This document shows positions 1-49,796 of a stretch of DNA of 49,796 nt, one piece after another. This stretch comes from an uncultured bacterium (GTDB lineage: Bacteria; Verrucomicrobiota; Kiritimatiellia; RFP12; UBA1067): positions 1 through 49,796 of the forward strand of contig CADCOC010000040.1 in assembly GCA_902802945.1 (NCBI GenBank). The letters run 5' to 3'. Each line of letters opens with the position of its first letter. Within the stretch, counting starts at the first letter, position 1. The position numbers were made by a program, and so were the translations under genes. The notes beneath the pieces are model-generated. The model ran no database searches. It was not told the origin of the DNA and saw nothing but the letters and a program-made list of their open reading frames with translations.

Positions 1-279
1 CCTGTTCAAAACCAAACGTCGCATGTAGGGAAGCGCGTTCGTGTAGTTCATTGATACACATTGGGCTGTTGCCTTAAATGGCAAGTCCCTGTCATCGTCT
101 ATGTCTATGATGATATCGTCATTGTCCAGAGTCAGAACGTGCGGCAGCGGCTTCTGAGCAACACGCAGCATCTTCCTCACCGCATACATCGTATCCTCGG
201 GCAGGGGATTCGAGCTGAAAGCCGCAGCGGCGAACAACATTGCCGCCCCGACAACAAGTATAATTCTGCTTCTTTTCAT
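1..279 (-). CDS. Partial secreted protein, N-terminal 93 residues (runs off left edge)
   Basis: An open frame starts with ATG at 279 and is still open at base 1, so the gene is cut by the window edge. The first 22 or so residues (MKRSRIILVVGAAMLFAAAA) form a basic then hydrophobic stretch typical of a Sec signal peptide. The following segment has an acidic run (DNDDIIIDIDDDRD) and no domain I recognise. An AAGGA ribosome-binding site lies about 10 bases before the ATG, which supports the start. It is probably exported to the periplasm or cell surface. Function is unknown. Confidence 0.75.
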   Translation of the reverse strand, partial: MKRSRIILVVGAAMLFAAAAFSSNPLPEDTMYAVRKMLRVAQKPLPHVLTLDNDDIIIDIDDDRDLPFKATAQCVSMNYTNALPYMRRLVLNR

Positions 280-325
280 TGAGCGTATATTCCTTCAACG
301 TCAATTACCGCCAGAACCGACAAAC

Positions 326-370
326 GACAGAAGACAGAAGACAAAGGTTGGAGGACTTTAGACTTTGGAC
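326..370. repeat. GAC-led heptamer array
   Basis: Heptamers beginning with GAC run in period 7: GACAGAA twice then GACAAAG (326-346), then GACTTTA and GACTTTG (354-367) followed by GAC. It lies between the left-edge gene and the toxin gene. The same GAC-period-7 pattern recurs at 43312-43379. Confidence 0.55.
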
Positions 371-383
371 CAGGGCTGTCCGC

Positions 384-442
384 GGGAGCGGTCACGCTTG
401 TCGCGACCGGATGATTGGGCCGCGGCAAGCGCGGCCCCTCCC
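384..442. repeat. REPIN-like inverted pair of palindromic repeats
   Basis: Two 25-base elements face each other: one on the plus strand at 384-408 and one on the minus strand at 418-442. Each starts with a GGGAG head and continues into its own hairpin (stems around GGTCACG/CGCGACC and GGCCGCG/CGCGGCC) with a CTTGT or CTTGC loop. The two differ at only a few positions, several of them compensatory. A head plus hairpin in an inverted pair is the layout of REP/REPIN elements. No RAYT transposase is visible in this window. Confidence 0.6.
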
Positions 443-506
443 ACTTTTGCCATTGCTGCTTGCTTTGTACGCGGTACGTCACTTATCGCGATATGTGAAT
501 GCGATA

Positions 507-899
507 TCAACAAACGGTCGTCACTCCGTATGCGGCGAACCGATGATCCCCCGTTACAACGGGAAGTCCATTGGCCAATGCCAATGCAATAATCGCCCGA
601 TCAGCCGGATCCCGATGATGAGGCGGTAACTGCGCCGACTTAACAAGTAATGAATAATCAAGCGGCAGAATTGTCAAACCGAAACTATCCACCGCAATGC
701 GAAACCATTCTGCCGGGTCAAGCGGAAGTACCATCTTGCCCGCTTGGCATTTGACGGCAATCTCCCATGCCGTCACGGGCGAAATAAAGATATCCGAAGC
801 ATGAGCAAGTTCCTGCTTGACCGTCTCAGACAACCGCTTCGAACCCTGCACAAGCCAAATGAGGGCGCACGTATCCAACAAGTACTGACTACTCTTCAT
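507..899 (-). CDS. vapC: PIN-domain ribonuclease toxin (VapC family)
   Basis: This 130-residue protein has the PIN fold signature. LLDTCALIW supplies the first acidic metal ligand, TAWEIAVK supplies the conserved Glu, DPADRAIIALAL supplies the next acid, and TGDHRF supplies the last. PIN toxins of this size cut RNA using Mg2+ and are held inactive by a partner antitoxin. I chose ATG 899 (MKSSQYLLDTC); the frame stays open upstream, but that part lies inside the antitoxin gene. The start overlaps the antitoxin's 3' end by 11 bases, which implies translational coupling. The subfamily resembles Sll0205-like PIN proteins; the RNA target cannot be read from sequence. Confidence 0.9.
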   Translation of the reverse strand: MKSSQYLLDTCALIWLVQGSKRLSETVKQELAHASDIFISPVTAWEIAVKCQAGKMVLPLDPAEWFRIAVDSFGLTILPLDYSLLVKSAQLPPHHRDPADRAIIALALANGLPVVTGDHRFAAYGVTTVC

Positions 900-1128
900 C
901 AAAGACCTCGAACATGGAAGAGCTGTCGTCAAAAAGATCGGCATCCTTTACCGACACGCCGACAAGGCGTGGATCCGGTTCAAGCGATCGTTCCTCGACG
1001 ATTGGCACGATCCGCGCAACGGCCTTCCCGTATCGAAGTATCGTAACTGGCATACGTGATACTGAAACATGATTAATCACGCCAGAAAAGCGTGCTTTGG
1101 CCTCATTTACATTCATCGTCGTTGGCAT
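889..1128 (-). CDS. Phd/YefM-family antitoxin
   Basis: This 79-residue protein has an N-terminal segment (MPTTMNVNEAKARFSGVI) matching the Phd/YefM DNA-binding fold. That fold dimerises, binds the operon's own promoter and leaves a flexible C-terminal tail to wrap the toxin. The acidic tail here (DDSSSMFEVFDEE) fits that role. ATG 1128 is preferred over an upstream in-frame start because GAGGA lies seven bases before it. It is the first gene of a two-gene operon with the PIN toxin, driven by the promoter at 1157-1186, and the complex is likely autorepressing. Confidence 0.88.
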   Translation of the reverse strand: MPTTMNVNEAKARFSGVINHVSVSRMPVTILRYGKAVARIVPIVEERSLEPDPRLVGVSVKDADLFDDSSSMFEVFDEE

Positions 1129-1156
1129 GACAATTTCCTCTTTTTGAAGTGGCAAC

Positions 1157-1186
1157 ATTCTACCAAATTCAGACCAACCTAGTCAA
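1157..1186 (-). promoter_or_regulatory. Promoter of the toxin-antitoxin operon
   Basis: On the minus strand a -35 hexamer TTGACT (1181-1186) and a -10 hexamer TAGAAT (1157-1162) are separated by 18 bases, 28 bases upstream of the antitoxin ATG. This is the closest match to a standard sigma-70 promoter in the window. Confidence 0.65.
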
Positions 1187-1225
1187 GAAGGACACAACCG
1201 TCGTTTTCAGAAAAGAAAATTCCGT

Positions 1226-3793
1226 TTATCCAATAAGTCCGGACAGCTTGCCGCCGATGAAGGCGTAGCGGTCACGCGGAAGCTTCACCGCCACGCGCTC
1301 CAGAAGGGCTTTCACCTCTGCACGTAGATTCGGCTCGAAACGACGCCACACCGCTACGGGGGAGAGCAGGCGAATCGCGTTGTACTCGCTCACCTCCGCG
1401 TACTTGACGAGCGTCTCCTCCAGCCACGCGAGGCCACGCGGCGTCCAGAGCTGGTCGCCGTTCGCGGCAAAGCCGCAGTAAAGCGCACGACTGAGGCCGG
1501 GGTGCGTAATCGACCAACCTTCGCGTTGCTCCTCGCGCGCGATGGCGTCGAAAACATCCGCGTGAGGATCGCCCGCGACGAGTCCGAGATACGAAAGATA
1601 GCCATTGAGCGACTTGCGTAGTTCAACGCCCTCTTTCTCAAGGAGCTCCTTGCGCCCCGGATCGTCCGTGGAAACGAGCGCGCGTAGCGCATTGAGTCGT
1701 GCGGTGATGCTGGTGGAGCGAGAGAGGTAGGTGCGAATCGTCTCCCACGCCTCCGGCACGTTGGCGGCCGCGAGAAGCTGGAGGATGCAGTTTTCGTAGG
1801 CGCGGCGCTTGAGGGCGTCGGGGCTTGAATGGTTAGTGGGGTTCAAATGGTTATTGGGGCTCGAAAGGTTATTGGGGTGGTTATTTAATTCGGGGTGGCG
1901 GAGCTTGTCTCCGCAGCTTCTGGCCCCGGTTAAACCGGGGCCTATATTTGCGGAGGCAAGCTCCGCCACCCCGATTTTGAGGGCGGCCGCGCGGCGCAGG
2001 GTGCGCATTTCCTGCACGTTCTCGCGTACGTGCGCACGGCGATAGCGATCAATGGAATCGGCAGGGATTGCGAGCAGCGCGCTCTTGAGTCCGTAGTCGA
2101 GCGATTGATCCGCAAAGATTTCCTGATAAATCGCAAGCCACGTTTCCACGCAGTTCTTGTCGCGCAGGAGACCCATAGCCTCCACGCGATTGCCGCCGTC
2201 GGGATCGGTGCGCGCCTGACACGCAAGCTGTTCCTCGGTGGCTGAGGGCGCAAGCATGCCGTAGAACGCGCCGCCGCGATTCCAGCTGATGAAGTCGGGC
2301 TTCACCGGGAACGGCGCCGTGAACTCGGTGTAGGCGGTGGTCGCGTCCGAAGGTTCCAGCGTGAACACGCCGCTGCAAAGATCCTTGCCGTCTTTCACGG
2401 CAGTCCACGTAACCGGCACCGTGAAAGCGCGATCCTGCGAGAGACGCACGGTCATGCGGCCGTCCTTCCAGTCCCAGGCGGCATGTACAGTGGGGAAACC
2501 GACGGAGAAAAGGTAGGGGCCGATGAGGACGCGCACGTCGCGTCCGCTCACTTCGGAGAATACCGAGAGGAAGTCGTCCGTGTTCGCGTTGCCGCCCGAG
2601 AAGCGGCGGAAATATTCATTCCACGCAGCGAGGTAGGCCTCTTCGCCGATGAGCGCGCGGAGGGTGTTGAGCACCTCGGGGGCCTTGTCGTAGGTGATGG
2701 CGTCAACGACCTCGTCCGGATCGTTCACGCCCTCGCGCACGACGGCGCCGGCCATACCGGCCTCCTCCTCGGCGAACGCGCCGCCCGTGCCGCGGAGCGA
2801 CTCGATTTCGTCGCGGCGCATGTAGTCCGCGCCGAACACGCGCGCGAGGTAGGCGCGCTCCACGTTCACGGTGTACGCCTCGTTGAGCCACATGTCGAAC
2901 ACGGTCTCCATCGTCACGCCGCTACCGCAGTGGTTGTGTTCGTACTCATGGGGAATCACGCCGTGGGCGTAGACGAGACGCCGGTCGGGGATCGTGGAGT
3001 CAATGAGCGCCGCCTCGGTGATGATCGTGGTGTTGCCGGTGTTTTCCATGCCGCCGTAGAGCGACTTCTCCATGCAGATCGTGCGGTAGACCTCAAACGG
3101 GTACTCGTAGCCGGTCACTTCGTGCTGGAACAGCACAGACTCTTTCAGAATGCGCATCGGCTCTCGCGCGCCGTCGAGGTGGCCCGGCGGCACGAGGTAC
3201 TCGAGCTTAACTTTCCGGTGCGTATCAGGATATTCCACTTCGTCAGCAAGCACCTCCCACGTACCCGCGCACGCGAGGAACAGGTAGGGGGCCATCGGAC
3301 GGCGCATCTCGTAGACGACTCGGCGGCGTCCGTTGCCGAGATCTGCCTCCTCCACAATGTCTCCGTTGGAGATCAGGTGCGTGTAGCGCGCGTCGCCTTC
3401 GATTACGGTGCGGAACGTGCATTTCGCCGTGCAGTCGTCGATGATGGGCAGGATGCGCTGGAAGCCGTACTGCTGGCACTGGCTCATGTACTGTTGCGGA
3501 CACCCCGGCGGCGTGACGTCGCAGTAGATGCCCTCCAGCCGCTTGCCGTCGGGATGGGCGACGTGCTCCACCGCCACCGTGAACTGCTCGCCGGCCGCGT
3601 ATTCGCGGTCGAGCGGGTAGACGACCTTCTTGCCGTCGCAGTCGAGCGCGATCTCGCGCATCGTCTCTCGCGCGCGGCAGTGGAGCGTGCCTGAAGCCTC
3701 CACGCGATCCTCGTAGAAGGAAAGTTTCAGGTCGACGTGCTCCAGCTGAGCCGGAGGACGCTTGAATTCAGATCTTTTGTAAACGTAGTCCAT
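1226..3793 (-). CDS. pepN: M1-family zinc aminopeptidase (aminopeptidase N-like)
   Basis: This 855-residue protein removes N-terminal residues from peptides. The M1 signatures are in order. YGGMEN, near residues 246-251, binds the substrate amino terminus. HEYEH at about 282-286 is the HExxH zinc site, with the third zinc ligand Glu in WLNEAYT at about 305. A Tyr in ITYDKAPEVL at about 367 fits the transition-state stabiliser. A C-terminal helical half follows. No signal peptide is seen, so it is probably cytoplasmic. Residues about 607-655 are an odd Asn/Pro/Ser-rich insertion encoded by the repeats at 1831-1973; outside it the frame reads normally. It is the last gene after the thioredoxin-like genes, with a 39-base gap, and may be co-transcribed with them. 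Confidence 0.9.
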   Translation of the reverse strand: MDYVYKRSEFKRPPAQLEHVDLKLSFYEDRVEASGTLHCRARETMREIALDCDGKKVVYPLDREYAAGEQFTVAVEHVAHPDGKRLEGIYCDVTPPGCPQQYMSQCQQYGFQRILPIIDDCTAKCTFRTVIEGDARYTHLISNGDIVEEADLGNGRRRVVYEMRRPMAPYLFLACAGTWEVLADEVEYPDTHRKVKLEYLVPPGHLDGAREPMRILKESVLFQHEVTGYEYPFEVYRTICMEKSLYGGMENTGNTTIITEAALIDSTIPDRRLVYAHGVIPHEYEHNHCGSGVTMETVFDMWLNEAYTVNVERAYLARVFGADYMRRDEIESLRGTGGAFAEEEAGMAGAVVREGVNDPDEVVDAITYDKAPEVLNTLRALIGEEAYLAAWNEYFRRFSGGNANTDDFLSVFSEVSGRDVRVLIGPYLFSVGFPTVHAAWDWKDGRMTVRLSQDRAFTVPVTWTAVKDGKDLCSGVFTLEPSDATTAYTEFTAPFPVKPDFISWNRGGAFYGMLAPSATEEQLACQARTDPDGGNRVEAMGLLRDKNCVETWLAIYQEIFADQSLDYGLKSALLAIPADSIDRYRRAHVRENVQEMRTLRRAAALKIGVAELASANIGPGLTGARSCGDKLRHPELNNHPNNLSSPNNHLNPTNHSSPDALKRRAYENCILQLLAAANVPEAWETIRTYLSRSTSITARLNALRALVSTDDPGRKELLEKEGVELRKSLNGYLSYLGLVAGDPHADVFDAIAREEQREGWSITHPGLSRALYCGFAANGDQLWTPRGLAWLEETLVKYAEVSEYNAIRLLSPVAVWRRFEPNLRAEVKALLERVAVKLPRDRYAFIGGKLSGLIG
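1831..1890. repeat. 18-bp degenerate tandem repeat inside the aminopeptidase gene
   Basis: Units GGTTAGTGGGGTTCAAAT (1831-1848) and GGTTATTGGGGCTCGAAA (1849-1866) are followed by a partial third unit. Because the period is a multiple of 3 the reading frame is kept, and the array encodes an Asn/Pro/Ser-rich stretch. Confidence 0.65.
1891..1973. repeat. Intragenic REPIN-like palindrome in the aminopeptidase gene
   Basis: Outer 24-base arms at 1891-1914 and 1950-1973 are inverted copies with one mismatch, starting CGGGGTGGCGGAGCTTG. Each arm is itself a short hairpin (GCGGAG, CTTG loop, CTCCGC). Between them 1922-1942 is a second near-perfect palindrome (GGCCCCGGTT arms). It is read through in frame. 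The head and the bases after the stem (CCGCAAAT) match the single copy inside lpxB at 47521-47544. Confidence 0.75.
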
Positions 3794-3832
3794 GTCCGAT
3801 CCAAAGCGCCCTCTTCACCATAGCCACGCCCG

Positions 3833-5641
3833 TCAGCATCCACCGCCGCATGATCCAACAAACTTCACGGCCCATGCGCCGACGTTCCGTATCACGGCCG
3901 TACCGTACGGCACACCGTCGACAACGACGCCGCTCACGTTTGCCTTCAGTTTTCTGGTTTTGCCACCATCTGTTACATAGACGTTAAACGTACCCTTGAA
4001 CGTGCCGTCCTTGGGCTTGAACGTCACCTTTAGATCCGTCACGCCCTTCGTGCCAGTCCACTTGTTACGCGCAACGGAAATCATGTCGTCCACAGGGGAT
4101 ACGGCCACGGGCTTGCCGCCGATTCCTGCCGCAGAGTTAAAGTCATTGATCGACAGGTACATTGGCGAAGGAACACCGCCAGCGCCGGAAGTCGCCGAGA
4201 ACACGACGTTCGACGACCATGTGGCCGTGAACTTGGCGGGGAGTCCCGTGGCGTTCCAGGCGGAGAGGCCCGTCACGGACGACAGTCGCCCATTGGCAAA
4301 TTCAAGCATGAACGAATAGGCACCCCGCTTCTCCACCACCGGAACGAACGCCTTGCCGTTCTCGCCCATGACCGCCTGCGCGGAGACGCTGACTTTGTTG
4401 CCATTGCCCAACGTGCCCGTCACCTTGACCTTACCCTTGTTCCCGACTGTCGCGGACAATCCCGAGTAACCGTTGGCAAACGCGCTTCCGCCGTTCTTCT
4501 CCGTCGTGAAGACGATTGGCCAAAAGCCCTTCGCCAATGTTGTAGCGCGGGACTTCGCCTTCTCGTCCCTCGCCGAGAACACGTTGCGCCCGCCTTGAAT
4601 CGAATACGATCTGCCGTCGGCGTCTTTATAGTAACCGACGAGTCCATCTGCGCCAAGCTTGACGCTTGCCGTTGCCGCCGACCCCGCCTTAGTAAGTGTG
4701 AACACCTTGTTCGTGCTCGGCGTTTCCGCCTCTCCAGTCAACTTGACCTTGGTCCCCGTGCGCATCGTGAAGGTGGCTGTCAACTTGGAAAGCCCGGTCC
4801 TCCTGTTTGCCTTAGCAGACTTGAGGGTGACCGTCCCTGCCAATTTCCCCGTGTTGCCGTCCGCAATCCACCCCTGGTACTGCGTTGCCACCGTTCCCTG
4901 AAGACCTCCTTCAGTTGGGTTCTCGAACAGTCCGCCGCCGTCTTCGTTTCGCAGGGTTTCAAGGCCTCCGATCACGAAGTCGATCGCCTCCTCGTCGGAG
5001 ACTGCAGACATCTGATACCATGCCCGCGGGAACGCCACACGACCAACTTCGCTTCCGTCGGAACGGAACATGACCATCGTCGGGTAGGCGATCTTGTGGA
5101 GATCCATCGTCCCGCCACCCAGTCGGCCGATAACGTCAACTATGCTCCCCGGCAGGGCCAGCGCATCCTGGTAATCATATAGTTTCTGGATAACGGCAAG
5201 ACCCTCCTCGGCCGTCAGGCCGTTCTTGGACAGGTAGTCTGGATCGTACAGCCAACACTTGAACCCCCAGCCGTCGCCCAGAGGACTTGTCCCTTTCCAT
5301 TCCTGTCCCTCCGGAACGGGGAAGCGGTAGGGATAGTCGCTTTCAACTAGATAGTAGCCCGCCTTGGCTACATAGTCAGACCAAGCCTGCGATGTGAGGA
5401 CCTTCGTCTCGCACGTCTGGCAAATCGGGCACCACCACGAACCCGTGAAAAGGACAATGGTGTATGCAAGATCGGCCTTCGCTTTGGCAAAGGCCGCCTC
5501 ACGATCCATCGTCCACTCACCGACCTCCGCACCGCTCCAGCGCGGGCAAATCGCTGGGCGTGTCACATTATATTCAAACGCATACACGCCAGAACCTGAC
5601 AGTCCAACGGTCACTGCCAGGGCAAGCAGAACTTTTTTCAT
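3833..5641 (-). CDS. Secreted thioredoxin-fold protein with beta-module repeats and CGGGC tail (copy 1)
   Basis: This is a 602-residue exported protein. Residues 1-21 are a signal peptide. A thioredoxin-like domain follows with active site WWCPIC (Cys71, Cys74) and a cis-Pro motif AYPTMVMF. The rest is beta-rich, Gly/Lys/Thr-rich modules, including GKVKVTGTLGNGNKVSVSA and a final GTFKGTFNVYV module. The last residues are CGGGC. The motif GEWTMDREAAFAKAK before the active site recurs in the other three thioredoxin proteins here. ATG 5641 has GGAG upstream. It lies 25 bases after the small module protein. It probably acts on thiols outside the cytoplasm; substrate and direction (oxidant, reductant or isomerase) are unknown. 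Confidence 0.8.
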   Translation of the reverse strand: MKKVLLALAVTVGLSGSGVYAFEYNVTRPAICPRWSGAEVGEWTMDREAAFAKAKADLAYTIVLFTGSWWCPICQTCETKVLTSQAWSDYVAKAGYYLVESDYPYRFPVPEGQEWKGTSPLGDGWGFKCWLYDPDYLSKNGLTAEEGLAVIQKLYDYQDALALPGSIVDVIGRLGGGTMDLHKIAYPTMVMFRSDGSEVGRVAFPRAWYQMSAVSDEEAIDFVIGGLETLRNEDGGGLFENPTEGGLQGTVATQYQGWIADGNTGKLAGTVTLKSAKANRRTGLSKLTATFTMRTGTKVKLTGEAETPSTNKVFTLTKAGSAATASVKLGADGLVGYYKDADGRSYSIQGGRNVFSARDEKAKSRATTLAKGFWPIVFTTEKNGGSAFANGYSGLSATVGNKGKVKVTGTLGNGNKVSVSAQAVMGENGKAFVPVVEKRGAYSFMLEFANGRLSSVTGLSAWNATGLPAKFTATWSSNVVFSATSGAGGVPSPMYLSINDFNSAAGIGGKPVAVSPVDDMISVARNKWTGTKGVTDLKVTFKPKDGTFKGTFNVYVTDGGKTRKLKANVSGVVVDGVPYGTAVIRNVGAWAVKFVGSCGGGC

Positions 5642-5666
5642 TTGAACTCTCCTAGCGCGCCGACTG

Positions 5667-6197
5667 CTATTCGATGATTGCGGTCGTGACCACCTTCTTC
5701 TTGATGGTGACATTCATGCTGCCGCCCAACTTGCCGGAGAACTTGGCCGTGTACGTCTTCAACTTCTTCTCGCTCTTGGCCACATAGACCTTGAACGAGC
5801 CGCTGACGGTGCCTTTCTTCTTGTTGTACTTGACGCTCAGGCCGCTGGGGTTGTCCGAATCCTTCTTGTCTACGAACCCCTCTTCCTTCTTGCTGTACTT
5901 GACCTTCCCCGCCTTCGGCGCCTTCAGCTTCTTGCCAGTCCACTCCAGACCAACGCCATCTGGCAGAAACTCCGTCAGGACTTCATATCCGCCGATTTCA
6001 TCTGGGAAGTCATCCTCAAACGTAAACTCATATTCATAATCCTGATCCATGTCCTGATCCTGATCCTGTTCCTCCGACGCCCCGTTATTGCGCGAGCTGG
6101 AATACCCCCCACTGTCAGATGAATTGAGGGTCAAGCCATGGCACATGAAAACAGCCGCCGCTGCAAACACAGCACAGGTAATCTTTTTGATCATCAT
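5667..6197 (-). CDS. Small secreted protein carrying one C-terminal beta module
   Basis: This 176-residue protein has a signal peptide (MMIKKITCAVFAAAAVFM), then a Ser/Asp/Gln-rich linker (EEQDQDQDMDQDYEYEF), then a Lys-rich beta module. The module segment LSVKYNKKKGTVSGSFKVYV aligns by eye with the last module of both flanking thioredoxin proteins (LKVTFKPKDGTFKGTFNVYV in copy 1). It has no thioredoxin domain, so it looks like a free-standing copy of their C-terminal domain. AAGGAG lies just before ATG 6197; ATG 6194 is an equally possible start. It sits between the two CGGGC-tailed thioredoxin genes in one likely operon. Function is unknown. Confidence 0.75.
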   Translation of the reverse strand: MMIKKITCAVFAAAAVFMCHGLTLNSSDSGGYSSSRNNGASEEQDQDQDMDQDYEYEFTFEDDFPDEIGGYEVLTEFLPDGVGLEWTGKKLKAPKAGKVKYSKKEEGFVDKKDSDNPSGLSVKYNKKKGTVSGSFKVYVAKSEKKLKTYTAKFSGKLGGSMNVTIKKKVVTTAIIE

Positions 6198-6259
6198 TTT
6201 TTTTCTCCTTTTTTGGGTTATGGGAAATTCGACAAATACAAACTTACGGGCGCAAGCAG

Positions 6260-8077
6260 TCAGCAACCTCCTCCGCACAATGCCGCGAGCTTGACCGACC
6301 ACGAAGCCGTGTCCTTGATTACGGCCGTACCATACGGCACGCCGTCAACGACAATTCCAGAAACCTTCGCCTTCTTTTTCCTAATTCGTTCACCGTGCTT
6401 GACGTAGACATTGAAAGATCCCTTAAAGGTGCCGTTTTTCGGATAATACGTCACTTTTAGATCCGAGACCCCCTTTGTTCCCGTCCACTTCCTGCCATTC
6501 AACATCACGGCGTCATTTGCCGGCGAGACGGCAATGGCCATTCCGCCTATTTCAGCGGAATCGTCGAAATCGCCAAGTCTCAGGTACATCGTATCAGGCA
6601 TTGCCCCCGTACCGGTGGCTGCGCCCAGTGCGGCGTATGGAGACCACTTTGCGGATGCCGTAACCGACTTCCATCCGGAAACGCCCGTGATGGCGGAAAG
6701 TTCCCAGTTGTCGAATTCCAGCATCATCGAAAAAGCGCCTTTCTTGCCGATGACGGGCACCAGCACCTTGCCCCCCTCGCCCATCAGAACCTGCGACGAC
6801 ACGGAAACACGGCTGCCGTCTCCGAGAAAACCGACTATCTTGACCTTGCCCTTAGCGGCCGTGGCGACAGAAAACGCCGAGTAGCCTTCGGCCAGTGCAT
6901 TGACTGTGCTCCCATCATTCATCAGTGCAAAAGTCCAGAAACCTTTCTTCAGTGTGCTGGCGCGGGCCTTGGCCGCCTCATCCCTTCCCTTGAATGGGTT
7001 CCGGGCACCCTGCACAAGGTAGTTAACCTTCCCATCCGAATATGAACCGGAAAAACCCTCTGCGCCGATTGTCACCGTGGCGGCAACAGGGGAATCGGCC
7101 TTCTTCAGACTGATCACTTCTCCTTCCGCGCCACCTGCGATTCCCTTCACAGTGGCCGTCCGGCCGTCTGCCATCTTGACGTGCCCCGTCACCTTGATGA
7201 CGCCAGAGATTCTGTCACGCTTGGCCGTCTTGAATGTCGCAGTTCCCACCGGCACGCCATTTGAGTCCATCAGAACCCCATCGTATGTCTGCGCCGTAGA
7301 GCCTTCAATTCCACCGGCACCCGGTCTTTCGAACAACTCGCTGCGCCCGACGGCCTTGATGGTCTCGATGTTTCCAATGACATAGCCAAGACCATCCTCG
7401 GGGGGCATCGTCAAGCTGTACTCAAACCGCCCGATTTCTTTGCCGTCCGGCGAGATGACGATGATCGTCGGGAACCCGATGCGGCGGTAGACGGTCGTCG
7501 GGTTCTCCGCATAAACCGCGAGGTTAGTCTTCGTCCCATCGGCTGAAATCTCCACGAGTACGTTGTTGTTCGTCGCCGTGGCACCATTCTGGGCATGCAT
7601 CAGATCCTGGAACTCGAAACGCTTGACGTATTCATCGGCGATCTGCTGCGGAGTCCAGTCGCCGATGCCGTTTGCCGCTCGGTAAGCGGGATCCCACAGC
7701 CAAGTCCACATCGAATGCCCGTCACGGAAGGGGAAGTCGAGCGCGGCAAGGTAATATCCCTGACGGGCGGCATAGTCCTTGAATTCGTCCTTGACAAGGA
7801 TCTCGTCCAGTGCCTGGCAGTGCGGACACCACCAGAACCCCGCGAAAAGAAGAAGCGTGTACTTGCCTTCGGACTTTGCCTTCTCCAAGGCACCCTCGTA
7901 GTTGAACGTCCACTCCCCGGCATTCGTCTCGCTCCATCGCGGCACAAGGGCGGAAGGACCGAATCTATAGGGATAGGCGTCCGGCTGGGAGTTGAACTCC
8001 CAGTCGGCCTTCGCCGTCATCACGACCGCCGAAGCGAGCGCGACAACAACCACCATATCACGAATAGACCTCTTCAC
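6260..8077 (-). CDS. Secreted thioredoxin-fold protein with beta-module repeats and CGGGC tail (copy 2)
   Basis: This 605-residue protein is a paralogue of the product at 3833-5641. It has a signal peptide (residues about 1-24), a thioredoxin-like domain with FWWCPHC (Cys84, Cys87), and a cis-Pro motif GFPTIIVI. The beta modules include GKVKIVGFLGDGSRVSVSS and GTFKGSFNVYV, and the C-terminus is CGGGC. The CPHC dipeptide is the one found in DsbA-type oxidases, but the rest does not look like DsbA. The shared segment GEWTFNYEGALEKAK precedes the active site. It is probably the first gene of an operon with the small module protein and copy 1; a TATACT -10 lies at 8116-8121. Confidence 0.8.
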   Translation of the reverse strand: MKRSIRDMVVVVALASAVVMTAKADWEFNSQPDAYPYRFGPSALVPRWSETNAGEWTFNYEGALEKAKSEGKYTLLLFAGFWWCPHCQALDEILVKDEFKDYAARQGYYLAALDFPFRDGHSMWTWLWDPAYRAANGIGDWTPQQIADEYVKRFEFQDLMHAQNGATATNNNVLVEISADGTKTNLAVYAENPTTVYRRIGFPTIIVISPDGKEIGRFEYSLTMPPEDGLGYVIGNIETIKAVGRSELFERPGAGGIEGSTAQTYDGVLMDSNGVPVGTATFKTAKRDRISGVIKVTGHVKMADGRTATVKGIAGGAEGEVISLKKADSPVAATVTIGAEGFSGSYSDGKVNYLVQGARNPFKGRDEAAKARASTLKKGFWTFALMNDGSTVNALAEGYSAFSVATAAKGKVKIVGFLGDGSRVSVSSQVLMGEGGKVLVPVIGKKGAFSMMLEFDNWELSAITGVSGWKSVTASAKWSPYAALGAATGTGAMPDTMYLRLGDFDDSAEIGGMAIAVSPANDAVMLNGRKWTGTKGVSDLKVTYYPKNGTFKGSFNVYVKHGERIRKKKAKVSGIVVDGVPYGTAVIKDTASWSVKLAALCGGGC

Positions 8078-8115
8078 GGTTGCAACTCACTAAACATTTT
8101 CGCGTTGCGCCGCAT

Positions 8116-8121
8116 AGTATA
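8116..8121 (-). promoter_or_regulatory. Probable -10 element for the thioredoxin copy 2 operon
   Basis: On the minus strand TATACT is preceded by TTTTTTGG, 38 bases upstream of ATG 8077. No good -35 is seen, so it may work as an extended -10. It resembles the -10 regions upstream of several other operons in the window. Confidence 0.45.
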
Positions 8122-8163
8122 CCAAAAAACTTTACCGCTAGTGCCATAAATTATTTTTATTTT

Positions 8164-8199
8164 CGGAAATCGTATTTCCCGATGACGTCACTCGTCATC
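8164..8199 (-). terminator. Possible terminator hairpins after the helical-repeat gene
   Basis: Two adjacent hairpins sit at the end of the gene. GATGACG/CGTCATC (8181-8199) has the stop codon in its loop, and GGAAAT/ATTTCC lies at 8165-8179. The bases after them on the minus strand are A-rich rather than T-rich, so intrinsic termination is uncertain. Confidence 0.3.
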
Positions 8200-8994
8200 A
8201 TCTGGCGGCTTATAGTTATCCTGTAGCCATTGCTCGGCGGCATCCACTCCCGCCCACTTCTCACCGGTAATGCTTTCGTATGTGTCCTGGGCTGCCTCAA
8301 CGGCCAACTTGTTGTCGCCCTCGATCACGTTGACAAGAACCTGTAGCGCCGCCACCTCGTCCATTCCAATGAGTTCGTTGGCCACGTCCTCCAGCAAGTC
8401 CTTGTTCCGGAGCGAATTGAGCGACATCTCGACAATCCCCGCCTTCTCTCCGTCGTCCGACATCTCCTGAAGGGCGTCCTTCCAATGGTCTGCGGCCTTC
8501 TCCGCCACATCTTCGTTCGCATCGGACATGAACGGCGTGAGTTCAGCCATCGCCGCTTCGCCAAACCAGCCTAGCGCATCGATCACCATCTCCTTCAACT
8601 CCGCATTGTTGCTATTCAGCGCCGTCTTCGCGAGGCTTCGCGCGCCCTCCAGATCGTCATTCTCGATAGCCGCCGCAGCTGCGGCCATGATCTTCTGGTC
8701 GGCGGGCGGATATGGCTTGCCGTCGCTGTCGCGGTAAATCTCATCTCCGTCAGCTGCGCCAATTCGGACAGACTTGAGAGCTCCCTTCCTGTCCTTCTCG
8801 GCCTTTCCGGAACTCTTTGACGCCGTCGGGTACTTGACCGCGCTCTTAGTCGCGTTTTTCTGCACAAGATAGGCCTTCCGCTCGACCTTGTCCCCCTTTT
8901 CTCCTCTCAAAAAGAGGTAAGCCACGCCAGCCGCCACAGCCACAGCCACAGCCACAACGGCAATCAGTTTTTTCGTCCGCGCCCGCATTTTCAT
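8188..8994 (-). CDS. Membrane-anchored helical-repeat (HEAT-like) protein
   Basis: This 268-residue protein has a basic N-terminus and one membrane segment (LIAVVAVAVAVAAGVAYLFL), then a Lys/Ser-rich linker. From about residue 85 it is Ala/Glu/Leu-rich helices with HEAT-like spacing (ELKEMVIDALGWFGE, DVAEKAADHWKDAL, LEDVANELIGMDE), ending in an acidic tail. It probably faces the periplasm and serves as a scaffold or tethering protein. Its ATG overlaps the stop of the upstream ligase-like gene (ATGA), so translation is coupled. I do not recognise a named family. The alternative start ATG 8988 removes only two residues. Confidence 0.75.
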   Translation of the reverse strand: MKMRARTKKLIAVVAVAVAVAAGVAYLFLRGEKGDKVERKAYLVQKNATKSAVKYPTASKSSGKAEKDRKGALKSVRIGAADGDEIYRDSDGKPYPPADQKIMAAAAAAIENDDLEGARSLAKTALNSNNAELKEMVIDALGWFGEAAMAELTPFMSDANEDVAEKAADHWKDALQEMSDDGEKAGIVEMSLNSLRNKDLLEDVANELIGMDEVAALQVLVNVIEGDNKLAVEAAQDTYESITGEKWAGVDAAEQWLQDNYKPPDDDE

Positions 8995-10781
8995 TCAGTT
9001 CCTTTCTTGAAGACGTAGTCCGACAAAATCAGCCCTACCCAGCCGGGCAGATACACCTCGGCCCCCTCGATCTGCACGACATCGCCTGAGTCTTCCAGAT
9101 TCCCGTACACGTTCTCGTAACGCGCGGCGAACTCGCCAACCACAAACGCGAACGTGCATGACTTGCGCAGATCCTCGGGTATTTCGGCAATCGGCATGCC
9201 GGGCGAGAGGAAAATCAGCTCTTGCGCCTTCGGAGCGCCTCCCTCCTTCCAGAGCCTTACGTATTCCCGGCACAAATTGCCGGCCACCGCAAGCCTGTGG
9301 ACCCGGGACGGCACATCGGTCAACCTCTGCACATATCCCAAGGCCCTCGCCAGGGGATAGGCCGAATAGAAATACCTGATCTCCTTCGGGGCGTTGAGAT
9401 ACCCAAGTGTGTTCCTGTCGTCGGCGAACCAGATGTCCGGCTCGTGCGAACGCACGCAAACGCGCCTACCGTCGGAAAATACCGGCAATGTAGCACTACG
9501 CGACGGACCGCGTCCAGCAAGGTAAAAACCAGCGCAAATCAAGAGGGCGACGAAAGCAGCGGTGGCGGCCGGCAAGGCGTACCGGCGCAGCGCCCCCCAT
9601 GGGCGCGACGCGGCGAACGGCCACAGCGATGCAATGGGCAGCAGCCATAACGTCCACTGGTGCAGAACCGGGTTGAACATTGCGGCAACACCCAGCGCCG
9701 TGAACACGGCCAGCGGCAACGGCGAACCTCCTCCTGCGGCAAAGCGGAACAGCACAAACAGCATAAGGAGCCAGGCACACGCCCATGCGAAACGGCCAAT
9801 CCACCCGAAACCCGTCATGTACGTGAGATGGTCACTGTCGAGCGTAGGCGTAACCGCGAAGCTGGCAAGTGGTTGATACCAATCCATGTACGCCCGTCCC
9901 GCCGACGTCTCCCCCCATCCACTTGGAGAATCAACCATCATGCGCGGCACGTCTTTCCATTTCTCGAGACGGGACGAGGTGCTGCCGTCATCTATGGACT
10001 TGGCAGAGAGACGCCCCCCGAGCCCCGCACCGATGCAAAAGACCACAAGCGCAACCGCAGCCAGAGCGGACGTAACCGCCAGTCTCACCCGGCCGCCACG
10101 CCTGAAAAACCGAAACCCCATCAACAACGCAGCCCCAGCGGCAAAACCAAGGGCGCCGCCGCGTCCGTCCGTCATCACAAGAAGAACGGCTGCTACCACC
10201 GTCCCGACAGCCCCAGCCAAGATGACAACCTTCCTGTTGCCATACAAAAAAGCGAAGAGTCCAAGCAACGCCAAACCGGCAAGGAGCGCGGCGGCATGGT
10301 TGGGGTTCTCGTAAAACAACTTGAGACGGCCGTCTTGCCACTTTTTCGCAACCGCTTCACGTGCATCTTCCTCGGCTCCGTCCCACAACGGCGAAATCTT
10401 ACTCTGCATGACGGGCTTCTTTTCTGATTCAACGAGCCCCCGTCTGCCATCCGACGTCACAATCGAATACGGGCTTCCCTTGCGGAACGTGTAACTCGCA
10501 CGCCGTCCCGGCTCGCTGATGGTCACATCGCCGTTCGCCTCCATCTTCGCACGCCACCCGCCGGCACCATCAATCCCCCCAGTGCGCCAGTTTCTGCGGA
10601 ACTCCACCATCCCGGTTCCGGGCGCGTAAAGCCGAAAGAAGTTCGCACCGTCCATCGGGGCAAAATACATCCCGAAGAAACGGTTGACCTCCTCCTGTAC
10701 GCCCGAACTGACTTCACCATCAGAAGCCCCGAACGACACGGCAGCGAAAACCGCGCACGCAATGCAAAGGAAACGTCTCAT
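8991..10781 (-). CDS. O-antigen-ligase/polymerase-like membrane protein
   Basis: This 596-residue protein has a signal sequence, a soluble N-terminal part (about residues 20-150), a membrane half with several hydrophobic helices, and a soluble C-terminal part. ENPNHAAALLAGLALL and LVMTDGRGGALGF resemble the Wzy_C/O-antigen ligase core. So does the large loop with SRLEKWKDVPRMMVDSP and WGETSAGRAY. Such proteins transfer a lipid-linked glycan to lipid A core or to protein on the periplasmic side. It overlaps both neighbours by four bases and sits among exported thioredoxin genes rather than in the glycan locus. It may therefore glycosylate or anchor the exported proteins; that is inference. The soluble ends are not recognised. 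Confidence 0.72.
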   Translation of the reverse strand: MRRFLCIACAVFAAVSFGASDGEVSSGVQEEVNRFFGMYFAPMDGANFFRLYAPGTGMVEFRRNWRTGGIDGAGGWRAKMEANGDVTISEPGRRASYTFRKGSPYSIVTSDGRRGLVESEKKPVMQSKISPLWDGAEEDAREAVAKKWQDGRLKLFYENPNHAAALLAGLALLGLFAFLYGNRKVVILAGAVGTVVAAVLLVMTDGRGGALGFAAGAALLMGFRFFRRGGRVRLAVTSALAAVALVVFCIGAGLGGRLSAKSIDDGSTSSRLEKWKDVPRMMVDSPSGWGETSAGRAYMDWYQPLASFAVTPTLDSDHLTYMTGFGWIGRFAWACAWLLMLFVLFRFAAGGGSPLPLAVFTALGVAAMFNPVLHQWTLWLLPIASLWPFAASRPWGALRRYALPAATAAFVALLICAGFYLAGRGPSRSATLPVFSDGRRVCVRSHEPDIWFADDRNTLGYLNAPKEIRYFYSAYPLARALGYVQRLTDVPSRVHRLAVAGNLCREYVRLWKEGGAPKAQELIFLSPGMPIAEIPEDLRKSCTFAFVVGEFAARYENVYGNLEDSGDVVQIEGAEVYLPGWVGLILSDYVFKKGTE

Positions 10782-11206
10782 TTCTCTTCAATCCCAAATC
10801 CGCCCGAAACCGGAATCCGAATGTTGTCGGGCATGAGTACCTGCCAAGTGTTGTCCTCGTTCCGCATGAAACCAAGGCCTGGATATTCCAGCGAAAGATT
10901 CGTGATCGCCACGGAGAGAGCCCGCTGAAGCGCGCGCCGATCCATCTTCGCCGCGCTCACGGCGAGGGTACAACGCGTTTCGTTCGTCATGAGCTGAAAA
11001 TTGACGTCAGCGCCGTCAAGGCCGTCGAATCTTTTGCACGCATGCATGACAGCCGCAGCGAACGCGGACTTCCGCTCCAACGACGCCCCTCCCAGCGCCG
11101 CCATTTTCCGCTCCGGCGCCTGTCCCTGCTCCTTGCCGCCACATCCCGCACATACGGCAAGCAATGCAACCGCAAACATTAACGAAAAACAGCATGCAAT
11201 CCTCAC
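10778..11206 (-). CDS. Small probable lipoprotein
   Basis: This 142-residue protein starts with a short basic and hydrophobic segment ending in AVCAGC followed by GGKEQG, a plausible though not ideal lipobox. The mature part is mixed alpha/beta with no family I recognise. The start is GTG at 11206, supported by GGAGGT five bases before it; no better ATG is present. The stop overlaps the start of the ligase-like gene (ATGA), so the two are translationally coupled and the lipoprotein may work with the ligase. It would be anchored in the inner or outer membrane. Confidence 0.7.
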   Translation of the reverse strand: MRIACCFSLMFAVALLAVCAGCGGKEQGQAPERKMAALGGASLERKSAFAAAVMHACKRFDGLDGADVNFQLMTNETRCTLAVSAAKMDRRALQRALSVAITNLSLEYPGLGFMRNEDNTWQVLMPDNIRIPVSGGFGIEEK

Positions 11207-11242
11207 TTCACACCTCCGACAATCTTCATGCTAACTCCTTTG

Positions 11243-12784
11243 TCATTCCCATACGACATTCGTCCCCTCGTAGGGCGCGACCTCGCCCTGCGCACCTTCA
11301 GAGGCACCCCGGCTGATTCTCAGCACCGCCGTCAGGTAGTCCTTCGCCTTGACCTTGAAAATTGGGATGACGCAGCCTCCGTCTACGTCACGCATTGCGT
11401 ATGACGTGCCAGATATCCGTCTCCCGTTCCCCAACACGCCATTCCAGCTGACCTTTCCGGCGGCCGTGAGTTTCTTGATGTTGATGGATCCGCCGTCCGT
11501 CCCGCCGCCAGATGTCCCCGAAAGGCCAACGGCATACGCGCCCACAAATGCGGAGGCATGCGACCCAACGCCGATTTTCAACCCGCCGGGCGATTCCAAC
11601 GGCACGGACAGAGACGGATCCGTCAGCTCGGCCTTGATCAGCCCGTCGCTCGCAAGTTCAAGGACCAGCCTTTTGTCTCTAAAGACCAGAGCCGTCCGCG
11701 CCGTTCCGTCGTCAATGTCCGACCACGTCCCTGAAAACGTGGTCTTGGCCCGCGACAGGTTCATGTACTTCGCCCTGACCCTGTTGCGGGCCGTAGCGGA
11801 AAGCTCCAACACGCCGACCACCGCGCCACTGCCCGAAGACAAAAGCGGCACCGTTGCCTTGAACGCGCGGTCGAGCATGGCGCAGCCGCCATGCGACGCA
11901 TCGCTGGCGGACACCACGTTGAACGTCAGGGTGATTTCAGGGCCGGCAAACAGAACGCCGTTGCGCTTCTGCTGGATCGAGAAGACGTATGTGCTCGTCC
12001 CGGCCTTCTTTGTCTTCCCCGACAAGACCACCTTCCCGTCCACATATCTGAGCTTCACTCCCTGCGGAAGTTTTCCCGAAACCTTCTTGATGCTCGGCTT
12101 CGTATTTCCCTTAAGGTTGTAAACGGTCTGCGGAGCCAGAGCCCCCGCCGCGTCCAAGCCCGTAAATAGATCAATGTCATACGAAACCCGTGTCGTGACC
12201 GGATTCTGATAAAGCCACTCCGCCCTGGCGGAGATGTCTGGGGGCGACGAAAAATCGTATTCACCCACAACAGAGTTGATAGATCCGATCAGCTGCTCCG
12301 CAAGGGAACCTCCCTTGACTAGCATCTCGCCGTCGCGCCCGTTGAAGGCTCTGTAATATTCGCTGTCCTTCGCCGGAGCTGAACCGCTGCGGTTCCAGTA
12401 GACCGCCATGTACGGAAAACCGCTCGAACTCAGCGGCTTGGCGAATCCGGAAGCGTTGCCATTGCCATTGTGGGTCGTGAACACCATCAGCATCTTGTGG
12501 TCTTTCTGCCAGGCGAGGAAATCCTCCGTCAGACAGGCCCGCTGAAGGTCTTCACACTTGCCGCAGGAGAGCCCCCCGAAGAAAACCAGCAACGGGACGT
12601 GGTAGGCGTCAGCAACGGCGAGGGCACCCCCGAAATTGGAATTCCATTCTCCAAGGTTCAAGGCGCCCTTTGAAACCGGCAGCAAAGTGGCAGTCTGCGA
12701 AAGCGCCCCCACAGCCGTCCCGCACAGTGACAGGACGGCCGAGAAAAGCACACCAAGGGATTTCCCTTTGAAACACCACTTCAT
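11243..12784 (-). CDS. Secreted thioredoxin-fold protein with Ig-like and beta modules (copy 3)
   Basis: This 513-residue protein has a signal peptide (residues about 1-27). Its thioredoxin-like domain has active site LSCGKC (Cys74, Cys77) and a GFPYMAVY cis-Pro region. A putative Ig-like segment follows (GKLPQGVKLRYVDGKVVLSG). Then come beta modules, including GKVSWNGVLGNGRRISG, that match the LGNG-type modules of copies 1 and 2. The shared pre-active-site motif is LGEWNSNFGGALAVA. CGGC/CGKC-type sites are common in thioredoxin-related reductases, but function cannot be assigned. ATG 12784 has CGGAG upstream. It lies 24 bases after copy 4 and 36 bases before the lipoprotein gene, so it is likely mid-operon. 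Confidence 0.78.
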   Translation of the reverse strand: MKWCFKGKSLGVLFSAVLSLCGTAVGALSQTATLLPVSKGALNLGEWNSNFGGALAVADAYHVPLLVFFGGLSCGKCEDLQRACLTEDFLAWQKDHKMLMVFTTHNGNGNASGFAKPLSSSGFPYMAVYWNRSGSAPAKDSEYYRAFNGRDGEMLVKGGSLAEQLIGSINSVVGEYDFSSPPDISARAEWLYQNPVTTRVSYDIDLFTGLDAAGALAPQTVYNLKGNTKPSIKKVSGKLPQGVKLRYVDGKVVLSGKTKKAGTSTYVFSIQQKRNGVLFAGPEITLTFNVVSASDASHGGCAMLDRAFKATVPLLSSGSGAVVGVLELSATARNRVRAKYMNLSRAKTTFSGTWSDIDDGTARTALVFRDKRLVLELASDGLIKAELTDPSLSVPLESPGGLKIGVGSHASAFVGAYAVGLSGTSGGGTDGGSINIKKLTAAGKVSWNGVLGNGRRISGTSYAMRDVDGGCVIPIFKVKAKDYLTAVLRISRGASEGAQGEVAPYEGTNVVWE

Positions 12785-12808
12785 GTTCGACTCCGAAAAG
12801 ACTTTCGG

Positions 12809-15529
12809 TTATTCAACCTTGATGACAAAGGGTTCGCCACCCTGGGTGCCGCCGCCAAAAATCTTGGATTGGCCGCCAATTGCATACACGACGCCTGACG
12901 CCTTGTACGTCTTGCCGGCAATCCTGTATGAAACCTTGACCTGGCCCGTAGTGATGGAGCACGCAATTGTCTCATGGTTCCTGGTTGAGTTGAAGGAGGG
13001 CTTCTTGCCGGACACACCGAGCTTGAACGTGACGTCGCCACCTCCGAGAGAGACCATGCTCTTTCCGTTCAGTCCGGCGAACAAACCCTTGTTCCAGCGC
13101 GATCCCTCGACGCTATCAAAGACCTGCGAGCCAGACGTGGCGTGCCCGCCGATGCCGCCGTTGGCGAAAAGGACGCAGCCCACGTTGATACCCGTACGCG
13201 TTGAGGCGTGGCCGAACCGCACGTCCCCGTGACCGGCCCACCGCGGAAGATTTGCACGCACAAAAGACTCAGGGAACAGGGCGCAGAAACTTCCGCCGGC
13301 AATTTTCGTATTCTCGGAAATCCGCCCCTTGATAGAAACCTTTCCGGCATTGCCGACTTTCGCCGTCACCCAGCCGCCGAGCTTCTCGTTGGAAGATGAA
13401 GCCAGGGCCAAATTCCAGTTGCCTTTCCAGGACATACTGGGTTTGTCGACCGCCTTGCCGTAGACCCTATACCCAGAAGCCGTACCAGACCACATCTTTG
13501 ATCCGGTGTCGAAGGCCACGTCAAAGTCCGGCAGGCCGGTCGCGACATCCCCGTCTTTCTGGCTCGAAACCAACCCCTGCAACTTGGTCGTGACACCGCC
13601 CTTCAAGACACTGGCCGTCCACTTTCCCCTTGAAGAGAGCTTCAACTGACCAGACGCCACAATCTCGTCCTTGTCGTTGAAATAGTAAATGGCATACTTC
13701 CCGGTTGTATACGACTTCGGAAATTTCGTCACCTTCAATGTGAACGTCTTTGATGTTGTGCCGTAGTCGTTCTTCGCCGTAACGGTGACGGTCTGATCCT
13801 TGATAATCATGGGCGTACCCGTAATGACACCCGTCTTGGCGTCCATTTTCATCCCCTTGGGGAGGCCCGAGGCCGCATACGACACGTCGCCAACGCCGGA
13901 CGAATCGACCGACATGTCAATTGCCGAGCCGAACGATTTGTAGGCGGTAACCGTCAAGGGCTTGTTATCATAAGCCGGCAAGGCCGCCACTTTGAACTTG
14001 GAAGACGCCGTGCCGATGGCCTGGCCGAGCATGTCATTTGCGGAATAGGTCGCACGGACGCTCCATGTGTACTCCTTAGTTTCAGGATTCTTCGCCACTA
14101 ATCCGAGGTCAAGCGCGTTGCCTGATGTCGCCGAACCCATGTTCGTGGTCACACCACCGCAGGTCAGCGAGAAAGTGCATCCATCCCTATTAGCCCCCCA
14201 GGCTAGGTCCACGAGCGCATTCTTCTCCAACATCTCGCCGTATGAGATCTGCGCATTTGCCGCCGGCTTCGACAGCGTCACCGTGAGCGGCGTGAACGAG
14301 AATGTCTTGAAGCCCACAACCACGGCATCAGAGGCCCCCTCCGATGCCGAGGCCTTGAACGTTATTTTATCCCCGGCGGCAACGCCGAAGCGAACCGACT
14401 GGCCGGCAAGAAGGTTCTCCTTGTCTCCCTTTGAAGTCGTGCAGGCGATGCTCCCCCGCGTCGTGCCTAACGTAGCTGTCAGAACGCCACCAACGGACGC
14501 CGTGAACTCAAGCGTCGAATCGGACGATGTCACCGTCTCGAGCACGTTGCCGTCGTTCTGCGAGGGGACATACCATGTCCCACCCGCTGCGGACAATTTA
14601 TCAAGACCAGTATGAGCCGCCGCAAAATCTGCCAGCGACTGCTTTACGCGGGAATCCTTGAACGTCACTGTCTGGGATGAAGTTTCGTAGGAGATGTCCG
14701 ACTCCGTGAACCCGCTTGCGGCGATCTTGACCGTTAGGTCGTCGGAAACGATTCCGTTGAACGTGCTCGGCCCCTTCACCGTGAAGGTCTTCGTCCCGTC
14801 GTTCGAGTCCCATGTAAGCGAGCTTGTGCTCAGTTCGTAGAGCGACTTGTTGGCCCCCTCCAGCGAAATCCCAACGGATCCCGTCTTGCCGGATTTGCCC
14901 GAACGGGTCACGACACCCGTCCACACGCCCGCAGTCGGCGACTGAACCACCACGGTGTTGCTCGACTGCGCGGAAAGCGCGAAAATCGTCTTTTCGGCTT
15001 TTTTCGGCGCAAGGTTCGCAAGGGCCTCGTCAATGTATTGATAGAGGATCGGACCGCTTGAACCGACAGGACGCGATTTGTAGGACCAGACCGCATAGCG
15101 CGCGCCGTTGGGTTTGATCAGTACCACCTGCGGATACCCGTTATCACCTGACTGGTAGGCGTTGAAGTACGAGTCAAAGACCTTCTCCGAAACACCCCCG
15201 TATGCAGGCTCCCTCGGCGATGACCAATAGTTCAGGAGAACCATGTAGAACTGGTATTTCTTGACGAGGTTGGCAAAGTTCTCTGTGTTGAGTGTGTTGT
15301 TCACGAACTGCATGCAGTGCTGACATCCCTGGCCAGTGCTGCTGTCGTTGATCATCACAAGGAAAATCGGCAGATTCGTCGTCTTGGCCGCAGCCAACGC
15401 GCCCTCCATGTTGCTCGTCCACTTGTTGGGGACGACTTCCGTCGTACTCACGCGCGGCAGGACGGCAGCGACCGCCCCCGCTGTATACAGTGCAATTGCT
15501 AAGGCAATGCTTTTGACTATTGATTTCAT
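12809..15529 (-). CDS. Large secreted thioredoxin-fold protein with Ig-like and beta modules (copy 4)
   Basis: This 906-residue protein is the largest of the four. It has a signal peptide (residues about 1-22). Its thioredoxin-like domain has active site GQGCQHC (Cys69, Cys72), an insertion relative to copies 1-3, and a GYPQVVLI cis-Pro region. Several beta domains follow, including a putative-Ig segment (GLPKGMKMDAKTGVITG) and beta modules (GKYAIYYFNDKDEIVASG, then GNAGKVSIKGRIS). The pre-active-site motif is KWTSNMEGALAAAK. ATG 15529 has AAAGGT upstream. The protein may be displayed on the surface through its repeats. It sits 38 bases after the parvulin-like gene, which would fit a shared folding route. 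Confidence 0.78.
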   Translation of the reverse strand: MKSIVKSIALAIALYTAGAVAAVLPRVSTTEVVPNKWTSNMEGALAAAKTTNLPIFLVMINDSSTGQGCQHCMQFVNNTLNTENFANLVKKYQFYMVLLNYWSSPREPAYGGVSEKVFDSYFNAYQSGDNGYPQVVLIKPNGARYAVWSYKSRPVGSSGPILYQYIDEALANLAPKKAEKTIFALSAQSSNTVVVQSPTAGVWTGVVTRSGKSGKTGSVGISLEGANKSLYELSTSSLTWDSNDGTKTFTVKGPSTFNGIVSDDLTVKIAASGFTESDISYETSSQTVTFKDSRVKQSLADFAAAHTGLDKLSAAGGTWYVPSQNDGNVLETVTSSDSTLEFTASVGGVLTATLGTTRGSIACTTSKGDKENLLAGQSVRFGVAAGDKITFKASASEGASDAVVVGFKTFSFTPLTVTLSKPAANAQISYGEMLEKNALVDLAWGANRDGCTFSLTCGGVTTNMGSATSGNALDLGLVAKNPETKEYTWSVRATYSANDMLGQAIGTASSKFKVAALPAYDNKPLTVTAYKSFGSAIDMSVDSSGVGDVSYAASGLPKGMKMDAKTGVITGTPMIIKDQTVTVTAKNDYGTTSKTFTLKVTKFPKSYTTGKYAIYYFNDKDEIVASGQLKLSSRGKWTASVLKGGVTTKLQGLVSSQKDGDVATGLPDFDVAFDTGSKMWSGTASGYRVYGKAVDKPSMSWKGNWNLALASSSNEKLGGWVTAKVGNAGKVSIKGRISENTKIAGGSFCALFPESFVRANLPRWAGHGDVRFGHASTRTGINVGCVLFANGGIGGHATSGSQVFDSVEGSRWNKGLFAGLNGKSMVSLGGGDVTFKLGVSGKKPSFNSTRNHETIACSITTGQVKVSYRIAGKTYKASGVVYAIGGQSKIFGGGTQGGEPFVIKVE

Positions 15530-15567
15530 TTTGACCTTTCTTTCTTAAAAAACATTTTCTTGAAAAC

Positions 15568-16779
15568 TCACTTCACCCTCTTTATCCTCATTCGCTTTTT
15601 TGAGGGATCAGACGGCTCCCACAATGGGATCTTGCACTCAACTTTTGCCTTTGCAAGAAGCTCGTGGAATTTCATCTTCGTGACGGCCTTCATCTTGATC
15701 TCCTTGATTCGCTCTCTCGCCTGCTCGGGAGAGAGCTCAGGCTGAAGCATGTCCTTCTCAAGCAAAATCTCCGCAATCTCTACCGACACCTCGCCGTCCT
15801 GTTCAGCCGAGCCGTTGCGCTTCAACAACTGTACGATGCGCCATGCATCCGGCGTCTCGACAATGCCGCTCATCTCACCTTCCTTCAAGTTGGCGAGGGC
15901 ATCCTCAACGGCCTTTGGAAGCTCCCCCTCCGCAAAGCGCGCCGGGTGTTCGTCTGTTCCGTCCATCATCACCCCGCGCGTCGCGGAACTTTCACCGTCA
16001 CTCCATTGCTCCGCAGCGTCGCCGAAGTCCATTCCACCCCTCAACTTACCGAGGATGTCCGCCGCAAGAGCCCTCTTGTACAAATTCGTTTCAACGACGG
16101 CGGTATTGTTGGAATGAACAATCCCCATCATCTGCCTTATCTCCGCCTCATTCGTCTCGGTCATGGGGAGAAGCACCTGTTTCTGGTACGCCTGACTGTA
16201 AAGGGCGTTCGTCAGATTGTGCTCGTAAAACGATTCGCCGCTGTTAATCAAATTCAACATCACCTTGCCGAGTTCACCCCGCTTCCCCCATTCCGCGCGC
16301 GCCCTCGCACGATACTCGGCAAATTTCTCCGGGGCGACAGTTACCCCCTCTCGACGCGCCTCAGCTGCAACTAAAGTATATTCTATGTATTCCTTGAGAA
16401 GTTTGCGCACCCGTGACTGGAACATGATAGAACGAAGGGCTGCATTCCCCTCCATCTGCATCTCCGATCGTTCAATGCCCGCGCACAATGCGTCGACATG
16501 CCGCCGCAGCAACCCCCATTTCAGCGCATCACGACCATCTATCTCCACTAGAATCTCATCGTCTTTGAGTTCCTTGAGCATCTGCTCGGTACTCTTCTCC
16601 TTCTTCTTTCCCTTCCCTGACGATTCCTTCCCCGTGATTGAGACGACATTTTCACCCGAAGTCTGCGCTTTTTGAAATGCCCTTGAAATCCCTTTTGAGC
16701 CATCAACTGCCGTCTCAGCACCAAGCAAAGGGTAAAGCGAAAATAATGCCGCGAAAAGATATCCTAGGCAACTTCTCAT
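15568..16779 (-). CDS. Exported parvulin-like peptidyl-prolyl isomerase (SurA/PrsA type)
   Basis: This 403-residue protein has an N-terminal signal segment (MRSCLGYLFAALFSLYPLLG), a Lys-rich linker, a helical SurA-like chaperone region, and a PpiC-like domain. The PpiC-like segments are ILGKLRGGMDFGDAAEQWSDG, then FAEGELPKAVEDALANLKEG and VETPDAWRIVQLL. Such proteins help outer-membrane or secreted proteins fold. I start it at ATG 16779; the frame is open further upstream, but that part runs through the terminator at 16804-16841. It appears to head the operon continuing into thioredoxin copies 4 and 3, the lipoprotein, the ligase-like protein and the helical-repeat protein. Confidence 0.8.
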   Translation of the reverse strand: MRSCLGYLFAALFSLYPLLGAETAVDGSKGISRAFQKAQTSGENVVSITGKESSGKGKKKEKSTEQMLKELKDDEILVEIDGRDALKWGLLRRHVDALCAGIERSEMQMEGNAALRSIMFQSRVRKLLKEYIEYTLVAAEARREGVTVAPEKFAEYRARARAEWGKRGELGKVMLNLINSGESFYEHNLTNALYSQAYQKQVLLPMTETNEAEIRQMMGIVHSNNTAVVETNLYKRALAADILGKLRGGMDFGDAAEQWSDGESSATRGVMMDGTDEHPARFAEGELPKAVEDALANLKEGEMSGIVETPDAWRIVQLLKRNGSAEQDGEVSVEIAEILLEKDMLQPELSPEQARERIKEIKMKAVTKMKFHELLAKAKVECKIPLWEPSDPSKKRMRIKRVK

Positions 16780-16803
16780 TTTTGATGGCTTTCTTTTTTT
16801 CAT

Positions 16804-16841
16804 AAAAAAACAAGCGGGATAGAGAAGATTCTCCACCCCGC
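16804..16841 (-). terminator. Intrinsic terminator of the Cys-rich protein gene
   Basis: On the minus strand 13-base arms (16841-16829 and 16826-16814) form a G+C-rich stem starting GCGGGG, with two G-U pairs, followed directly by GTTTTTTT. It lies about 50 bases after the Cys-rich gene and just before the parvulin-like gene, so it separates the two or attenuates read-through. Confidence 0.8.
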
Positions 16842-16891
16842 CTGCTCTGTACGTCATTTTACGTACACTCTATCAATCCTTTCGGAATGAC

Positions 16892-17683
16892 TTACTCATC
16901 GTCGTCGCTAGCGAACTTGACACCAGCAATCTTCTGAGCGCCCGCGTCGGTCGTGACCTTCTTCTGGTACACAGCCTTCCACGTGCCGCCGAAGATGTCC
17001 GTATCAGGGCAGTCGCACATGAAGCAGTTCTCTTCGTTGACGCACGGATAGATGCCGACGAACCAGCCCTTGTAGGTCTTGGGCGTGAAGATCGGATCGC
17101 AGCCCGTCTCAGACTTGACGCAGTAGGCGTTCTTCGTCTTGAGGGACGTGACCTTCATATCGACCTTGCCGAACGCGGCAGCCCAGAACGCGAACTCTTC
17201 GAGATCAACGTCGCCATCCGTCTCGGCCTCCTCGGAGACCACGAAGAGAGCGGAATCAAGGCAGACGCTCTTGCCAGGCTTGATGCTGGTTTCCCAGTTA
17301 CGAGCCTTATCGAGGTTCTTGCCGAACACCGACCAGACGACCAGATCAACGGGAGCCGCGAGAGCAAAGGTCTTCTTGCCGGCCTTGATCGTGGCATAGA
17401 AATAACCACCATCATAGCAGCAGAAACCCGTGGTTTCGCAGATGGTTCCCGTGAGCGAGAGCGCGCCCTTCTTGATCTTGAGCGTGTCAACCGTCTTGTA
17501 GTCGCCCTTGTCAACGACAGCCTTGCCCGAGCCCGTCACCTTGAACACGACCGTGGGGCAAGGACCCTGGTCAGGACCACCAGCTCCGCAGTTCTCGCAA
17601 ACCACGGGGTTGAGTGACGTGCCAGCAGCACTGCCGACAACAGTAATTGCCGCAGCAGCGGCAGCAATCATGAACTTCTTCAT
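16892..17683 (-). CDS. Cysteine-rich secreted protein
   Basis: This 263-residue protein has a clear signal peptide (MKKFMIAAAAAAITVVGSAAG). The mature part is rich in Cys, many in close pairs: CENCG, then CETTGFCCYDGG, SVCLDS, YCVKSETGCDP and NCFMCDCPD. It has beta segments and an acidic SDDDE end. GGTWKAVYQKK near the end recalls the beta modules of the neighbouring thioredoxin proteins. An AAGGA site precedes ATG 17683; an earlier in-frame ATG at 17716 would add a polar tail before the signal peptide and is less likely. The many Cys make it a plausible client of the thioredoxin-fold proteins. Its own promoter, long leader and terminator suggest independent expression. No known family was recognised. 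Confidence 0.75.
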   Translation of the reverse strand: MKKFMIAAAAAAITVVGSAAGTSLNPVVCENCGAGGPDQGPCPTVVFKVTGSGKAVVDKGDYKTVDTLKIKKGALSLTGTICETTGFCCYDGGYFYATIKAGKKTFALAAPVDLVVWSVFGKNLDKARNWETSIKPGKSVCLDSALFVVSEEAETDGDVDLEEFAFWAAAFGKVDMKVTSLKTKNAYCVKSETGCDPIFTPKTYKGWFVGIYPCVNEENCFMCDCPDTDIFGGTWKAVYQKKVTTDAGAQKIAGVKFASDDDE

Positions 17684-17981
17684 CGTTTGTTTGTTTCCTT
17701 TTGCCGATTCGCTCAACTCAGCGGTTTCCCGCCTCGCCTCGCCCGGAGCTACCCGGTTGACTCATTCTTTCGGTGAGTTCCACCCGACCCACTTTATTAC
17801 ACCCGCGTGAACACGGTCGGCACACATGTTATGCCATTCAGCAGATCGGAACGGTTTGAGTTTCGCGCTCCTCACTACCCACTTTCTCAAAATAGACTGC
17901 GGGTCAACTTTCATTGAGCCCGGTTATTCCTAGGCCCGGACACAATGTCCAAAGCCCGCCCTATTTCTTGAAAGCGCGGGT
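17684..17981 (-). promoter_or_regulatory. Long 5' leader of the Cys-rich gene, no gene seen
   Basis: This is the one gene-free stretch above 300 bases (17684-18029). If the promoter at 17982-18010 is real, the transcript has a leader of nearly 300 bases. AACTCA (17774-17779 on the minus strand) can pair either with the nearby TGAGT (17760-17764) or with TGAGTT (17715-17720) close to the ribosome-binding site, so two exclusive folds are possible. I recognise no known riboswitch class and see no supported small ORF. Confidence 0.35.
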
Positions 17982-18010
17982 ATTGTATCAAAACTTGCTC
18001 TCGCGCGCAA
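17982..18010 (-). promoter_or_regulatory. Promoter upstream of the Cys-rich gene
   Basis: Minus-strand TTGCGC (18005-18010), exactly 17 bases, then TACAAT (17982-17987), with TTTTGA just before the -10. It lies just past the end of the downstream-most cytidylyltransferase gene. The pattern matches the promoters at 43267-43295 and 49651-49679. Confidence 0.6.
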
Positions 18011-18029
18011 GGGGAAAATGAAAAAAAAT

Positions 18030-18437
18030 TTAGCCACGCAAACGCTCCGCAAGAAGAGTGGAACTTGTCCCCTGCGTGTATGGGAAATAGACCACCTCGA
18101 CGCCGACGGCCTTGAGTTTCGCCTCCACTTCGTTGTACATCGCGCTGCCCTTCCAGTCGTTGCCGTGGAACAACCGGTTGAAATGCAATGCCTCCCATGC
18201 GGCGAACTTGTCCATGCTCGTCTGCGGCACGACTTCGTCCACGTAGCGGATCGCCTTCACGATCGCAACACGCTCCGCGTACGGAACGATGGGCGGGTGC
18301 TTCTTGTAGCTGATTACCACCTCGTCCGTGGAAACGCCCACGATCAGCCGGTCGCATTGCTCGCGCGCGCGCATGAGCAAGTTGAGATGCCCGACGTGGA
18401 ACATGTCGAACACGCCCGTGGTGTAGCCAACGATCAT
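18030..18437 (-). CDS. tagD: Glycerol-3-phosphate cytidylyltransferase-like protein (TagD family, copy 1)
   Basis: This 135-residue protein activates an alcohol phosphate with CTP; in TagD the product is CDP-glycerol. It has the nucleotidyltransferase HxGH motif (HVGH at 14-17) and a C-terminal TQGTSSTLL that matches the family's RTxGxSTT motif. The length fits TagD (about 130 residues). Its ATG overlaps the licD stop by four bases, so it is the last gene of a tightly coupled set. A longer open frame upstream in the same frame is only the licD gene read out of frame. The true substrate could be glycerol phosphate, choline phosphate or another alcohol phosphate. Confidence 0.88.
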   Translation of the reverse strand: MIVGYTTGVFDMFHVGHLNLLMRAREQCDRLIVGVSTDEVVISYKKHPPIVPYAERVAIVKAIRYVDEVVPQTSMDKFAAWEALHFNRLFHGNDWKGSAMYNEVEAKLKAVGVEVVYFPYTQGTSSTLLAERLRG

Positions 18438-19387
18438 GACGCCCCCTCCCCGTACCGCTTGAGGAACTTCCGAATCGCCAGCGCCTTCTCCATGTTGAAG
18501 CGCGACGCAGGATGGTGCGGCTTGAGACGCCCCGGCCAGCCGGCCCAGTCGCCGTAGTTGTAGGTGAGCACGGTCTCCGGGTCGTTCGGCACCATCACGT
18601 CCACGCCCTCGAACGTCGCGGGCTTGAGCGGGAAGATGTCGTCGTAGTCGTACACCGCCTCCTTCACCCAGTCGGGCGTCATGAACTCGATGCCGCGCAG
18701 CACGGCCGGCTTCGACTCTGGCGGCGCGGAGTCCTTCCCGTCCATGATCCACTCGCGGCGCGCGGAATCCAGCGCGGCACGGTGCGCCGCGTCGTCCGCC
18801 TGCGGATCGAACCGCGCCGCGTTGCGCTCCTGCGCATCCTTGACCTTCATGAAGAGCGCGTGCTTCTCCTTCAAGGTCGGCAGCGGGCTGTGATAGAGGT
18901 CGTAAGACATCACGGACGACGTGATGTCCTTCGGCAGATCCCGGTGCGACACCTTGATCTGGTTCCACTTGCGCGAGAATCTCCGCCATGCGTAGTAGCC
19001 CTCTCGACACTTCTTGTTGAACACCTCGCAGAAGCGGTCGTACTCGTCGCGGAGCATCCCCTGGTCCACGTCGTCGTCCCACGGCACGAACTTCCCGCCG
19101 TGGCGCACCGTCCCGAGCAGGCTCCCGCTGATCGTCCACGGATGGAACCCGTTCTCGCGCGCAACGCGCAGCACTTCCTTCAGAAGTACCACGCCCGCGA
19201 GCTGCACGTCGCGCGCGTAGCCGCGCGCCGGCGGCATGTTCCCGACGTCAGCCATGGTCAGCAGTTCGCGGCGCAGCAGCTGCGCCTGCAGCGACAGACC
19301 CGGCTCGTCCGCGCTCCTGCACACGCGTACGCCGCAGAACCGCGTGACAAGACGCCCCTTCTCATACTTGCGGCTGATCAGGCTCAT
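18434..19387 (-). CDS. LicD-family phosphotransferase
   Basis: This 317-residue protein has the LicD core: ISGSLLGTVRHGGKF then VPWDDDVDQGM, with the DDDVD metal-binding acids at 104-108. LicD-family enzymes transfer phosphocholine or related phospho-alcohols from a CDP-activated donor to a surface glycan, in the cytoplasm. It overlaps both flanking cytidylyltransferase genes by four bases, so donor synthesis and transfer appear to be made together. The C-terminal region (FPLKPATFEGVDVMVPNDPE and YGDWAGWP) is also typical of the family. The transferred group cannot be deduced, but the TagD partners favour phosphoglycerol-like or phosphocholine-like donors. Confidence 0.88.
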   Translation of the reverse strand: MSLISRKYEKGRLVTRFCGVRVCRSADEPGLSLQAQLLRRELLTMADVGNMPPARGYARDVQLAGVVLLKEVLRVARENGFHPWTISGSLLGTVRHGGKFVPWDDDVDQGMLRDEYDRFCEVFNKKCREGYYAWRRFSRKWNQIKVSHRDLPKDITSSVMSYDLYHSPLPTLKEKHALFMKVKDAQERNAARFDPQADDAAHRAALDSARREWIMDGKDSAPPESKPAVLRGIEFMTPDWVKEAVYDYDDIFPLKPATFEGVDVMVPNDPETVLTYNYGDWAGWPGRLKPHHPASRFNMEKALAIRKFLKRYGEGAS

Positions 19388-19821
19388 GCGTCCACCCCAC
19401 CTTCGCGCAACTTCTTCAGCGTGGCCGAGAGCAGCGTGGAACTCGTCCCCTTCGTGCGCGGGAAGTACACCACGCGCACGCCGACGGTCGCGAACTTCGC
19501 CTCCATCTCCTTCCAGCTCGGCGTGTTGAACCAGTCGTCCCCGACGAACAGTACGTCAAAGTGCAGTTTCTCCCACATCTTGAACTTGTCGAGGTCGTCC
19601 TGCGGAATCGCCGCGTCCACGTACTTGATGGAGCGCACGATCTCAAGTCGTTCCTGGAACGGAATGACGGCCCGCTTGTGCTTGTAGGCCACAAGCTCGT
19701 CGACGGATACGCCGACGATCAGCTTGTCGCACAACCCCTTCGCGTTCTTGAGGAGGTTGAGGTGCCCGATATGGAAGAGGTCGTAGACCCCGCTCGTGTA
19801 ACCGATTATTGTTCTGCTCAT
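19384..19821 (-). CDS. tagD: Glycerol-3-phosphate cytidylyltransferase-like protein (TagD family, copy 2)
   Basis: This 145-residue paralogue of the product at 18030-18437 has HIGH at 17-20, WFNTPSWKEMEAKF, and RTKGTSSTLL near the C-terminus, which is a better match to the RTxGxSTT motif than copy 1. It overlaps the licD start by four bases. A promoter-like TTTGCG, 17 bases, TATACT lies just upstream. Two cytidylyltransferases either side of one LicD suggests two different CDP-alcohols, or recent duplication; the two proteins differ at many positions, which argues against a very recent copy. Confidence 0.88.
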   Translation of the reverse strand: MSRTIIGYTSGVYDLFHIGHLNLLKNAKGLCDKLIVGVSVDELVAYKHKRAVIPFQERLEIVRSIKYVDAAIPQDDLDKFKMWEKLHFDVLFVGDDWFNTPSWKEMEAKFATVGVRVVYFPRTKGTSSTLLSATLKKLREGGVDA

Positions 19822-19830
19822 GGCGGAGAT

Positions 19831-19859
19831 AGTATAGCAAAACCGTGGTATTACGCAAA
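19831..19859 (-). promoter_or_regulatory. Promoter of the tagD-licD-tagD genes
   Basis: Minus-strand TTTGCG (19854-19859), 17 bases, TATACT (19831-19836), ten bases before ATG 19821. It overlaps the end of the glycerophosphotransferase gene. The short distance to the ATG implies a very short leader, so the assignment is tentative. Confidence 0.45.
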
Positions 19860-21176
19860 TGCGTCGTTAAGGACCGCCAGGACGGCGGATGTGGCGTCGG
19901 GGTGGTTGACGCACACCTCCTTTGCAGCAAACGCCGCGCGGGCTTCGCGGTCGGGATCGCGTCCCGACGCCACGTCGCGGATGAATGCTATGACCTCGTC
20001 GTCCGTGTACGCCTTCCGCACGTGCTCCGCAAGCGTCCGCGCAAACGGCAGGAACTGCTCGTCCAGCGTCGCCTCGCTCTCAAGGAGGTAGCACTGCGGA
20101 CACCCCGTGTAGAAGTACTCCGCGAGGAACGAGCCGCAGTCGTGGATCAGCGCGTCCGAGTTCCGGAACGACTCGAAATAGTCGCCGCCGCGCTGGAAGA
20201 CAACGTTCGGGTGCGCCTCCATCGCCCGCTCGTAGGCGGACGTCTTCTCCGGCCCCCACCACTTCGCCGTGGCGAGGCGCGGGAAGAGGAGCGGGTGCGG
20301 ACGGAACACGAACGTGATCTCGGGGAACATTTCCGGCAGCCGCTGGAAGAGGTCGGCGTTCTTGAGGAACGTGGAGAGCGCGAGCGCACCGGGAATCTTG
20401 TCGAGCGTGTGGTGCGGACACAGCAGGATCGTCTTCCCCGCGCGTTCCCGACGCGGGATCGTTGCCAGACGGTCCATCTTAGCGTAGCCCACCGTCACAG
20501 CGTTCTCCGCGAGCAACGGGTTCTTCTCAATGCTCATTCGACGCGTCGCCTCGTTCGAGACGAAGTAGCGCCAAGCAAAGACTATGTTCGGCAAATACGG
20601 CGTCTTCTTTTCGTTGGAGATGAAGAGCCCGCCATAGCCGTAGTAGAGTATCGCCACGAGCGAGCGGACAGAAAGACGCTCGGTCGTATAATCTGGCAGC
20701 GTCTGGTCTTCGTAGAGGATGGTCGAGAACACCAAATCAGCGTCCAGCTTCTCCGCCTTCCCCGCATCCGGATCGTAAAGCGCGCGAACCGCCTGCGGAT
20801 ACCGTTTGCCCAGCTCGCCAACCGTCTTTTTAAGCGTGTCCCGCAGGAAGGCTTCGCCACGCGTGACGCGGGGCGCGACAGCGATGAAACAGTCATAGCG
20901 GGGATCTTCCCGCATCTTGAGGAACACGCTCTCACCAGAGAACATCGACGCGTCGCACACGAGGAAGGCCACGCGCAGACGCTCCCCGCGCGCCAGCTTT
21001 TCCCGGCACGCGGTTTCGTGCGCCGCATAGCGCGCGCGGACGACCGGTAGCATACGTGCCAGACGATGCTCGCGCGCGGCGGCCATCCAACGGTCGCGCA
21101 ACCGCCGCCGCACGCGCTTGACGGGAATCAGCGCGGTCGCGAGACGGATTATTTTCACTGTCAAAGACGTTCTCAT
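19851..21176 (-). CDS. CDP-glycerol glycerophosphotransferase family protein (TagB/TagF-like)
   Basis: This 441-residue protein has a basic amphipathic N-terminus suited to membrane association and a C-terminal transferase domain. The family motifs are visible: FVFRPHPLLFP, then FRNSDALIHDCGSFLAEYF, which is the donor-binding region of TagF-like enzymes. These enzymes add glycerol phosphate from CDP-glycerol to a lipid-linked acceptor on the cytoplasmic face. In a diderm with lpxB, the acceptor is more likely an O-antigen or capsule glycan than a wall teichoic acid. It lies 29 bases before the second tagD gene, whose family makes the donor. Confidence 0.88.
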   Translation of the reverse strand: MRTSLTVKIIRLATALIPVKRVRRRLRDRWMAAAREHRLARMLPVVRARYAAHETACREKLARGERLRVAFLVCDASMFSGESVFLKMREDPRYDCFIAVAPRVTRGEAFLRDTLKKTVGELGKRYPQAVRALYDPDAGKAEKLDADLVFSTILYEDQTLPDYTTERLSVRSLVAILYYGYGGLFISNEKKTPYLPNIVFAWRYFVSNEATRRMSIEKNPLLAENAVTVGYAKMDRLATIPRRERAGKTILLCPHHTLDKIPGALALSTFLKNADLFQRLPEMFPEITFVFRPHPLLFPRLATAKWWGPEKTSAYERAMEAHPNVVFQRGGDYFESFRNSDALIHDCGSFLAEYFYTGCPQCYLLESEATLDEQFLPFARTLAEHVRKAYTDDEVIAFIRDVASGRDPDREARAAFAAKEVCVNHPDATSAVLAVLNDAFA

Positions 21177-21196
21177 AACGGGAAAAGAACGTCATT

Positions 21197-21202
21197 ATTA
21201 TA
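21197..21202 (-). promoter_or_regulatory. Probable -10 element of the glycerophosphotransferase gene
   Basis: Minus-strand TATAAT lies 20 bases before ATG 21176. No convincing -35 hexamer is present at the usual distance. Confidence 0.4.
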
Positions 21203-21222
21203 CACGATTCCCCGCCGCTTTG

Positions 21223-22215
21223 CTAGCCCATGCAGGCAAGGGCGGATTCCCAACGGTCAAGGAACGCCTTGCGGGAATAGACGGCCGCGTAGCGGCTACA
21301 GGCGGCTTCGCCCAGACGCCTCCGCAGCTCCGCATCGCGCATCAACCTCGCCAGCCCCTCCGCGTAGGCCACCGCATTGCCCTCGCACAACAGCCCCGTC
21401 TCGCCGTCGGCGATGATCTCCGCGATCGCCGGCGTCTCCGCGAGCCCAAGCACCGGCTTGCGAAACACCGCCGCGTCGACGACCGTCAGCGGGCCGCCCT
21501 CGTTGGCGGAAGGAAAAGCGATAAACGCGCAAGACGAATAGGCCGCCGTCAGATCATTGCAGTACCCCGCGAACACGATACGGTCCCCCAACCCCGCCGC
21601 CGCCACGCGCGCACGCAGCTTTTTCTCATACGACGCCTTCCCCGTCCCATACAGGACCACGCGCCACCCGGGGAAATCACCCGCAACGCGCGCAAAGGCG
21701 TCAATCAGAAGAGTCTGGCGCTTGTCATCGTTCAGGGCTGCCGGGTAGATGATCGTCTGCCCGTCGTCGGAAGACGCGCCGCACCCCTCGAAACGCGAGG
21801 CGTTGCCAATGACGTACACGTGCCCCTGATACCCGACCTTCTCGCGAAGCACGCCTTCGTGCGAAGGCACAAGCACCTGCGCCGCGTCGGCCAGCGCAAT
21901 CGCACGACGGATGGCGCGACACCGCCGCCACCGGCGAAGCCAATGCCGGAAGGGATAGAGCGGATGCGTGTGGAACTGGAGGATCGTCTTCACGGGAGGA
22001 CGGATTCGCCCGCCGTCCGTCAGCGACAGTATTTCGTTCGTCCCCGCCGCGATGCAGATATCGCATCCGGAAATGCGTCCCCGCACATCGCCGTCTTCGT
22101 CCGTGACCACCACCACGTCGTGTCCGCGCTCGCGCAGGCCGTCGATTAGGAACTGCACTGCCATGTCCGCCCCGCGGCGGGCCGCAAACGTATCCTTGTA
22201 GACCGCTATCTTCAT
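21223..22215 (-). CDS. GT4-family glycosyltransferase
   Basis: This 330-residue protein has a GT-B fold. The N-terminal MKIAVYKDTFAARRGADMAV is the acceptor-side start typical of GT4. The C-terminal donor site reads FIAFPSANEGGPLTVVDA, then KPVLGLAETPAIAEII and GETGLLCE, which is the E-x7-E region that holds the nucleotide sugar. It transfers a sugar to a surface glycan precursor in the cytoplasm; donor and acceptor are unknown. I chose ATG 22215, which overlaps the deacetylase stop by four bases; the earlier in-frame start at 22257 lies inside that gene. Confidence 0.88.
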   Translation of the reverse strand: MKIAVYKDTFAARRGADMAVQFLIDGLRERGHDVVVVTDEDGDVRGRISGCDICIAAGTNEILSLTDGGRIRPPVKTILQFHTHPLYPFRHWLRRWRRCRAIRRAIALADAAQVLVPSHEGVLREKVGYQGHVYVIGNASRFEGCGASSDDGQTIIYPAALNDDKRQTLLIDAFARVAGDFPGWRVVLYGTGKASYEKKLRARVAAAGLGDRIVFAGYCNDLTAAYSSCAFIAFPSANEGGPLTVVDAAVFRKPVLGLAETPAIAEIIADGETGLLCEGNAVAYAEGLARLMRDAELRRRLGEAACSRYAAVYSRKAFLDRWESALACMG

Positions 22216-22958
22216 ATTTTGTACTTTCCCCGCGTGGCCAGCAGATAGGCTTGCCATGTCTTCATGCCGCGCGGAATGATCTGACGGTGGATTCGGTAGG
22301 GGTCTGTCCCCACGGGACGCATCTTCTTGATCATCGCGGCGGCGAAACGGTAGCCCGCCGCGACGACTTCCGACACGATGTCATCGTTCTCCCCCCCGCA
22401 GGGATAGGCGAACGAGGCAATCGGATGTCCGAGGACCGCTTCGAGGTCGCGCTTGTTCGCGCGAATCTGCTCGCGCGCCTCCGCAATATCCACGGACGTC
22501 AAAACGCAATGTCCTGAAGTGTGTCCCCCGATCTCGACCAGCCCGCTCGCGTCCATCTCGCGCAGCTGTTCGCACGAGAGGAAACGCGGATCGTCAAAGC
22601 GGCTCGTGACGAAACAGGTCGCCGGCACGTTCTGCCGCCTGAGAATGGGCAACAGCTCCACGTAGTTGTCGACGTAGCCGTCGTCGAACGTCAGCACCGC
22701 GTCGCGCGGTCCTGGATCGGACGCCGCATCCGTGAACGTGCGGAACCTGTAGCCGCCTTTGAGCAGCCGAAGAATCAACGCCTCCAGTTCGCGCGGCTGG
22801 ATCGTGTTGTTGGGACAGGACGCATCCACCACTTCATCGGAAACGGAATGGAGCATCAGGAATGACGGCACGCCGCGCGGCCAGCGCGGCCACCACCACG
22901 TACACTTGCAGAGGGCGTAGATCGCCAACACAATGAGGATGAGGTCTGCGTAAATCAT
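22212..22958 (-). CDS. Polysaccharide deacetylase (NodB-type), membrane-anchored
   Basis: This 248-residue protein has an N-terminal hydrophobic anchor (ADLILIVLAIYALC), then the CE4/NodB domain. TFDDG at 90-94 has the catalytic base and metal Asp, HTSGH at 145-149 gives the two metal His, and FAYPCGG follows. These enzymes remove acetyl groups from amino sugars in glycans. Because of the anchor it probably acts in the periplasm. It overlaps the kinase-fusion gene upstream and the GT4 gene downstream by four bases each (ATGA), so all three are coupled and probably serve one glycan. Confidence 0.9.
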   Translation of the reverse strand: MIYADLILIVLAIYALCKCTWWWPRWPRGVPSFLMLHSVSDEVVDASCPNNTIQPRELEALILRLLKGGYRFRTFTDAASDPGPRDAVLTFDDGYVDNYVELLPILRRQNVPATCFVTSRFDDPRFLSCEQLREMDASGLVEIGGHTSGHCVLTSVDIAEAREQIRANKRDLEAVLGHPIASFAYPCGGENDDIVSEVVAAGYRFAAAMIKKMRPVGTDPYRIHRQIIPRGMKTWQAYLLATRGKYKI

Positions 22959-24466
22959 GGCGTGACCTTCCCCGCGTTGATGGCTTCGGGATCGCGTCCG
23001 TCAACATCCGTCCCGCCGCGCGCACGGATCGTATCGAGGCGCTTGCGTGCCTGGTTGCGCCGCTTGCGCGAGCGCCACGGCACGTGCGCCTGGATCATCA
23101 GGCTGGCGGCATACATGCCCAGCTTCAGGCGCGCGCCAAGCGGAGGTCGCGCCGTAAATGCGATGTCTGGCATCGCCGCCAGCGTGCGGCGCGCCTGCGC
23201 CACCGCGTCGGTCGCCGGCAAAAGCGCGAGAACGGCGTCGAGCGCCGCGCGGTCGTCCCAGCACCCGCAGGGCGTGTTGTGGTTCACGCCGAACACGACG
23301 TAGAGGAACTTCGGATGCGCGGCCACCCACGGATCCTCGTGGTAGTCGTTCCGGTCGATGGACATCTGGAAGTCAATCACCTTCAAATGCCCGTCCGCCC
23401 CCAAGAGGAAATTGTCGGTGTAGATGTCGCGGTGGAGGATGCCCGTCTTGTTCAGGGCCTCCGCCAGCATGAGGATGTCCGACGCGAACCCGTCCGCCTG
23501 CGCCTCCGTCACCCCGCGCATGAGCAGGTCCGTCAACGACGGCCCGCCCACCTTCTCGGTTACGACGAACGCCCGGCGTCCGTCATCTGACGTCCAGAGC
23601 GCCAGCGGTTCCGGCACCACAAGCGGCGCGGCAGCGCGGAGACGCGACGCGAGCCGGAACTCGTTGCCGATCGACCACGCGCACGTCGAGGAACACTTCA
23701 CAATGGCGTCACGTCCCTTGAACTGACCCTCGTAGAACACGTCGTTGATGTACTTGTTCTCGAGAATGACGCGGCAGCCGGTAAGCCCCATGTCCGAACC
23801 CACGCCGTAAACGATGTTCCGCCAAGCCGTTTCGGCTGCCGGTTTCTTCAGAAGTCTCCTGACCCACGCCCACCTCTGCCATGGTGCAACGCCCGCCGCC
23901 ACGAATTCGACGGCCATGCGGTCGACGCCGCACTCAAGGCAGGCGCTCACCCGGTGGTGTCCCTGACGAAGCGAATCCGCAAGGCCGCCCGTGCGGCATA
24001 GCATTACCGCGATGGGCTTGTCGTCGCGGTAGCCGTCCCGCTTCAGGCTCGTCAGCAGCCTGCTCATGCTCGCCGCACGGTCCTTGCCGGCACGCTGCTG
24101 CGGATTGTCCGTCGTGCGGATCGTCCGCTCAAGCTTCATTTCCCGCACGGCCTTCGCCGAGATGTGGTAAACGTGCGAGCCGTGGTAGCGGTAGCAGTTC
24201 CGGCACACGCGCACCAAGGTCCCGAGCAGGTTCCACCGCGAGACGGAAGGCACGAACACCACCCGCACGTCCACCGTGCCGCCCGCACGCCGCGCGATCT
24301 CATCCCGACCGCGTACAAGCGAATCGGGATGTCCCTTGCGGATGAGGAGGACGACACGGTCAGACGGCAGTTCGCCTGCGGGGATGGACTCGCCCGCATA
24401 GTCTGGCACATCGTCGAAATCCGCCGCTTCCAGCGGATAGACGTGCGATGACCAACCGAGGCGCAT
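22955..24466 (-). CDS. ParB-like domain fused to LPS-kinase-like protein kinase fold
   Basis: This 503-residue protein has two parts. The N-terminal part includes TTDNPQQRAGKDRAAS and DSLRQGHHRVSACLECGV, near residue 168, which resembles a ParB/Srx-like NTP-binding fold. The C-terminal part, from about residue 220, is a protein-kinase fold related to sugar kinases of LPS core (RfaP/InaA type). GILHRDIYTDNFLL is its catalytic loop, followed by KVIDFQMS, where the usual DFG is DFQ. A likely role is phosphorylating a sugar of a surface glycan. ATG 24466 starts two bases after the stop of the oxidoreductase gene. The open frame continues upstream, but only inside that gene. Confidence 0.72.
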   Translation of the reverse strand: MRLGWSSHVYPLEAADFDDVPDYAGESIPAGELPSDRVVLLIRKGHPDSLVRGRDEIARRAGGTVDVRVVFVPSVSRWNLLGTLVRVCRNCYRYHGSHVYHISAKAVREMKLERTIRTTDNPQQRAGKDRAASMSRLLTSLKRDGYRDDKPIAVMLCRTGGLADSLRQGHHRVSACLECGVDRMAVEFVAAGVAPWQRWAWVRRLLKKPAAETAWRNIVYGVGSDMGLTGCRVILENKYINDVFYEGQFKGRDAIVKCSSTCAWSIGNEFRLASRLRAAAPLVVPEPLALWTSDDGRRAFVVTEKVGGPSLTDLLMRGVTEAQADGFASDILMLAEALNKTGILHRDIYTDNFLLGADGHLKVIDFQMSIDRNDYHEDPWVAAHPKFLYVVFGVNHNTPCGCWDDRAALDAVLALLPATDAVAQARRTLAAMPDIAFTARPPLGARLKLGMYAASLMIQAHVPWRSRKRRNQARKRLDTIRARGGTDVDGRDPEAINAGKVTP

Positions 24467-24468
24467 CG

Positions 24469-25938
24469 TTACAGGCGCGCAAAGTCCCAGTCGCCGCGCT
24501 TCGGCGCCTTGAGGAACGCATTCGCCTCTGCCTTGTTCGTGAAGCGCATCTTCCGCGCGTCGAACGCCAGCTCCTCGCCAGGATACCGGAGCGACACGCA
24601 GCCGATCAGGAGGGCCTCCGTGAGGGGCGCCGCGTAGGAGAGCTTCGAGCCGCACTTCTCGAGGTCGCACACGAGACAGGCCTCCACGAACTCGCGGTAG
24701 TGGCTGTACTTCGCCGCCCTCTCGCCCTTCGCGAGCGCGGCGTCGAACGCCGCCTTGTCGCCCGCGATGCAGACCGGCTTCTTCGCGTGCGATTCGCCGA
24801 TGGAGGTCGCCTTGGTACCCACGATGATCAAGCCGTTGCCCGGCACGGACGGGACGATCGTCGCCGGCGCCTTGTAGGGCTTGCCTTCCTTCTTCGCCTT
24901 GGCGGCCTTCTTCGCCTCGGCGTCGGTGGCGCACTTCAGCGCGAATGCCTCAAGGCCGGCTATGGTCTTCATGTCGGGCTTCACGTGTCCGTCCGTCCAC
25001 ACGAGCTTGACGCCGTTCGGAATCCACTTGTTCGGCGCGAACGCCATCTCGATGCGCGACTTCTTCGGGTAGGCGACGCCCACGGGGCCTTCGCCGAAGG
25101 TATCGCCCGTGACCTTCGTGGGAAGGCCGAGCTCGAACGTCCAAAACGCCGGGTCGGCGTTGTGGACCGCCATGTCGCCGATCGCGCCGCAGCCGTAGTC
25201 CCACCAGCCGCGCCACTTGAAGCGGTGGTAGGCGCTCGAATAGCCGTGGTCGGCGCTCGGACCGCACCAGCAGTCCCAGGAATCAGGCGCGAAGTGCGCC
25301 GGCACCGGCTCGGGCTTCGCGTACTTCTTCATGCCCTGCGGCCACACCGGACGGTCGCTCCAGCTGTAGATCTCCTTGATTTCACCCCACGCGCCCGCGT
25401 CGCGCAGCGCCTTGTAGCGCCACACGCCCGGATGGCCCTGATTGCCCATCTGCACCACGCGGCCCGTGCGGAGAGAGGTTTTTAGCATCAGCTCGCACTC
25501 CTCCACGGTGCGCGCGAGCGGCTTCTGCACGTACACGTGCTTGCCGGCGTTCATGCAGTCGATGGAGATGTAGGCGTGCGTGTGGTCCGGCGTGCCCACC
25601 TGCACGGCCTCGAACTTGTCGCCCATCGTCTTCAGCATCTTGCGGTAGTCGGTGAACTTGGGGATGCCGGGGTATTTCTTCTCCCAGTGGGCGAACATCG
25701 CCGGGTCGATGTCGCAGATCGCCACGAGCTCGCAGCCCGCGCTGATGAGGCTCTCGGTCGCGCCGCGACCCATGCCGCCACAGCCGATGGACGCGATCTT
25801 GAGCTTGCGCCCCGCAACCTTGCCCTTGAACGCGTCCTGCGGCGCAAGGTCGATACCGGCCGCGCCGAGCGAAAGCCCGAACGCCCCGATTCCCGTCATA
25901 AACGCGCGCCGCGTGGGCGCAAACTGCATCGTTTTCAT
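24469..25938 (-). CDS. Gfo/Idh/MocA-family oxidoreductase with Tat signal
   Basis: This 489-residue protein begins with a twin-arginine signal (TRRAFMTGIGAFGLSLGAAG), so it is folded with NAD(P) in the cytoplasm and then exported. The Rossmann motif is IGCGGMGRG; the usual EKP becomes QKPLARTVEE. Family members oxidise or reduce sugars and polyols; PVC bacteria often carry many exported ones. ATG 25938 is supported by AAAGGA upstream and by the Tat motif. The frame stays open further upstream, but that part is encoded by the TCCGGA tandem array and contains the promoter, so it is not protein. The sugar substrate is unknown; it may process glycan fragments. Confidence 0.88.
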   Translation of the reverse strand: MKTMQFAPTRRAFMTGIGAFGLSLGAAGIDLAPQDAFKGKVAGRKLKIASIGCGGMGRGATESLISAGCELVAICDIDPAMFAHWEKKYPGIPKFTDYRKMLKTMGDKFEAVQVGTPDHTHAYISIDCMNAGKHVYVQKPLARTVEECELMLKTSLRTGRVVQMGNQGHPGVWRYKALRDAGAWGEIKEIYSWSDRPVWPQGMKKYAKPEPVPAHFAPDSWDCWCGPSADHGYSSAYHRFKWRGWWDYGCGAIGDMAVHNADPAFWTFELGLPTKVTGDTFGEGPVGVAYPKKSRIEMAFAPNKWIPNGVKLVWTDGHVKPDMKTIAGLEAFALKCATDAEAKKAAKAKKEGKPYKAPATIVPSVPGNGLIIVGTKATSIGESHAKKPVCIAGDKAAFDAALAKGERAAKYSHYREFVEACLVCDLEKCGSKLSYAAPLTEALLIGCVSLRYPGEELAFDARKMRFTNKAEANAFLKAPKRGDWDFARL

Positions 25939-25962
25939 TTCTGGTTTTCCTTTCGGCCGTTC

Positions 25963-25968
25963 ATTATA
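25963..25968 (-). promoter_or_regulatory. Probable -10 element of the oxidoreductase operon
   Basis: Minus-strand TATAAT preceded by TTTTTGG, 24 bases before ATG 25938. No clear -35 hexamer is seen. It lies between the TCCGGA tandem array and the gene. Confidence 0.5.
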
Positions 25969-26002
25969 CCAAAAATTCGCGGATCGTGCGGAGTGCGGGG
26001 CA

Positions 26003-26086
26003 TCCGGAATATCCGGAATGTCCGGAAAACCCGGAAAATCCGGAATATCCGGAATGTCCGGAATGTCCGGAAAATCCGGAATATCC
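26003..26086. repeat. 9-bp TCCGGA tandem array
   Basis: Nine consecutive 9-base units plus TCC: the units are TCCGGAATA, TCCGGAATG or TCCGGAAAA (one CCCGGAAAA). Every unit but one contains the palindrome TCCGGA. The array fills almost the whole gap between the giant gene's stop (26096) and the oxidoreductase promoter. Confidence 0.85.
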
Positions 26087-26095
26087 AAGGCCCGC

Positions 26096-29000
26096 CTACT
26101 TCAGGTGAATGGCCGTGCCGCCGGTATAGATGAGCTTCAGGCCGTCCTCCGTCTTCTTGATGCGGTAGCCGCGCATGCGGGTGTCGTTATCGAGGACGAA
26201 GCTCGTGTTCTCCGGCATCGCCGCCCACTCGACCACGCACTTCTTGCCGGTGCGCTTGATGACCTTCAGGTCAGTGCGGCCGGCGAGGTTCACGTTGACC
26301 GTCGCGCCCGCCGCAGTCGGGAAGATCACCGCGCGGCCGGAGACGCTCGTCGCGTTCCACGGACCTTCCCAGTCGGTGAGGTCGAGCGTCGCGCCGCTGG
26401 CGAGCGTGCAGCCCCAGTGGCGGTCGCTCTCGGGCTTGAAGACGCCACTCACGGTGAGCGAGCTGGTGTTGTAGGTGGCGCCGTCCGTCGTGTTCGCGCA
26501 GATGTAGTCCTTCACCGTCATCGGCTCGCGGTCGATCGCGAGGATGCCGGAGTTCTTCACGACAAGCGTCGTCTGAGGCGCGCGGATGCCCTTGTTGTTG
26601 TCCGTCTGGTAGTACACCGTGTAGAAGCCGTCCACCTCAAGCGTGCCAGCCGTGATGTCGGTGTTGAACATCCAGCAATAGTCGAGGCCTCCCTGTCCGC
26701 GCCCGTTCCAGTGGAGCGTGTAGCCCTGGAGGTCGAGCGTGACGGCCACGTTGTCGCGCCGCACGAGGCCGCCGCCAACGAAGTCCATGTACGAATCAGC
26801 CGTAAGCGTGACGTCGCCCCAGTGCGAGTAGTTGTAACCAGCCGAGATCGCCACCGAGTTGGCGAGCGTGCCGCCGTTCAGGACGACGCGGTTCTTGTAG
26901 TTGTTGATCGCGCCGTAGGCGTCCAAGGTCGCGCCCGGCTGAACCGTCACGTCCGTGCCGAACGCACCGAGCGTGCCCGTGCAGACCTGATCGCGTCCGT
27001 CGGTGACGGTGGGCGTTCCGAGACGGAACATTCCCTCGCGCACATCCGTGCCGCCCGTGTAGGTGGAGCCCGCCGGTGCCTCGTACACGCCGGCGCCTTC
27101 CTTCACCACCTTCACGTTGCCGCAGATCGCGACGCCGTCGTTCACGGCATCCACGCCCTCCGGCACGTCGATGATCAGCGTGCCCTGCGTCCTGCCGGTC
27201 ATCCACTTCGCCTGCAGGTACTGCACCACCTCGGTGCGCTGCGCGTCCGTCAGCACCGAGCTGAAGCAGATAAGTTCGGAGAGCTGGCGTCCGCCGTTGC
27301 GGTAGCCACTATCAATGCTATTGCTACGGTCAAAGGTGAGCGAGTCAGAGGCGGAGTTCTGGGATGTCACGATGGAGATCACCTGGAAGTCATCGGCCGG
27401 AATCACGTCGTTCTTCCAGTCGACCACGGTCGTACCGTTCCACACGGTTGAGAATTTCGCATGGCTGCTGTTACCATACTGTCCGGCCGTGCCGCGGTGG
27501 AAGTTGTAGGTGCCGCTTCCCCCGTTCCTGTCGCCCAGCAGGAAGGCCCGCTGTGTAGCCTCGACCTTGATTACCATGAACACGGTGCGCAGGTTGGTAA
27601 AGCGCGTGTACGTCATGTCGCGCTGGCTGCTCGTCTTGCCGAAATCGACCGTGGGACGTCCGTACGTCGTCGCGTCGTAGATCGGGAAGTTCTCGGCCTG
27701 CGCTGTTGCCGCAGGAGCCGTCGCGACGCGATGGCTGGAATCCTTCGAAGTCCACGAGAGGACGCGGCCGGCCGAATCGATATTAAGCGTCGAGGCGTCG
27801 GAGGCGTCGAGCCAGAAGCACGCACTCGAAAGGATCGAAGGCGCCGCAACCGTGCCGTCGAACCAAGGCGACGTAACCTCTGCGCCGAGGTAGCCGTCCG
27901 CCGAAAGGCCCTTCACCTTGAGTGTGTGCCCGTTCAGGTCGATGGCGGCGCCGGACGGGATCGTGACCGTGCCGAGTCCGCGCCAGTCGCAGTCCGCGTT
28001 CAGCGTGACGACGTTCCGGCCCGTGCCCATCGTAAAGTGGTCGGGCGTGAACGGAACGTATTCCGCACCATTCACGCTCACGAGCATCGGCCACGGCATG
28101 CCGTTGTAGGACATCCCGTTGGACGCGCCGTTCGCGCCCTCGCCGCCTGTCGTGTCGCCGCAGACGATGGTGAACCTGTGCCAGCCCTCGGCTATGGTGA
28201 AGTTCGTCATCTTGTTCGCGTTGTAGGTGTTGTTGATGTGCTTCCACGCACCGTCGATGGCGAAGCCGTAGTAGTCGTCGTAGCGTTGGTTAATGTTCCA
28301 CGTGCCCGCCTCCTCCGCCGAAACGTACACCCAGCCGTCGTAGCGCACCTGCGCCTCGTTGATGTACGTGGCCGACCACGGGAGGCTGTAGGCGTTAAGT
28401 TCCGTGAGGTCGCCAACGCCCTGCGTCATGTAGTGCTTCAGGAGGACGTTCTTCCAGTTGTCGTTGCCCATCGCCGAGCGACCCGCGTACTTGATGTAGC
28501 CCATCTGCGTGTAGGAGTGGAGGTCTTCGCCGATCTGCACGCCCTTCCAGTTCACGTCCGTGCCCTCGGGAATGCTGAACGACGTCGTGCCGTCGATGAT
28601 GACGGTCGTGTGCTCGTTCGGGACGGCGTTCTCGACCACGTTGCCCGCCGCGTCGCGGCATTCCCAGTTCGCCGCGCTCGTCAGCGTCGTGCCGTCGCCG
28701 TTGCCCGTCCAGCGCGCGGTCATGTCAACCGTGCCGGGCGTCGTCCAGATTTCGATCTTCGCGATCTCGTAGGCGTCGACTGTCAACCGGGCGCTGCCGC
28801 CGAACTTGCCCGTGTCGTAGGCGAACGTCCAGTCCATCGATCCGAGCGACTGGTGCGACATGTTGCCGAGGCCGAACGCATATCCGCTAGTTCCCCCACT
28901 CCAGTCGCTGAACGCGAACAGCACCTGCGCCGGATTGCGCTCGCCGGGCGTGAGGCGGTGGACCTGCATCGAGCCGTGTCCGATGCCATCGAAGCTGCAG

Positions 29001-29695
29001 ACGTCGTTCCAGTCGTAGCCGTAGGTATCAACGGGCGCTCCCGCGACTCCGCTTGCACCAGAGCTGTAGGAGTGCGTCCAGAACTCGATCCAGCCGTCCG
29101 CGCCGTCGCCCGTCGCCGCCGTCGGCTCGATGCCGGGCATGTTGCTCGCGATCTTGAGGTGCGTCGCAGGCCCTTGGTACATCTTGGCCGGGATGATCGG
29201 CACGCCGAGCGTGTCGATCGACCTGTCGCCGAAGGCGTCCATCGACACCCACAGCCAGCGCGTGAGGTTGTGGTACTGATGCACCCCGTCGTCCTTGCGC
29301 CTGATCTCGATGTAATAGCCCACGCGTCCGACGTTCTCAGTCGCCGCGCCGGTCTCGCCGATGTCGTCGTAGGGGACGAATCCGTTCTTGGCGAGCGGCG
29401 TCCTGTTGTGCGCCGCGACGTCGAAGACGCGGGCGCGGGTGAAGCCTGCGAGGTACGCGGCGGGCACGTTGTTCTCCGCGCCGGTCGTGGTCGGGATGTT
29501 CGCCTCGACCTGTCCCGGCGTGAAGTCGGGATCGTCCGCGAGGGCGTCCGTAATCGCCTTGCAGTAGACGTCCGCCATCTTGTCCTCGCCCGGCCAGTCG
29601 GGGTGGAGGTCGGTCGCGCTCTGGAAGCTGCCGGTGATGTACGTGCCGTTCTGGTCGTAGCGGTAGCACGGCGTGTAGAGGTCGGCGAAGTACAC
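26096..29695 (-). CDS. C-terminal part of giant surface protein (downstream of frameshift)
   Basis: This 1,199-codon open frame continues the giant gene in another frame. It opens with RVYFADLYTP, then carries DLHPDWPG, the His-bearing block V of the SGNH hydrolase whose Ser block lies upstream of the frameshift. Then follow a beta domain (NNVPAAYLAGFTRARVF onward), a PA14-like segment (GWVYVSAEEAGTWNINQRYD), a LamG-like segment (SACFWLDASDASTLNID) and autotransporter-type repeats (VVKEGAGVYEAPAG, then YTGGTDVREGMFRLGT). It ends near YRIKKTEDGLKLIY. No outer-membrane beta-barrel or known sorting tail is visible. A GTG at 29695 could act as a start, but no ribosome-binding site supports it. 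Confidence 0.75.
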   Translation of the reverse strand: MYFADLYTPCYRYDQNGTYITGSFQSATDLHPDWPGEDKMADVYCKAITDALADDPDFTPGQVEANIPTTTGAENNVPAAYLAGFTRARVFDVAAHNRTPLAKNGFVPYDDIGETGAATENVGRVGYYIEIRRKDDGVHQYHNLTRWLWVSMDAFGDRSIDTLGVPIIPAKMYQGPATHLKIASNMPGIEPTAATGDGADGWIEFWTHSYSSGASGVAGAPVDTYGYDWNDVCSFDGIGHGSMQVHRLTPGERNPAQVLFAFSDWSGGTSGYAFGLGNMSHQSLGSMDWTFAYDTGKFGGSARLTVDAYEIAKIEIWTTPGTVDMTARWTGNGDGTTLTSAANWECRDAAGNVVENAVPNEHTTVIIDGTTSFSIPEGTDVNWKGVQIGEDLHSYTQMGYIKYAGRSAMGNDNWKNVLLKHYMTQGVGDLTELNAYSLPWSATYINEAQVRYDGWVYVSAEEAGTWNINQRYDDYYGFAIDGAWKHINNTYNANKMTNFTIAEGWHRFTIVCGDTTGGEGANGASNGMSYNGMPWPMLVSVNGAEYVPFTPDHFTMGTGRNVVTLNADCDWRGLGTVTIPSGAAIDLNGHTLKVKGLSADGYLGAEVTSPWFDGTVAAPSILSSACFWLDASDASTLNIDSAGRVLSWTSKDSSHRVATAPAATAQAENFPIYDATTYGRPTVDFGKTSSQRDMTYTRFTNLRTVFMVIKVEATQRAFLLGDRNGGSGTYNFHRGTAGQYGNSSHAKFSTVWNGTTVVDWKNDVIPADDFQVISIVTSQNSASDSLTFDRSNSIDSGYRNGGRQLSELICFSSVLTDAQRTEVVQYLQAKWMTGRTQGTLIIDVPEGVDAVNDGVAICGNVKVVKEGAGVYEAPAGSTYTGGTDVREGMFRLGTPTVTDGRDQVCTGTLGAFGTDVTVQPGATLDAYGAINNYKNRVVLNGGTLANSVAISAGYNYSHWGDVTLTADSYMDFVGGGLVRRDNVAVTLDLQGYTLHWNGRGQGGLDYCWMFNTDITAGTLEVDGFYTVYYQTDNNKGIRAPQTTLVVKNSGILAIDREPMTVKDYICANTTDGATYNTSSLTVSGVFKPESDRHWGCTLASGATLDLTDWEGPWNATSVSGRAVIFPTAAGATVNVNLAGRTDLKVIKRTGKKCVVEWAAMPENTSFVLDNDTRMRGYRIKKTEDGLKLIYTGGTAIHLK

Positions 29696-32600
29696 GCGCT
29701 TCGCCGGGCATGCCGCCCTCGATCGCCTCGCGCATCATCGTGTTGTAGGTGACGACCTTCGCGTTCTTCGCGGCGTCGGCGATGTCAACAACCGCGCCCG
29801 CGATGAACTTCGCCGTCGTCTTCTGCGTGATCACCTTCTCGACGAGGTTGCTCCACACGGGGAACAGCTCGGCTGGCGTCCTGCCGCCGGAGTTGATGTC
29901 GTTCGTGCCAAGCTTGACGAGGACGAAGTCCACGTCGCCCGCCTGGTCGAGGAAGTTATCGATGGCGTCGATCGTGCCACCGCCACCGCCCGAGATGAGG
30001 CGCTGCCCGCCGATGCCGGAGTGGCTGATCCACTCGTCGGGCATCGCCGCGCCGCAGATGTCGGCGCTCTGGTCGTAGCGGTGGCCCTTCGCGATTGGCT
30101 CGTAGCCCGCCGCCGCGAGCTTCTTCATGAGGCCCGTGCGCCAGTTGCCGTACGCGCCGCCGTGCGTGATGGAGTCGCCCACGGGGAGGACGTTCACGCG
30201 CGTCTTCGGCGCGCCGTAGTCGAGGTCGAGCCACAGGCGGCCGCCCTTTGCGAGGTTCTCCGCCCACACCTTCGGGTTGTTGCCGCTCGCGCTCGTCGCG
30301 TCGAACACCGCCGTCAGCGCCGCATCGTCCATGTTCAGCGAGCCGTTGTCCCACGTCATCAGCAGGAAGCGTCCCTTCGTGTTCGAGGCGTACTTCGCGT
30401 CGAGCGCGATCTTCGCGCCGGACGCAAACACGGGCGCGCCGATGAGGCGGAACGTGAACTTTGTCGGGTCGTACGTGACTCTGCCCGTCGCGCCGATGTC
30501 GAGATTTCCAAGGTAGAAGCCGCCCACGTCGTTGAACGACGCCGCTCCGTCAACCATGAGGTGCGTGGTGGTGAGCGAGATCGGGTCCCACCCGATGTAC
30601 GTGAACGCCTGCGACGCGCCGGACGGCAGGATGATCGACGCATTGGCGAGACTCGTCGCCACCGTCCCGTTCTTCGCCCAGTTGCCGACGGTCGCGAACG
30701 TGGACTCGCCCTCCGTCGCGGGAGTCCAGACGTAGTTGGCGGAGGCGGAGCGGTCGGACACGGCTTCGCCGTACTTCAGCCAGAACTCGACGCGGACGTA
30801 CGAGTACGCCGCACCCGAAATGTTCGCCATGTCGGCGCTGCCGGTCTTGTCCACATACGTCCAGTCAAGCTCCTTGCTCGTTTGTCCGTGGTTGCCGTAG
30901 TTGGCGAGCGTGCCCATGCCGAGAGCGCCAGAGTCGGCGCCGCCCCAGCGGTTGTAGGCAAAGAGGATTTCCGCGGCCGGGAACGCGCCCGCTTCCGAGA
31001 ACTTGCGCATCAACTGGAAGCAGGCAAAGCCACCGGACGTGCTGAACGTGTCATTGAAGCCGAGCACGTTGCCAGTCCAGGGCTCCGCGATCACGTCGCC
31101 CGTCCTGTCGGTTCCGCCGTAGTTCTGGCAGTTGAACTCGATGTAGCCCTCGACGGTATCGTCGTTCGCCGGGACCTGCTGAACGCCGCCGAAGTTGCTC
31201 CACACGTGGAGCTTCGTCACGGTCTGCTGCTTCTTCTGCGCGACGGTGACGGGAAACGCCACGTCCGCCCAGTTGGGCCCGGGGGCGTCCATGTCGATCC
31301 ACATCGCCTGCAGCGCGCCGGTGTCGCGGCGCACGAGCTCGATGTAGTAGCCCACCTTCTCGATGCCCGTCTCCTGCATCGGCGGCGCGTAGGTGTAGGG
31401 GATCGCGTAGAGGTTCTGCGCATACGCGGTGGTGTCCGTCGGCTCGATGGTGCGCACGCGCGTGAAGCCGTCGAGGTACGCCGCCGGGACGTTGTTCGTC
31501 GCGTCGAGGACGACTGCCGGAGGCGTCCACGAGGACGGCGTGTTCTTGCCGTTCGCCGTCGCGAGCGTCATCAGCTTCGCCTTGATCGCGGCGGCCACGG
31601 CCTCGCACTCCGTCGAGGTCTGCGAGGCGGTGATGAGCGATGCGATGTCAACGCACTCCACGTCCGCCTCCGTGCCGCACCACGACGCGATGTCGGCGTT
31701 GAGCGCCGCCGAGCCGCCGGGGATCGTGCAGGCGATCACGGTCGTCATCGGAAGCGCGGCCTTGATGCGCGTCACGGCCTCCTTGTAGTTGGCAAGCACC
31801 GTCGCGTCGGCGACGCCGTCGGCCACGTCCTTGTCGCCGCACAGGAAGATGGTGAAGTCGGGATAGTTCGCCGCCGCGCAGTACGTCTCGAGGCCTTCGA
31901 GCACGCCGGCGCGCGTGGCGGATGTCTTGAGCGCGAGATCGACTACGCCCGCGTGGCACTTCCACGCATCCGTGTTCGCGCAAAGGTTGTTCCCGTTCGC
32001 CGTGCGCCAGCCCGTCATCTTCACGTTCCAGCCTTCGGCGAAGAGCGACTGCGCAAGCGGTCCGCGGAAGCAGTACGTGCTGCCATAGACGTAGGTGCCG
32101 CCGAGCGTGAATATCTTGATCTCCGGCGCCGTGACGATGGAAGACGGATCCTTCGTGAGGACGATGCTCGTTGCATTCACGACGAGCGTGTAGCCCGCCG
32201 GACAGCCCGTCACGTCGATCTTCGAGGCGTCGAGGCCGGAGATCATGCCCGCCGTGAGGAGCGTGATGTTCGCATCGCCCTCCGGCGCCGCAATGCCCGT
32301 GAGGTCGAACGCCGCCCGGCCGAGGAAGTTGAGCGTGCCCGCGAACGTGAACGGACACGGCCGCGAGAACGCGACGTCGGTCGTGAACTGGATGATGTTC
32401 GTCGACACCGAGAGGATCGAGCCGCCCTCCTCCACGTCAAGCGAGGTGAGCTTCACCGGATTCCCGCACTTGCGCATGTCTAGCGTGCCGCCCGCGTGGA
32501 TCGTCACCGGAACGGCCGTCGAGGAGATGGCGATCGAGGGATTGTACGTCGAGGCCGAGGAGTCCATCACCACCGTGCCGCCGAAGATCTCCGCACCTTC

Positions 32601-35600
32601 GCGCATCTGCTGGTCGGTGTGGTTGTTCGTGATGTAGAACTTCGCCGCGCCGTACTTCGTGAGCTTCGAGTACGTGCCGTTGCCCGAGATCGGCGCGGCG
32701 CAGGTGACGTCCGTCGTCTCGTTGGAGACGATTACGTTGTCCGAGACGTAGATCCAGCTGACGGACGTGGACATCTTCGTGGCGTCGTTGAAGACAAGGT
32801 TCCTCAGGTGCAGCCTGTTGCTGGTCTGCACGTAGGTGGAGCCGCCGTCCATCACGAGGTCACGCAGATAGACGTTAACGGCCGGCACCTCGACCTTCGA
32901 ATTCACGCCGTCGATGATCGCGTCGACATTAGGCAGGTTGACGGTGCTGTTGTGGAAATACAGACTTCCGTTCGTCACATGGATCAGGCCTTCGCACGAA
33001 CTCACGGCGTTGCACATCCAGAAGTGCTTTCCGGTCGGAACGTTGATCGTGAGGGTGTGGCCGTTCATGTTGAAGTCCGTCGCCCCATAGCCGCTGTTGA
33101 GAAGGCCGAAGTCGCCGTTCGACGAATACGCCGTGGCGTCGCCCGTCATGATGATTCCGGCCAACTGCGCGGAGCCGCTGGTCACGTTGCCGCCGCTGTT
33201 GCGGAAGCATCCGTTGCCGTCGGGTCCGGTGCCCTCCATCGTCAGCACCGGACAGTTTCCGTTGCCGTTGCCCGCCATGTCGTAAGCGCCGCCGACAAGG
33301 ATGCGGATCGGGTACTTGATGGGGACAAGCGAGGTTGCGCCCATCGCGAGCGTTCCCGCGTTCACCACGGTGCCGCCGGAGTTTCTGAGATAGTTCTTCG
33401 CGGTGAACGTGCCCGTGCCGGTCTTGACGAACTTCACCGCACCCTCGAGGATGTATGCCGCGTTGTTTTTCGTCTCGCCGGTCGGCACGTCGATGTACAG
33501 TTCGCCGTTCACGGCGTCGTTTTCCACGAGCTTCACGTCGTCGATCAGCGACGTCGAGTCGGAACCTATGAGATAACCCTGGAACGTGAGCGTGTGCGCT
33601 CCCGCCGTCAGGTTAAGCGCAAGGGTCTGCTCCTCGAACACGGTGTTGTTCACCGCGCCCCACGTCCGCACAGTTGTGCCGTCGACGTGAACGGTCAGCT
33701 TGCCGCAGCCGAGGTTCGGCCTCGCCGCGAGCTTGAACGTAAGCGTGTATTCGCCCGCCTCCGGCGCAGTGAAAGTCTGCTCGATGCTCGCTGCGTTCTG
33801 GAGCCAGCAGACGTACTTTCCGTCAATGGGCGTGTTCGCCACCCAGGTGTTGTTGTTCACCGTAAGGCCGCACGACGTCGTGCCACTCCATCCCGTCGGC
33901 TGGAACCCGCCGACGGTGAAGTAGGCGTATGTGCCGGAGAACGTTCCGTCGAAGTGCTCGAAGCTGCCGTTCGTAATGAGGTTCGCGTTGAAGGAATCTG
34001 TAATCTTCACGCTGCCGTCGCCCGCGATGTCATCGACGTAGAGCTTGTGCCCGTTCAGGTCGATGACCGTATCGCTCACGACGTTTATCGTGCCAAGTCC
34101 GCGCCAGTCGCAGTCCGCCGTGAGCGTCACGCGACCTGTGCGCGCGCCGAACGTGATCGAGGCCCACGACGGCGTGGCGCCGACGGGGAACGAGAACGAC
34201 GCCGCGCCGTCGATGTCAACGGCCGTGTCCGAGTCGGGAAGCGTCGTCGCGGGCAGTTCCGCGCCTGTCGCGTCCCAGCACTTCCAGTTGGCGGGGTCGG
34301 CAAGGTCCGTCACGTCGCCGCCGCCGATCCAGTGCGCCGTCGCCGCCCTTCCGGCGTCTGCCGCCGCGAAGGAGTTGAGGCTCTCCGTCGAGTCCTGCAC
34401 CCAGCCCGTGCGCGTGAGCGTGGCGCCATGCGTGAAGTCTCCGCTAGATTCAAGCTCGTTCGAGTAGAGGATGCCGTTCGCCTGGTCGAAGAGCGCGCCC
34501 TTGCCGTTCGCCTTGACGACGGGCACGAGGTCGCGTACGACCATGCCGGCGTCCTTCAGCGACAGGGAGTTGAAGGTGTATTTCGATCCCTTCGTGACGG
34601 ACCACGTGCCGAACACGGCAAGGTCAAGTATCGGATTTGGCTTGCGCTCAACTGCGTATGTTTTGCGGGAACCGCCATGGTCGATTTTAATGATGTCTTC
34701 GTCAGTCATCTGGAAGCGATAGGAATCTGACGTCGTGGGTGACGGATCGAGAGCCGTGCCCCTGCCATGCCAGTAGTACTTGTTGCTCTGGACATCAATC
34801 ATGAACGCGGCGCCCTGCCAGGACTGGCCGAAGAGTGTTGTACTGTTGGCGTACGTAAGCCCGCCGATGTGGAAGTCGAACGTCGTGTTGATGTCGGGGA
34901 TGTAGCCGAGGCGCACGGTCTGCCCGCCGGTGGAGATGAGGCTCGCCACTTCGCTCGCGTACGGAAGTGCGTTCGTCTGCATCAGGAAGAAGCGGTACTT
35001 GAGTCCCGTCGCCTGGAGCGCGGCGGGGAGCGTCACGTTCGTCGTGACCGTTTCCGGGGCGATTGTGCCCAGGTCCTCGAAGTTCGTCCACGCGTTCTTG
35101 TCCGCGCCGCCGTCCGTCGCGCCGTATGCGAGATAGAGGTTGTTCGTCGCCGTCTCGGGGATTGTGCCGAACGCGAGCGTGGCGGTGGTGGCTGTCTGCT
35201 CCGTCACGGTGACGGTTGGGAGGAAACGGAACGTCGGGGTCGTGTCCGTCACGCGCCCGAAGCGCGCGGCGTCCCGTTCCGTGCCGGCGACGAGCGCCGT
35301 CGCCGTCTCGCTTGGGTGGAACGTGTCGTTCACCTGGTCGTAGAGGCCCGGCACGTCGTTCGCGTCGAGCGCGGGGATGTAGTCGCGCTGCATCTGGTAC
35401 GGATCGTACCATCCGCCGTTCGCGATCTTCATGCGGTAGAAGTCGAACGTGGCAAAGTTGGCGTTGTTGTTGCAGGCGAAAATGCCCATCGGGTTGTTGC
35501 CGTCAACATTGCGCGTGTTTGAAGGCCCCACGCGCGTTTCCACTCCTTCGGTGAAGAGACTCACGCGGTTGTCGTCATCGACGATGAAGCGGTAGTTGGT

Positions 35601-37613
35601 GTTGAGCGCGGGCTTTGCGCCGAAGGCAGAGCCGCTTGCGTGGAAGTTGAACTTGTCGCCCTGCATGTTGAAGAGGTAGCGGCTGCCCGTCCAGTTCTGG
35701 CCGAAGAAGGCTGTCGAAGCAACATACGTGACGTTGCCGAAGCGGAAGTCCGTGACGGTGCGGCCGTCGGGGACGAGATCGGCGTTCACCCACTGTGCGC
35801 CGGTGGAGTGGACCTTGTCGAGTTCCTTCGTCATGGCGAGGTCCGTCGTCTGGAGGAGGAAGAAGCGGAGCGGACGCCCGTCGCGCAGCGCGGCGGGAAC
35901 GGTGTAGGTGTACGTCTCCTGTCCGTCTGCGATGTCGGCGACCTTCTCGAAGCTGTCCCAGGCGTACTTGTCGTCGTCGCCGTCCGTCGCGCCGCTCGCG
36001 AGGAAGAGCGCGTGGCTGCGCCCGTTCGGGTTGCCGAACGCGAGCGTCACGCTGTCAGCCGTCTTCTCCGCCACGCACACCGTGCGCGGCGGCTCGTAGA
36101 GGCGGACGGTGCCTGGAAGCGTGGTCGGGCCGAGCCGCGCGCTCTCGGCGAGTGTCTCGTCGGAGAGCGCGCCGTTCCAGATACGCACTTCGTCGTACTT
36201 CGCGTTCGCGTCGATGTCGGCCTCATAGAACGAGTGGCCGATGTTGAGCGTGTAGGATTGGAGTTCCGCGATCGTCCAGCCCTTCACGATCGACCAGCGG
36301 TTGCGGACGATGCGCCCCGTCGAGGCGTTGCGCTTCGTCCAGTGGACCATCGTGTCGCCATTGCCCATGTCGCGGTACGACACCGCGATGTGCCATTTCG
36401 TGTTGAGCGCGAAGCCGCCGAACGAATCGTTGATGGAAAGGATGGTGGAGCCGCCCCTCTTGACCTGGAAGGCGTCCTGTCCGGTGTTTGTGCCGCGCAC
36501 CCAGCTGAGGAGGATGCCGTCCGTTTGGCCGCCGCCCATGTCGAACACGCGGGCGTAGTTCATCGCGGCGGTCGGCGTCGCCCAGATTTCGATCGTCATG
36601 CTGTCGGTGGGCAGGATGTTGCCGCCGGTGCCAAGCTCCACGTAGCCGCCGTTCGTGCTGTCCTTTATCGTGTTCGCCGTGCCGCTCATCTGGATGGTCG
36701 TGTTGGAGTCCGCCCAGGCGAGTTTCGACCCCTTGCCCGCAGCGGCGGGACGGCCGGGAAGCGCGTTGTTGTAGTTGCCGTTGAAGCTCCAGCGCTGGCG
36801 CAGGTGAACGTAGGCGTTGTCAACGGACGGTGCGACCGCGACCGTCTCCGGCAGGGCGTCCGGGCCGGCCGCCGCGTTCGCGTTGAGCTGCGCGTCGGTG
36901 AGCGCGCCGTCCCAGATGCGCACTTCGTCGTATTCGGCGTGGGCGTCGTGGTCGTTGGAGTACTGCGAATGGCCGAGGTAGAAGTAAGGCCGGTACAACG
37001 CGCCGAGCGCCCAGTTCGGGGCGTTCTTGGAACCGGATTTCTCAATCGCGCCCGTCGTGGCGTTACGCTTCGCCCAGCGGACGTCGCACGAGCCGTCGGC
37101 CTTCGGCGTGAAGACGACGGAAATGTGGTATTGCGTGCCGAGCGTATACGGGAAGAGCGTGTTGTCCGCGCGCAGGATCGCGGAGTTGGCATGCTTGATT
37201 TCCTGAAGGTCCTTGTTGATGTCCGTGCCGGTTGACCAGCACAGAGTGAAATAGTTCTGGTTGTTCGGGCCGTAGTCGAAGATGCGGGAGTAGTTCTTGG
37301 TGGCAGTCTGCTTGGCCCAGATTTCGACCGTGGCGGCGCCGGGCGGCACGACGTCCATGCCGAGGTTGAGCGAACCGGTGCTGTTGCCCGCGCCGGTCAT
37401 CTTCACGACGCCGTCCGCGACGGCGACGTTCGCGCCAATCTTCACGGCCGCGCGCCCCGACACCGAGTCCTTCAGGTCGGTGTTGAACGTCCAGCGGTGC
37501 TTCAGCGCCGCCGCCGCCGTCTTCGTCTCGTCCGCCCGCGCCGCGAGCGGAAACGCCGCACCCGCCGCGACCATCGCCGCGAGTGCCAGTGTCGATATGT
37601 GTAGCTTGCTCAT
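29337..37613 (-). CDS. N-terminal part of giant LamG/SGNH/beta-repeat surface protein (frameshifted)
   Basis: The signal peptide is MSKLHISTLALAAMVAAGAA, with GAGGAG upstream. Two LamG domains follow (about residues 37-255 and 272-500), then two related blocks of about 280 residues (about 500-785 and 786-1065), each with a TLAFG segment and a VTYVAST- or LTYANST-like segment. A carbohydrate-binding-like domain starts near 1213. A long beta-repeat region includes GTGTFTAKNYLRNSGG. A degenerate SGNH domain lies at about 1835-2018. A second, canonical SGNH domain from about 2478 has VLPVGDSITHGG and VKLGTNDINSGG. After MPGEA, near 29700, the frame goes wrong; the last ~120 residues to 29337 are out-of-frame Arg-rich sequence. 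The likely role is glycan binding and deacylation at the surface. Confidence 0.78.
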   Translation of the reverse strand: MSKLHISTLALAAMVAAGAAFPLAARADETKTAAAALKHRWTFNTDLKDSVSGRAAVKIGANVAVADGVVKMTGAGNSTGSLNLGMDVVPPGAATVEIWAKQTATKNYSRIFDYGPNNQNYFTLCWSTGTDINKDLQEIKHANSAILRADNTLFPYTLGTQYHISVVFTPKADGSCDVRWAKRNATTGAIEKSGSKNAPNWALGALYRPYFYLGHSQYSNDHDAHAEYDEVRIWDGALTDAQLNANAAAGPDALPETVAVAPSVDNAYVHLRQRWSFNGNYNNALPGRPAAAGKGSKLAWADSNTTIQMSGTANTIKDSTNGGYVELGTGGNILPTDSMTIEIWATPTAAMNYARVFDMGGGQTDGILLSWVRGTNTGQDAFQVKRGGSTILSINDSFGGFALNTKWHIAVSYRDMGNGDTMVHWTKRNASTGRIVRNRWSIVKGWTIAELQSYTLNIGHSFYEADIDANAKYDEVRIWNGALSDETLAESARLGPTTLPGTVRLYEPPRTVCVAEKTADSVTLAFGNPNGRSHALFLASGATDGDDDKYAWDSFEKVADIADGQETYTYTVPAALRDGRPLRFFLLQTTDLAMTKELDKVHSTGAQWVNADLVPDGRTVTDFRFGNVTYVASTAFFGQNWTGSRYLFNMQGDKFNFHASGSAFGAKPALNTNYRFIVDDDNRVSLFTEGVETRVGPSNTRNVDGNNPMGIFACNNNANFATFDFYRMKIANGGWYDPYQMQRDYIPALDANDVPGLYDQVNDTFHPSETATALVAGTERDAARFGRVTDTTPTFRFLPTVTVTEQTATTATLAFGTIPETATNNLYLAYGATDGGADKNAWTNFEDLGTIAPETVTTNVTLPAALQATGLKYRFFLMQTNALPYASEVASLISTGGQTVRLGYIPDINTTFDFHIGGLTYANSTTLFGQSWQGAAFMIDVQSNKYYWHGRGTALDPSPTTSDSYRFQMTDEDIIKIDHGGSRKTYAVERKPNPILDLAVFGTWSVTKGSKYTFNSLSLKDAGMVVRDLVPVVKANGKGALFDQANGILYSNELESSGDFTHGATLTRTGWVQDSTESLNSFAAADAGRAATAHWIGGGDVTDLADPANWKCWDATGAELPATTLPDSDTAVDIDGAASFSFPVGATPSWASITFGARTGRVTLTADCDWRGLGTINVVSDTVIDLNGHKLYVDDIAGDGSVKITDSFNANLITNGSFEHFDGTFSGTYAYFTVGGFQPTGWSGTTSCGLTVNNNTWVANTPIDGKYVCWLQNAASIEQTFTAPEAGEYTLTFKLAARPNLGCGKLTVHVDGTTVRTWGAVNNTVFEEQTLALNLTAGAHTLTFQGYLIGSDSTSLIDDVKLVENDAVNGELYIDVPTGETKNNAAYILEGAVKFVKTGTGTFTAKNYLRNSGGTVVNAGTLAMGATSLVPIKYPIRILVGGAYDMAGNGNGNCPVLTMEGTGPDGNGCFRNSGGNVTSGSAQLAGIIMTGDATAYSSNGDFGLLNSGYGATDFNMNGHTLTINVPTGKHFWMCNAVSSCEGLIHVTNGSLYFHNSTVNLPNVDAIIDGVNSKVEVPAVNVYLRDLVMDGGSTYVQTSNRLHLRNLVFNDATKMSTSVSWIYVSDNVIVSNETTDVTCAAPISGNGTYSKLTKYGAAKFYITNNHTDQQMREGAEIFGGTVVMDSSASTYNPSIAISSTAVPVTIHAGGTLDMRKCGNPVKLTSLDVEEGGSILSVSTNIIQFTTDVAFSRPCPFTFAGTLNFLGRAAFDLTGIAAPEGDANITLLTAGMISGLDASKIDVTGCPAGYTLVVNATSIVLTKDPSSIVTAPEIKIFTLGGTYVYGSTYCFRGPLAQSLFAEGWNVKMTGWRTANGNNLCANTDAWKCHAGVVDLALKTSATRAGVLEGLETYCAAANYPDFTIFLCGDKDVADGVADATVLANYKEAVTRIKAALPMTTVIACTIPGGSAALNADIASWCGTEADVECVDIASLITASQTSTECEAVAAAIKAKLMTLATANGKNTPSSWTPPAVVLDATNNVPAAYLDGFTRVRTIEPTDTTAYAQNLYAIPYTYAPPMQETGIEKVGYYIELVRRDTGALQAMWIDMDAPGPNWADVAFPVTVAQKKQQTVTKLHVWSNFGGVQQVPANDDTVEGYIEFNCQNYGGTDRTGDVIAEPWTGNVLGFNDTFSTSGGFACFQLMRKFSEAGAFPAAEILFAYNRWGGADSGALGMGTLANYGNHGQTSKELDWTYVDKTGSADMANISGAAYSYVRVEFWLKYGEAVSDRSASANYVWTPATEGESTFATVGNWAKNGTVATSLANASIILPSGASQAFTYIGWDPISLTTTHLMVDGAASFNDVGGFYLGNLDIGATGRVTYDPTKFTFRLIGAPVFASGAKIALDAKYASNTKGRFLLMTWDNGSLNMDDAALTAVFDATSASGNNPKVWAENLAKGGRLWLDLDYGAPKTRVNVLPVGDSITHGGAYGNWRTGLMKKLAAAGYEPIAKGHRYDQSADICGAAMPDEWISHSGIGGQRLISGGGGGTIDAIDNFLDQAGDVDFVLVKLGTNDINSGGRTPAELFPVWSNLVEKVITQKTTAKFIAGAVVDIADAAKNAKVVTYNTMMREAIEGGMPGEARVLRRPLHAVLPLRPERHVHHRQLPERDRPPPRLAGRGQDGGRLLQGDYGRPRGRSRLHAGTGRGEHPDHDRRGEQRARRVPRRLHPRPRLRRRGAQQDAARQERIRPLRRHRRDRRGD

Positions 37614-37745
37614 GCTTATTCTCCTCGGTTAGTTAGATTGTAAATGGTAAACGCGCACAACGCGGTCTGGAACCGCGCTCAAAAGCGACGTTTCGGAACA
37701 CATCGCCTTCTCAAGATACAATGCGCCTTTTGTCATTCTGCGCGT

Positions 37746-37775
37746 ATCATATCAAAACCCCGCCCCCGGACGCAA
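37746..37775 (-). promoter_or_regulatory. Probable promoter of the giant surface-protein gene
   Basis: Minus-strand TTGCGT (37770-37775), 18 bases, TATGAT (37746-37751) with TTTTGA before the -10. It lies about 130 bases upstream of ATG 37613. Confidence 0.45.
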
Positions 37776-37825
37776 GCCAAAAAGTCACCATATTTTCACA
37801 TGTTTCACACTCGGATGGTGCGAGC

Positions 37826-37866
37826 TTTCTCTGCGCTCTCTACATCTCTGTGCCTCTGCGTGAGAC
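37826..37866 (+). repeat. CTCTGCG-rich dispersed repeat, copy A
   Basis: About 40 bases beginning TTTCTCTGCGCTCTCT and ending CCTCTGCGTGAGAC. Near-identical copies occur at 48753-48788 (inverted) and 48886-48928 (same strand). All three are between genes. Confidence 0.7.
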
Positions 37867-37890
37867 TTTCAACTATTGACTACCCCTTAC

Positions 37891-39759
37891 TCAGAAACTG
37901 AAATTGACTGCAATTTCGGCTGTACCATCGGCGGGTGCGGGAACGATGAACATCAGCTGGCGGCAACCAGGGTTGGGGGAGTCCCATTTATTCGGGCCTT
38001 GTCCGTCGCCGACGGACCAAGCGCCCTTCTGCGCCCCGCACTGGACGAGCGTGATCGACTTTCCTGCCTGGCGGAGCGTCACCTTGTCCCCTTCAATCGT
38101 AGGCTCGGCGCGCGTCATCATCGCCCAACGGATCTTTCCGCCCGGCCTCACACCCGTGAATGTATCGCGCAGCGTGTAGCTGCGCCCCGACGCCGACATC
38201 TCGCCGCGCCGGACGACCGACGTCGCGTTAGTGTAGAGCGACGAGAGGTCGAGCGTCACCACGGACGCCGCGCCGTCGCGTTTTACCTCCGTTACCTTCG
38301 CGCTTCCCTTCGCCCACTGCTGGCAGCCGTCGATCATCGGCACGTTGTGGGCCCAGGTTCCGAGGCGGAAGAGCTTCCAGCGGTCTGAATTCTGCGCATT
38401 GCTCCAGAGGTTCATCCCCATGGCCTCGATCCTGTGGTACGACTCCGCGCCAATATCCACCGCCCAGCGCACCTTCTCGCTCTCAAGCACGAACGACCCG
38501 CCGTCCATGTGTCCGTGCGGACCAGACGGCGACCCGCCCTTCAGCCCCACGAACATCGCCTTTTCATCGTCCCAGCTCGAACGCTGGATTGTAATCGGCA
38601 CGGGCCCCTTCGCGTCCCACACTAGCGGCGCCTTCGGCTTCAACCCAGACGGAACATCCTGCACCCAAAAGAGCGCGAGGGGGAACATCCTGTTGCCGCG
38701 GAAACGGCGTGGAAACGGACGCCGCGTGGCAACGTAGCGGCGGTATGCGCCAAGCTCGAAGTAGGGAAGGATGTCTGGTCGGTTGAAGCGCTTCGCGAAC
38801 CACCATGTCGCATAGCACGTTCCGCGTCCAGCCCCGCCATCCGCATAGTTGAACACCTCGCCGCTCGGCCCGGTGACGAGATCGAGGTATGCGCCCGTCT
38901 CGGCGAAACCCGGCATGGACGCAAGGCCGAAGTCGCTGCCGAGCGTTCCCTCCAGAAGCGCCATAGCGGCGACATTGAACTCGAGGCCGTAACTCCAATA
39001 GCCCGGCCCTTCAGGGTAGTTCCCGTTCGGCGCGAGCGCCTTCATGGATATTGGCAGCTTGTCGATGCAGCGCTGGACAAAGCACGCCGTCTCGGTGGGA
39101 TTCTCCTCGGCGAGCGCGAGCGCGCCTGCGAGGATGCCGGCGTGGCAAACCTGCCCCCAGTTGTTGTGCGCGCGAATCCACCACAGCGGCTGGCGCGAGG
39201 CGTCGAGTCCGCAGCGGCGGAGTCCAGCGGCGATTTCCTTGCGGACGTCCTCCGTCATGTCGTTGTAGAGCCAGTCATAACCAGTCGCGACGGCAAGCGT
39301 CATCTCGCCCACGTCTAGGAAGTGCGAAGGATTCCAGTCCGAGAACGCGCACACGGCGCGCATTTCGGCGATGGCACGATCAAGGTGCGCCTTGTTGCCG
39401 TAGAGGCGGTAGGCGAGCGCGAGGGTGTTGATGCGGTAGAGCGCGGTGCGGCTCACGCCCAGAAGGCGTTTCCCCTCCTTGATACGCTCGCAGGGCTTCG
39501 TTTCGAGGCAGGCGTCCGCCGTCGCGCGGATGAACTCCGCGCCTGCCGTGAGAAGCTCCTCCTTGCCGAGCCGTGCCTTCAGCGCCGCGAAGCCGCGCGC
39601 GTCCGAGAAGATCCTGGGGTGCGGACGCTTCGCGGCATCTTCCACGGCGCGCACGATTTCGGGCCGTGCTTCCGCCGGGATTCCGTTGCCGTTTTTGGGC
39701 TTTGCAGTAACCGCCGTTGCGGCAAATGCCAAGCACATCGCAATTGCTGTCTTCTTCAT
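37891..39759 (-). CDS. Exported heparinase II/III-like polysaccharide lyase
   Basis: This 622-residue protein has a signal peptide (MKKTAIAMCLAFAATAVTA), an alpha/alpha toroid region (AYRLYGNKAHLDRAIAEM, then WWIRAHNNWGQVCHAG) and a beta-sheet C-terminal half. The half contains PHGHMDGGSFVLE, the conserved segment of the heparinase II/III-like family (PF07940). These lyases cleave acidic polysaccharides such as glycosaminoglycans or alginate by beta-elimination in the periplasm. ATG 39759 has AAGGAT upstream and starts the signal peptide; the frame is open further up only inside the neighbouring gene. It follows the AAA-ATPase gene by 19 bases. The substrate cannot be told from sequence. Confidence 0.85.
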   Translation of the reverse strand: MKKTAIAMCLAFAATAVTAKPKNGNGIPAEARPEIVRAVEDAAKRPHPRIFSDARGFAALKARLGKEELLTAGAEFIRATADACLETKPCERIKEGKRLLGVSRTALYRINTLALAYRLYGNKAHLDRAIAEMRAVCAFSDWNPSHFLDVGEMTLAVATGYDWLYNDMTEDVRKEIAAGLRRCGLDASRQPLWWIRAHNNWGQVCHAGILAGALALAEENPTETACFVQRCIDKLPISMKALAPNGNYPEGPGYWSYGLEFNVAAMALLEGTLGSDFGLASMPGFAETGAYLDLVTGPSGEVFNYADGGAGRGTCYATWWFAKRFNRPDILPYFELGAYRRYVATRRPFPRRFRGNRMFPLALFWVQDVPSGLKPKAPLVWDAKGPVPITIQRSSWDDEKAMFVGLKGGSPSGPHGHMDGGSFVLESEKVRWAVDIGAESYHRIEAMGMNLWSNAQNSDRWKLFRLGTWAHNVPMIDGCQQWAKGSAKVTEVKRDGAASVVTLDLSSLYTNATSVVRRGEMSASGRSYTLRDTFTGVRPGGKIRWAMMTRAEPTIEGDKVTLRQAGKSITLVQCGAQKGAWSVGDGQGPNKWDSPNPGCRQLMFIVPAPADGTAEIAVNFSF

Positions 39760-39778
39760 GTTGAGTTTTATCCTTGGA

Positions 39779-41494
39779 TTACGACGGCGAAAGGGCAACA
39801 TGCTTGCCGTGGAAGCCGATACCGTACTTGAGTACGGTGATGCCTGCAGTCTCCATCTCGGCAGCGTAGCGTTTGTCGTAGATCTGCTTCCGCGCCTTCT
39901 TCGCGGCGGCGGCGAGGAGCGATTCAAGGCGTTTCTTAGAGGTGCGGCTCGGAATCTTCGGCGACTTGAATTCCAGTACAACGCCCGGAAGCGGAACGCC
40001 GGGAAGCGGCTTCATCAGAATATCGGGACGGCCGTCGCCCTCCTCGCGGTTGGAGTGGATCTCGAAGTAGTCCCGCCCGATGGCAAGAAGTCCGAGGATG
40101 AGGCCGTGGAAGAAATCCTCTTTCGCCGTGTCGAAGTAGCTTGCGGACGACACGAGGAACCGCTCAACCGACTTGCGGAACAACTCGCCATTGCCGTTAG
40201 TGAGCGAGCTTAAGATGCCCTGCAGATCGCTTCCCACCGTCGGGGTGCAGGTGATCGGATCGAGAATGTCGTCGCGGAAAACGCTGACAAGCTCTCGGTT
40301 CGGAAACGCCAGTAAAGCCCTCTTGTTGGCGTCAGGTCCAGACAGCACCTTGAGGTAGCCGGTATGTACCAACAGCGACCAGATGATCTGCGGGTTGTTC
40401 TGTATCTGTCCGTAACGCCCAAGTTCCTTTGAACAGGGAACCTCCGCCTCCTTTTTCTCGAAGAAATCTGCGAGAGCGTCTCGCATGTCCGACGACATGC
40501 GAGACATCGCATCCGCCACGAGGTCGTTGCTACTCGTGTCGAGCCAGTACGGTTGCGGCGTGAAGCCGTCGTCGACATAATTCAGGAGCGACCACGGATT
40601 GTAGATCTCGTATCCGCCGAATCTGTAGCCGTCGTACCACGCCCTTGCCTCGTTCATTTTCTCAGGATGACCGTATGTCGTGAGGAGTTCGCGCACCTCG
40701 TCCTCGGTGAAGCCGAAACAGTCGGAGAAATCGGAGTCGAACACGGAATAGACCTTCGGGTTGTTGAGTCCGGAGAGGACGCCCTCCTTCGCGACGCGCA
40801 GGATACCGGTCATCACACCGAGGCGGCAGTGTTTGCCGTCCTTTAGGGCGGAGGAGAGGAAATTCCTGAAGAACTGGAGCGCCTCCTCGCCGAAGCCGCG
40901 CGTCGCGGCCCAGTTGATGGGTGAGTCGTACTCGTCTATCAGGATGACCGGTTTCTCGCCGTAGTGCGCGTGGAGCGCGGCGGCGAGGATGCCAATTGCC
41001 CTCTGGAAGTTGCGTGGGGTTGTCTGCTCAAGGCACAGCTGGCGATGGAATACCCGCGCGGTTTCGATGCATTCCTTGTCGAAAAACACTGCCTGATGGC
41101 GATCATACTCGTCTCGGACGGCATCCACGATCATGTCGCGCGTCTCCTCCCAGTCGGAACCTTTCGCGTCCTTGAGCGTGATATGCAGGACGGGATACTT
41201 CCCCTGCTCGGCACGGTGTGCGGCGTCGCACCATACCTTCGTGCCCTTGAAGAGGGCTGCGTTAGACTTCTCCGTCTTCTCGAAGAACGTTTTCAGCATC
41301 TCCAGCGCGAATGTCTTGCCGAAGCGGCGCGGTCGCGTGAAGAGCGCAACCGTGGCCTTCTTGTCGAGAAGGCCGGATATGAGCTGCGTCTTGTCGGCCG
41401 ACCAGTAGCCGTCCGTCACCGCCGCCCAGTCGCTGTTGCCGATCGGGAGCGGAATCCGCTTAGCCTTCGCGGAATGTCTCGTCATCTTTTTCAT
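39779..41494 (-). CDS. AAA-ATPase-like protein with C-terminal PD-(D/E)XK nuclease domain
   Basis: This 571-residue protein has an N-terminal AAA-like ATPase with P-loop RPRRFGKT (about 54-61) and Walker B ILIDEYDSPI. It ends with a PD-(D/E)XK-type site: GRPDILMKPLPG then VVLEFKSPK. This is the AAA-ATPase_like/PDDEXK_9 architecture (formerly DUF1703), which is expanded in gut Bacteroidetes and PVC bacteria. Function is not firmly known; a defence or mobile-element role is often suggested. ATG 41494 has no strong ribosome-binding site; ATG 41485 is an alternative. It sits between mrp and the lyase gene. Confidence 0.88.
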   Translation of the reverse strand: MKKMTRHSAKAKRIPLPIGNSDWAAVTDGYWSADKTQLISGLLDKKATVALFTRPRRFGKTFALEMLKTFFEKTEKSNAALFKGTKVWCDAAHRAEQGKYPVLHITLKDAKGSDWEETRDMIVDAVRDEYDRHQAVFFDKECIETARVFHRQLCLEQTTPRNFQRAIGILAAALHAHYGEKPVILIDEYDSPINWAATRGFGEEALQFFRNFLSSALKDGKHCRLGVMTGILRVAKEGVLSGLNNPKVYSVFDSDFSDCFGFTEDEVRELLTTYGHPEKMNEARAWYDGYRFGGYEIYNPWSLLNYVDDGFTPQPYWLDTSSNDLVADAMSRMSSDMRDALADFFEKKEAEVPCSKELGRYGQIQNNPQIIWSLLVHTGYLKVLSGPDANKRALLAFPNRELVSVFRDDILDPITCTPTVGSDLQGILSSLTNGNGELFRKSVERFLVSSASYFDTAKEDFFHGLILGLLAIGRDYFEIHSNREEGDGRPDILMKPLPGVPLPGVVLEFKSPKIPSRTSKKRLESLLAAAAKKARKQIYDKRYAAEMETAGITVLKYGIGFHGKHVALSPS

Positions 41495-41521
41495 TGAAAA
41501 CCCCGACTCAAACCTCTTCGT

Positions 41522-42370
41522 TCAACAGGCACTCGCCACCGTGGCGAGGACGGCGTCGAGGATCACGTCTAGGGACGGCGCGTCGAGCTTCTCGACGGCG
41601 CCGAGGTCTACGGCCTTGGCGTATTCCGGGTCGATCGGCAGCGAGGCTACGGCGGCGATGCCGTGGCGGGACGCGAGTTCGCCCGCGCGGCTCGGACCGA
41701 AGATGCGGTGCTCCGCGCCGCAGTCCGGGCAGCGGAACACGCTCATGTTCTCCACGAGGCCGAGCACCGGAACGTCCATCATCCCGGCCATGCGTACGGC
41801 CTTTTCGACGATGAGCGAGACGAGGTCCTGCGGCGAGGTCACCACCACCGCGCCCGTGACGGGTAGGCTCTGGAACACGGTGAGCGGCACGTCGCCCGTC
41901 CCCGGCGGCAGGTCCACGAACATCACGTCCACGTCGCCCCACACGACGTCGCTCCAAAACTGCTTCACGGCGCCCGCGATCACGGGTCCGCGCCACACGA
42001 CGGGATCGGCGGGGTTCTCCACGAGGAAGTTGAGGCTCATGAGCGCGATGCCGCTTTCGCTCCGGCACGGCAGGATGCCCTCGCCGTCTGACGTCGCCCG
42101 GTCCTTAACGCCGAAGGCGGTGGGGATCGACGGTCCCGTGATGTCCGCATCCAGCACGGCCACCTTGAGTCCGCGTTTCTGCGCCTGCACGGCGAGCAGT
42201 TCCGTCACGAGGCTCTTGCCCACCCCACCCTTGCCGCTCATCACCGCGATCACGCGCGCCACATGCGAGCGCGCGTTCGCCGGCGCTGCAAATCCCGCCG
42301 GCTTCTCGCCGTTGCATGTTCCGTCTTTCTTCGACGCGCAGGATGCGCAGTCATGGTTGCAATCAGACAT
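41522..42370 (-). CDS. mrp: Mrp/NBP35-family Fe-S cluster carrier ATPase
   Basis: This 282-residue P-loop protein is thought to carry Fe-S clusters to apo-proteins in the cytoplasm. It has VMSGKGGVGKS (deviant Walker A), the DADITGPSIP segment, the DLPPGTGDVPL segment, and RCPDCG (CPxC), which binds the bridging cluster in the family. Its first 20 residues are Cys-rich (MSDCNHDCASCASKKDGTC), like the N-terminal cluster site of NBP35-type members, while the usual MIP18-like domain is absent. ATG 42370 has GAGGAG upstream. It follows the acyltransferase gene by 67 bases. Confidence 0.9.
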   Translation of the reverse strand: MSDCNHDCASCASKKDGTCNGEKPAGFAAPANARSHVARVIAVMSGKGGVGKSLVTELLAVQAQKRGLKVAVLDADITGPSIPTAFGVKDRATSDGEGILPCRSESGIALMSLNFLVENPADPVVWRGPVIAGAVKQFWSDVVWGDVDVMFVDLPPGTGDVPLTVFQSLPVTGAVVVTSPQDLVSLIVEKAVRMAGMMDVPVLGLVENMSVFRCPDCGAEHRIFGPSRAGELASRHGIAAVASLPIDPEYAKAVDLGAVEKLDAPSLDVILDAVLATVASAC

Positions 42371-42437
42371 CTCCGTCTCCTCTTTCAATACATTTCTATT
42401 GTTCACAAATCTCAATTGTTCACAATTGCCACAAATA

Positions 42438-43259
42438 TCATTTCTTCTCCCTCCACCGGCGGTGGGCCCAGAGGTACTGTTCGGGGTATTTGCGGATCGC
42501 CTCGCCGAGGCGGTCGTTGAGAAGCTGGGTGGCGGCGGCGCGGTCGGCGTCCTTCGGGAAGCGGATTGGCGGACCGCCCACGAGGCGGTAGCGGTAGGGG
42601 GCCACGCGGACGAAGGACCCCACCACAACGGGATAGCCGGTGCGGATCGCGAGACGCGCGGCGGACGAGAAGGTCTTGGCCGGACGCCCGAGGAACGTGA
42701 GGGGCAGGCCCTTCGACGTGTGCTGGTCCATGAGGATCGTCATAGCCGCCCGGTCCTCCACCCACTTGCGCAGGATGTCGGGAGTGAAGCCGTGGTTCTT
42801 GTCGATGATCGTCACGGGACCGCGGAAGTGGTGGTTCTTCATCCAGTTCGCGACGAGCTTGTTGTTCATCACGCGGGCGATGGCGATCATCGGGCGTGCG
42901 AAGGAGAGGAGGTTCGTGGCCGCCTCCCACACGCCGTGGTGGGCGCTCACGAGGATGATGGGGGTGTCCGTCTCCTCCAGGAGCAGACGCACCGCGTCGG
43001 GATGTCCCTCCGAGACGTCCAGGTGCTCGCGCCAGTTCTCGCGCGTGATTACGTGCGGAACGCGCAACGCCTCGCAGACGTGTCCCGCGAGGTGCCCCCA
43101 GCTCACGCGCGCGATGCGCAGCGCCTCCTTGGGGTCGTCGGTGATGCCCGCCTTGAGGATGTTCTCCACCGCGATGCGCTTCCTGCGCGGGAAAAGCCAG
43201 AAAATGGCCCGCGCGAACGCGCTGCCGAAACCATAGGCTTTTCTGTCCAGAAAATTCAT
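42438..43259 (-). CDS. Lipid A-type acyltransferase (LpxL/HtrB family)
   Basis: This 273-residue protein belongs to the lysophospholipid acyltransferase superfamily that adds secondary acyl chains to lipid A at the inner membrane. The catalytic HX4(D/E) motif is in SAHHGVWEA, and MDQHTSKGLPLTFLGR is the second conserved block. The N-terminal segment GSAFARAIFWLFPRRKRIAV is the membrane-associating start. ATG 43259 is preferred over an earlier start that lies in the promoter. Promoter TTGCGC, 17 bases, TATACT lies just upstream. It supports a hexa- or penta-acylated lipid A and hence an LPS outer membrane. Confidence 0.85.
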   Translation of the reverse strand: MNFLDRKAYGFGSAFARAIFWLFPRRKRIAVENILKAGITDDPKEALRIARVSWGHLAGHVCEALRVPHVITRENWREHLDVSEGHPDAVRLLLEETDTPIILVSAHHGVWEAATNLLSFARPMIAIARVMNNKLVANWMKNHHFRGPVTIIDKNHGFTPDILRKWVEDRAAMTILMDQHTSKGLPLTFLGRPAKTFSSAARLAIRTGYPVVVGSFVRVAPYRYRLVGGPPIRFPKDADRAAATQLLNDRLGEAIRKYPEQYLWAHRRWREKK

Positions 43260-43266
43260 GGCGGGA

Positions 43267-43295
43267 AGTATATCATTTCCGCCCCATCGGCGCAA
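43267..43295 (-). promoter_or_regulatory. Promoter of the acyltransferase gene
   Basis: Minus-strand TTGCGC (43290-43295), exactly 17 bases, TATACT (43267-43272). It lies only 7 bases before ATG 43259, so the transcript would be nearly leaderless. It matches the promoters at 17982-18010 and 49651-49679. Confidence 0.55.
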
Positions 43296-43311
43296 CCGCT
43301 ACAGGCATGTT

Positions 43312-43379
43312 GACGTGAGACGTGAGACGAGAGACGAGCTAGTCACCCCCGGCTCGTCTCACGTCTCACGTCTCTCGTC
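43312..43379. repeat. Inverted pair of GAC heptamer arrays between divergent genes
   Basis: Four units (GACGTGA twice, GACGAGA, GACGAGC) lie on the plus strand at 43312-43339. Four inverted units lie at 43352-43379 and read on the minus strand as GACGAGA, GACGTGA twice, GACGAGC. A spacer of about 12 bases separates them. The pair can form a long hairpin, lies between divergently transcribed genes, and recalls the array at 326-370. Confidence 0.75.
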
Positions 43380-43402
43380 AACCCCAAAACCCAAAATTAT
43401 GA

Positions 43403-43408
43403 TATACT
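43403..43408 (+). promoter_or_regulatory. Probable -10 element of the plus-strand glycosyltransferase gene
   Basis: Plus-strand TATACT preceded by TATGA, seven bases before ATG 43416. No -35 is visible; the repeat array ends just upstream. The short distance implies an almost leaderless transcript. Confidence 0.35.
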
Positions 43409-43415
43409 CTCTTCC

Positions 43416-44561
43416 ATGAAAATCTTGCAGATACTGCCAAGCCTCCAGATGGGCGGCGTGGAACGCGGAACGCTGGAGATCGCGCACGCGCTCAAAAAGG
43501 CCGGCATCCCCAATGCCGTAGCCTCCCAGGGCGGCCACATGGTCGAAACGCTCAAGTCGATGGGCGTGCCGCACCACACGCTGCCCCTCATGAGCAAGAA
43601 CCCCTTCACCATGCGCCGCAACGCGGTGCGCCTCGCCGAACTCGCCCAGGACGAGGGCTTCACCCTCATGCACGTGCGCTCGCGCGCGCCGGCGTGGAGC
43701 GTCAAATGGGCCTCGAAGATGTGCGGCGTCCCGTGGATCGCCACGTTCCACGGCGTGTACGGCACGAAGCCCGCGATCTTCAAGATTCCCTACAACCGCG
43801 TGATGCTCAAGGGCCTCCGCACGATCTGCGTATCCGAGTACGTGCGCAAGCACGTGCTCGAGACATACCACCCCGACCCCGAGCGCCTCGTGTGCATCCC
43901 GCGCGGGGCGGATACCGATTTCTTCCGTCCGGACGCAGTATCCCCCGAACACGCCCTCAAGAAGAAGACCCAACAGTACCGCTTCACGCCTGACATCCCC
44001 GTGATCACCCTCCCCGGACGCCTCACCTTCTGGAAAGGACAGGAGGTGTTCCTCGAAGCGCTCATGCAGATGCGGCACAAGCGCGTGGGCGTGCTGTTCC
44101 TCGGCTCCGACCAGGGGCGCACCGAGTACTCCGACCACCTCCGCGAACTCGCCGGACAGCTCGCCGACGATACGGAAGTCGTGTTCCGCGACCACACGCA
44201 GGAAATCCACACAGTCTACGCGCTCAGCGACATCGTGGTAAACGCCTCGTCCGCACAGCCCGAGGCGTTTGGGCGCACCATCCCCGAGGCACAGGCCATG
44301 GGACGCATCGTCGTCGCCACCGCACACGGCGGCGCGTGCGAGACGATCGAGGACGGCAAGACAGGCTTCCTCGTGCCGCCCGGCAACGCCGACGCCCTCG
44401 CCGCGAAGCTCGACGAGATTCTCGACATGCCGAAGGAAAAGCTAGACGCCATCCGCGCCGCAGCCGTCGAATCCGTGCGCGCGAACTACTCAGTCGCGAA
44501 GATGTGCGCCTCCACCATCGCCCTCTACCGCGAACTGGATTCCCAGAAATCTAGTTCTTGA
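43416..44561 (+). CDS. GT4-family glycosyltransferase (lone plus-strand gene)
   Basis: This 381-residue GT-B enzyme starts [20 protein letters not shown], the classic GT4 opening with the GGxE acceptor loop. The donor site is [22 protein letters not shown] with the E-x7-E pair, followed by [19 protein letters not shown]. It transfers a sugar, possibly in LPS core assembly given the divergent lipid A acyltransferase gene. It is the only plus-strand protein gene in the window. Its 3' end overlaps the UPF0210 gene on the other strand by 11 bases, so the two are convergent with no space for a terminator between the stops. Confidence 0.9.
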
Positions 44562-45915
44562 AGCTGTGGATTGGGGCGGGGATGCGTCCCTTGCGCCCAA
44601 CGAAGCGCGAGCAGTCGAAGCCGTTCACCGGCATGATCGGCGCGTGGCCGAGTAGCCCGCCGAACTCGACGGACTCGCCCACGCCCTTGCCGACCACGGG
44701 GATGATGCGCACCGCCGTCGTCTTCTGGTTGACCATGCCGATCGCCGCCTCGTCCGCGATGATGCCGGCGATGGCGGCGGCGGACGTGTCGCCGGGAACG
44801 GCGATCATGTCGAGGCCCACGGAACAGACGCACGTCATCGCCTCGAGCTTCTCGATCGTGAGCGCGCCCGCCTCCACGGCGTCGATCATGCCCTGGTCCT
44901 CCGAGACGGGGATGAACGCGCCCGAGAGGCCGCCCACGTAGGAGCTCGCCATCACGCCACCCTTCTTCACCTGGTCGTTCAGGAGCGCGAGCGCCGCCGT
45001 CGTGCCCGGCGCGCCGGGATGGGCGAGGCCGATTTCCTTGAGGATGTCCGCCACCGAGTCGCCCACGGCGGGCGTCGGCGCAAGCGAGAGGTCGATGATG
45101 CCGAACGGCACGCCGAGGCGACGCGACGCCTCCTGCGCAACGAGCTGCCCCACGCGCGTGATCTTGAACGCCGTGCGCTTGATCGTCTCGCAGAGCGTCT
45201 CGAAGTCCGCGCCGGGAATCTGCGAGAGGGCGTACTTCACCACGCCCGGGCCGCTTACGCCCACGTTGATCACCGCGTCGCCCTCGGAGACGCCGTGGAA
45301 CGCGCCCGCCATGAACGGGTTGTCGTCCGGCGCGTTGCAGAGCACCACGAGCTTCGCGCAGCCAAGCGAGTCGCGGTCTTTCGTGCGCTCAGCAGTCGCC
45401 TTCACGATCTCGCCCATGAGACGCACCGCATCCATGTCGATGCCCGTCTTCGTGGAACCCACGTTCACGCTTGAGCAGATGCGATCCGTGACGGCAAGCG
45501 CCTCGGGGATCGAGCGGATGAGCATTTCGTCCGACGGCGTCATGCCCTTCGAGACGACCGCCGAGAAGCCACCGAGGAAGTTGACGCCCAGCTCGCGCGC
45601 CGCGCGGTCGAGCGTGCGCGCGATCTCCACGTAGTCTTCGGGACGCCGACAACACGACGCGCCCACGAGGGACGCCGGCGTGATCGACACGCGCTTGTTG
45701 ACGATCGGGATGCCGAACTCGCGCGAGATTTCCTCGCCCGTCCGCACAAGCCGCCCCGCCCAGCGCAGCAGCTTCGCGTAGATGTTCGCGCAACACGCCT
45801 CGAGGTTCGAGTCGGCGCAGTCGAGAAGCGACACGCCCATCGTGATCGTGCGGACGTCCAGGTTCTCGTCCTGGATCATCTTGTTCGTCTCAAGAACTTC
45901 GCTGAGGTTGATCAT
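44551..45915 (-). CDS. UPF0210/PFL-like family protein
   Basis: This 454-residue protein belongs to the UPF0210 (DUF711) family, structurally related to pyruvate formate-lyase-like proteins. Conserved segments include [48 protein letters not shown] and [17 protein letters not shown]. No reaction is established. The Cys-containing TMGVSLLDC and GFDCSRF segments are family features. It starts 9 bases after the ACT protein stop, and this two-gene pairing is conserved in many bacteria, which suggests ACT-based regulation of the larger protein. The length is normal for the family. Confidence 0.9.
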
Positions 45916-45924
45916 GGCAGAAAA

Positions 45925-46197
45925 TCAAATCCTATGCATCTTCTCGAAAATCTCTTCCTTCTGGCACTTCGCCTGAAGGCCGAGGGACTCGCCCACCTTC
46001 GCCAGTCCTTCGGAGATGTCGCCGAACGGACGCGATGCGCCGGACATGTCGACGATCATCATCATTGTGAAGTAACCCTGCACCACGGTCTGCGTGATGT
46101 CGAGGATGTTGATGCCGTTCTCCGCGAGAAAGGCGCACGTTTTGGCGAGGATTCCGACCGTATCCTTGCCCACGACGGTGATGATTGCTTTTTTCAT
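45925..46197 (-). CDS. ACT-domain protein (UPF0237 family)
   Basis: This 90-residue protein is one ACT domain. ITVVGKDTVGILAKTCAFL is the ligand-binding start and NGINILDITQTVVQGYFTMM completes the first beta-alpha-beta unit. ACT domains bind small ligands, often amino acids, and regulate a partner. It is paired with the UPF0210 gene in one operon with its own promoter (46206-46234). Confidence 0.92.
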   Translation of the reverse strand: MKKAIITVVGKDTVGILAKTCAFLAENGINILDITQTVVQGYFTMMMIVDMSGASRPFGDISEGLAKVGESLGLQAKCQKEEIFEKMHRI

Positions 46198-46205
46198 AGG
46201 CCGGT

Positions 46206-46234
46206 ATTATATCAAAAATCCCGCCCCCGCGCAC
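46206..46234 (-). promoter_or_regulatory. Promoter of the ACT-UPF0210 operon
   Basis: Minus-strand GTGCGC (46229-46234), 17 bases, TATAAT (46206-46211) with TTTTTGA just before the -10, eight bases upstream of ATG 46197. Confidence 0.5.
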
Positions 46235-46241
46235 GGGCCAA

Positions 46242-47015
46242 TCAATCCATCACGCGGTCGAACTCGCCGCCGCCTTCGCCGCTCTCGCCCGCATCGCCGG
46301 CATCGACGGTGCGCTGCGGCTTCACCTTCGGACGCGCCCCGAACAGCACCGTGCCGAGCCGCACCCACGTGGCGCCCTCCTCCACGGCCACTGCGTAGTC
46401 GCCGCTCATGCCCATCGAGAGACGCGGCAGCGACACGCCGAACTGCGTCTCCATCCGGTCGCGCAGCTCGCGCAGGCCCGCAAACACGGGACGCGTCTCC
46501 TCCACCTTCTCCTCCGGCACGAACGGCGCCATCGTCATGAAACCCTCGAGCGTGATGTTCGGCGAGGCGAGCGCGCGCTCCACGGCCGCCGGCGCCTCGT
46601 CAGGACGCATTCCGCTCTTCGACCGCTCGCCGCTCATGTTCACTTCGAGGAGAATGCTCGGACGCGCCCCAACCTCTGCGGCAATCGTCTGGATACGGTC
46701 GATGAGCGCCACGGAGTCGACGGAATGGAAACACGAAAACAGTTCGAGCGCGGCGCGTACCTTGTTGCGCTGGAGGTGTCCGATGAGGTGCCACTCCGGA
46801 CCCGACACGCTCTGCGGCTGCTTCCACGCCGCCTCCTGCACCTTGTTTTCGCCCACGATGCGGAGTCCCGCCTCCCAGGCCTCACGCACGACCTCGGGTC
46901 CGTGCGTCTTCGTGACGGCCACGATCTCCACGTCGCGCGGATCGCGTCCCGCCTTCGCACAGGCTGCCGCGATGCGGGCGTTCACGTTGTTTAGAATGTC
47001 AGCGAGTTCAACCAT
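46242..47015 (-). CDS. yggS: PLP homeostasis protein (YggS/PLPBP family)
   Basis: This 257-residue protein is a TIM-barrel PLP-binding protein that buffers pyridoxal phosphate in the cytoplasm. The PLP lysine is in IVAVTKTHG; GENKVQEA, EWHLIGHLQRNKV and SMGMSGDYAVAVEEGATWVRLGTVLFG are the family landmarks. ATG 47015 has GGGAG upstream. The C-terminal tail after FGARPKVKPQRTV is an extra Gly/Glu/Asp-rich segment. The start lies 25 bases inside the end of ybeY, so the two are coupled. Confidence 0.92.
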   Translation of the reverse strand: MVELADILNNVNARIAAACAKAGRDPRDVEIVAVTKTHGPEVVREAWEAGLRIVGENKVQEAAWKQPQSVSGPEWHLIGHLQRNKVRAALELFSCFHSVDSVALIDRIQTIAAEVGARPSILLEVNMSGERSKSGMRPDEAPAAVERALASPNITLEGFMTMAPFVPEEKVEETRPVFAGLRELRDRMETQFGVSLPRLSMGMSGDYAVAVEEGATWVRLGTVLFGARPKVKPQRTVDAGDAGESGEGGGEFDRVMD

Positions 47016-47437
47016 TTCAGCTCCCGTCTTCTCATGCGGTTGTAGTCGGATTCGGCGCAGTCGTCCGCGCCCGAAAGATGATCCATGCCATGCGCCACGT
47101 AGAGGAGCAGCTCCTTCGCGGGACTCCACCCCTTCCGCTTCGGTGCGGCGCGCAACGCCTGGTCGGTGTTCACGAACAACTCGCCGTAAAGGCCAGGTTC
47201 CTCCGGCGGCACCGCGTCGTAGGCCTGCGTAATCACGTCCGTCGCCCCCTCCACGCCCATGATCGCCCGGTGCAGTTCATCGCTCGCGGCATCGCGCACA
47301 AGATGCACCACCACCTCGTGCCATACGCCTCCCACGCGCGCACACGACTGTGCGGCGAAGAACCGCGCCGCCGCCGACACCTGCGCCTTCGCAAGACCAA
47401 ACGCCTTCGGCACCGAACCCGAAACTTCAATGCGCAC
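46991..47437 (-). CDS. ybeY: Endoribonuclease YbeY-like rRNA maturation factor
   Basis: This 148-residue protein is a zinc RNase for 16S rRNA 3' processing and ribosome quality control. TDVITQAYDA corresponds to the TDVLSFP block, and LYVAHGMDHLSGADD to the zinc motif. The usual third His (GxDH) is Asp here, so the site reads H, H, D. A GTG start at 47437 is chosen, with GGAGGT five bases before it; no ATG fits. The start lies in the last bases of lpxB and the end lies inside yggS, so lpxB, ybeY and yggS form a tight operon. Confidence 0.83.
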   Translation of the reverse strand: MRIEVSGSVPKAFGLAKAQVSAAARFFAAQSCARVGGVWHEVVVHLVRDAASDELHRAIMGVEGATDVITQAYDAVPPEEPGLYGELFVNTDQALRAAPKRKGWSPAKELLLYVAHGMDHLSGADDCAESDYNRMRRRELKWLNSLTF

Positions 47438-48710
47438 GGGCCACCTCCATGATCTCACGCGCAGCCAACCCAAGTGCCCCACCGACGGGAACGGACGCGC
47501 CCGGTGAGCGCGTCTCATTTGCGGGCGAGACGCCCGCCACCCCGAGGCGTGCCATCACGGCGTCGAGCGCACGCGACGCACGCGCGCGCGCCTCCGCGTC
47601 ACTAAGCCACGCGCCGAGCTGCGCGGCCACCGCTTCCGGCGTAAACGCCTCCTGTAAAAGCTCCGGCATCGGCGGCTCCACGCCGCTCTTCTCCGCGATT
47701 ACGTTCGCGAGACCGATGTGCTTCACGCCCGTGATCACACGCCGCGCGAACCACGCGAGCAACGGCGAGACGGCATAGACGAGCACCGTAGGACACCGCG
47801 CAAGCGCCGCCTCAAGCGTGGCCGTGCCCGAAGCCACCGCCGCGCAGTCGGCCTGACGCAACAAATCGCGCGCCCCGCCTTTCACCACCTCGGGGGTGAA
47901 GGAATCGTTCCGCGCCGTAATCGTAGCACGTATTTCCGCCTCGGCCCGGTCATTCGCCGCCGGAATCACCACGCGAATATCGGGCCGTTTCAGCAAGCCC
48001 ACGGCGTCCAAAAGCCGTGGCAAATGCCGTTGTATCTCACCCACCCTACTACCCGGCAAGAGCGCAATCTCACATCTGCGGGCACGGAGGCCCGCATCAA
48101 GATCAGATTTCCGGGCACAGAGGCCCGCAGCAAGGTCAGATTTCCGGGCACAGAGGCCCGCAGCAAGGTCGGGGTGGCGGGCCTCTGGGCCCGCAGATTC
48201 GTGGTGGGCCTCTGCGCCCACCACCCCCAACTTCTTCTCTTCCTCAAAAATATCCACCATAGGGTGGCCGATGAAGGCGGCGTGAAAATCCTTCCCTTCA
48301 TACTCCTTGAAAAGCGCAGGCTCAAACGGGAAGAAGCACAGGAGACGGTTCACCGCGGCGGCCACCTTCGGAATGCGTCCCTGGTGCCACGCCCACACTT
48401 GCGGACACACCAGATGTACGGCGGGGATACCGCGCGCCTTCGCGTAGGCGGCGAGCTTTAGGTTGAGGCCGGGATAATCGATCGTCACCACCACATCCGG
48501 CTTCCATTCACGAATGATGCGTTTCATCGTGCGCTGCACGCCAAGAAAGAAAAAGAGACGCTTGATTACGGCCCAGAAGCCCATCACCGCGAGGTCGGAA
48601 GTCTTGTAGTGGTCCTGGTACGTCTTGAATTCGCACCCAGGTAATGCTCGCCGCAGGCGTTCCGCGTACAGAACGCCCGATTCCTCTCCGGCTAGAAGCA
48701 GCACTTTCAT
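47427..48710 (-). CDS. lpxB: Lipid-A-disaccharide synthase with repeat-derived insertion
   Basis: This 427-residue GT19 enzyme joins UDP-diacylglucosamine to lipid X to give the lipid A disaccharide at the inner membrane. Landmarks are LLLAGEESGVLYAERL, VVVTIDYPGLNLKLA, CPQVWAWHQGRI, FIGHPMVD, ALLPGSRVGEIQRHLP and SGTATLEAAL. It is about 45 residues longer than usual. Residues about 161-211 are encoded by a REPIN-like pair plus a 33-base tandem repeat (repeated AAGLCARKSDL), and GVAGVSPANETRSPG near the C-terminus comes from a single REP-like unit. All insertions keep the frame. It proves LPS synthesis if functional. Confidence 0.9.
   Translation of the reverse strand: MKVLLLAGEESGVLYAERLRRALPGCEFKTYQDHYKTSDLAVMGFWAVIKRLFFFLGVQRTMKRIIREWKPDVVVTIDYPGLNLKLAAYAKARGIPAVHLVCPQVWAWHQGRIPKVAAAVNRLLCFFPFEPALFKEYEGKDFHAAFIGHPMVDIFEEEKKLGVVGAEAHHESAGPEARHPDLAAGLCARKSDLAAGLCARKSDLDAGLRARRCEIALLPGSRVGEIQRHLPRLLDAVGLLKRPDIRVVIPAANDRAEAEIRATITARNDSFTPEVVKGGARDLLRQADCAAVASGTATLEAALARCPTVLVYAVSPLLAWFARRVITGVKHIGLANVIAEKSGVEPPMPELLQEAFTPEAVAAQLGAWLSDAEARARASRALDAVMARLGVAGVSPANETRSPGASVPVGGALGLAAREIMEVARAH
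47521..47544. repeat. Single intragenic REP-like unit near the lpxB 3' end
   Basis: On the minus strand it reads a GGGGTGG head then hairpin GCGGGC, GTCTC loop, GCCCGC. It is the same head, and the same CCGCAAAT flank after the stem, as the aminopeptidase copy (1891-1973), and it is translated in the same reading phase (GVAGVSPAN compared with GVAELASAN). Confidence 0.65.
48079..48170. repeat. 33-bp tandem repeat inside lpxB
   Basis: Units at 48079-48111 and 48112-48144 plus a partial third unit at 48145-48170. Each holds a small hairpin (CGGGC, ACAGAG loop, GCCCG). The period is divisible by 3 and encodes an 11-residue repeat. Confidence 0.8.
48171..48227. repeat. Intragenic REPIN-like inverted pair in lpxB
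   Basis: The plus-strand unit (48171-48194) has head GGGGTGG then GCGGGCC/GGCCCGC. The facing unit (48201-48227) reads on the minus strand GGGGTGGTGGGC then GCAGAG then GCCCACC. Six bases separate them. It has the layout of the pairs at 384-442 and 1891-1973. Confidence 0.7.
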
Positions 48711-48752
48711 CCTAGATTCCTCATTTCAAATCCCCGCTGCTCCGTTATATAT

Positions 48753-48788
48753 TCACGCAGAGGCGCAGAGAAGCAGAGAGCGCAGAGG
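48753..48788 (-). repeat. CTCTGCG-rich dispersed repeat, copy C (inverted)
   Basis: On the minus strand it reads CTCTGCGCTCTCTGC and continues to CCTCTGCGTGA, nearly the same as copies A and B. With copy B it makes an inverted pair about 100 bases apart in the gap between lpxB and rpmA. Confidence 0.7.
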
Positions 48789-48885
48789 TTATCCCTATTG
48801 CTTGGGTACGTTTTTGTTTTCACCAGTTGGGTGAAAGAGCTCTCCGAGATTTTTCTTGCCATGGTTTTCTGTCGGATTTCTGAAC

Positions 48886-48928
48886 TTTCTCTGCGCTCTC
48901 TGCCTCTCTGCACCTCTGCGAGAGACTC
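48886..48928 (+). repeat. CTCTGCG-rich dispersed repeat, copy B
   Basis: It begins TTTCTCTGCGCTCTCTG and ends CACCTCTGCGAGAGAC. See copies at 37826-37866 and 48753-48788. It lies just beyond the rpmA terminator. Confidence 0.7.
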
Positions 48929-48935
48929 TCCACCC

Positions 48936-48976
48936 GGCAAAAAACAAGGGAAGCGGCTCGTACGCCGCTTCCCCGG
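48936..48976 (-). terminator. Intrinsic terminator of rplU-rpmA
   Basis: Minus-strand perfect 10-base stem GGGAAGCGGC/GCCGCTTCCC (48948-48973), six-base loop, followed by TTGTTTTTTG. It sits about 35 bases after the rpmA stop. This is the clearest terminator in the window. Confidence 0.9.
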
Positions 48977-49008
48977 TGCCAACAAGTGGCCGTTAAGGCG
49001 CGTCGCCG

Positions 49009-49254
49009 TCACTTGGCCTCAACCGGCACGATGGTGACGACCTTGCCGTCCTTGATGAACTTCACCTTACCCTCCTTGAGGGCGAAGAGCGTGAAGTCGC
49101 GGCCGCACCCGACGTTCGCGCCGGGGTGAATCTTGGTGCCGCGCTGGCGCACGATGATCGAGCCCGCCTTGAGGAGCTGGCCGTCGTATGCCTTGACGCC
49201 GAGATACTGGGGATTGGAATCGCGTCCGTTACGCGCTGAAGCAGAAGTTGCCAT
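49009..49254 (-). CDS. rpmA: 50S ribosomal protein L27
   Basis: This 81-residue protein of the large ribosomal subunit has an N-terminal tail that reaches the peptidyl-transferase centre. Family segments: [17 protein letters not shown], then [20 protein letters not shown] and [16 protein letters not shown]. The start [13 protein letters not shown] has no Firmicute-type cleaved leader. It lies 19 bases after rplU and before the terminator at 48936-48976. Confidence 0.97.
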
Positions 49255-49273
49255 TTTTCAATTCTCCTTTGCT

Positions 49274-49591
49274 TTAGGCGATGGACTTGACCGTGGCGAT
49301 CGTGTAGCCCTGGCGGTGACCCACCGTGCGGCGATAGCCCTTGCGGCGCTTTGCCTTGAAGTTGATCGTCTTCGGGCCGAGCTTCTTCGGCGCGACAATC
49401 GTGAGCGTGACCTTGGCGCCCTCAACGTAGGGGGTGCCGACCTTCAGCGTGGTGCCGTCGGAGACGGCGCACACCGTATCGAGGGCGACTTCGTCGCCTT
49501 CGTTGACCGAGAGCTTTTCAATCTCGATCGTATCGCCGACCTTGACAAGCGTCTGCTTGCCGCCGGTTTCGAGTACTGCGTATGCATCCAT
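49274..49591 (-). CDS. rplU: 50S ribosomal protein L21
   Basis: This 105-residue protein is a large-subunit ribosomal protein that binds 23S rRNA. Family segments: YAVLETGGKQTLVKVGDTI, then INFKAKRRKGYRRTVGHRQG with the expected basic RNA-binding end. ATG 49591 is chosen because GAGGA precedes it and MDAYAVLETGGKQ is the usual start; an in-frame ATG at 49618 would add a non-conserved leader. It is the first gene of the rplU-rpmA operon. Confidence 0.97.
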   Translation of the reverse strand: MDAYAVLETGGKQTLVKVGDTIEIEKLSVNEGDEVALDTVCAVSDGTTLKVGTPYVEGAKVTLTIVAPKKLGPKTINFKAKRRKGYRRTVGHRQGYTIATVKSIA

Positions 49592-49650
49592 TGTTTTGTT
49601 TCCTCGTGCCCTTTCCATGAGGGTACATCCCTCGAAAAAGGCGAGCGATT

Positions 49651-49679
49651 AGTATATCAAAAACCGATTTGAGGCGCAA
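49651..49679 (-). promoter_or_regulatory. Promoter of rplU-rpmA
   Basis: Minus-strand TTGCGC (49674-49679), exactly 17 bases, TATACT (49651-49656) with TTTTTGA before the -10, 60 bases upstream of ATG 49591. As a ribosomal-protein promoter it is probably strong and is the best model for the local consensus. The remaining purine-rich bases to 49796 hold nothing I can name. Confidence 0.65.
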
Positions 49680-49796
49680 GGGGGTGTTTCACAAACTGGA
49701 AAGTTGTACAATCAAGTGAGTCAAATCGGAAAGGCCAGGTTTCGAGGTGGAGAACAGAGGCAAAAAGGAAGAAAGACAGAGAACGGAAGAGGAAGG

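Follow-up and report, generated by a model that had tools for sequence, protein, structure and literature searches.

Ten co-oriented genes, four of which encode exported proteins with a thioredoxin (Trx) fold, raise the question of whether they constitute a system of their own and on what such a system would act. The genes occupy positions 3833–17683 of the window, that is, of the whole stretch of 49,796 nucleotides analysed here, which comes from a 5.8 Mb genome in 300 contigs. Close relatives of the source bacterium originate from the rumen. Inspection of genes and sequences revealed the features given in Table 1 in each of the ten.

Table 1. Genes of the cluster, in the order in which they run from 17683 down to 3833
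Gene	Product and features	Position	Strand	Pfam
CysR	263 aa, exported, rich in Cys (13), no Pfam family; first gene of the cluster	16892..17683	-	
Parv	Exported parvulin-type PPIase	15568..16857	-	PF00639
TrxD	906 aa, exported; CQHC-type Trx domain, long beta-rich tail, He_PIG; first Trx downstream of parvulin	12809..15529	-	
TrxC	513 aa, exported; CGKC-type Trx domain, beta-rich tail	11243..12784	-	
Lipo	Small lipoprotein adjoining Wzy	10778..11206	-	
Wzy	O-antigen-ligase-like (Wzy_C) membrane protein	8991..10781	-	PF04932
HEAT	Helical-repeat protein, membrane-anchored	8188..8994	-	
TrxB	Exported class 2 Trx (WWCPHC), TbpB/NHBA-like barrel, C-terminal CGGGC	6260..8077	-	
Mod	Exported tail-module protein, free-standing, 176 aa	5667..6197	-	
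TrxA	Exported class 2 Trx (WWCPIC), tail as in TrxB, C-terminal CGGGC	3833..5641	-	

Organization and gene content of the cluster

Intergenic gaps within the cluster are no longer than about 110 bases, and 4-base overlaps occur twice, between Lipo and Wzy and between Wzy and HEAT. From the start of CysR at 17683, past that of TrxA at 5641, the ten genes likely form a single predicted transcript; scans for promoters and terminators at the cluster returned signals not above those of shuffled sequence. An aminopeptidase-N-like gene comes after the cluster.

The neighbours of the Trx genes were as the sequence-only reading had described them: a tail module, a parvulin (E 3.7e-11), a Cys-rich protein, a lipoprotein, a Wzy_C protein (E 1.8e-14; 54.2 bits against a cut-off of 31.7) and a HEAT-like protein, the Pfam match of the last (E 1.2e-4) falling under the cut-off. 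Relatives of Parv are mostly lipoproteins with a lipobox, whereas Parv itself is not evidently so. With O-antigen ligases and PEP O-glycosylation ligases Wzy shares the Wzy_C domain and invariant Arg and His residues; R207, R271 and H318 are present in all 28 of 28 homologues, and this intact Arg/Arg/His set corresponds to the catalytic residues of WaaL-type ligases. Wzy differs from those ligases in an exported N-terminal domain that replaces the usual first helices, leaving about six hydrophobic segments plus the signal peptide in a crude hydropathy scan rather than the full 10–12 helices, in an extra C-terminal domain, and in its linkage to Trx genes. Wzy_C proteins of the cluster type are limited to the main family of CysR (17/59).

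Two classes of thioredoxin protein

The claim that four exported Trx-fold proteins share a signal peptide, a GEW segment, a CxxC and a cis-Pro loop was borne out by direct reading of the four translations. The GEW segments of the four proteins are GEWTMDREAAFAKAK, GEWTFNYEGALEKAK, GEWNSNFGGALAVAD and NKWTSNMEGALAAAK; the CxxC is CPIC in TrxA, CPHC in TrxB, CGKC in TrxC and CQHC in TrxD; and the cis-Pro-type loops are IAYPT, IGFPT, SGFPY and NGYPQ. Pfam searches matched TrxA to TrxD to Thioredoxin_7 (PF13899) with E values of 0.037, 3e-6, 8e-4 and 9e-5, of which only TrxB lies above the gathering cut-off (27.7 against 27 bits) and TrxA, TrxC and TrxD lie below it. A model of TrxB, built on 11 sequences and with an overall pLDDT of 57, likewise predicted a Trx fold, with pLDDT of about 70–90 in the Trx core; the barrel behind it is also modelled with fair confidence. 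The Trx domain of the model aligned with chlamydial DsbH (2ju5) at Z 10.9 (3.8 A, 113 residues, 26% identity), and with AGR2/AGR3 at Z of about 10.

The beta-rich tails, which had been thought common to all four proteins, are shared in part. TrxA and TrxB are full-length paralogues (41% identity), and Mod weakly resembles their tail in sequence comparison; TrxC and TrxD match the other Trx proteins over the Trx domain only, the first ~130 residues, and the He_PIG domain found in TrxD by Pfam search is Ig-like. The terminal tail module occurs in about 12 other, mostly large, ORFs of the source genome and is therefore not specific to the cluster.

The same division was seen in 72 Trx cores from related loci, all 72 of which keep the CxxC, whose loss the sequence-only reading had named as grounds for refutation; a profile match without CxxC in locus L088, an unconvincing Trx domain, was left out of this set. 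Class 1 proteins carry GEWN.NF and small residues preceding GCxxC, or are TrxD-like, and supply the first Trx downstream of the parvulin in 32 of 34 'first' positions. Class 2 proteins carry GEWTMD and WWCPxC, and 12 of 14 in-cluster members lie further downstream. The four Trx proteins of the present cluster are of two classes with different tails, TrxA and TrxB against TrxC and TrxD. Many of the CxxC dipeptides are those of DsbA (PH), PDI (GH), DsbC (GY) and DsbG (PY), and CGPC was not seen among the 72 cores. Matches in the source genome include ordinary Thioredoxin_7 proteins, so claims about the cluster rest only on cluster-bearing loci.

A second cysteine pair at the C-terminus of class 2 proteins

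TrxB contains exactly four Cys residues, at 84, 87, 601 and 605 (numbered from the GTG start), which form the CPHC and, at the last residues, the CGGGC. Such a terminal Cys pair ends 12 of 12 class 2 proteins of ~600 aa, which span at least two genera and identities down to 29%. Of the other ORFs longer than 150 aa in the loci, one of 596 ends in this way, and longer class 2 proteins are without the pair. The terminal motifs vary (CGGGC, CKGGC, CGSCSE, CGSCSD, CGSCND, CAACDE and CDACED), but the CPHC-type pair and the terminal pair are the only invariant Cys residues in the class 2 alignment, four in all. The terminal pair of TrxA and TrxB had not featured in the sequence-only reading.

Other thiol enzymes, among them thioredoxin reductase and mercuric reductase, bear an additional redox pair on their C-terminal tail, which makes an internal relay the natural reading for TrxA and TrxB. 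Carried on a short tail, the terminal pair of these two proteins probably swaps disulfides with the WWCPxC site, which would give an internal two-step relay from the Trx domain to its partner. This is a specific mechanistic prediction; alternatively, the terminal Cys residues may serve for anchoring or cross-linking.

CysR and its conserved neighbourhood

CysR proteins begin with a signal peptide, and the median number of Cys per member is 10. Their Cys content is 3.5%, about threefold the 1.1% of other exported-like ORFs, a ratio that comes from mutually related CysR sequences; Cys occupies three columns of the alignment in 43 of 43 members. Searches of Pfam, with OmcA/OmcB among the non-matching families, and of the PDB gave no match for any CysR member, and a structure model built on three sequences (pLDDT 39) was too poor for a structure search. 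The idea that CysR is another barrel of the tail type was dropped, as profile comparison gave no similarity, and so was a location on plasmids, where none was found. CysR is single-copy in most genomes having it.

CysR is found in one family, with weak traces in one sister family, amounting to 37 of 288 sampled genomes of the class. The suggestion of a PVC-wide system is therefore too broad.

Whether the gene set stays together in related genomes had been set beforehand as a check, and it does so. Strong CysR genes numbered 43, from about 39 genomes, and for 41 of them a co-oriented downstream gene was available; a parvulin lay directly downstream of CysR in 35 of these 41, and a Trx gene within four genes of CysR in 34 of 41. 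CysR matches almost wholly determined which loci entered the second and third sets, so these do not presuppose Trx or parvulin. By profiles for each family, Parv follows CysR and Trx follows Parv in almost all of the loci examined; in the sister family, CysR, Parv and HEAT also occur in this order (L113). Within eight genes of CysR, Wzy was found in 15 and HEAT in 20 of the 41, both undercounted at contig ends, and both are absent from many clusters. A Lipo homologue adjoins Wzy in a further locus (L156) as well, and large proteins of 1,000–1,900 aa with Calx-beta or Ig-like domains are often interposed. CysR, a parvulin and at least one exported CxxC Trx protein are thus a conserved neighbourhood across several genera, often joined by large exported beta-rich proteins, a Wzy_C protein and a HEAT protein.

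A putative folding and disulfide system

We favour the reading that these genes encode a system dedicated to the folding and disulfide chemistry of CysR and of associated large exported proteins, the step from linkage to function being one that we infer. The probability that the locus is a lineage-specific envelope assembly cluster, combining CysR, a parvulin foldase, Trx disulfide chemistry and large exported proteins, is in our estimate roughly 0.5. CysR would be exported and need disulfides, and the parvulin would be its dedicated foldase. Class 1 Trx and class 2 Trx-barrel proteins would make, shuffle or keep open Cys pairs, their probable targets being CysR and the large exported proteins. 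The Wzy_C protein may move glycan onto the exported products or onto a surface polymer, and electrons could come via DsbD/CcdA or, in some genomes, via a MauE–Trx membrane protein. The envelope thiol system proposed from the window is well supported as a genomic association, while action on the Cys-rich protein and the redox direction are parts that we infer.

The gene set is real and conserved and is apparently undescribed, its individual biochemistry being of known kinds; a literature search of incomplete coverage returned no paper joining these parts. CysR may be likened to OmcA/OmcB of the chlamydial outer membrane complex, Cys-rich exported proteins that are disulfide-held and served by Dsb-type enzymes, although by Pfam there is no resemblance. 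On the favoured reading, an uncultured PVC lineage would have a defined system for building its envelope, for which a candidate substrate, a foldase and thiol enzymes can be named. That reading would also bear on whether disulfide-held envelopes, known in Chlamydia, occur more widely in the PVC group, and makes the cluster a good candidate for an undescribed way to build or maintain a disulfide-stabilised cell surface. More speculatively, and with considerable doubt, the cluster could build an undescribed surface layer or fibre that is stabilised by disulfides and has CysR as its subunit. CysR would then be folded by a parvulin of its own, oxidised or proofread with the help of the relay-bearing Trx proteins and glycosylated by the Wzy_C protein, and in some strains a thioester adhesin with a CysR module would form the tip.

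Alternative readings

The Trx-beta proteins might instead be surface-exposed or released, their CxxC acting on outside thiols of plant, host or rival cells, with CysR as a partner or an adhesive fibre; we regard this as doubtful. The long beta-rich tails fit such a role, as do the Ig, Calx-beta and InlB-like repeats in relatives. So does the eight-strand barrel of the TrxB model (residues 231–338), which resembles those of the surface lipoproteins NHBA (5o1r, Z 11.2), fHbp (Z 11.0) and TbpB (Z 8.5), but designed barrels score up to Z 9.4 against it and the likeness to NHBA/TbpB is therefore one of shared arrangement only. TrxA and TrxB have no lipobox, and no surface-export gene was identified, the search for the Slam translocator of TbpB/NHBA-type lipoproteins being without positive-control signal. 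In one genome (G015), a further CysR module forms the C-terminal end of a protein of 723 aa that also has a thioester domain (PF08341, E 1.2e-6) and a SpaA domain (PF17802, E 7e-15); two parvulins follow it. This fusion to a thioester adhesin, the sole thioester protein among 40 relatives, is a single case suggesting that CysR acts as a surface module, and it counts for the favoured reading as well.

A role in reduction or repair, in which Trx proteins fed by DsbD/CcdA would hold exported Cys proteins in the reduced state, as has been suggested for DsbH of Chlamydia, is unlikely. DsbH, described as a reducing enzyme (PMC5193440) and found in a group of PVC bacteria whose envelope is rich in Cys (PMC5193440, PMC6752827), is the best named match of the Trx proteins, and shares with TrxA and TrxB an exported Trx domain, the helix preceding the active site and the CxxC. 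However, TrxA (E 3e-7, 30.6 bits), TrxB (E 2e-10, 41.2 bits) and TrxD (17 bits) all score far under the curated cut-off of the DsbH model (NF043050, 190 bits). TrxA and TrxB are also ~450 aa longer than DsbH, with a beta-barrel tail and the C-terminal Cys pair, and the Trx proteins here are clustered with CysR, parvulin and Wzy_C. The DsbD_TM family is present in the source genome and in 33 of 36 relatives, as the reducing reading would have it, but is general; the DsbD/CcdA-type protein of the source genome (PF02683, E 4.6e-25, contig C79) is unlinked to the cluster. The active-site dipeptides lean mostly towards oxidase or isomerase, whereas DsbH, the closest relative with a name, is a reductase (PMC5193440).

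The genes might also form a generic surface-protein island without common function, in which the Trx domain is one module among several. Such an island would account for the tail module in many other large ORFs and for the large variable proteins inserted in the cluster, but is made highly unlikely by the synteny, with the order of CysR, Parv and Trx conserved, an invariant CxxC, and CysR single-copy in nearly all genomes having it.

Candidate membrane redox partners

The favoured system resembles the Dsb systems (DsbA/DsbB and DsbC/DsbG/DsbD) in its exported CxxC proteins, the kinds of dipeptide and a DsbD-type membrane protein in the genome. It differs from them in that a foldase and a fixed companion rich in Cys come with it in a single dedicated cluster, and in the source genome no match to Thioredoxin_4 (PF13462) was found.

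MauE, which has been speculated to take part in disulfide formation (PMC7794033), was considered as a core redox partner. Its occurrence in genomes with and without CysR was 13/2 and 0/6 in a first sample (p = 5e-4), but in the larger, class-wide sample it was present, within the family, in 13 of 35 CysR genomes and 2 of about 20 without CysR (Fisher p = 0.057), and it was reduced to an accessory. MauE is common in the class (124 of 288 genomes) and missing from many CysR genomes, and so is not required. The link to MauE/MauD of methylamine dehydrogenase maturation lies in MauE–Trx fusions with the same GEW segment, one of which is encoded on contig C60 of the source genome; here, unlike in that system, MauE lies outside the cluster and the window, and is missing from most CysR genomes. 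MauE within the cluster was seen in two genomes only, G001 and G008, and in G001 it is fused to Trx.

Genes flanking the cluster and related loci elsewhere

Upstream of the cluster, a LicD-family gene and its cytidylyltransferase-like neighbours suggest surface glycan decoration of a phosphocholine or glycerol type. The aminopeptidase-N-like gene at the other end adjoins the cluster in related loci L014 and L047 too, and was not seen beside it in relatives more distant than these. In one further genome (L140, G275:C1) the cluster is present twice, as divergent copies, and an additional CysR gene adjoins them.

Features within the window and at related loci
Feature	Location	Strand	Remarks
Aminopeptidase-N-like gene	window 1226-3793	-	immediately after TrxA
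LicD-family gene between two cytidylyltransferase-like genes	window 18033-19821	-	upstream of cluster
ORF of 2,758 aa	window 29340-37613	-	Laminin_G_3; GDSL lipase domain close to its end
Adjoining pair of GEW-type Trx protein genes	L089, own-genome contig C60, 3541-6700		
Locus with a second Wzy_C paralogue	L086, own-genome contig C106, 4608-11291	-	
Thioester domain, SpaA and CysR module in a single protein	L109, G015:C19, 7073-9241		

The second gene of the GEW-type pair encodes a MauE-Trx fusion with InlB-like repeats. The thioester-SpaA-CysR protein, which is followed by two parvulins, is encoded by a presumably Gram-negative bacterium.

The locus of the second Wzy_C paralogue is conserved (L086, L094, L095, L098, L100, L101 and L102) and includes an alpha/beta-hydrolase-like protein, a Cys-containing peptide of 90 aa with a twin-arginine-like leader, a protein of 378 aa and a radical SAM/SPASM enzyme, to which ranthipeptide and quinohemoprotein maturases are nearest, with scores below the cut-offs. 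This locus is possibly a peptide-maturation system linked to a glycan ligase-like protein.
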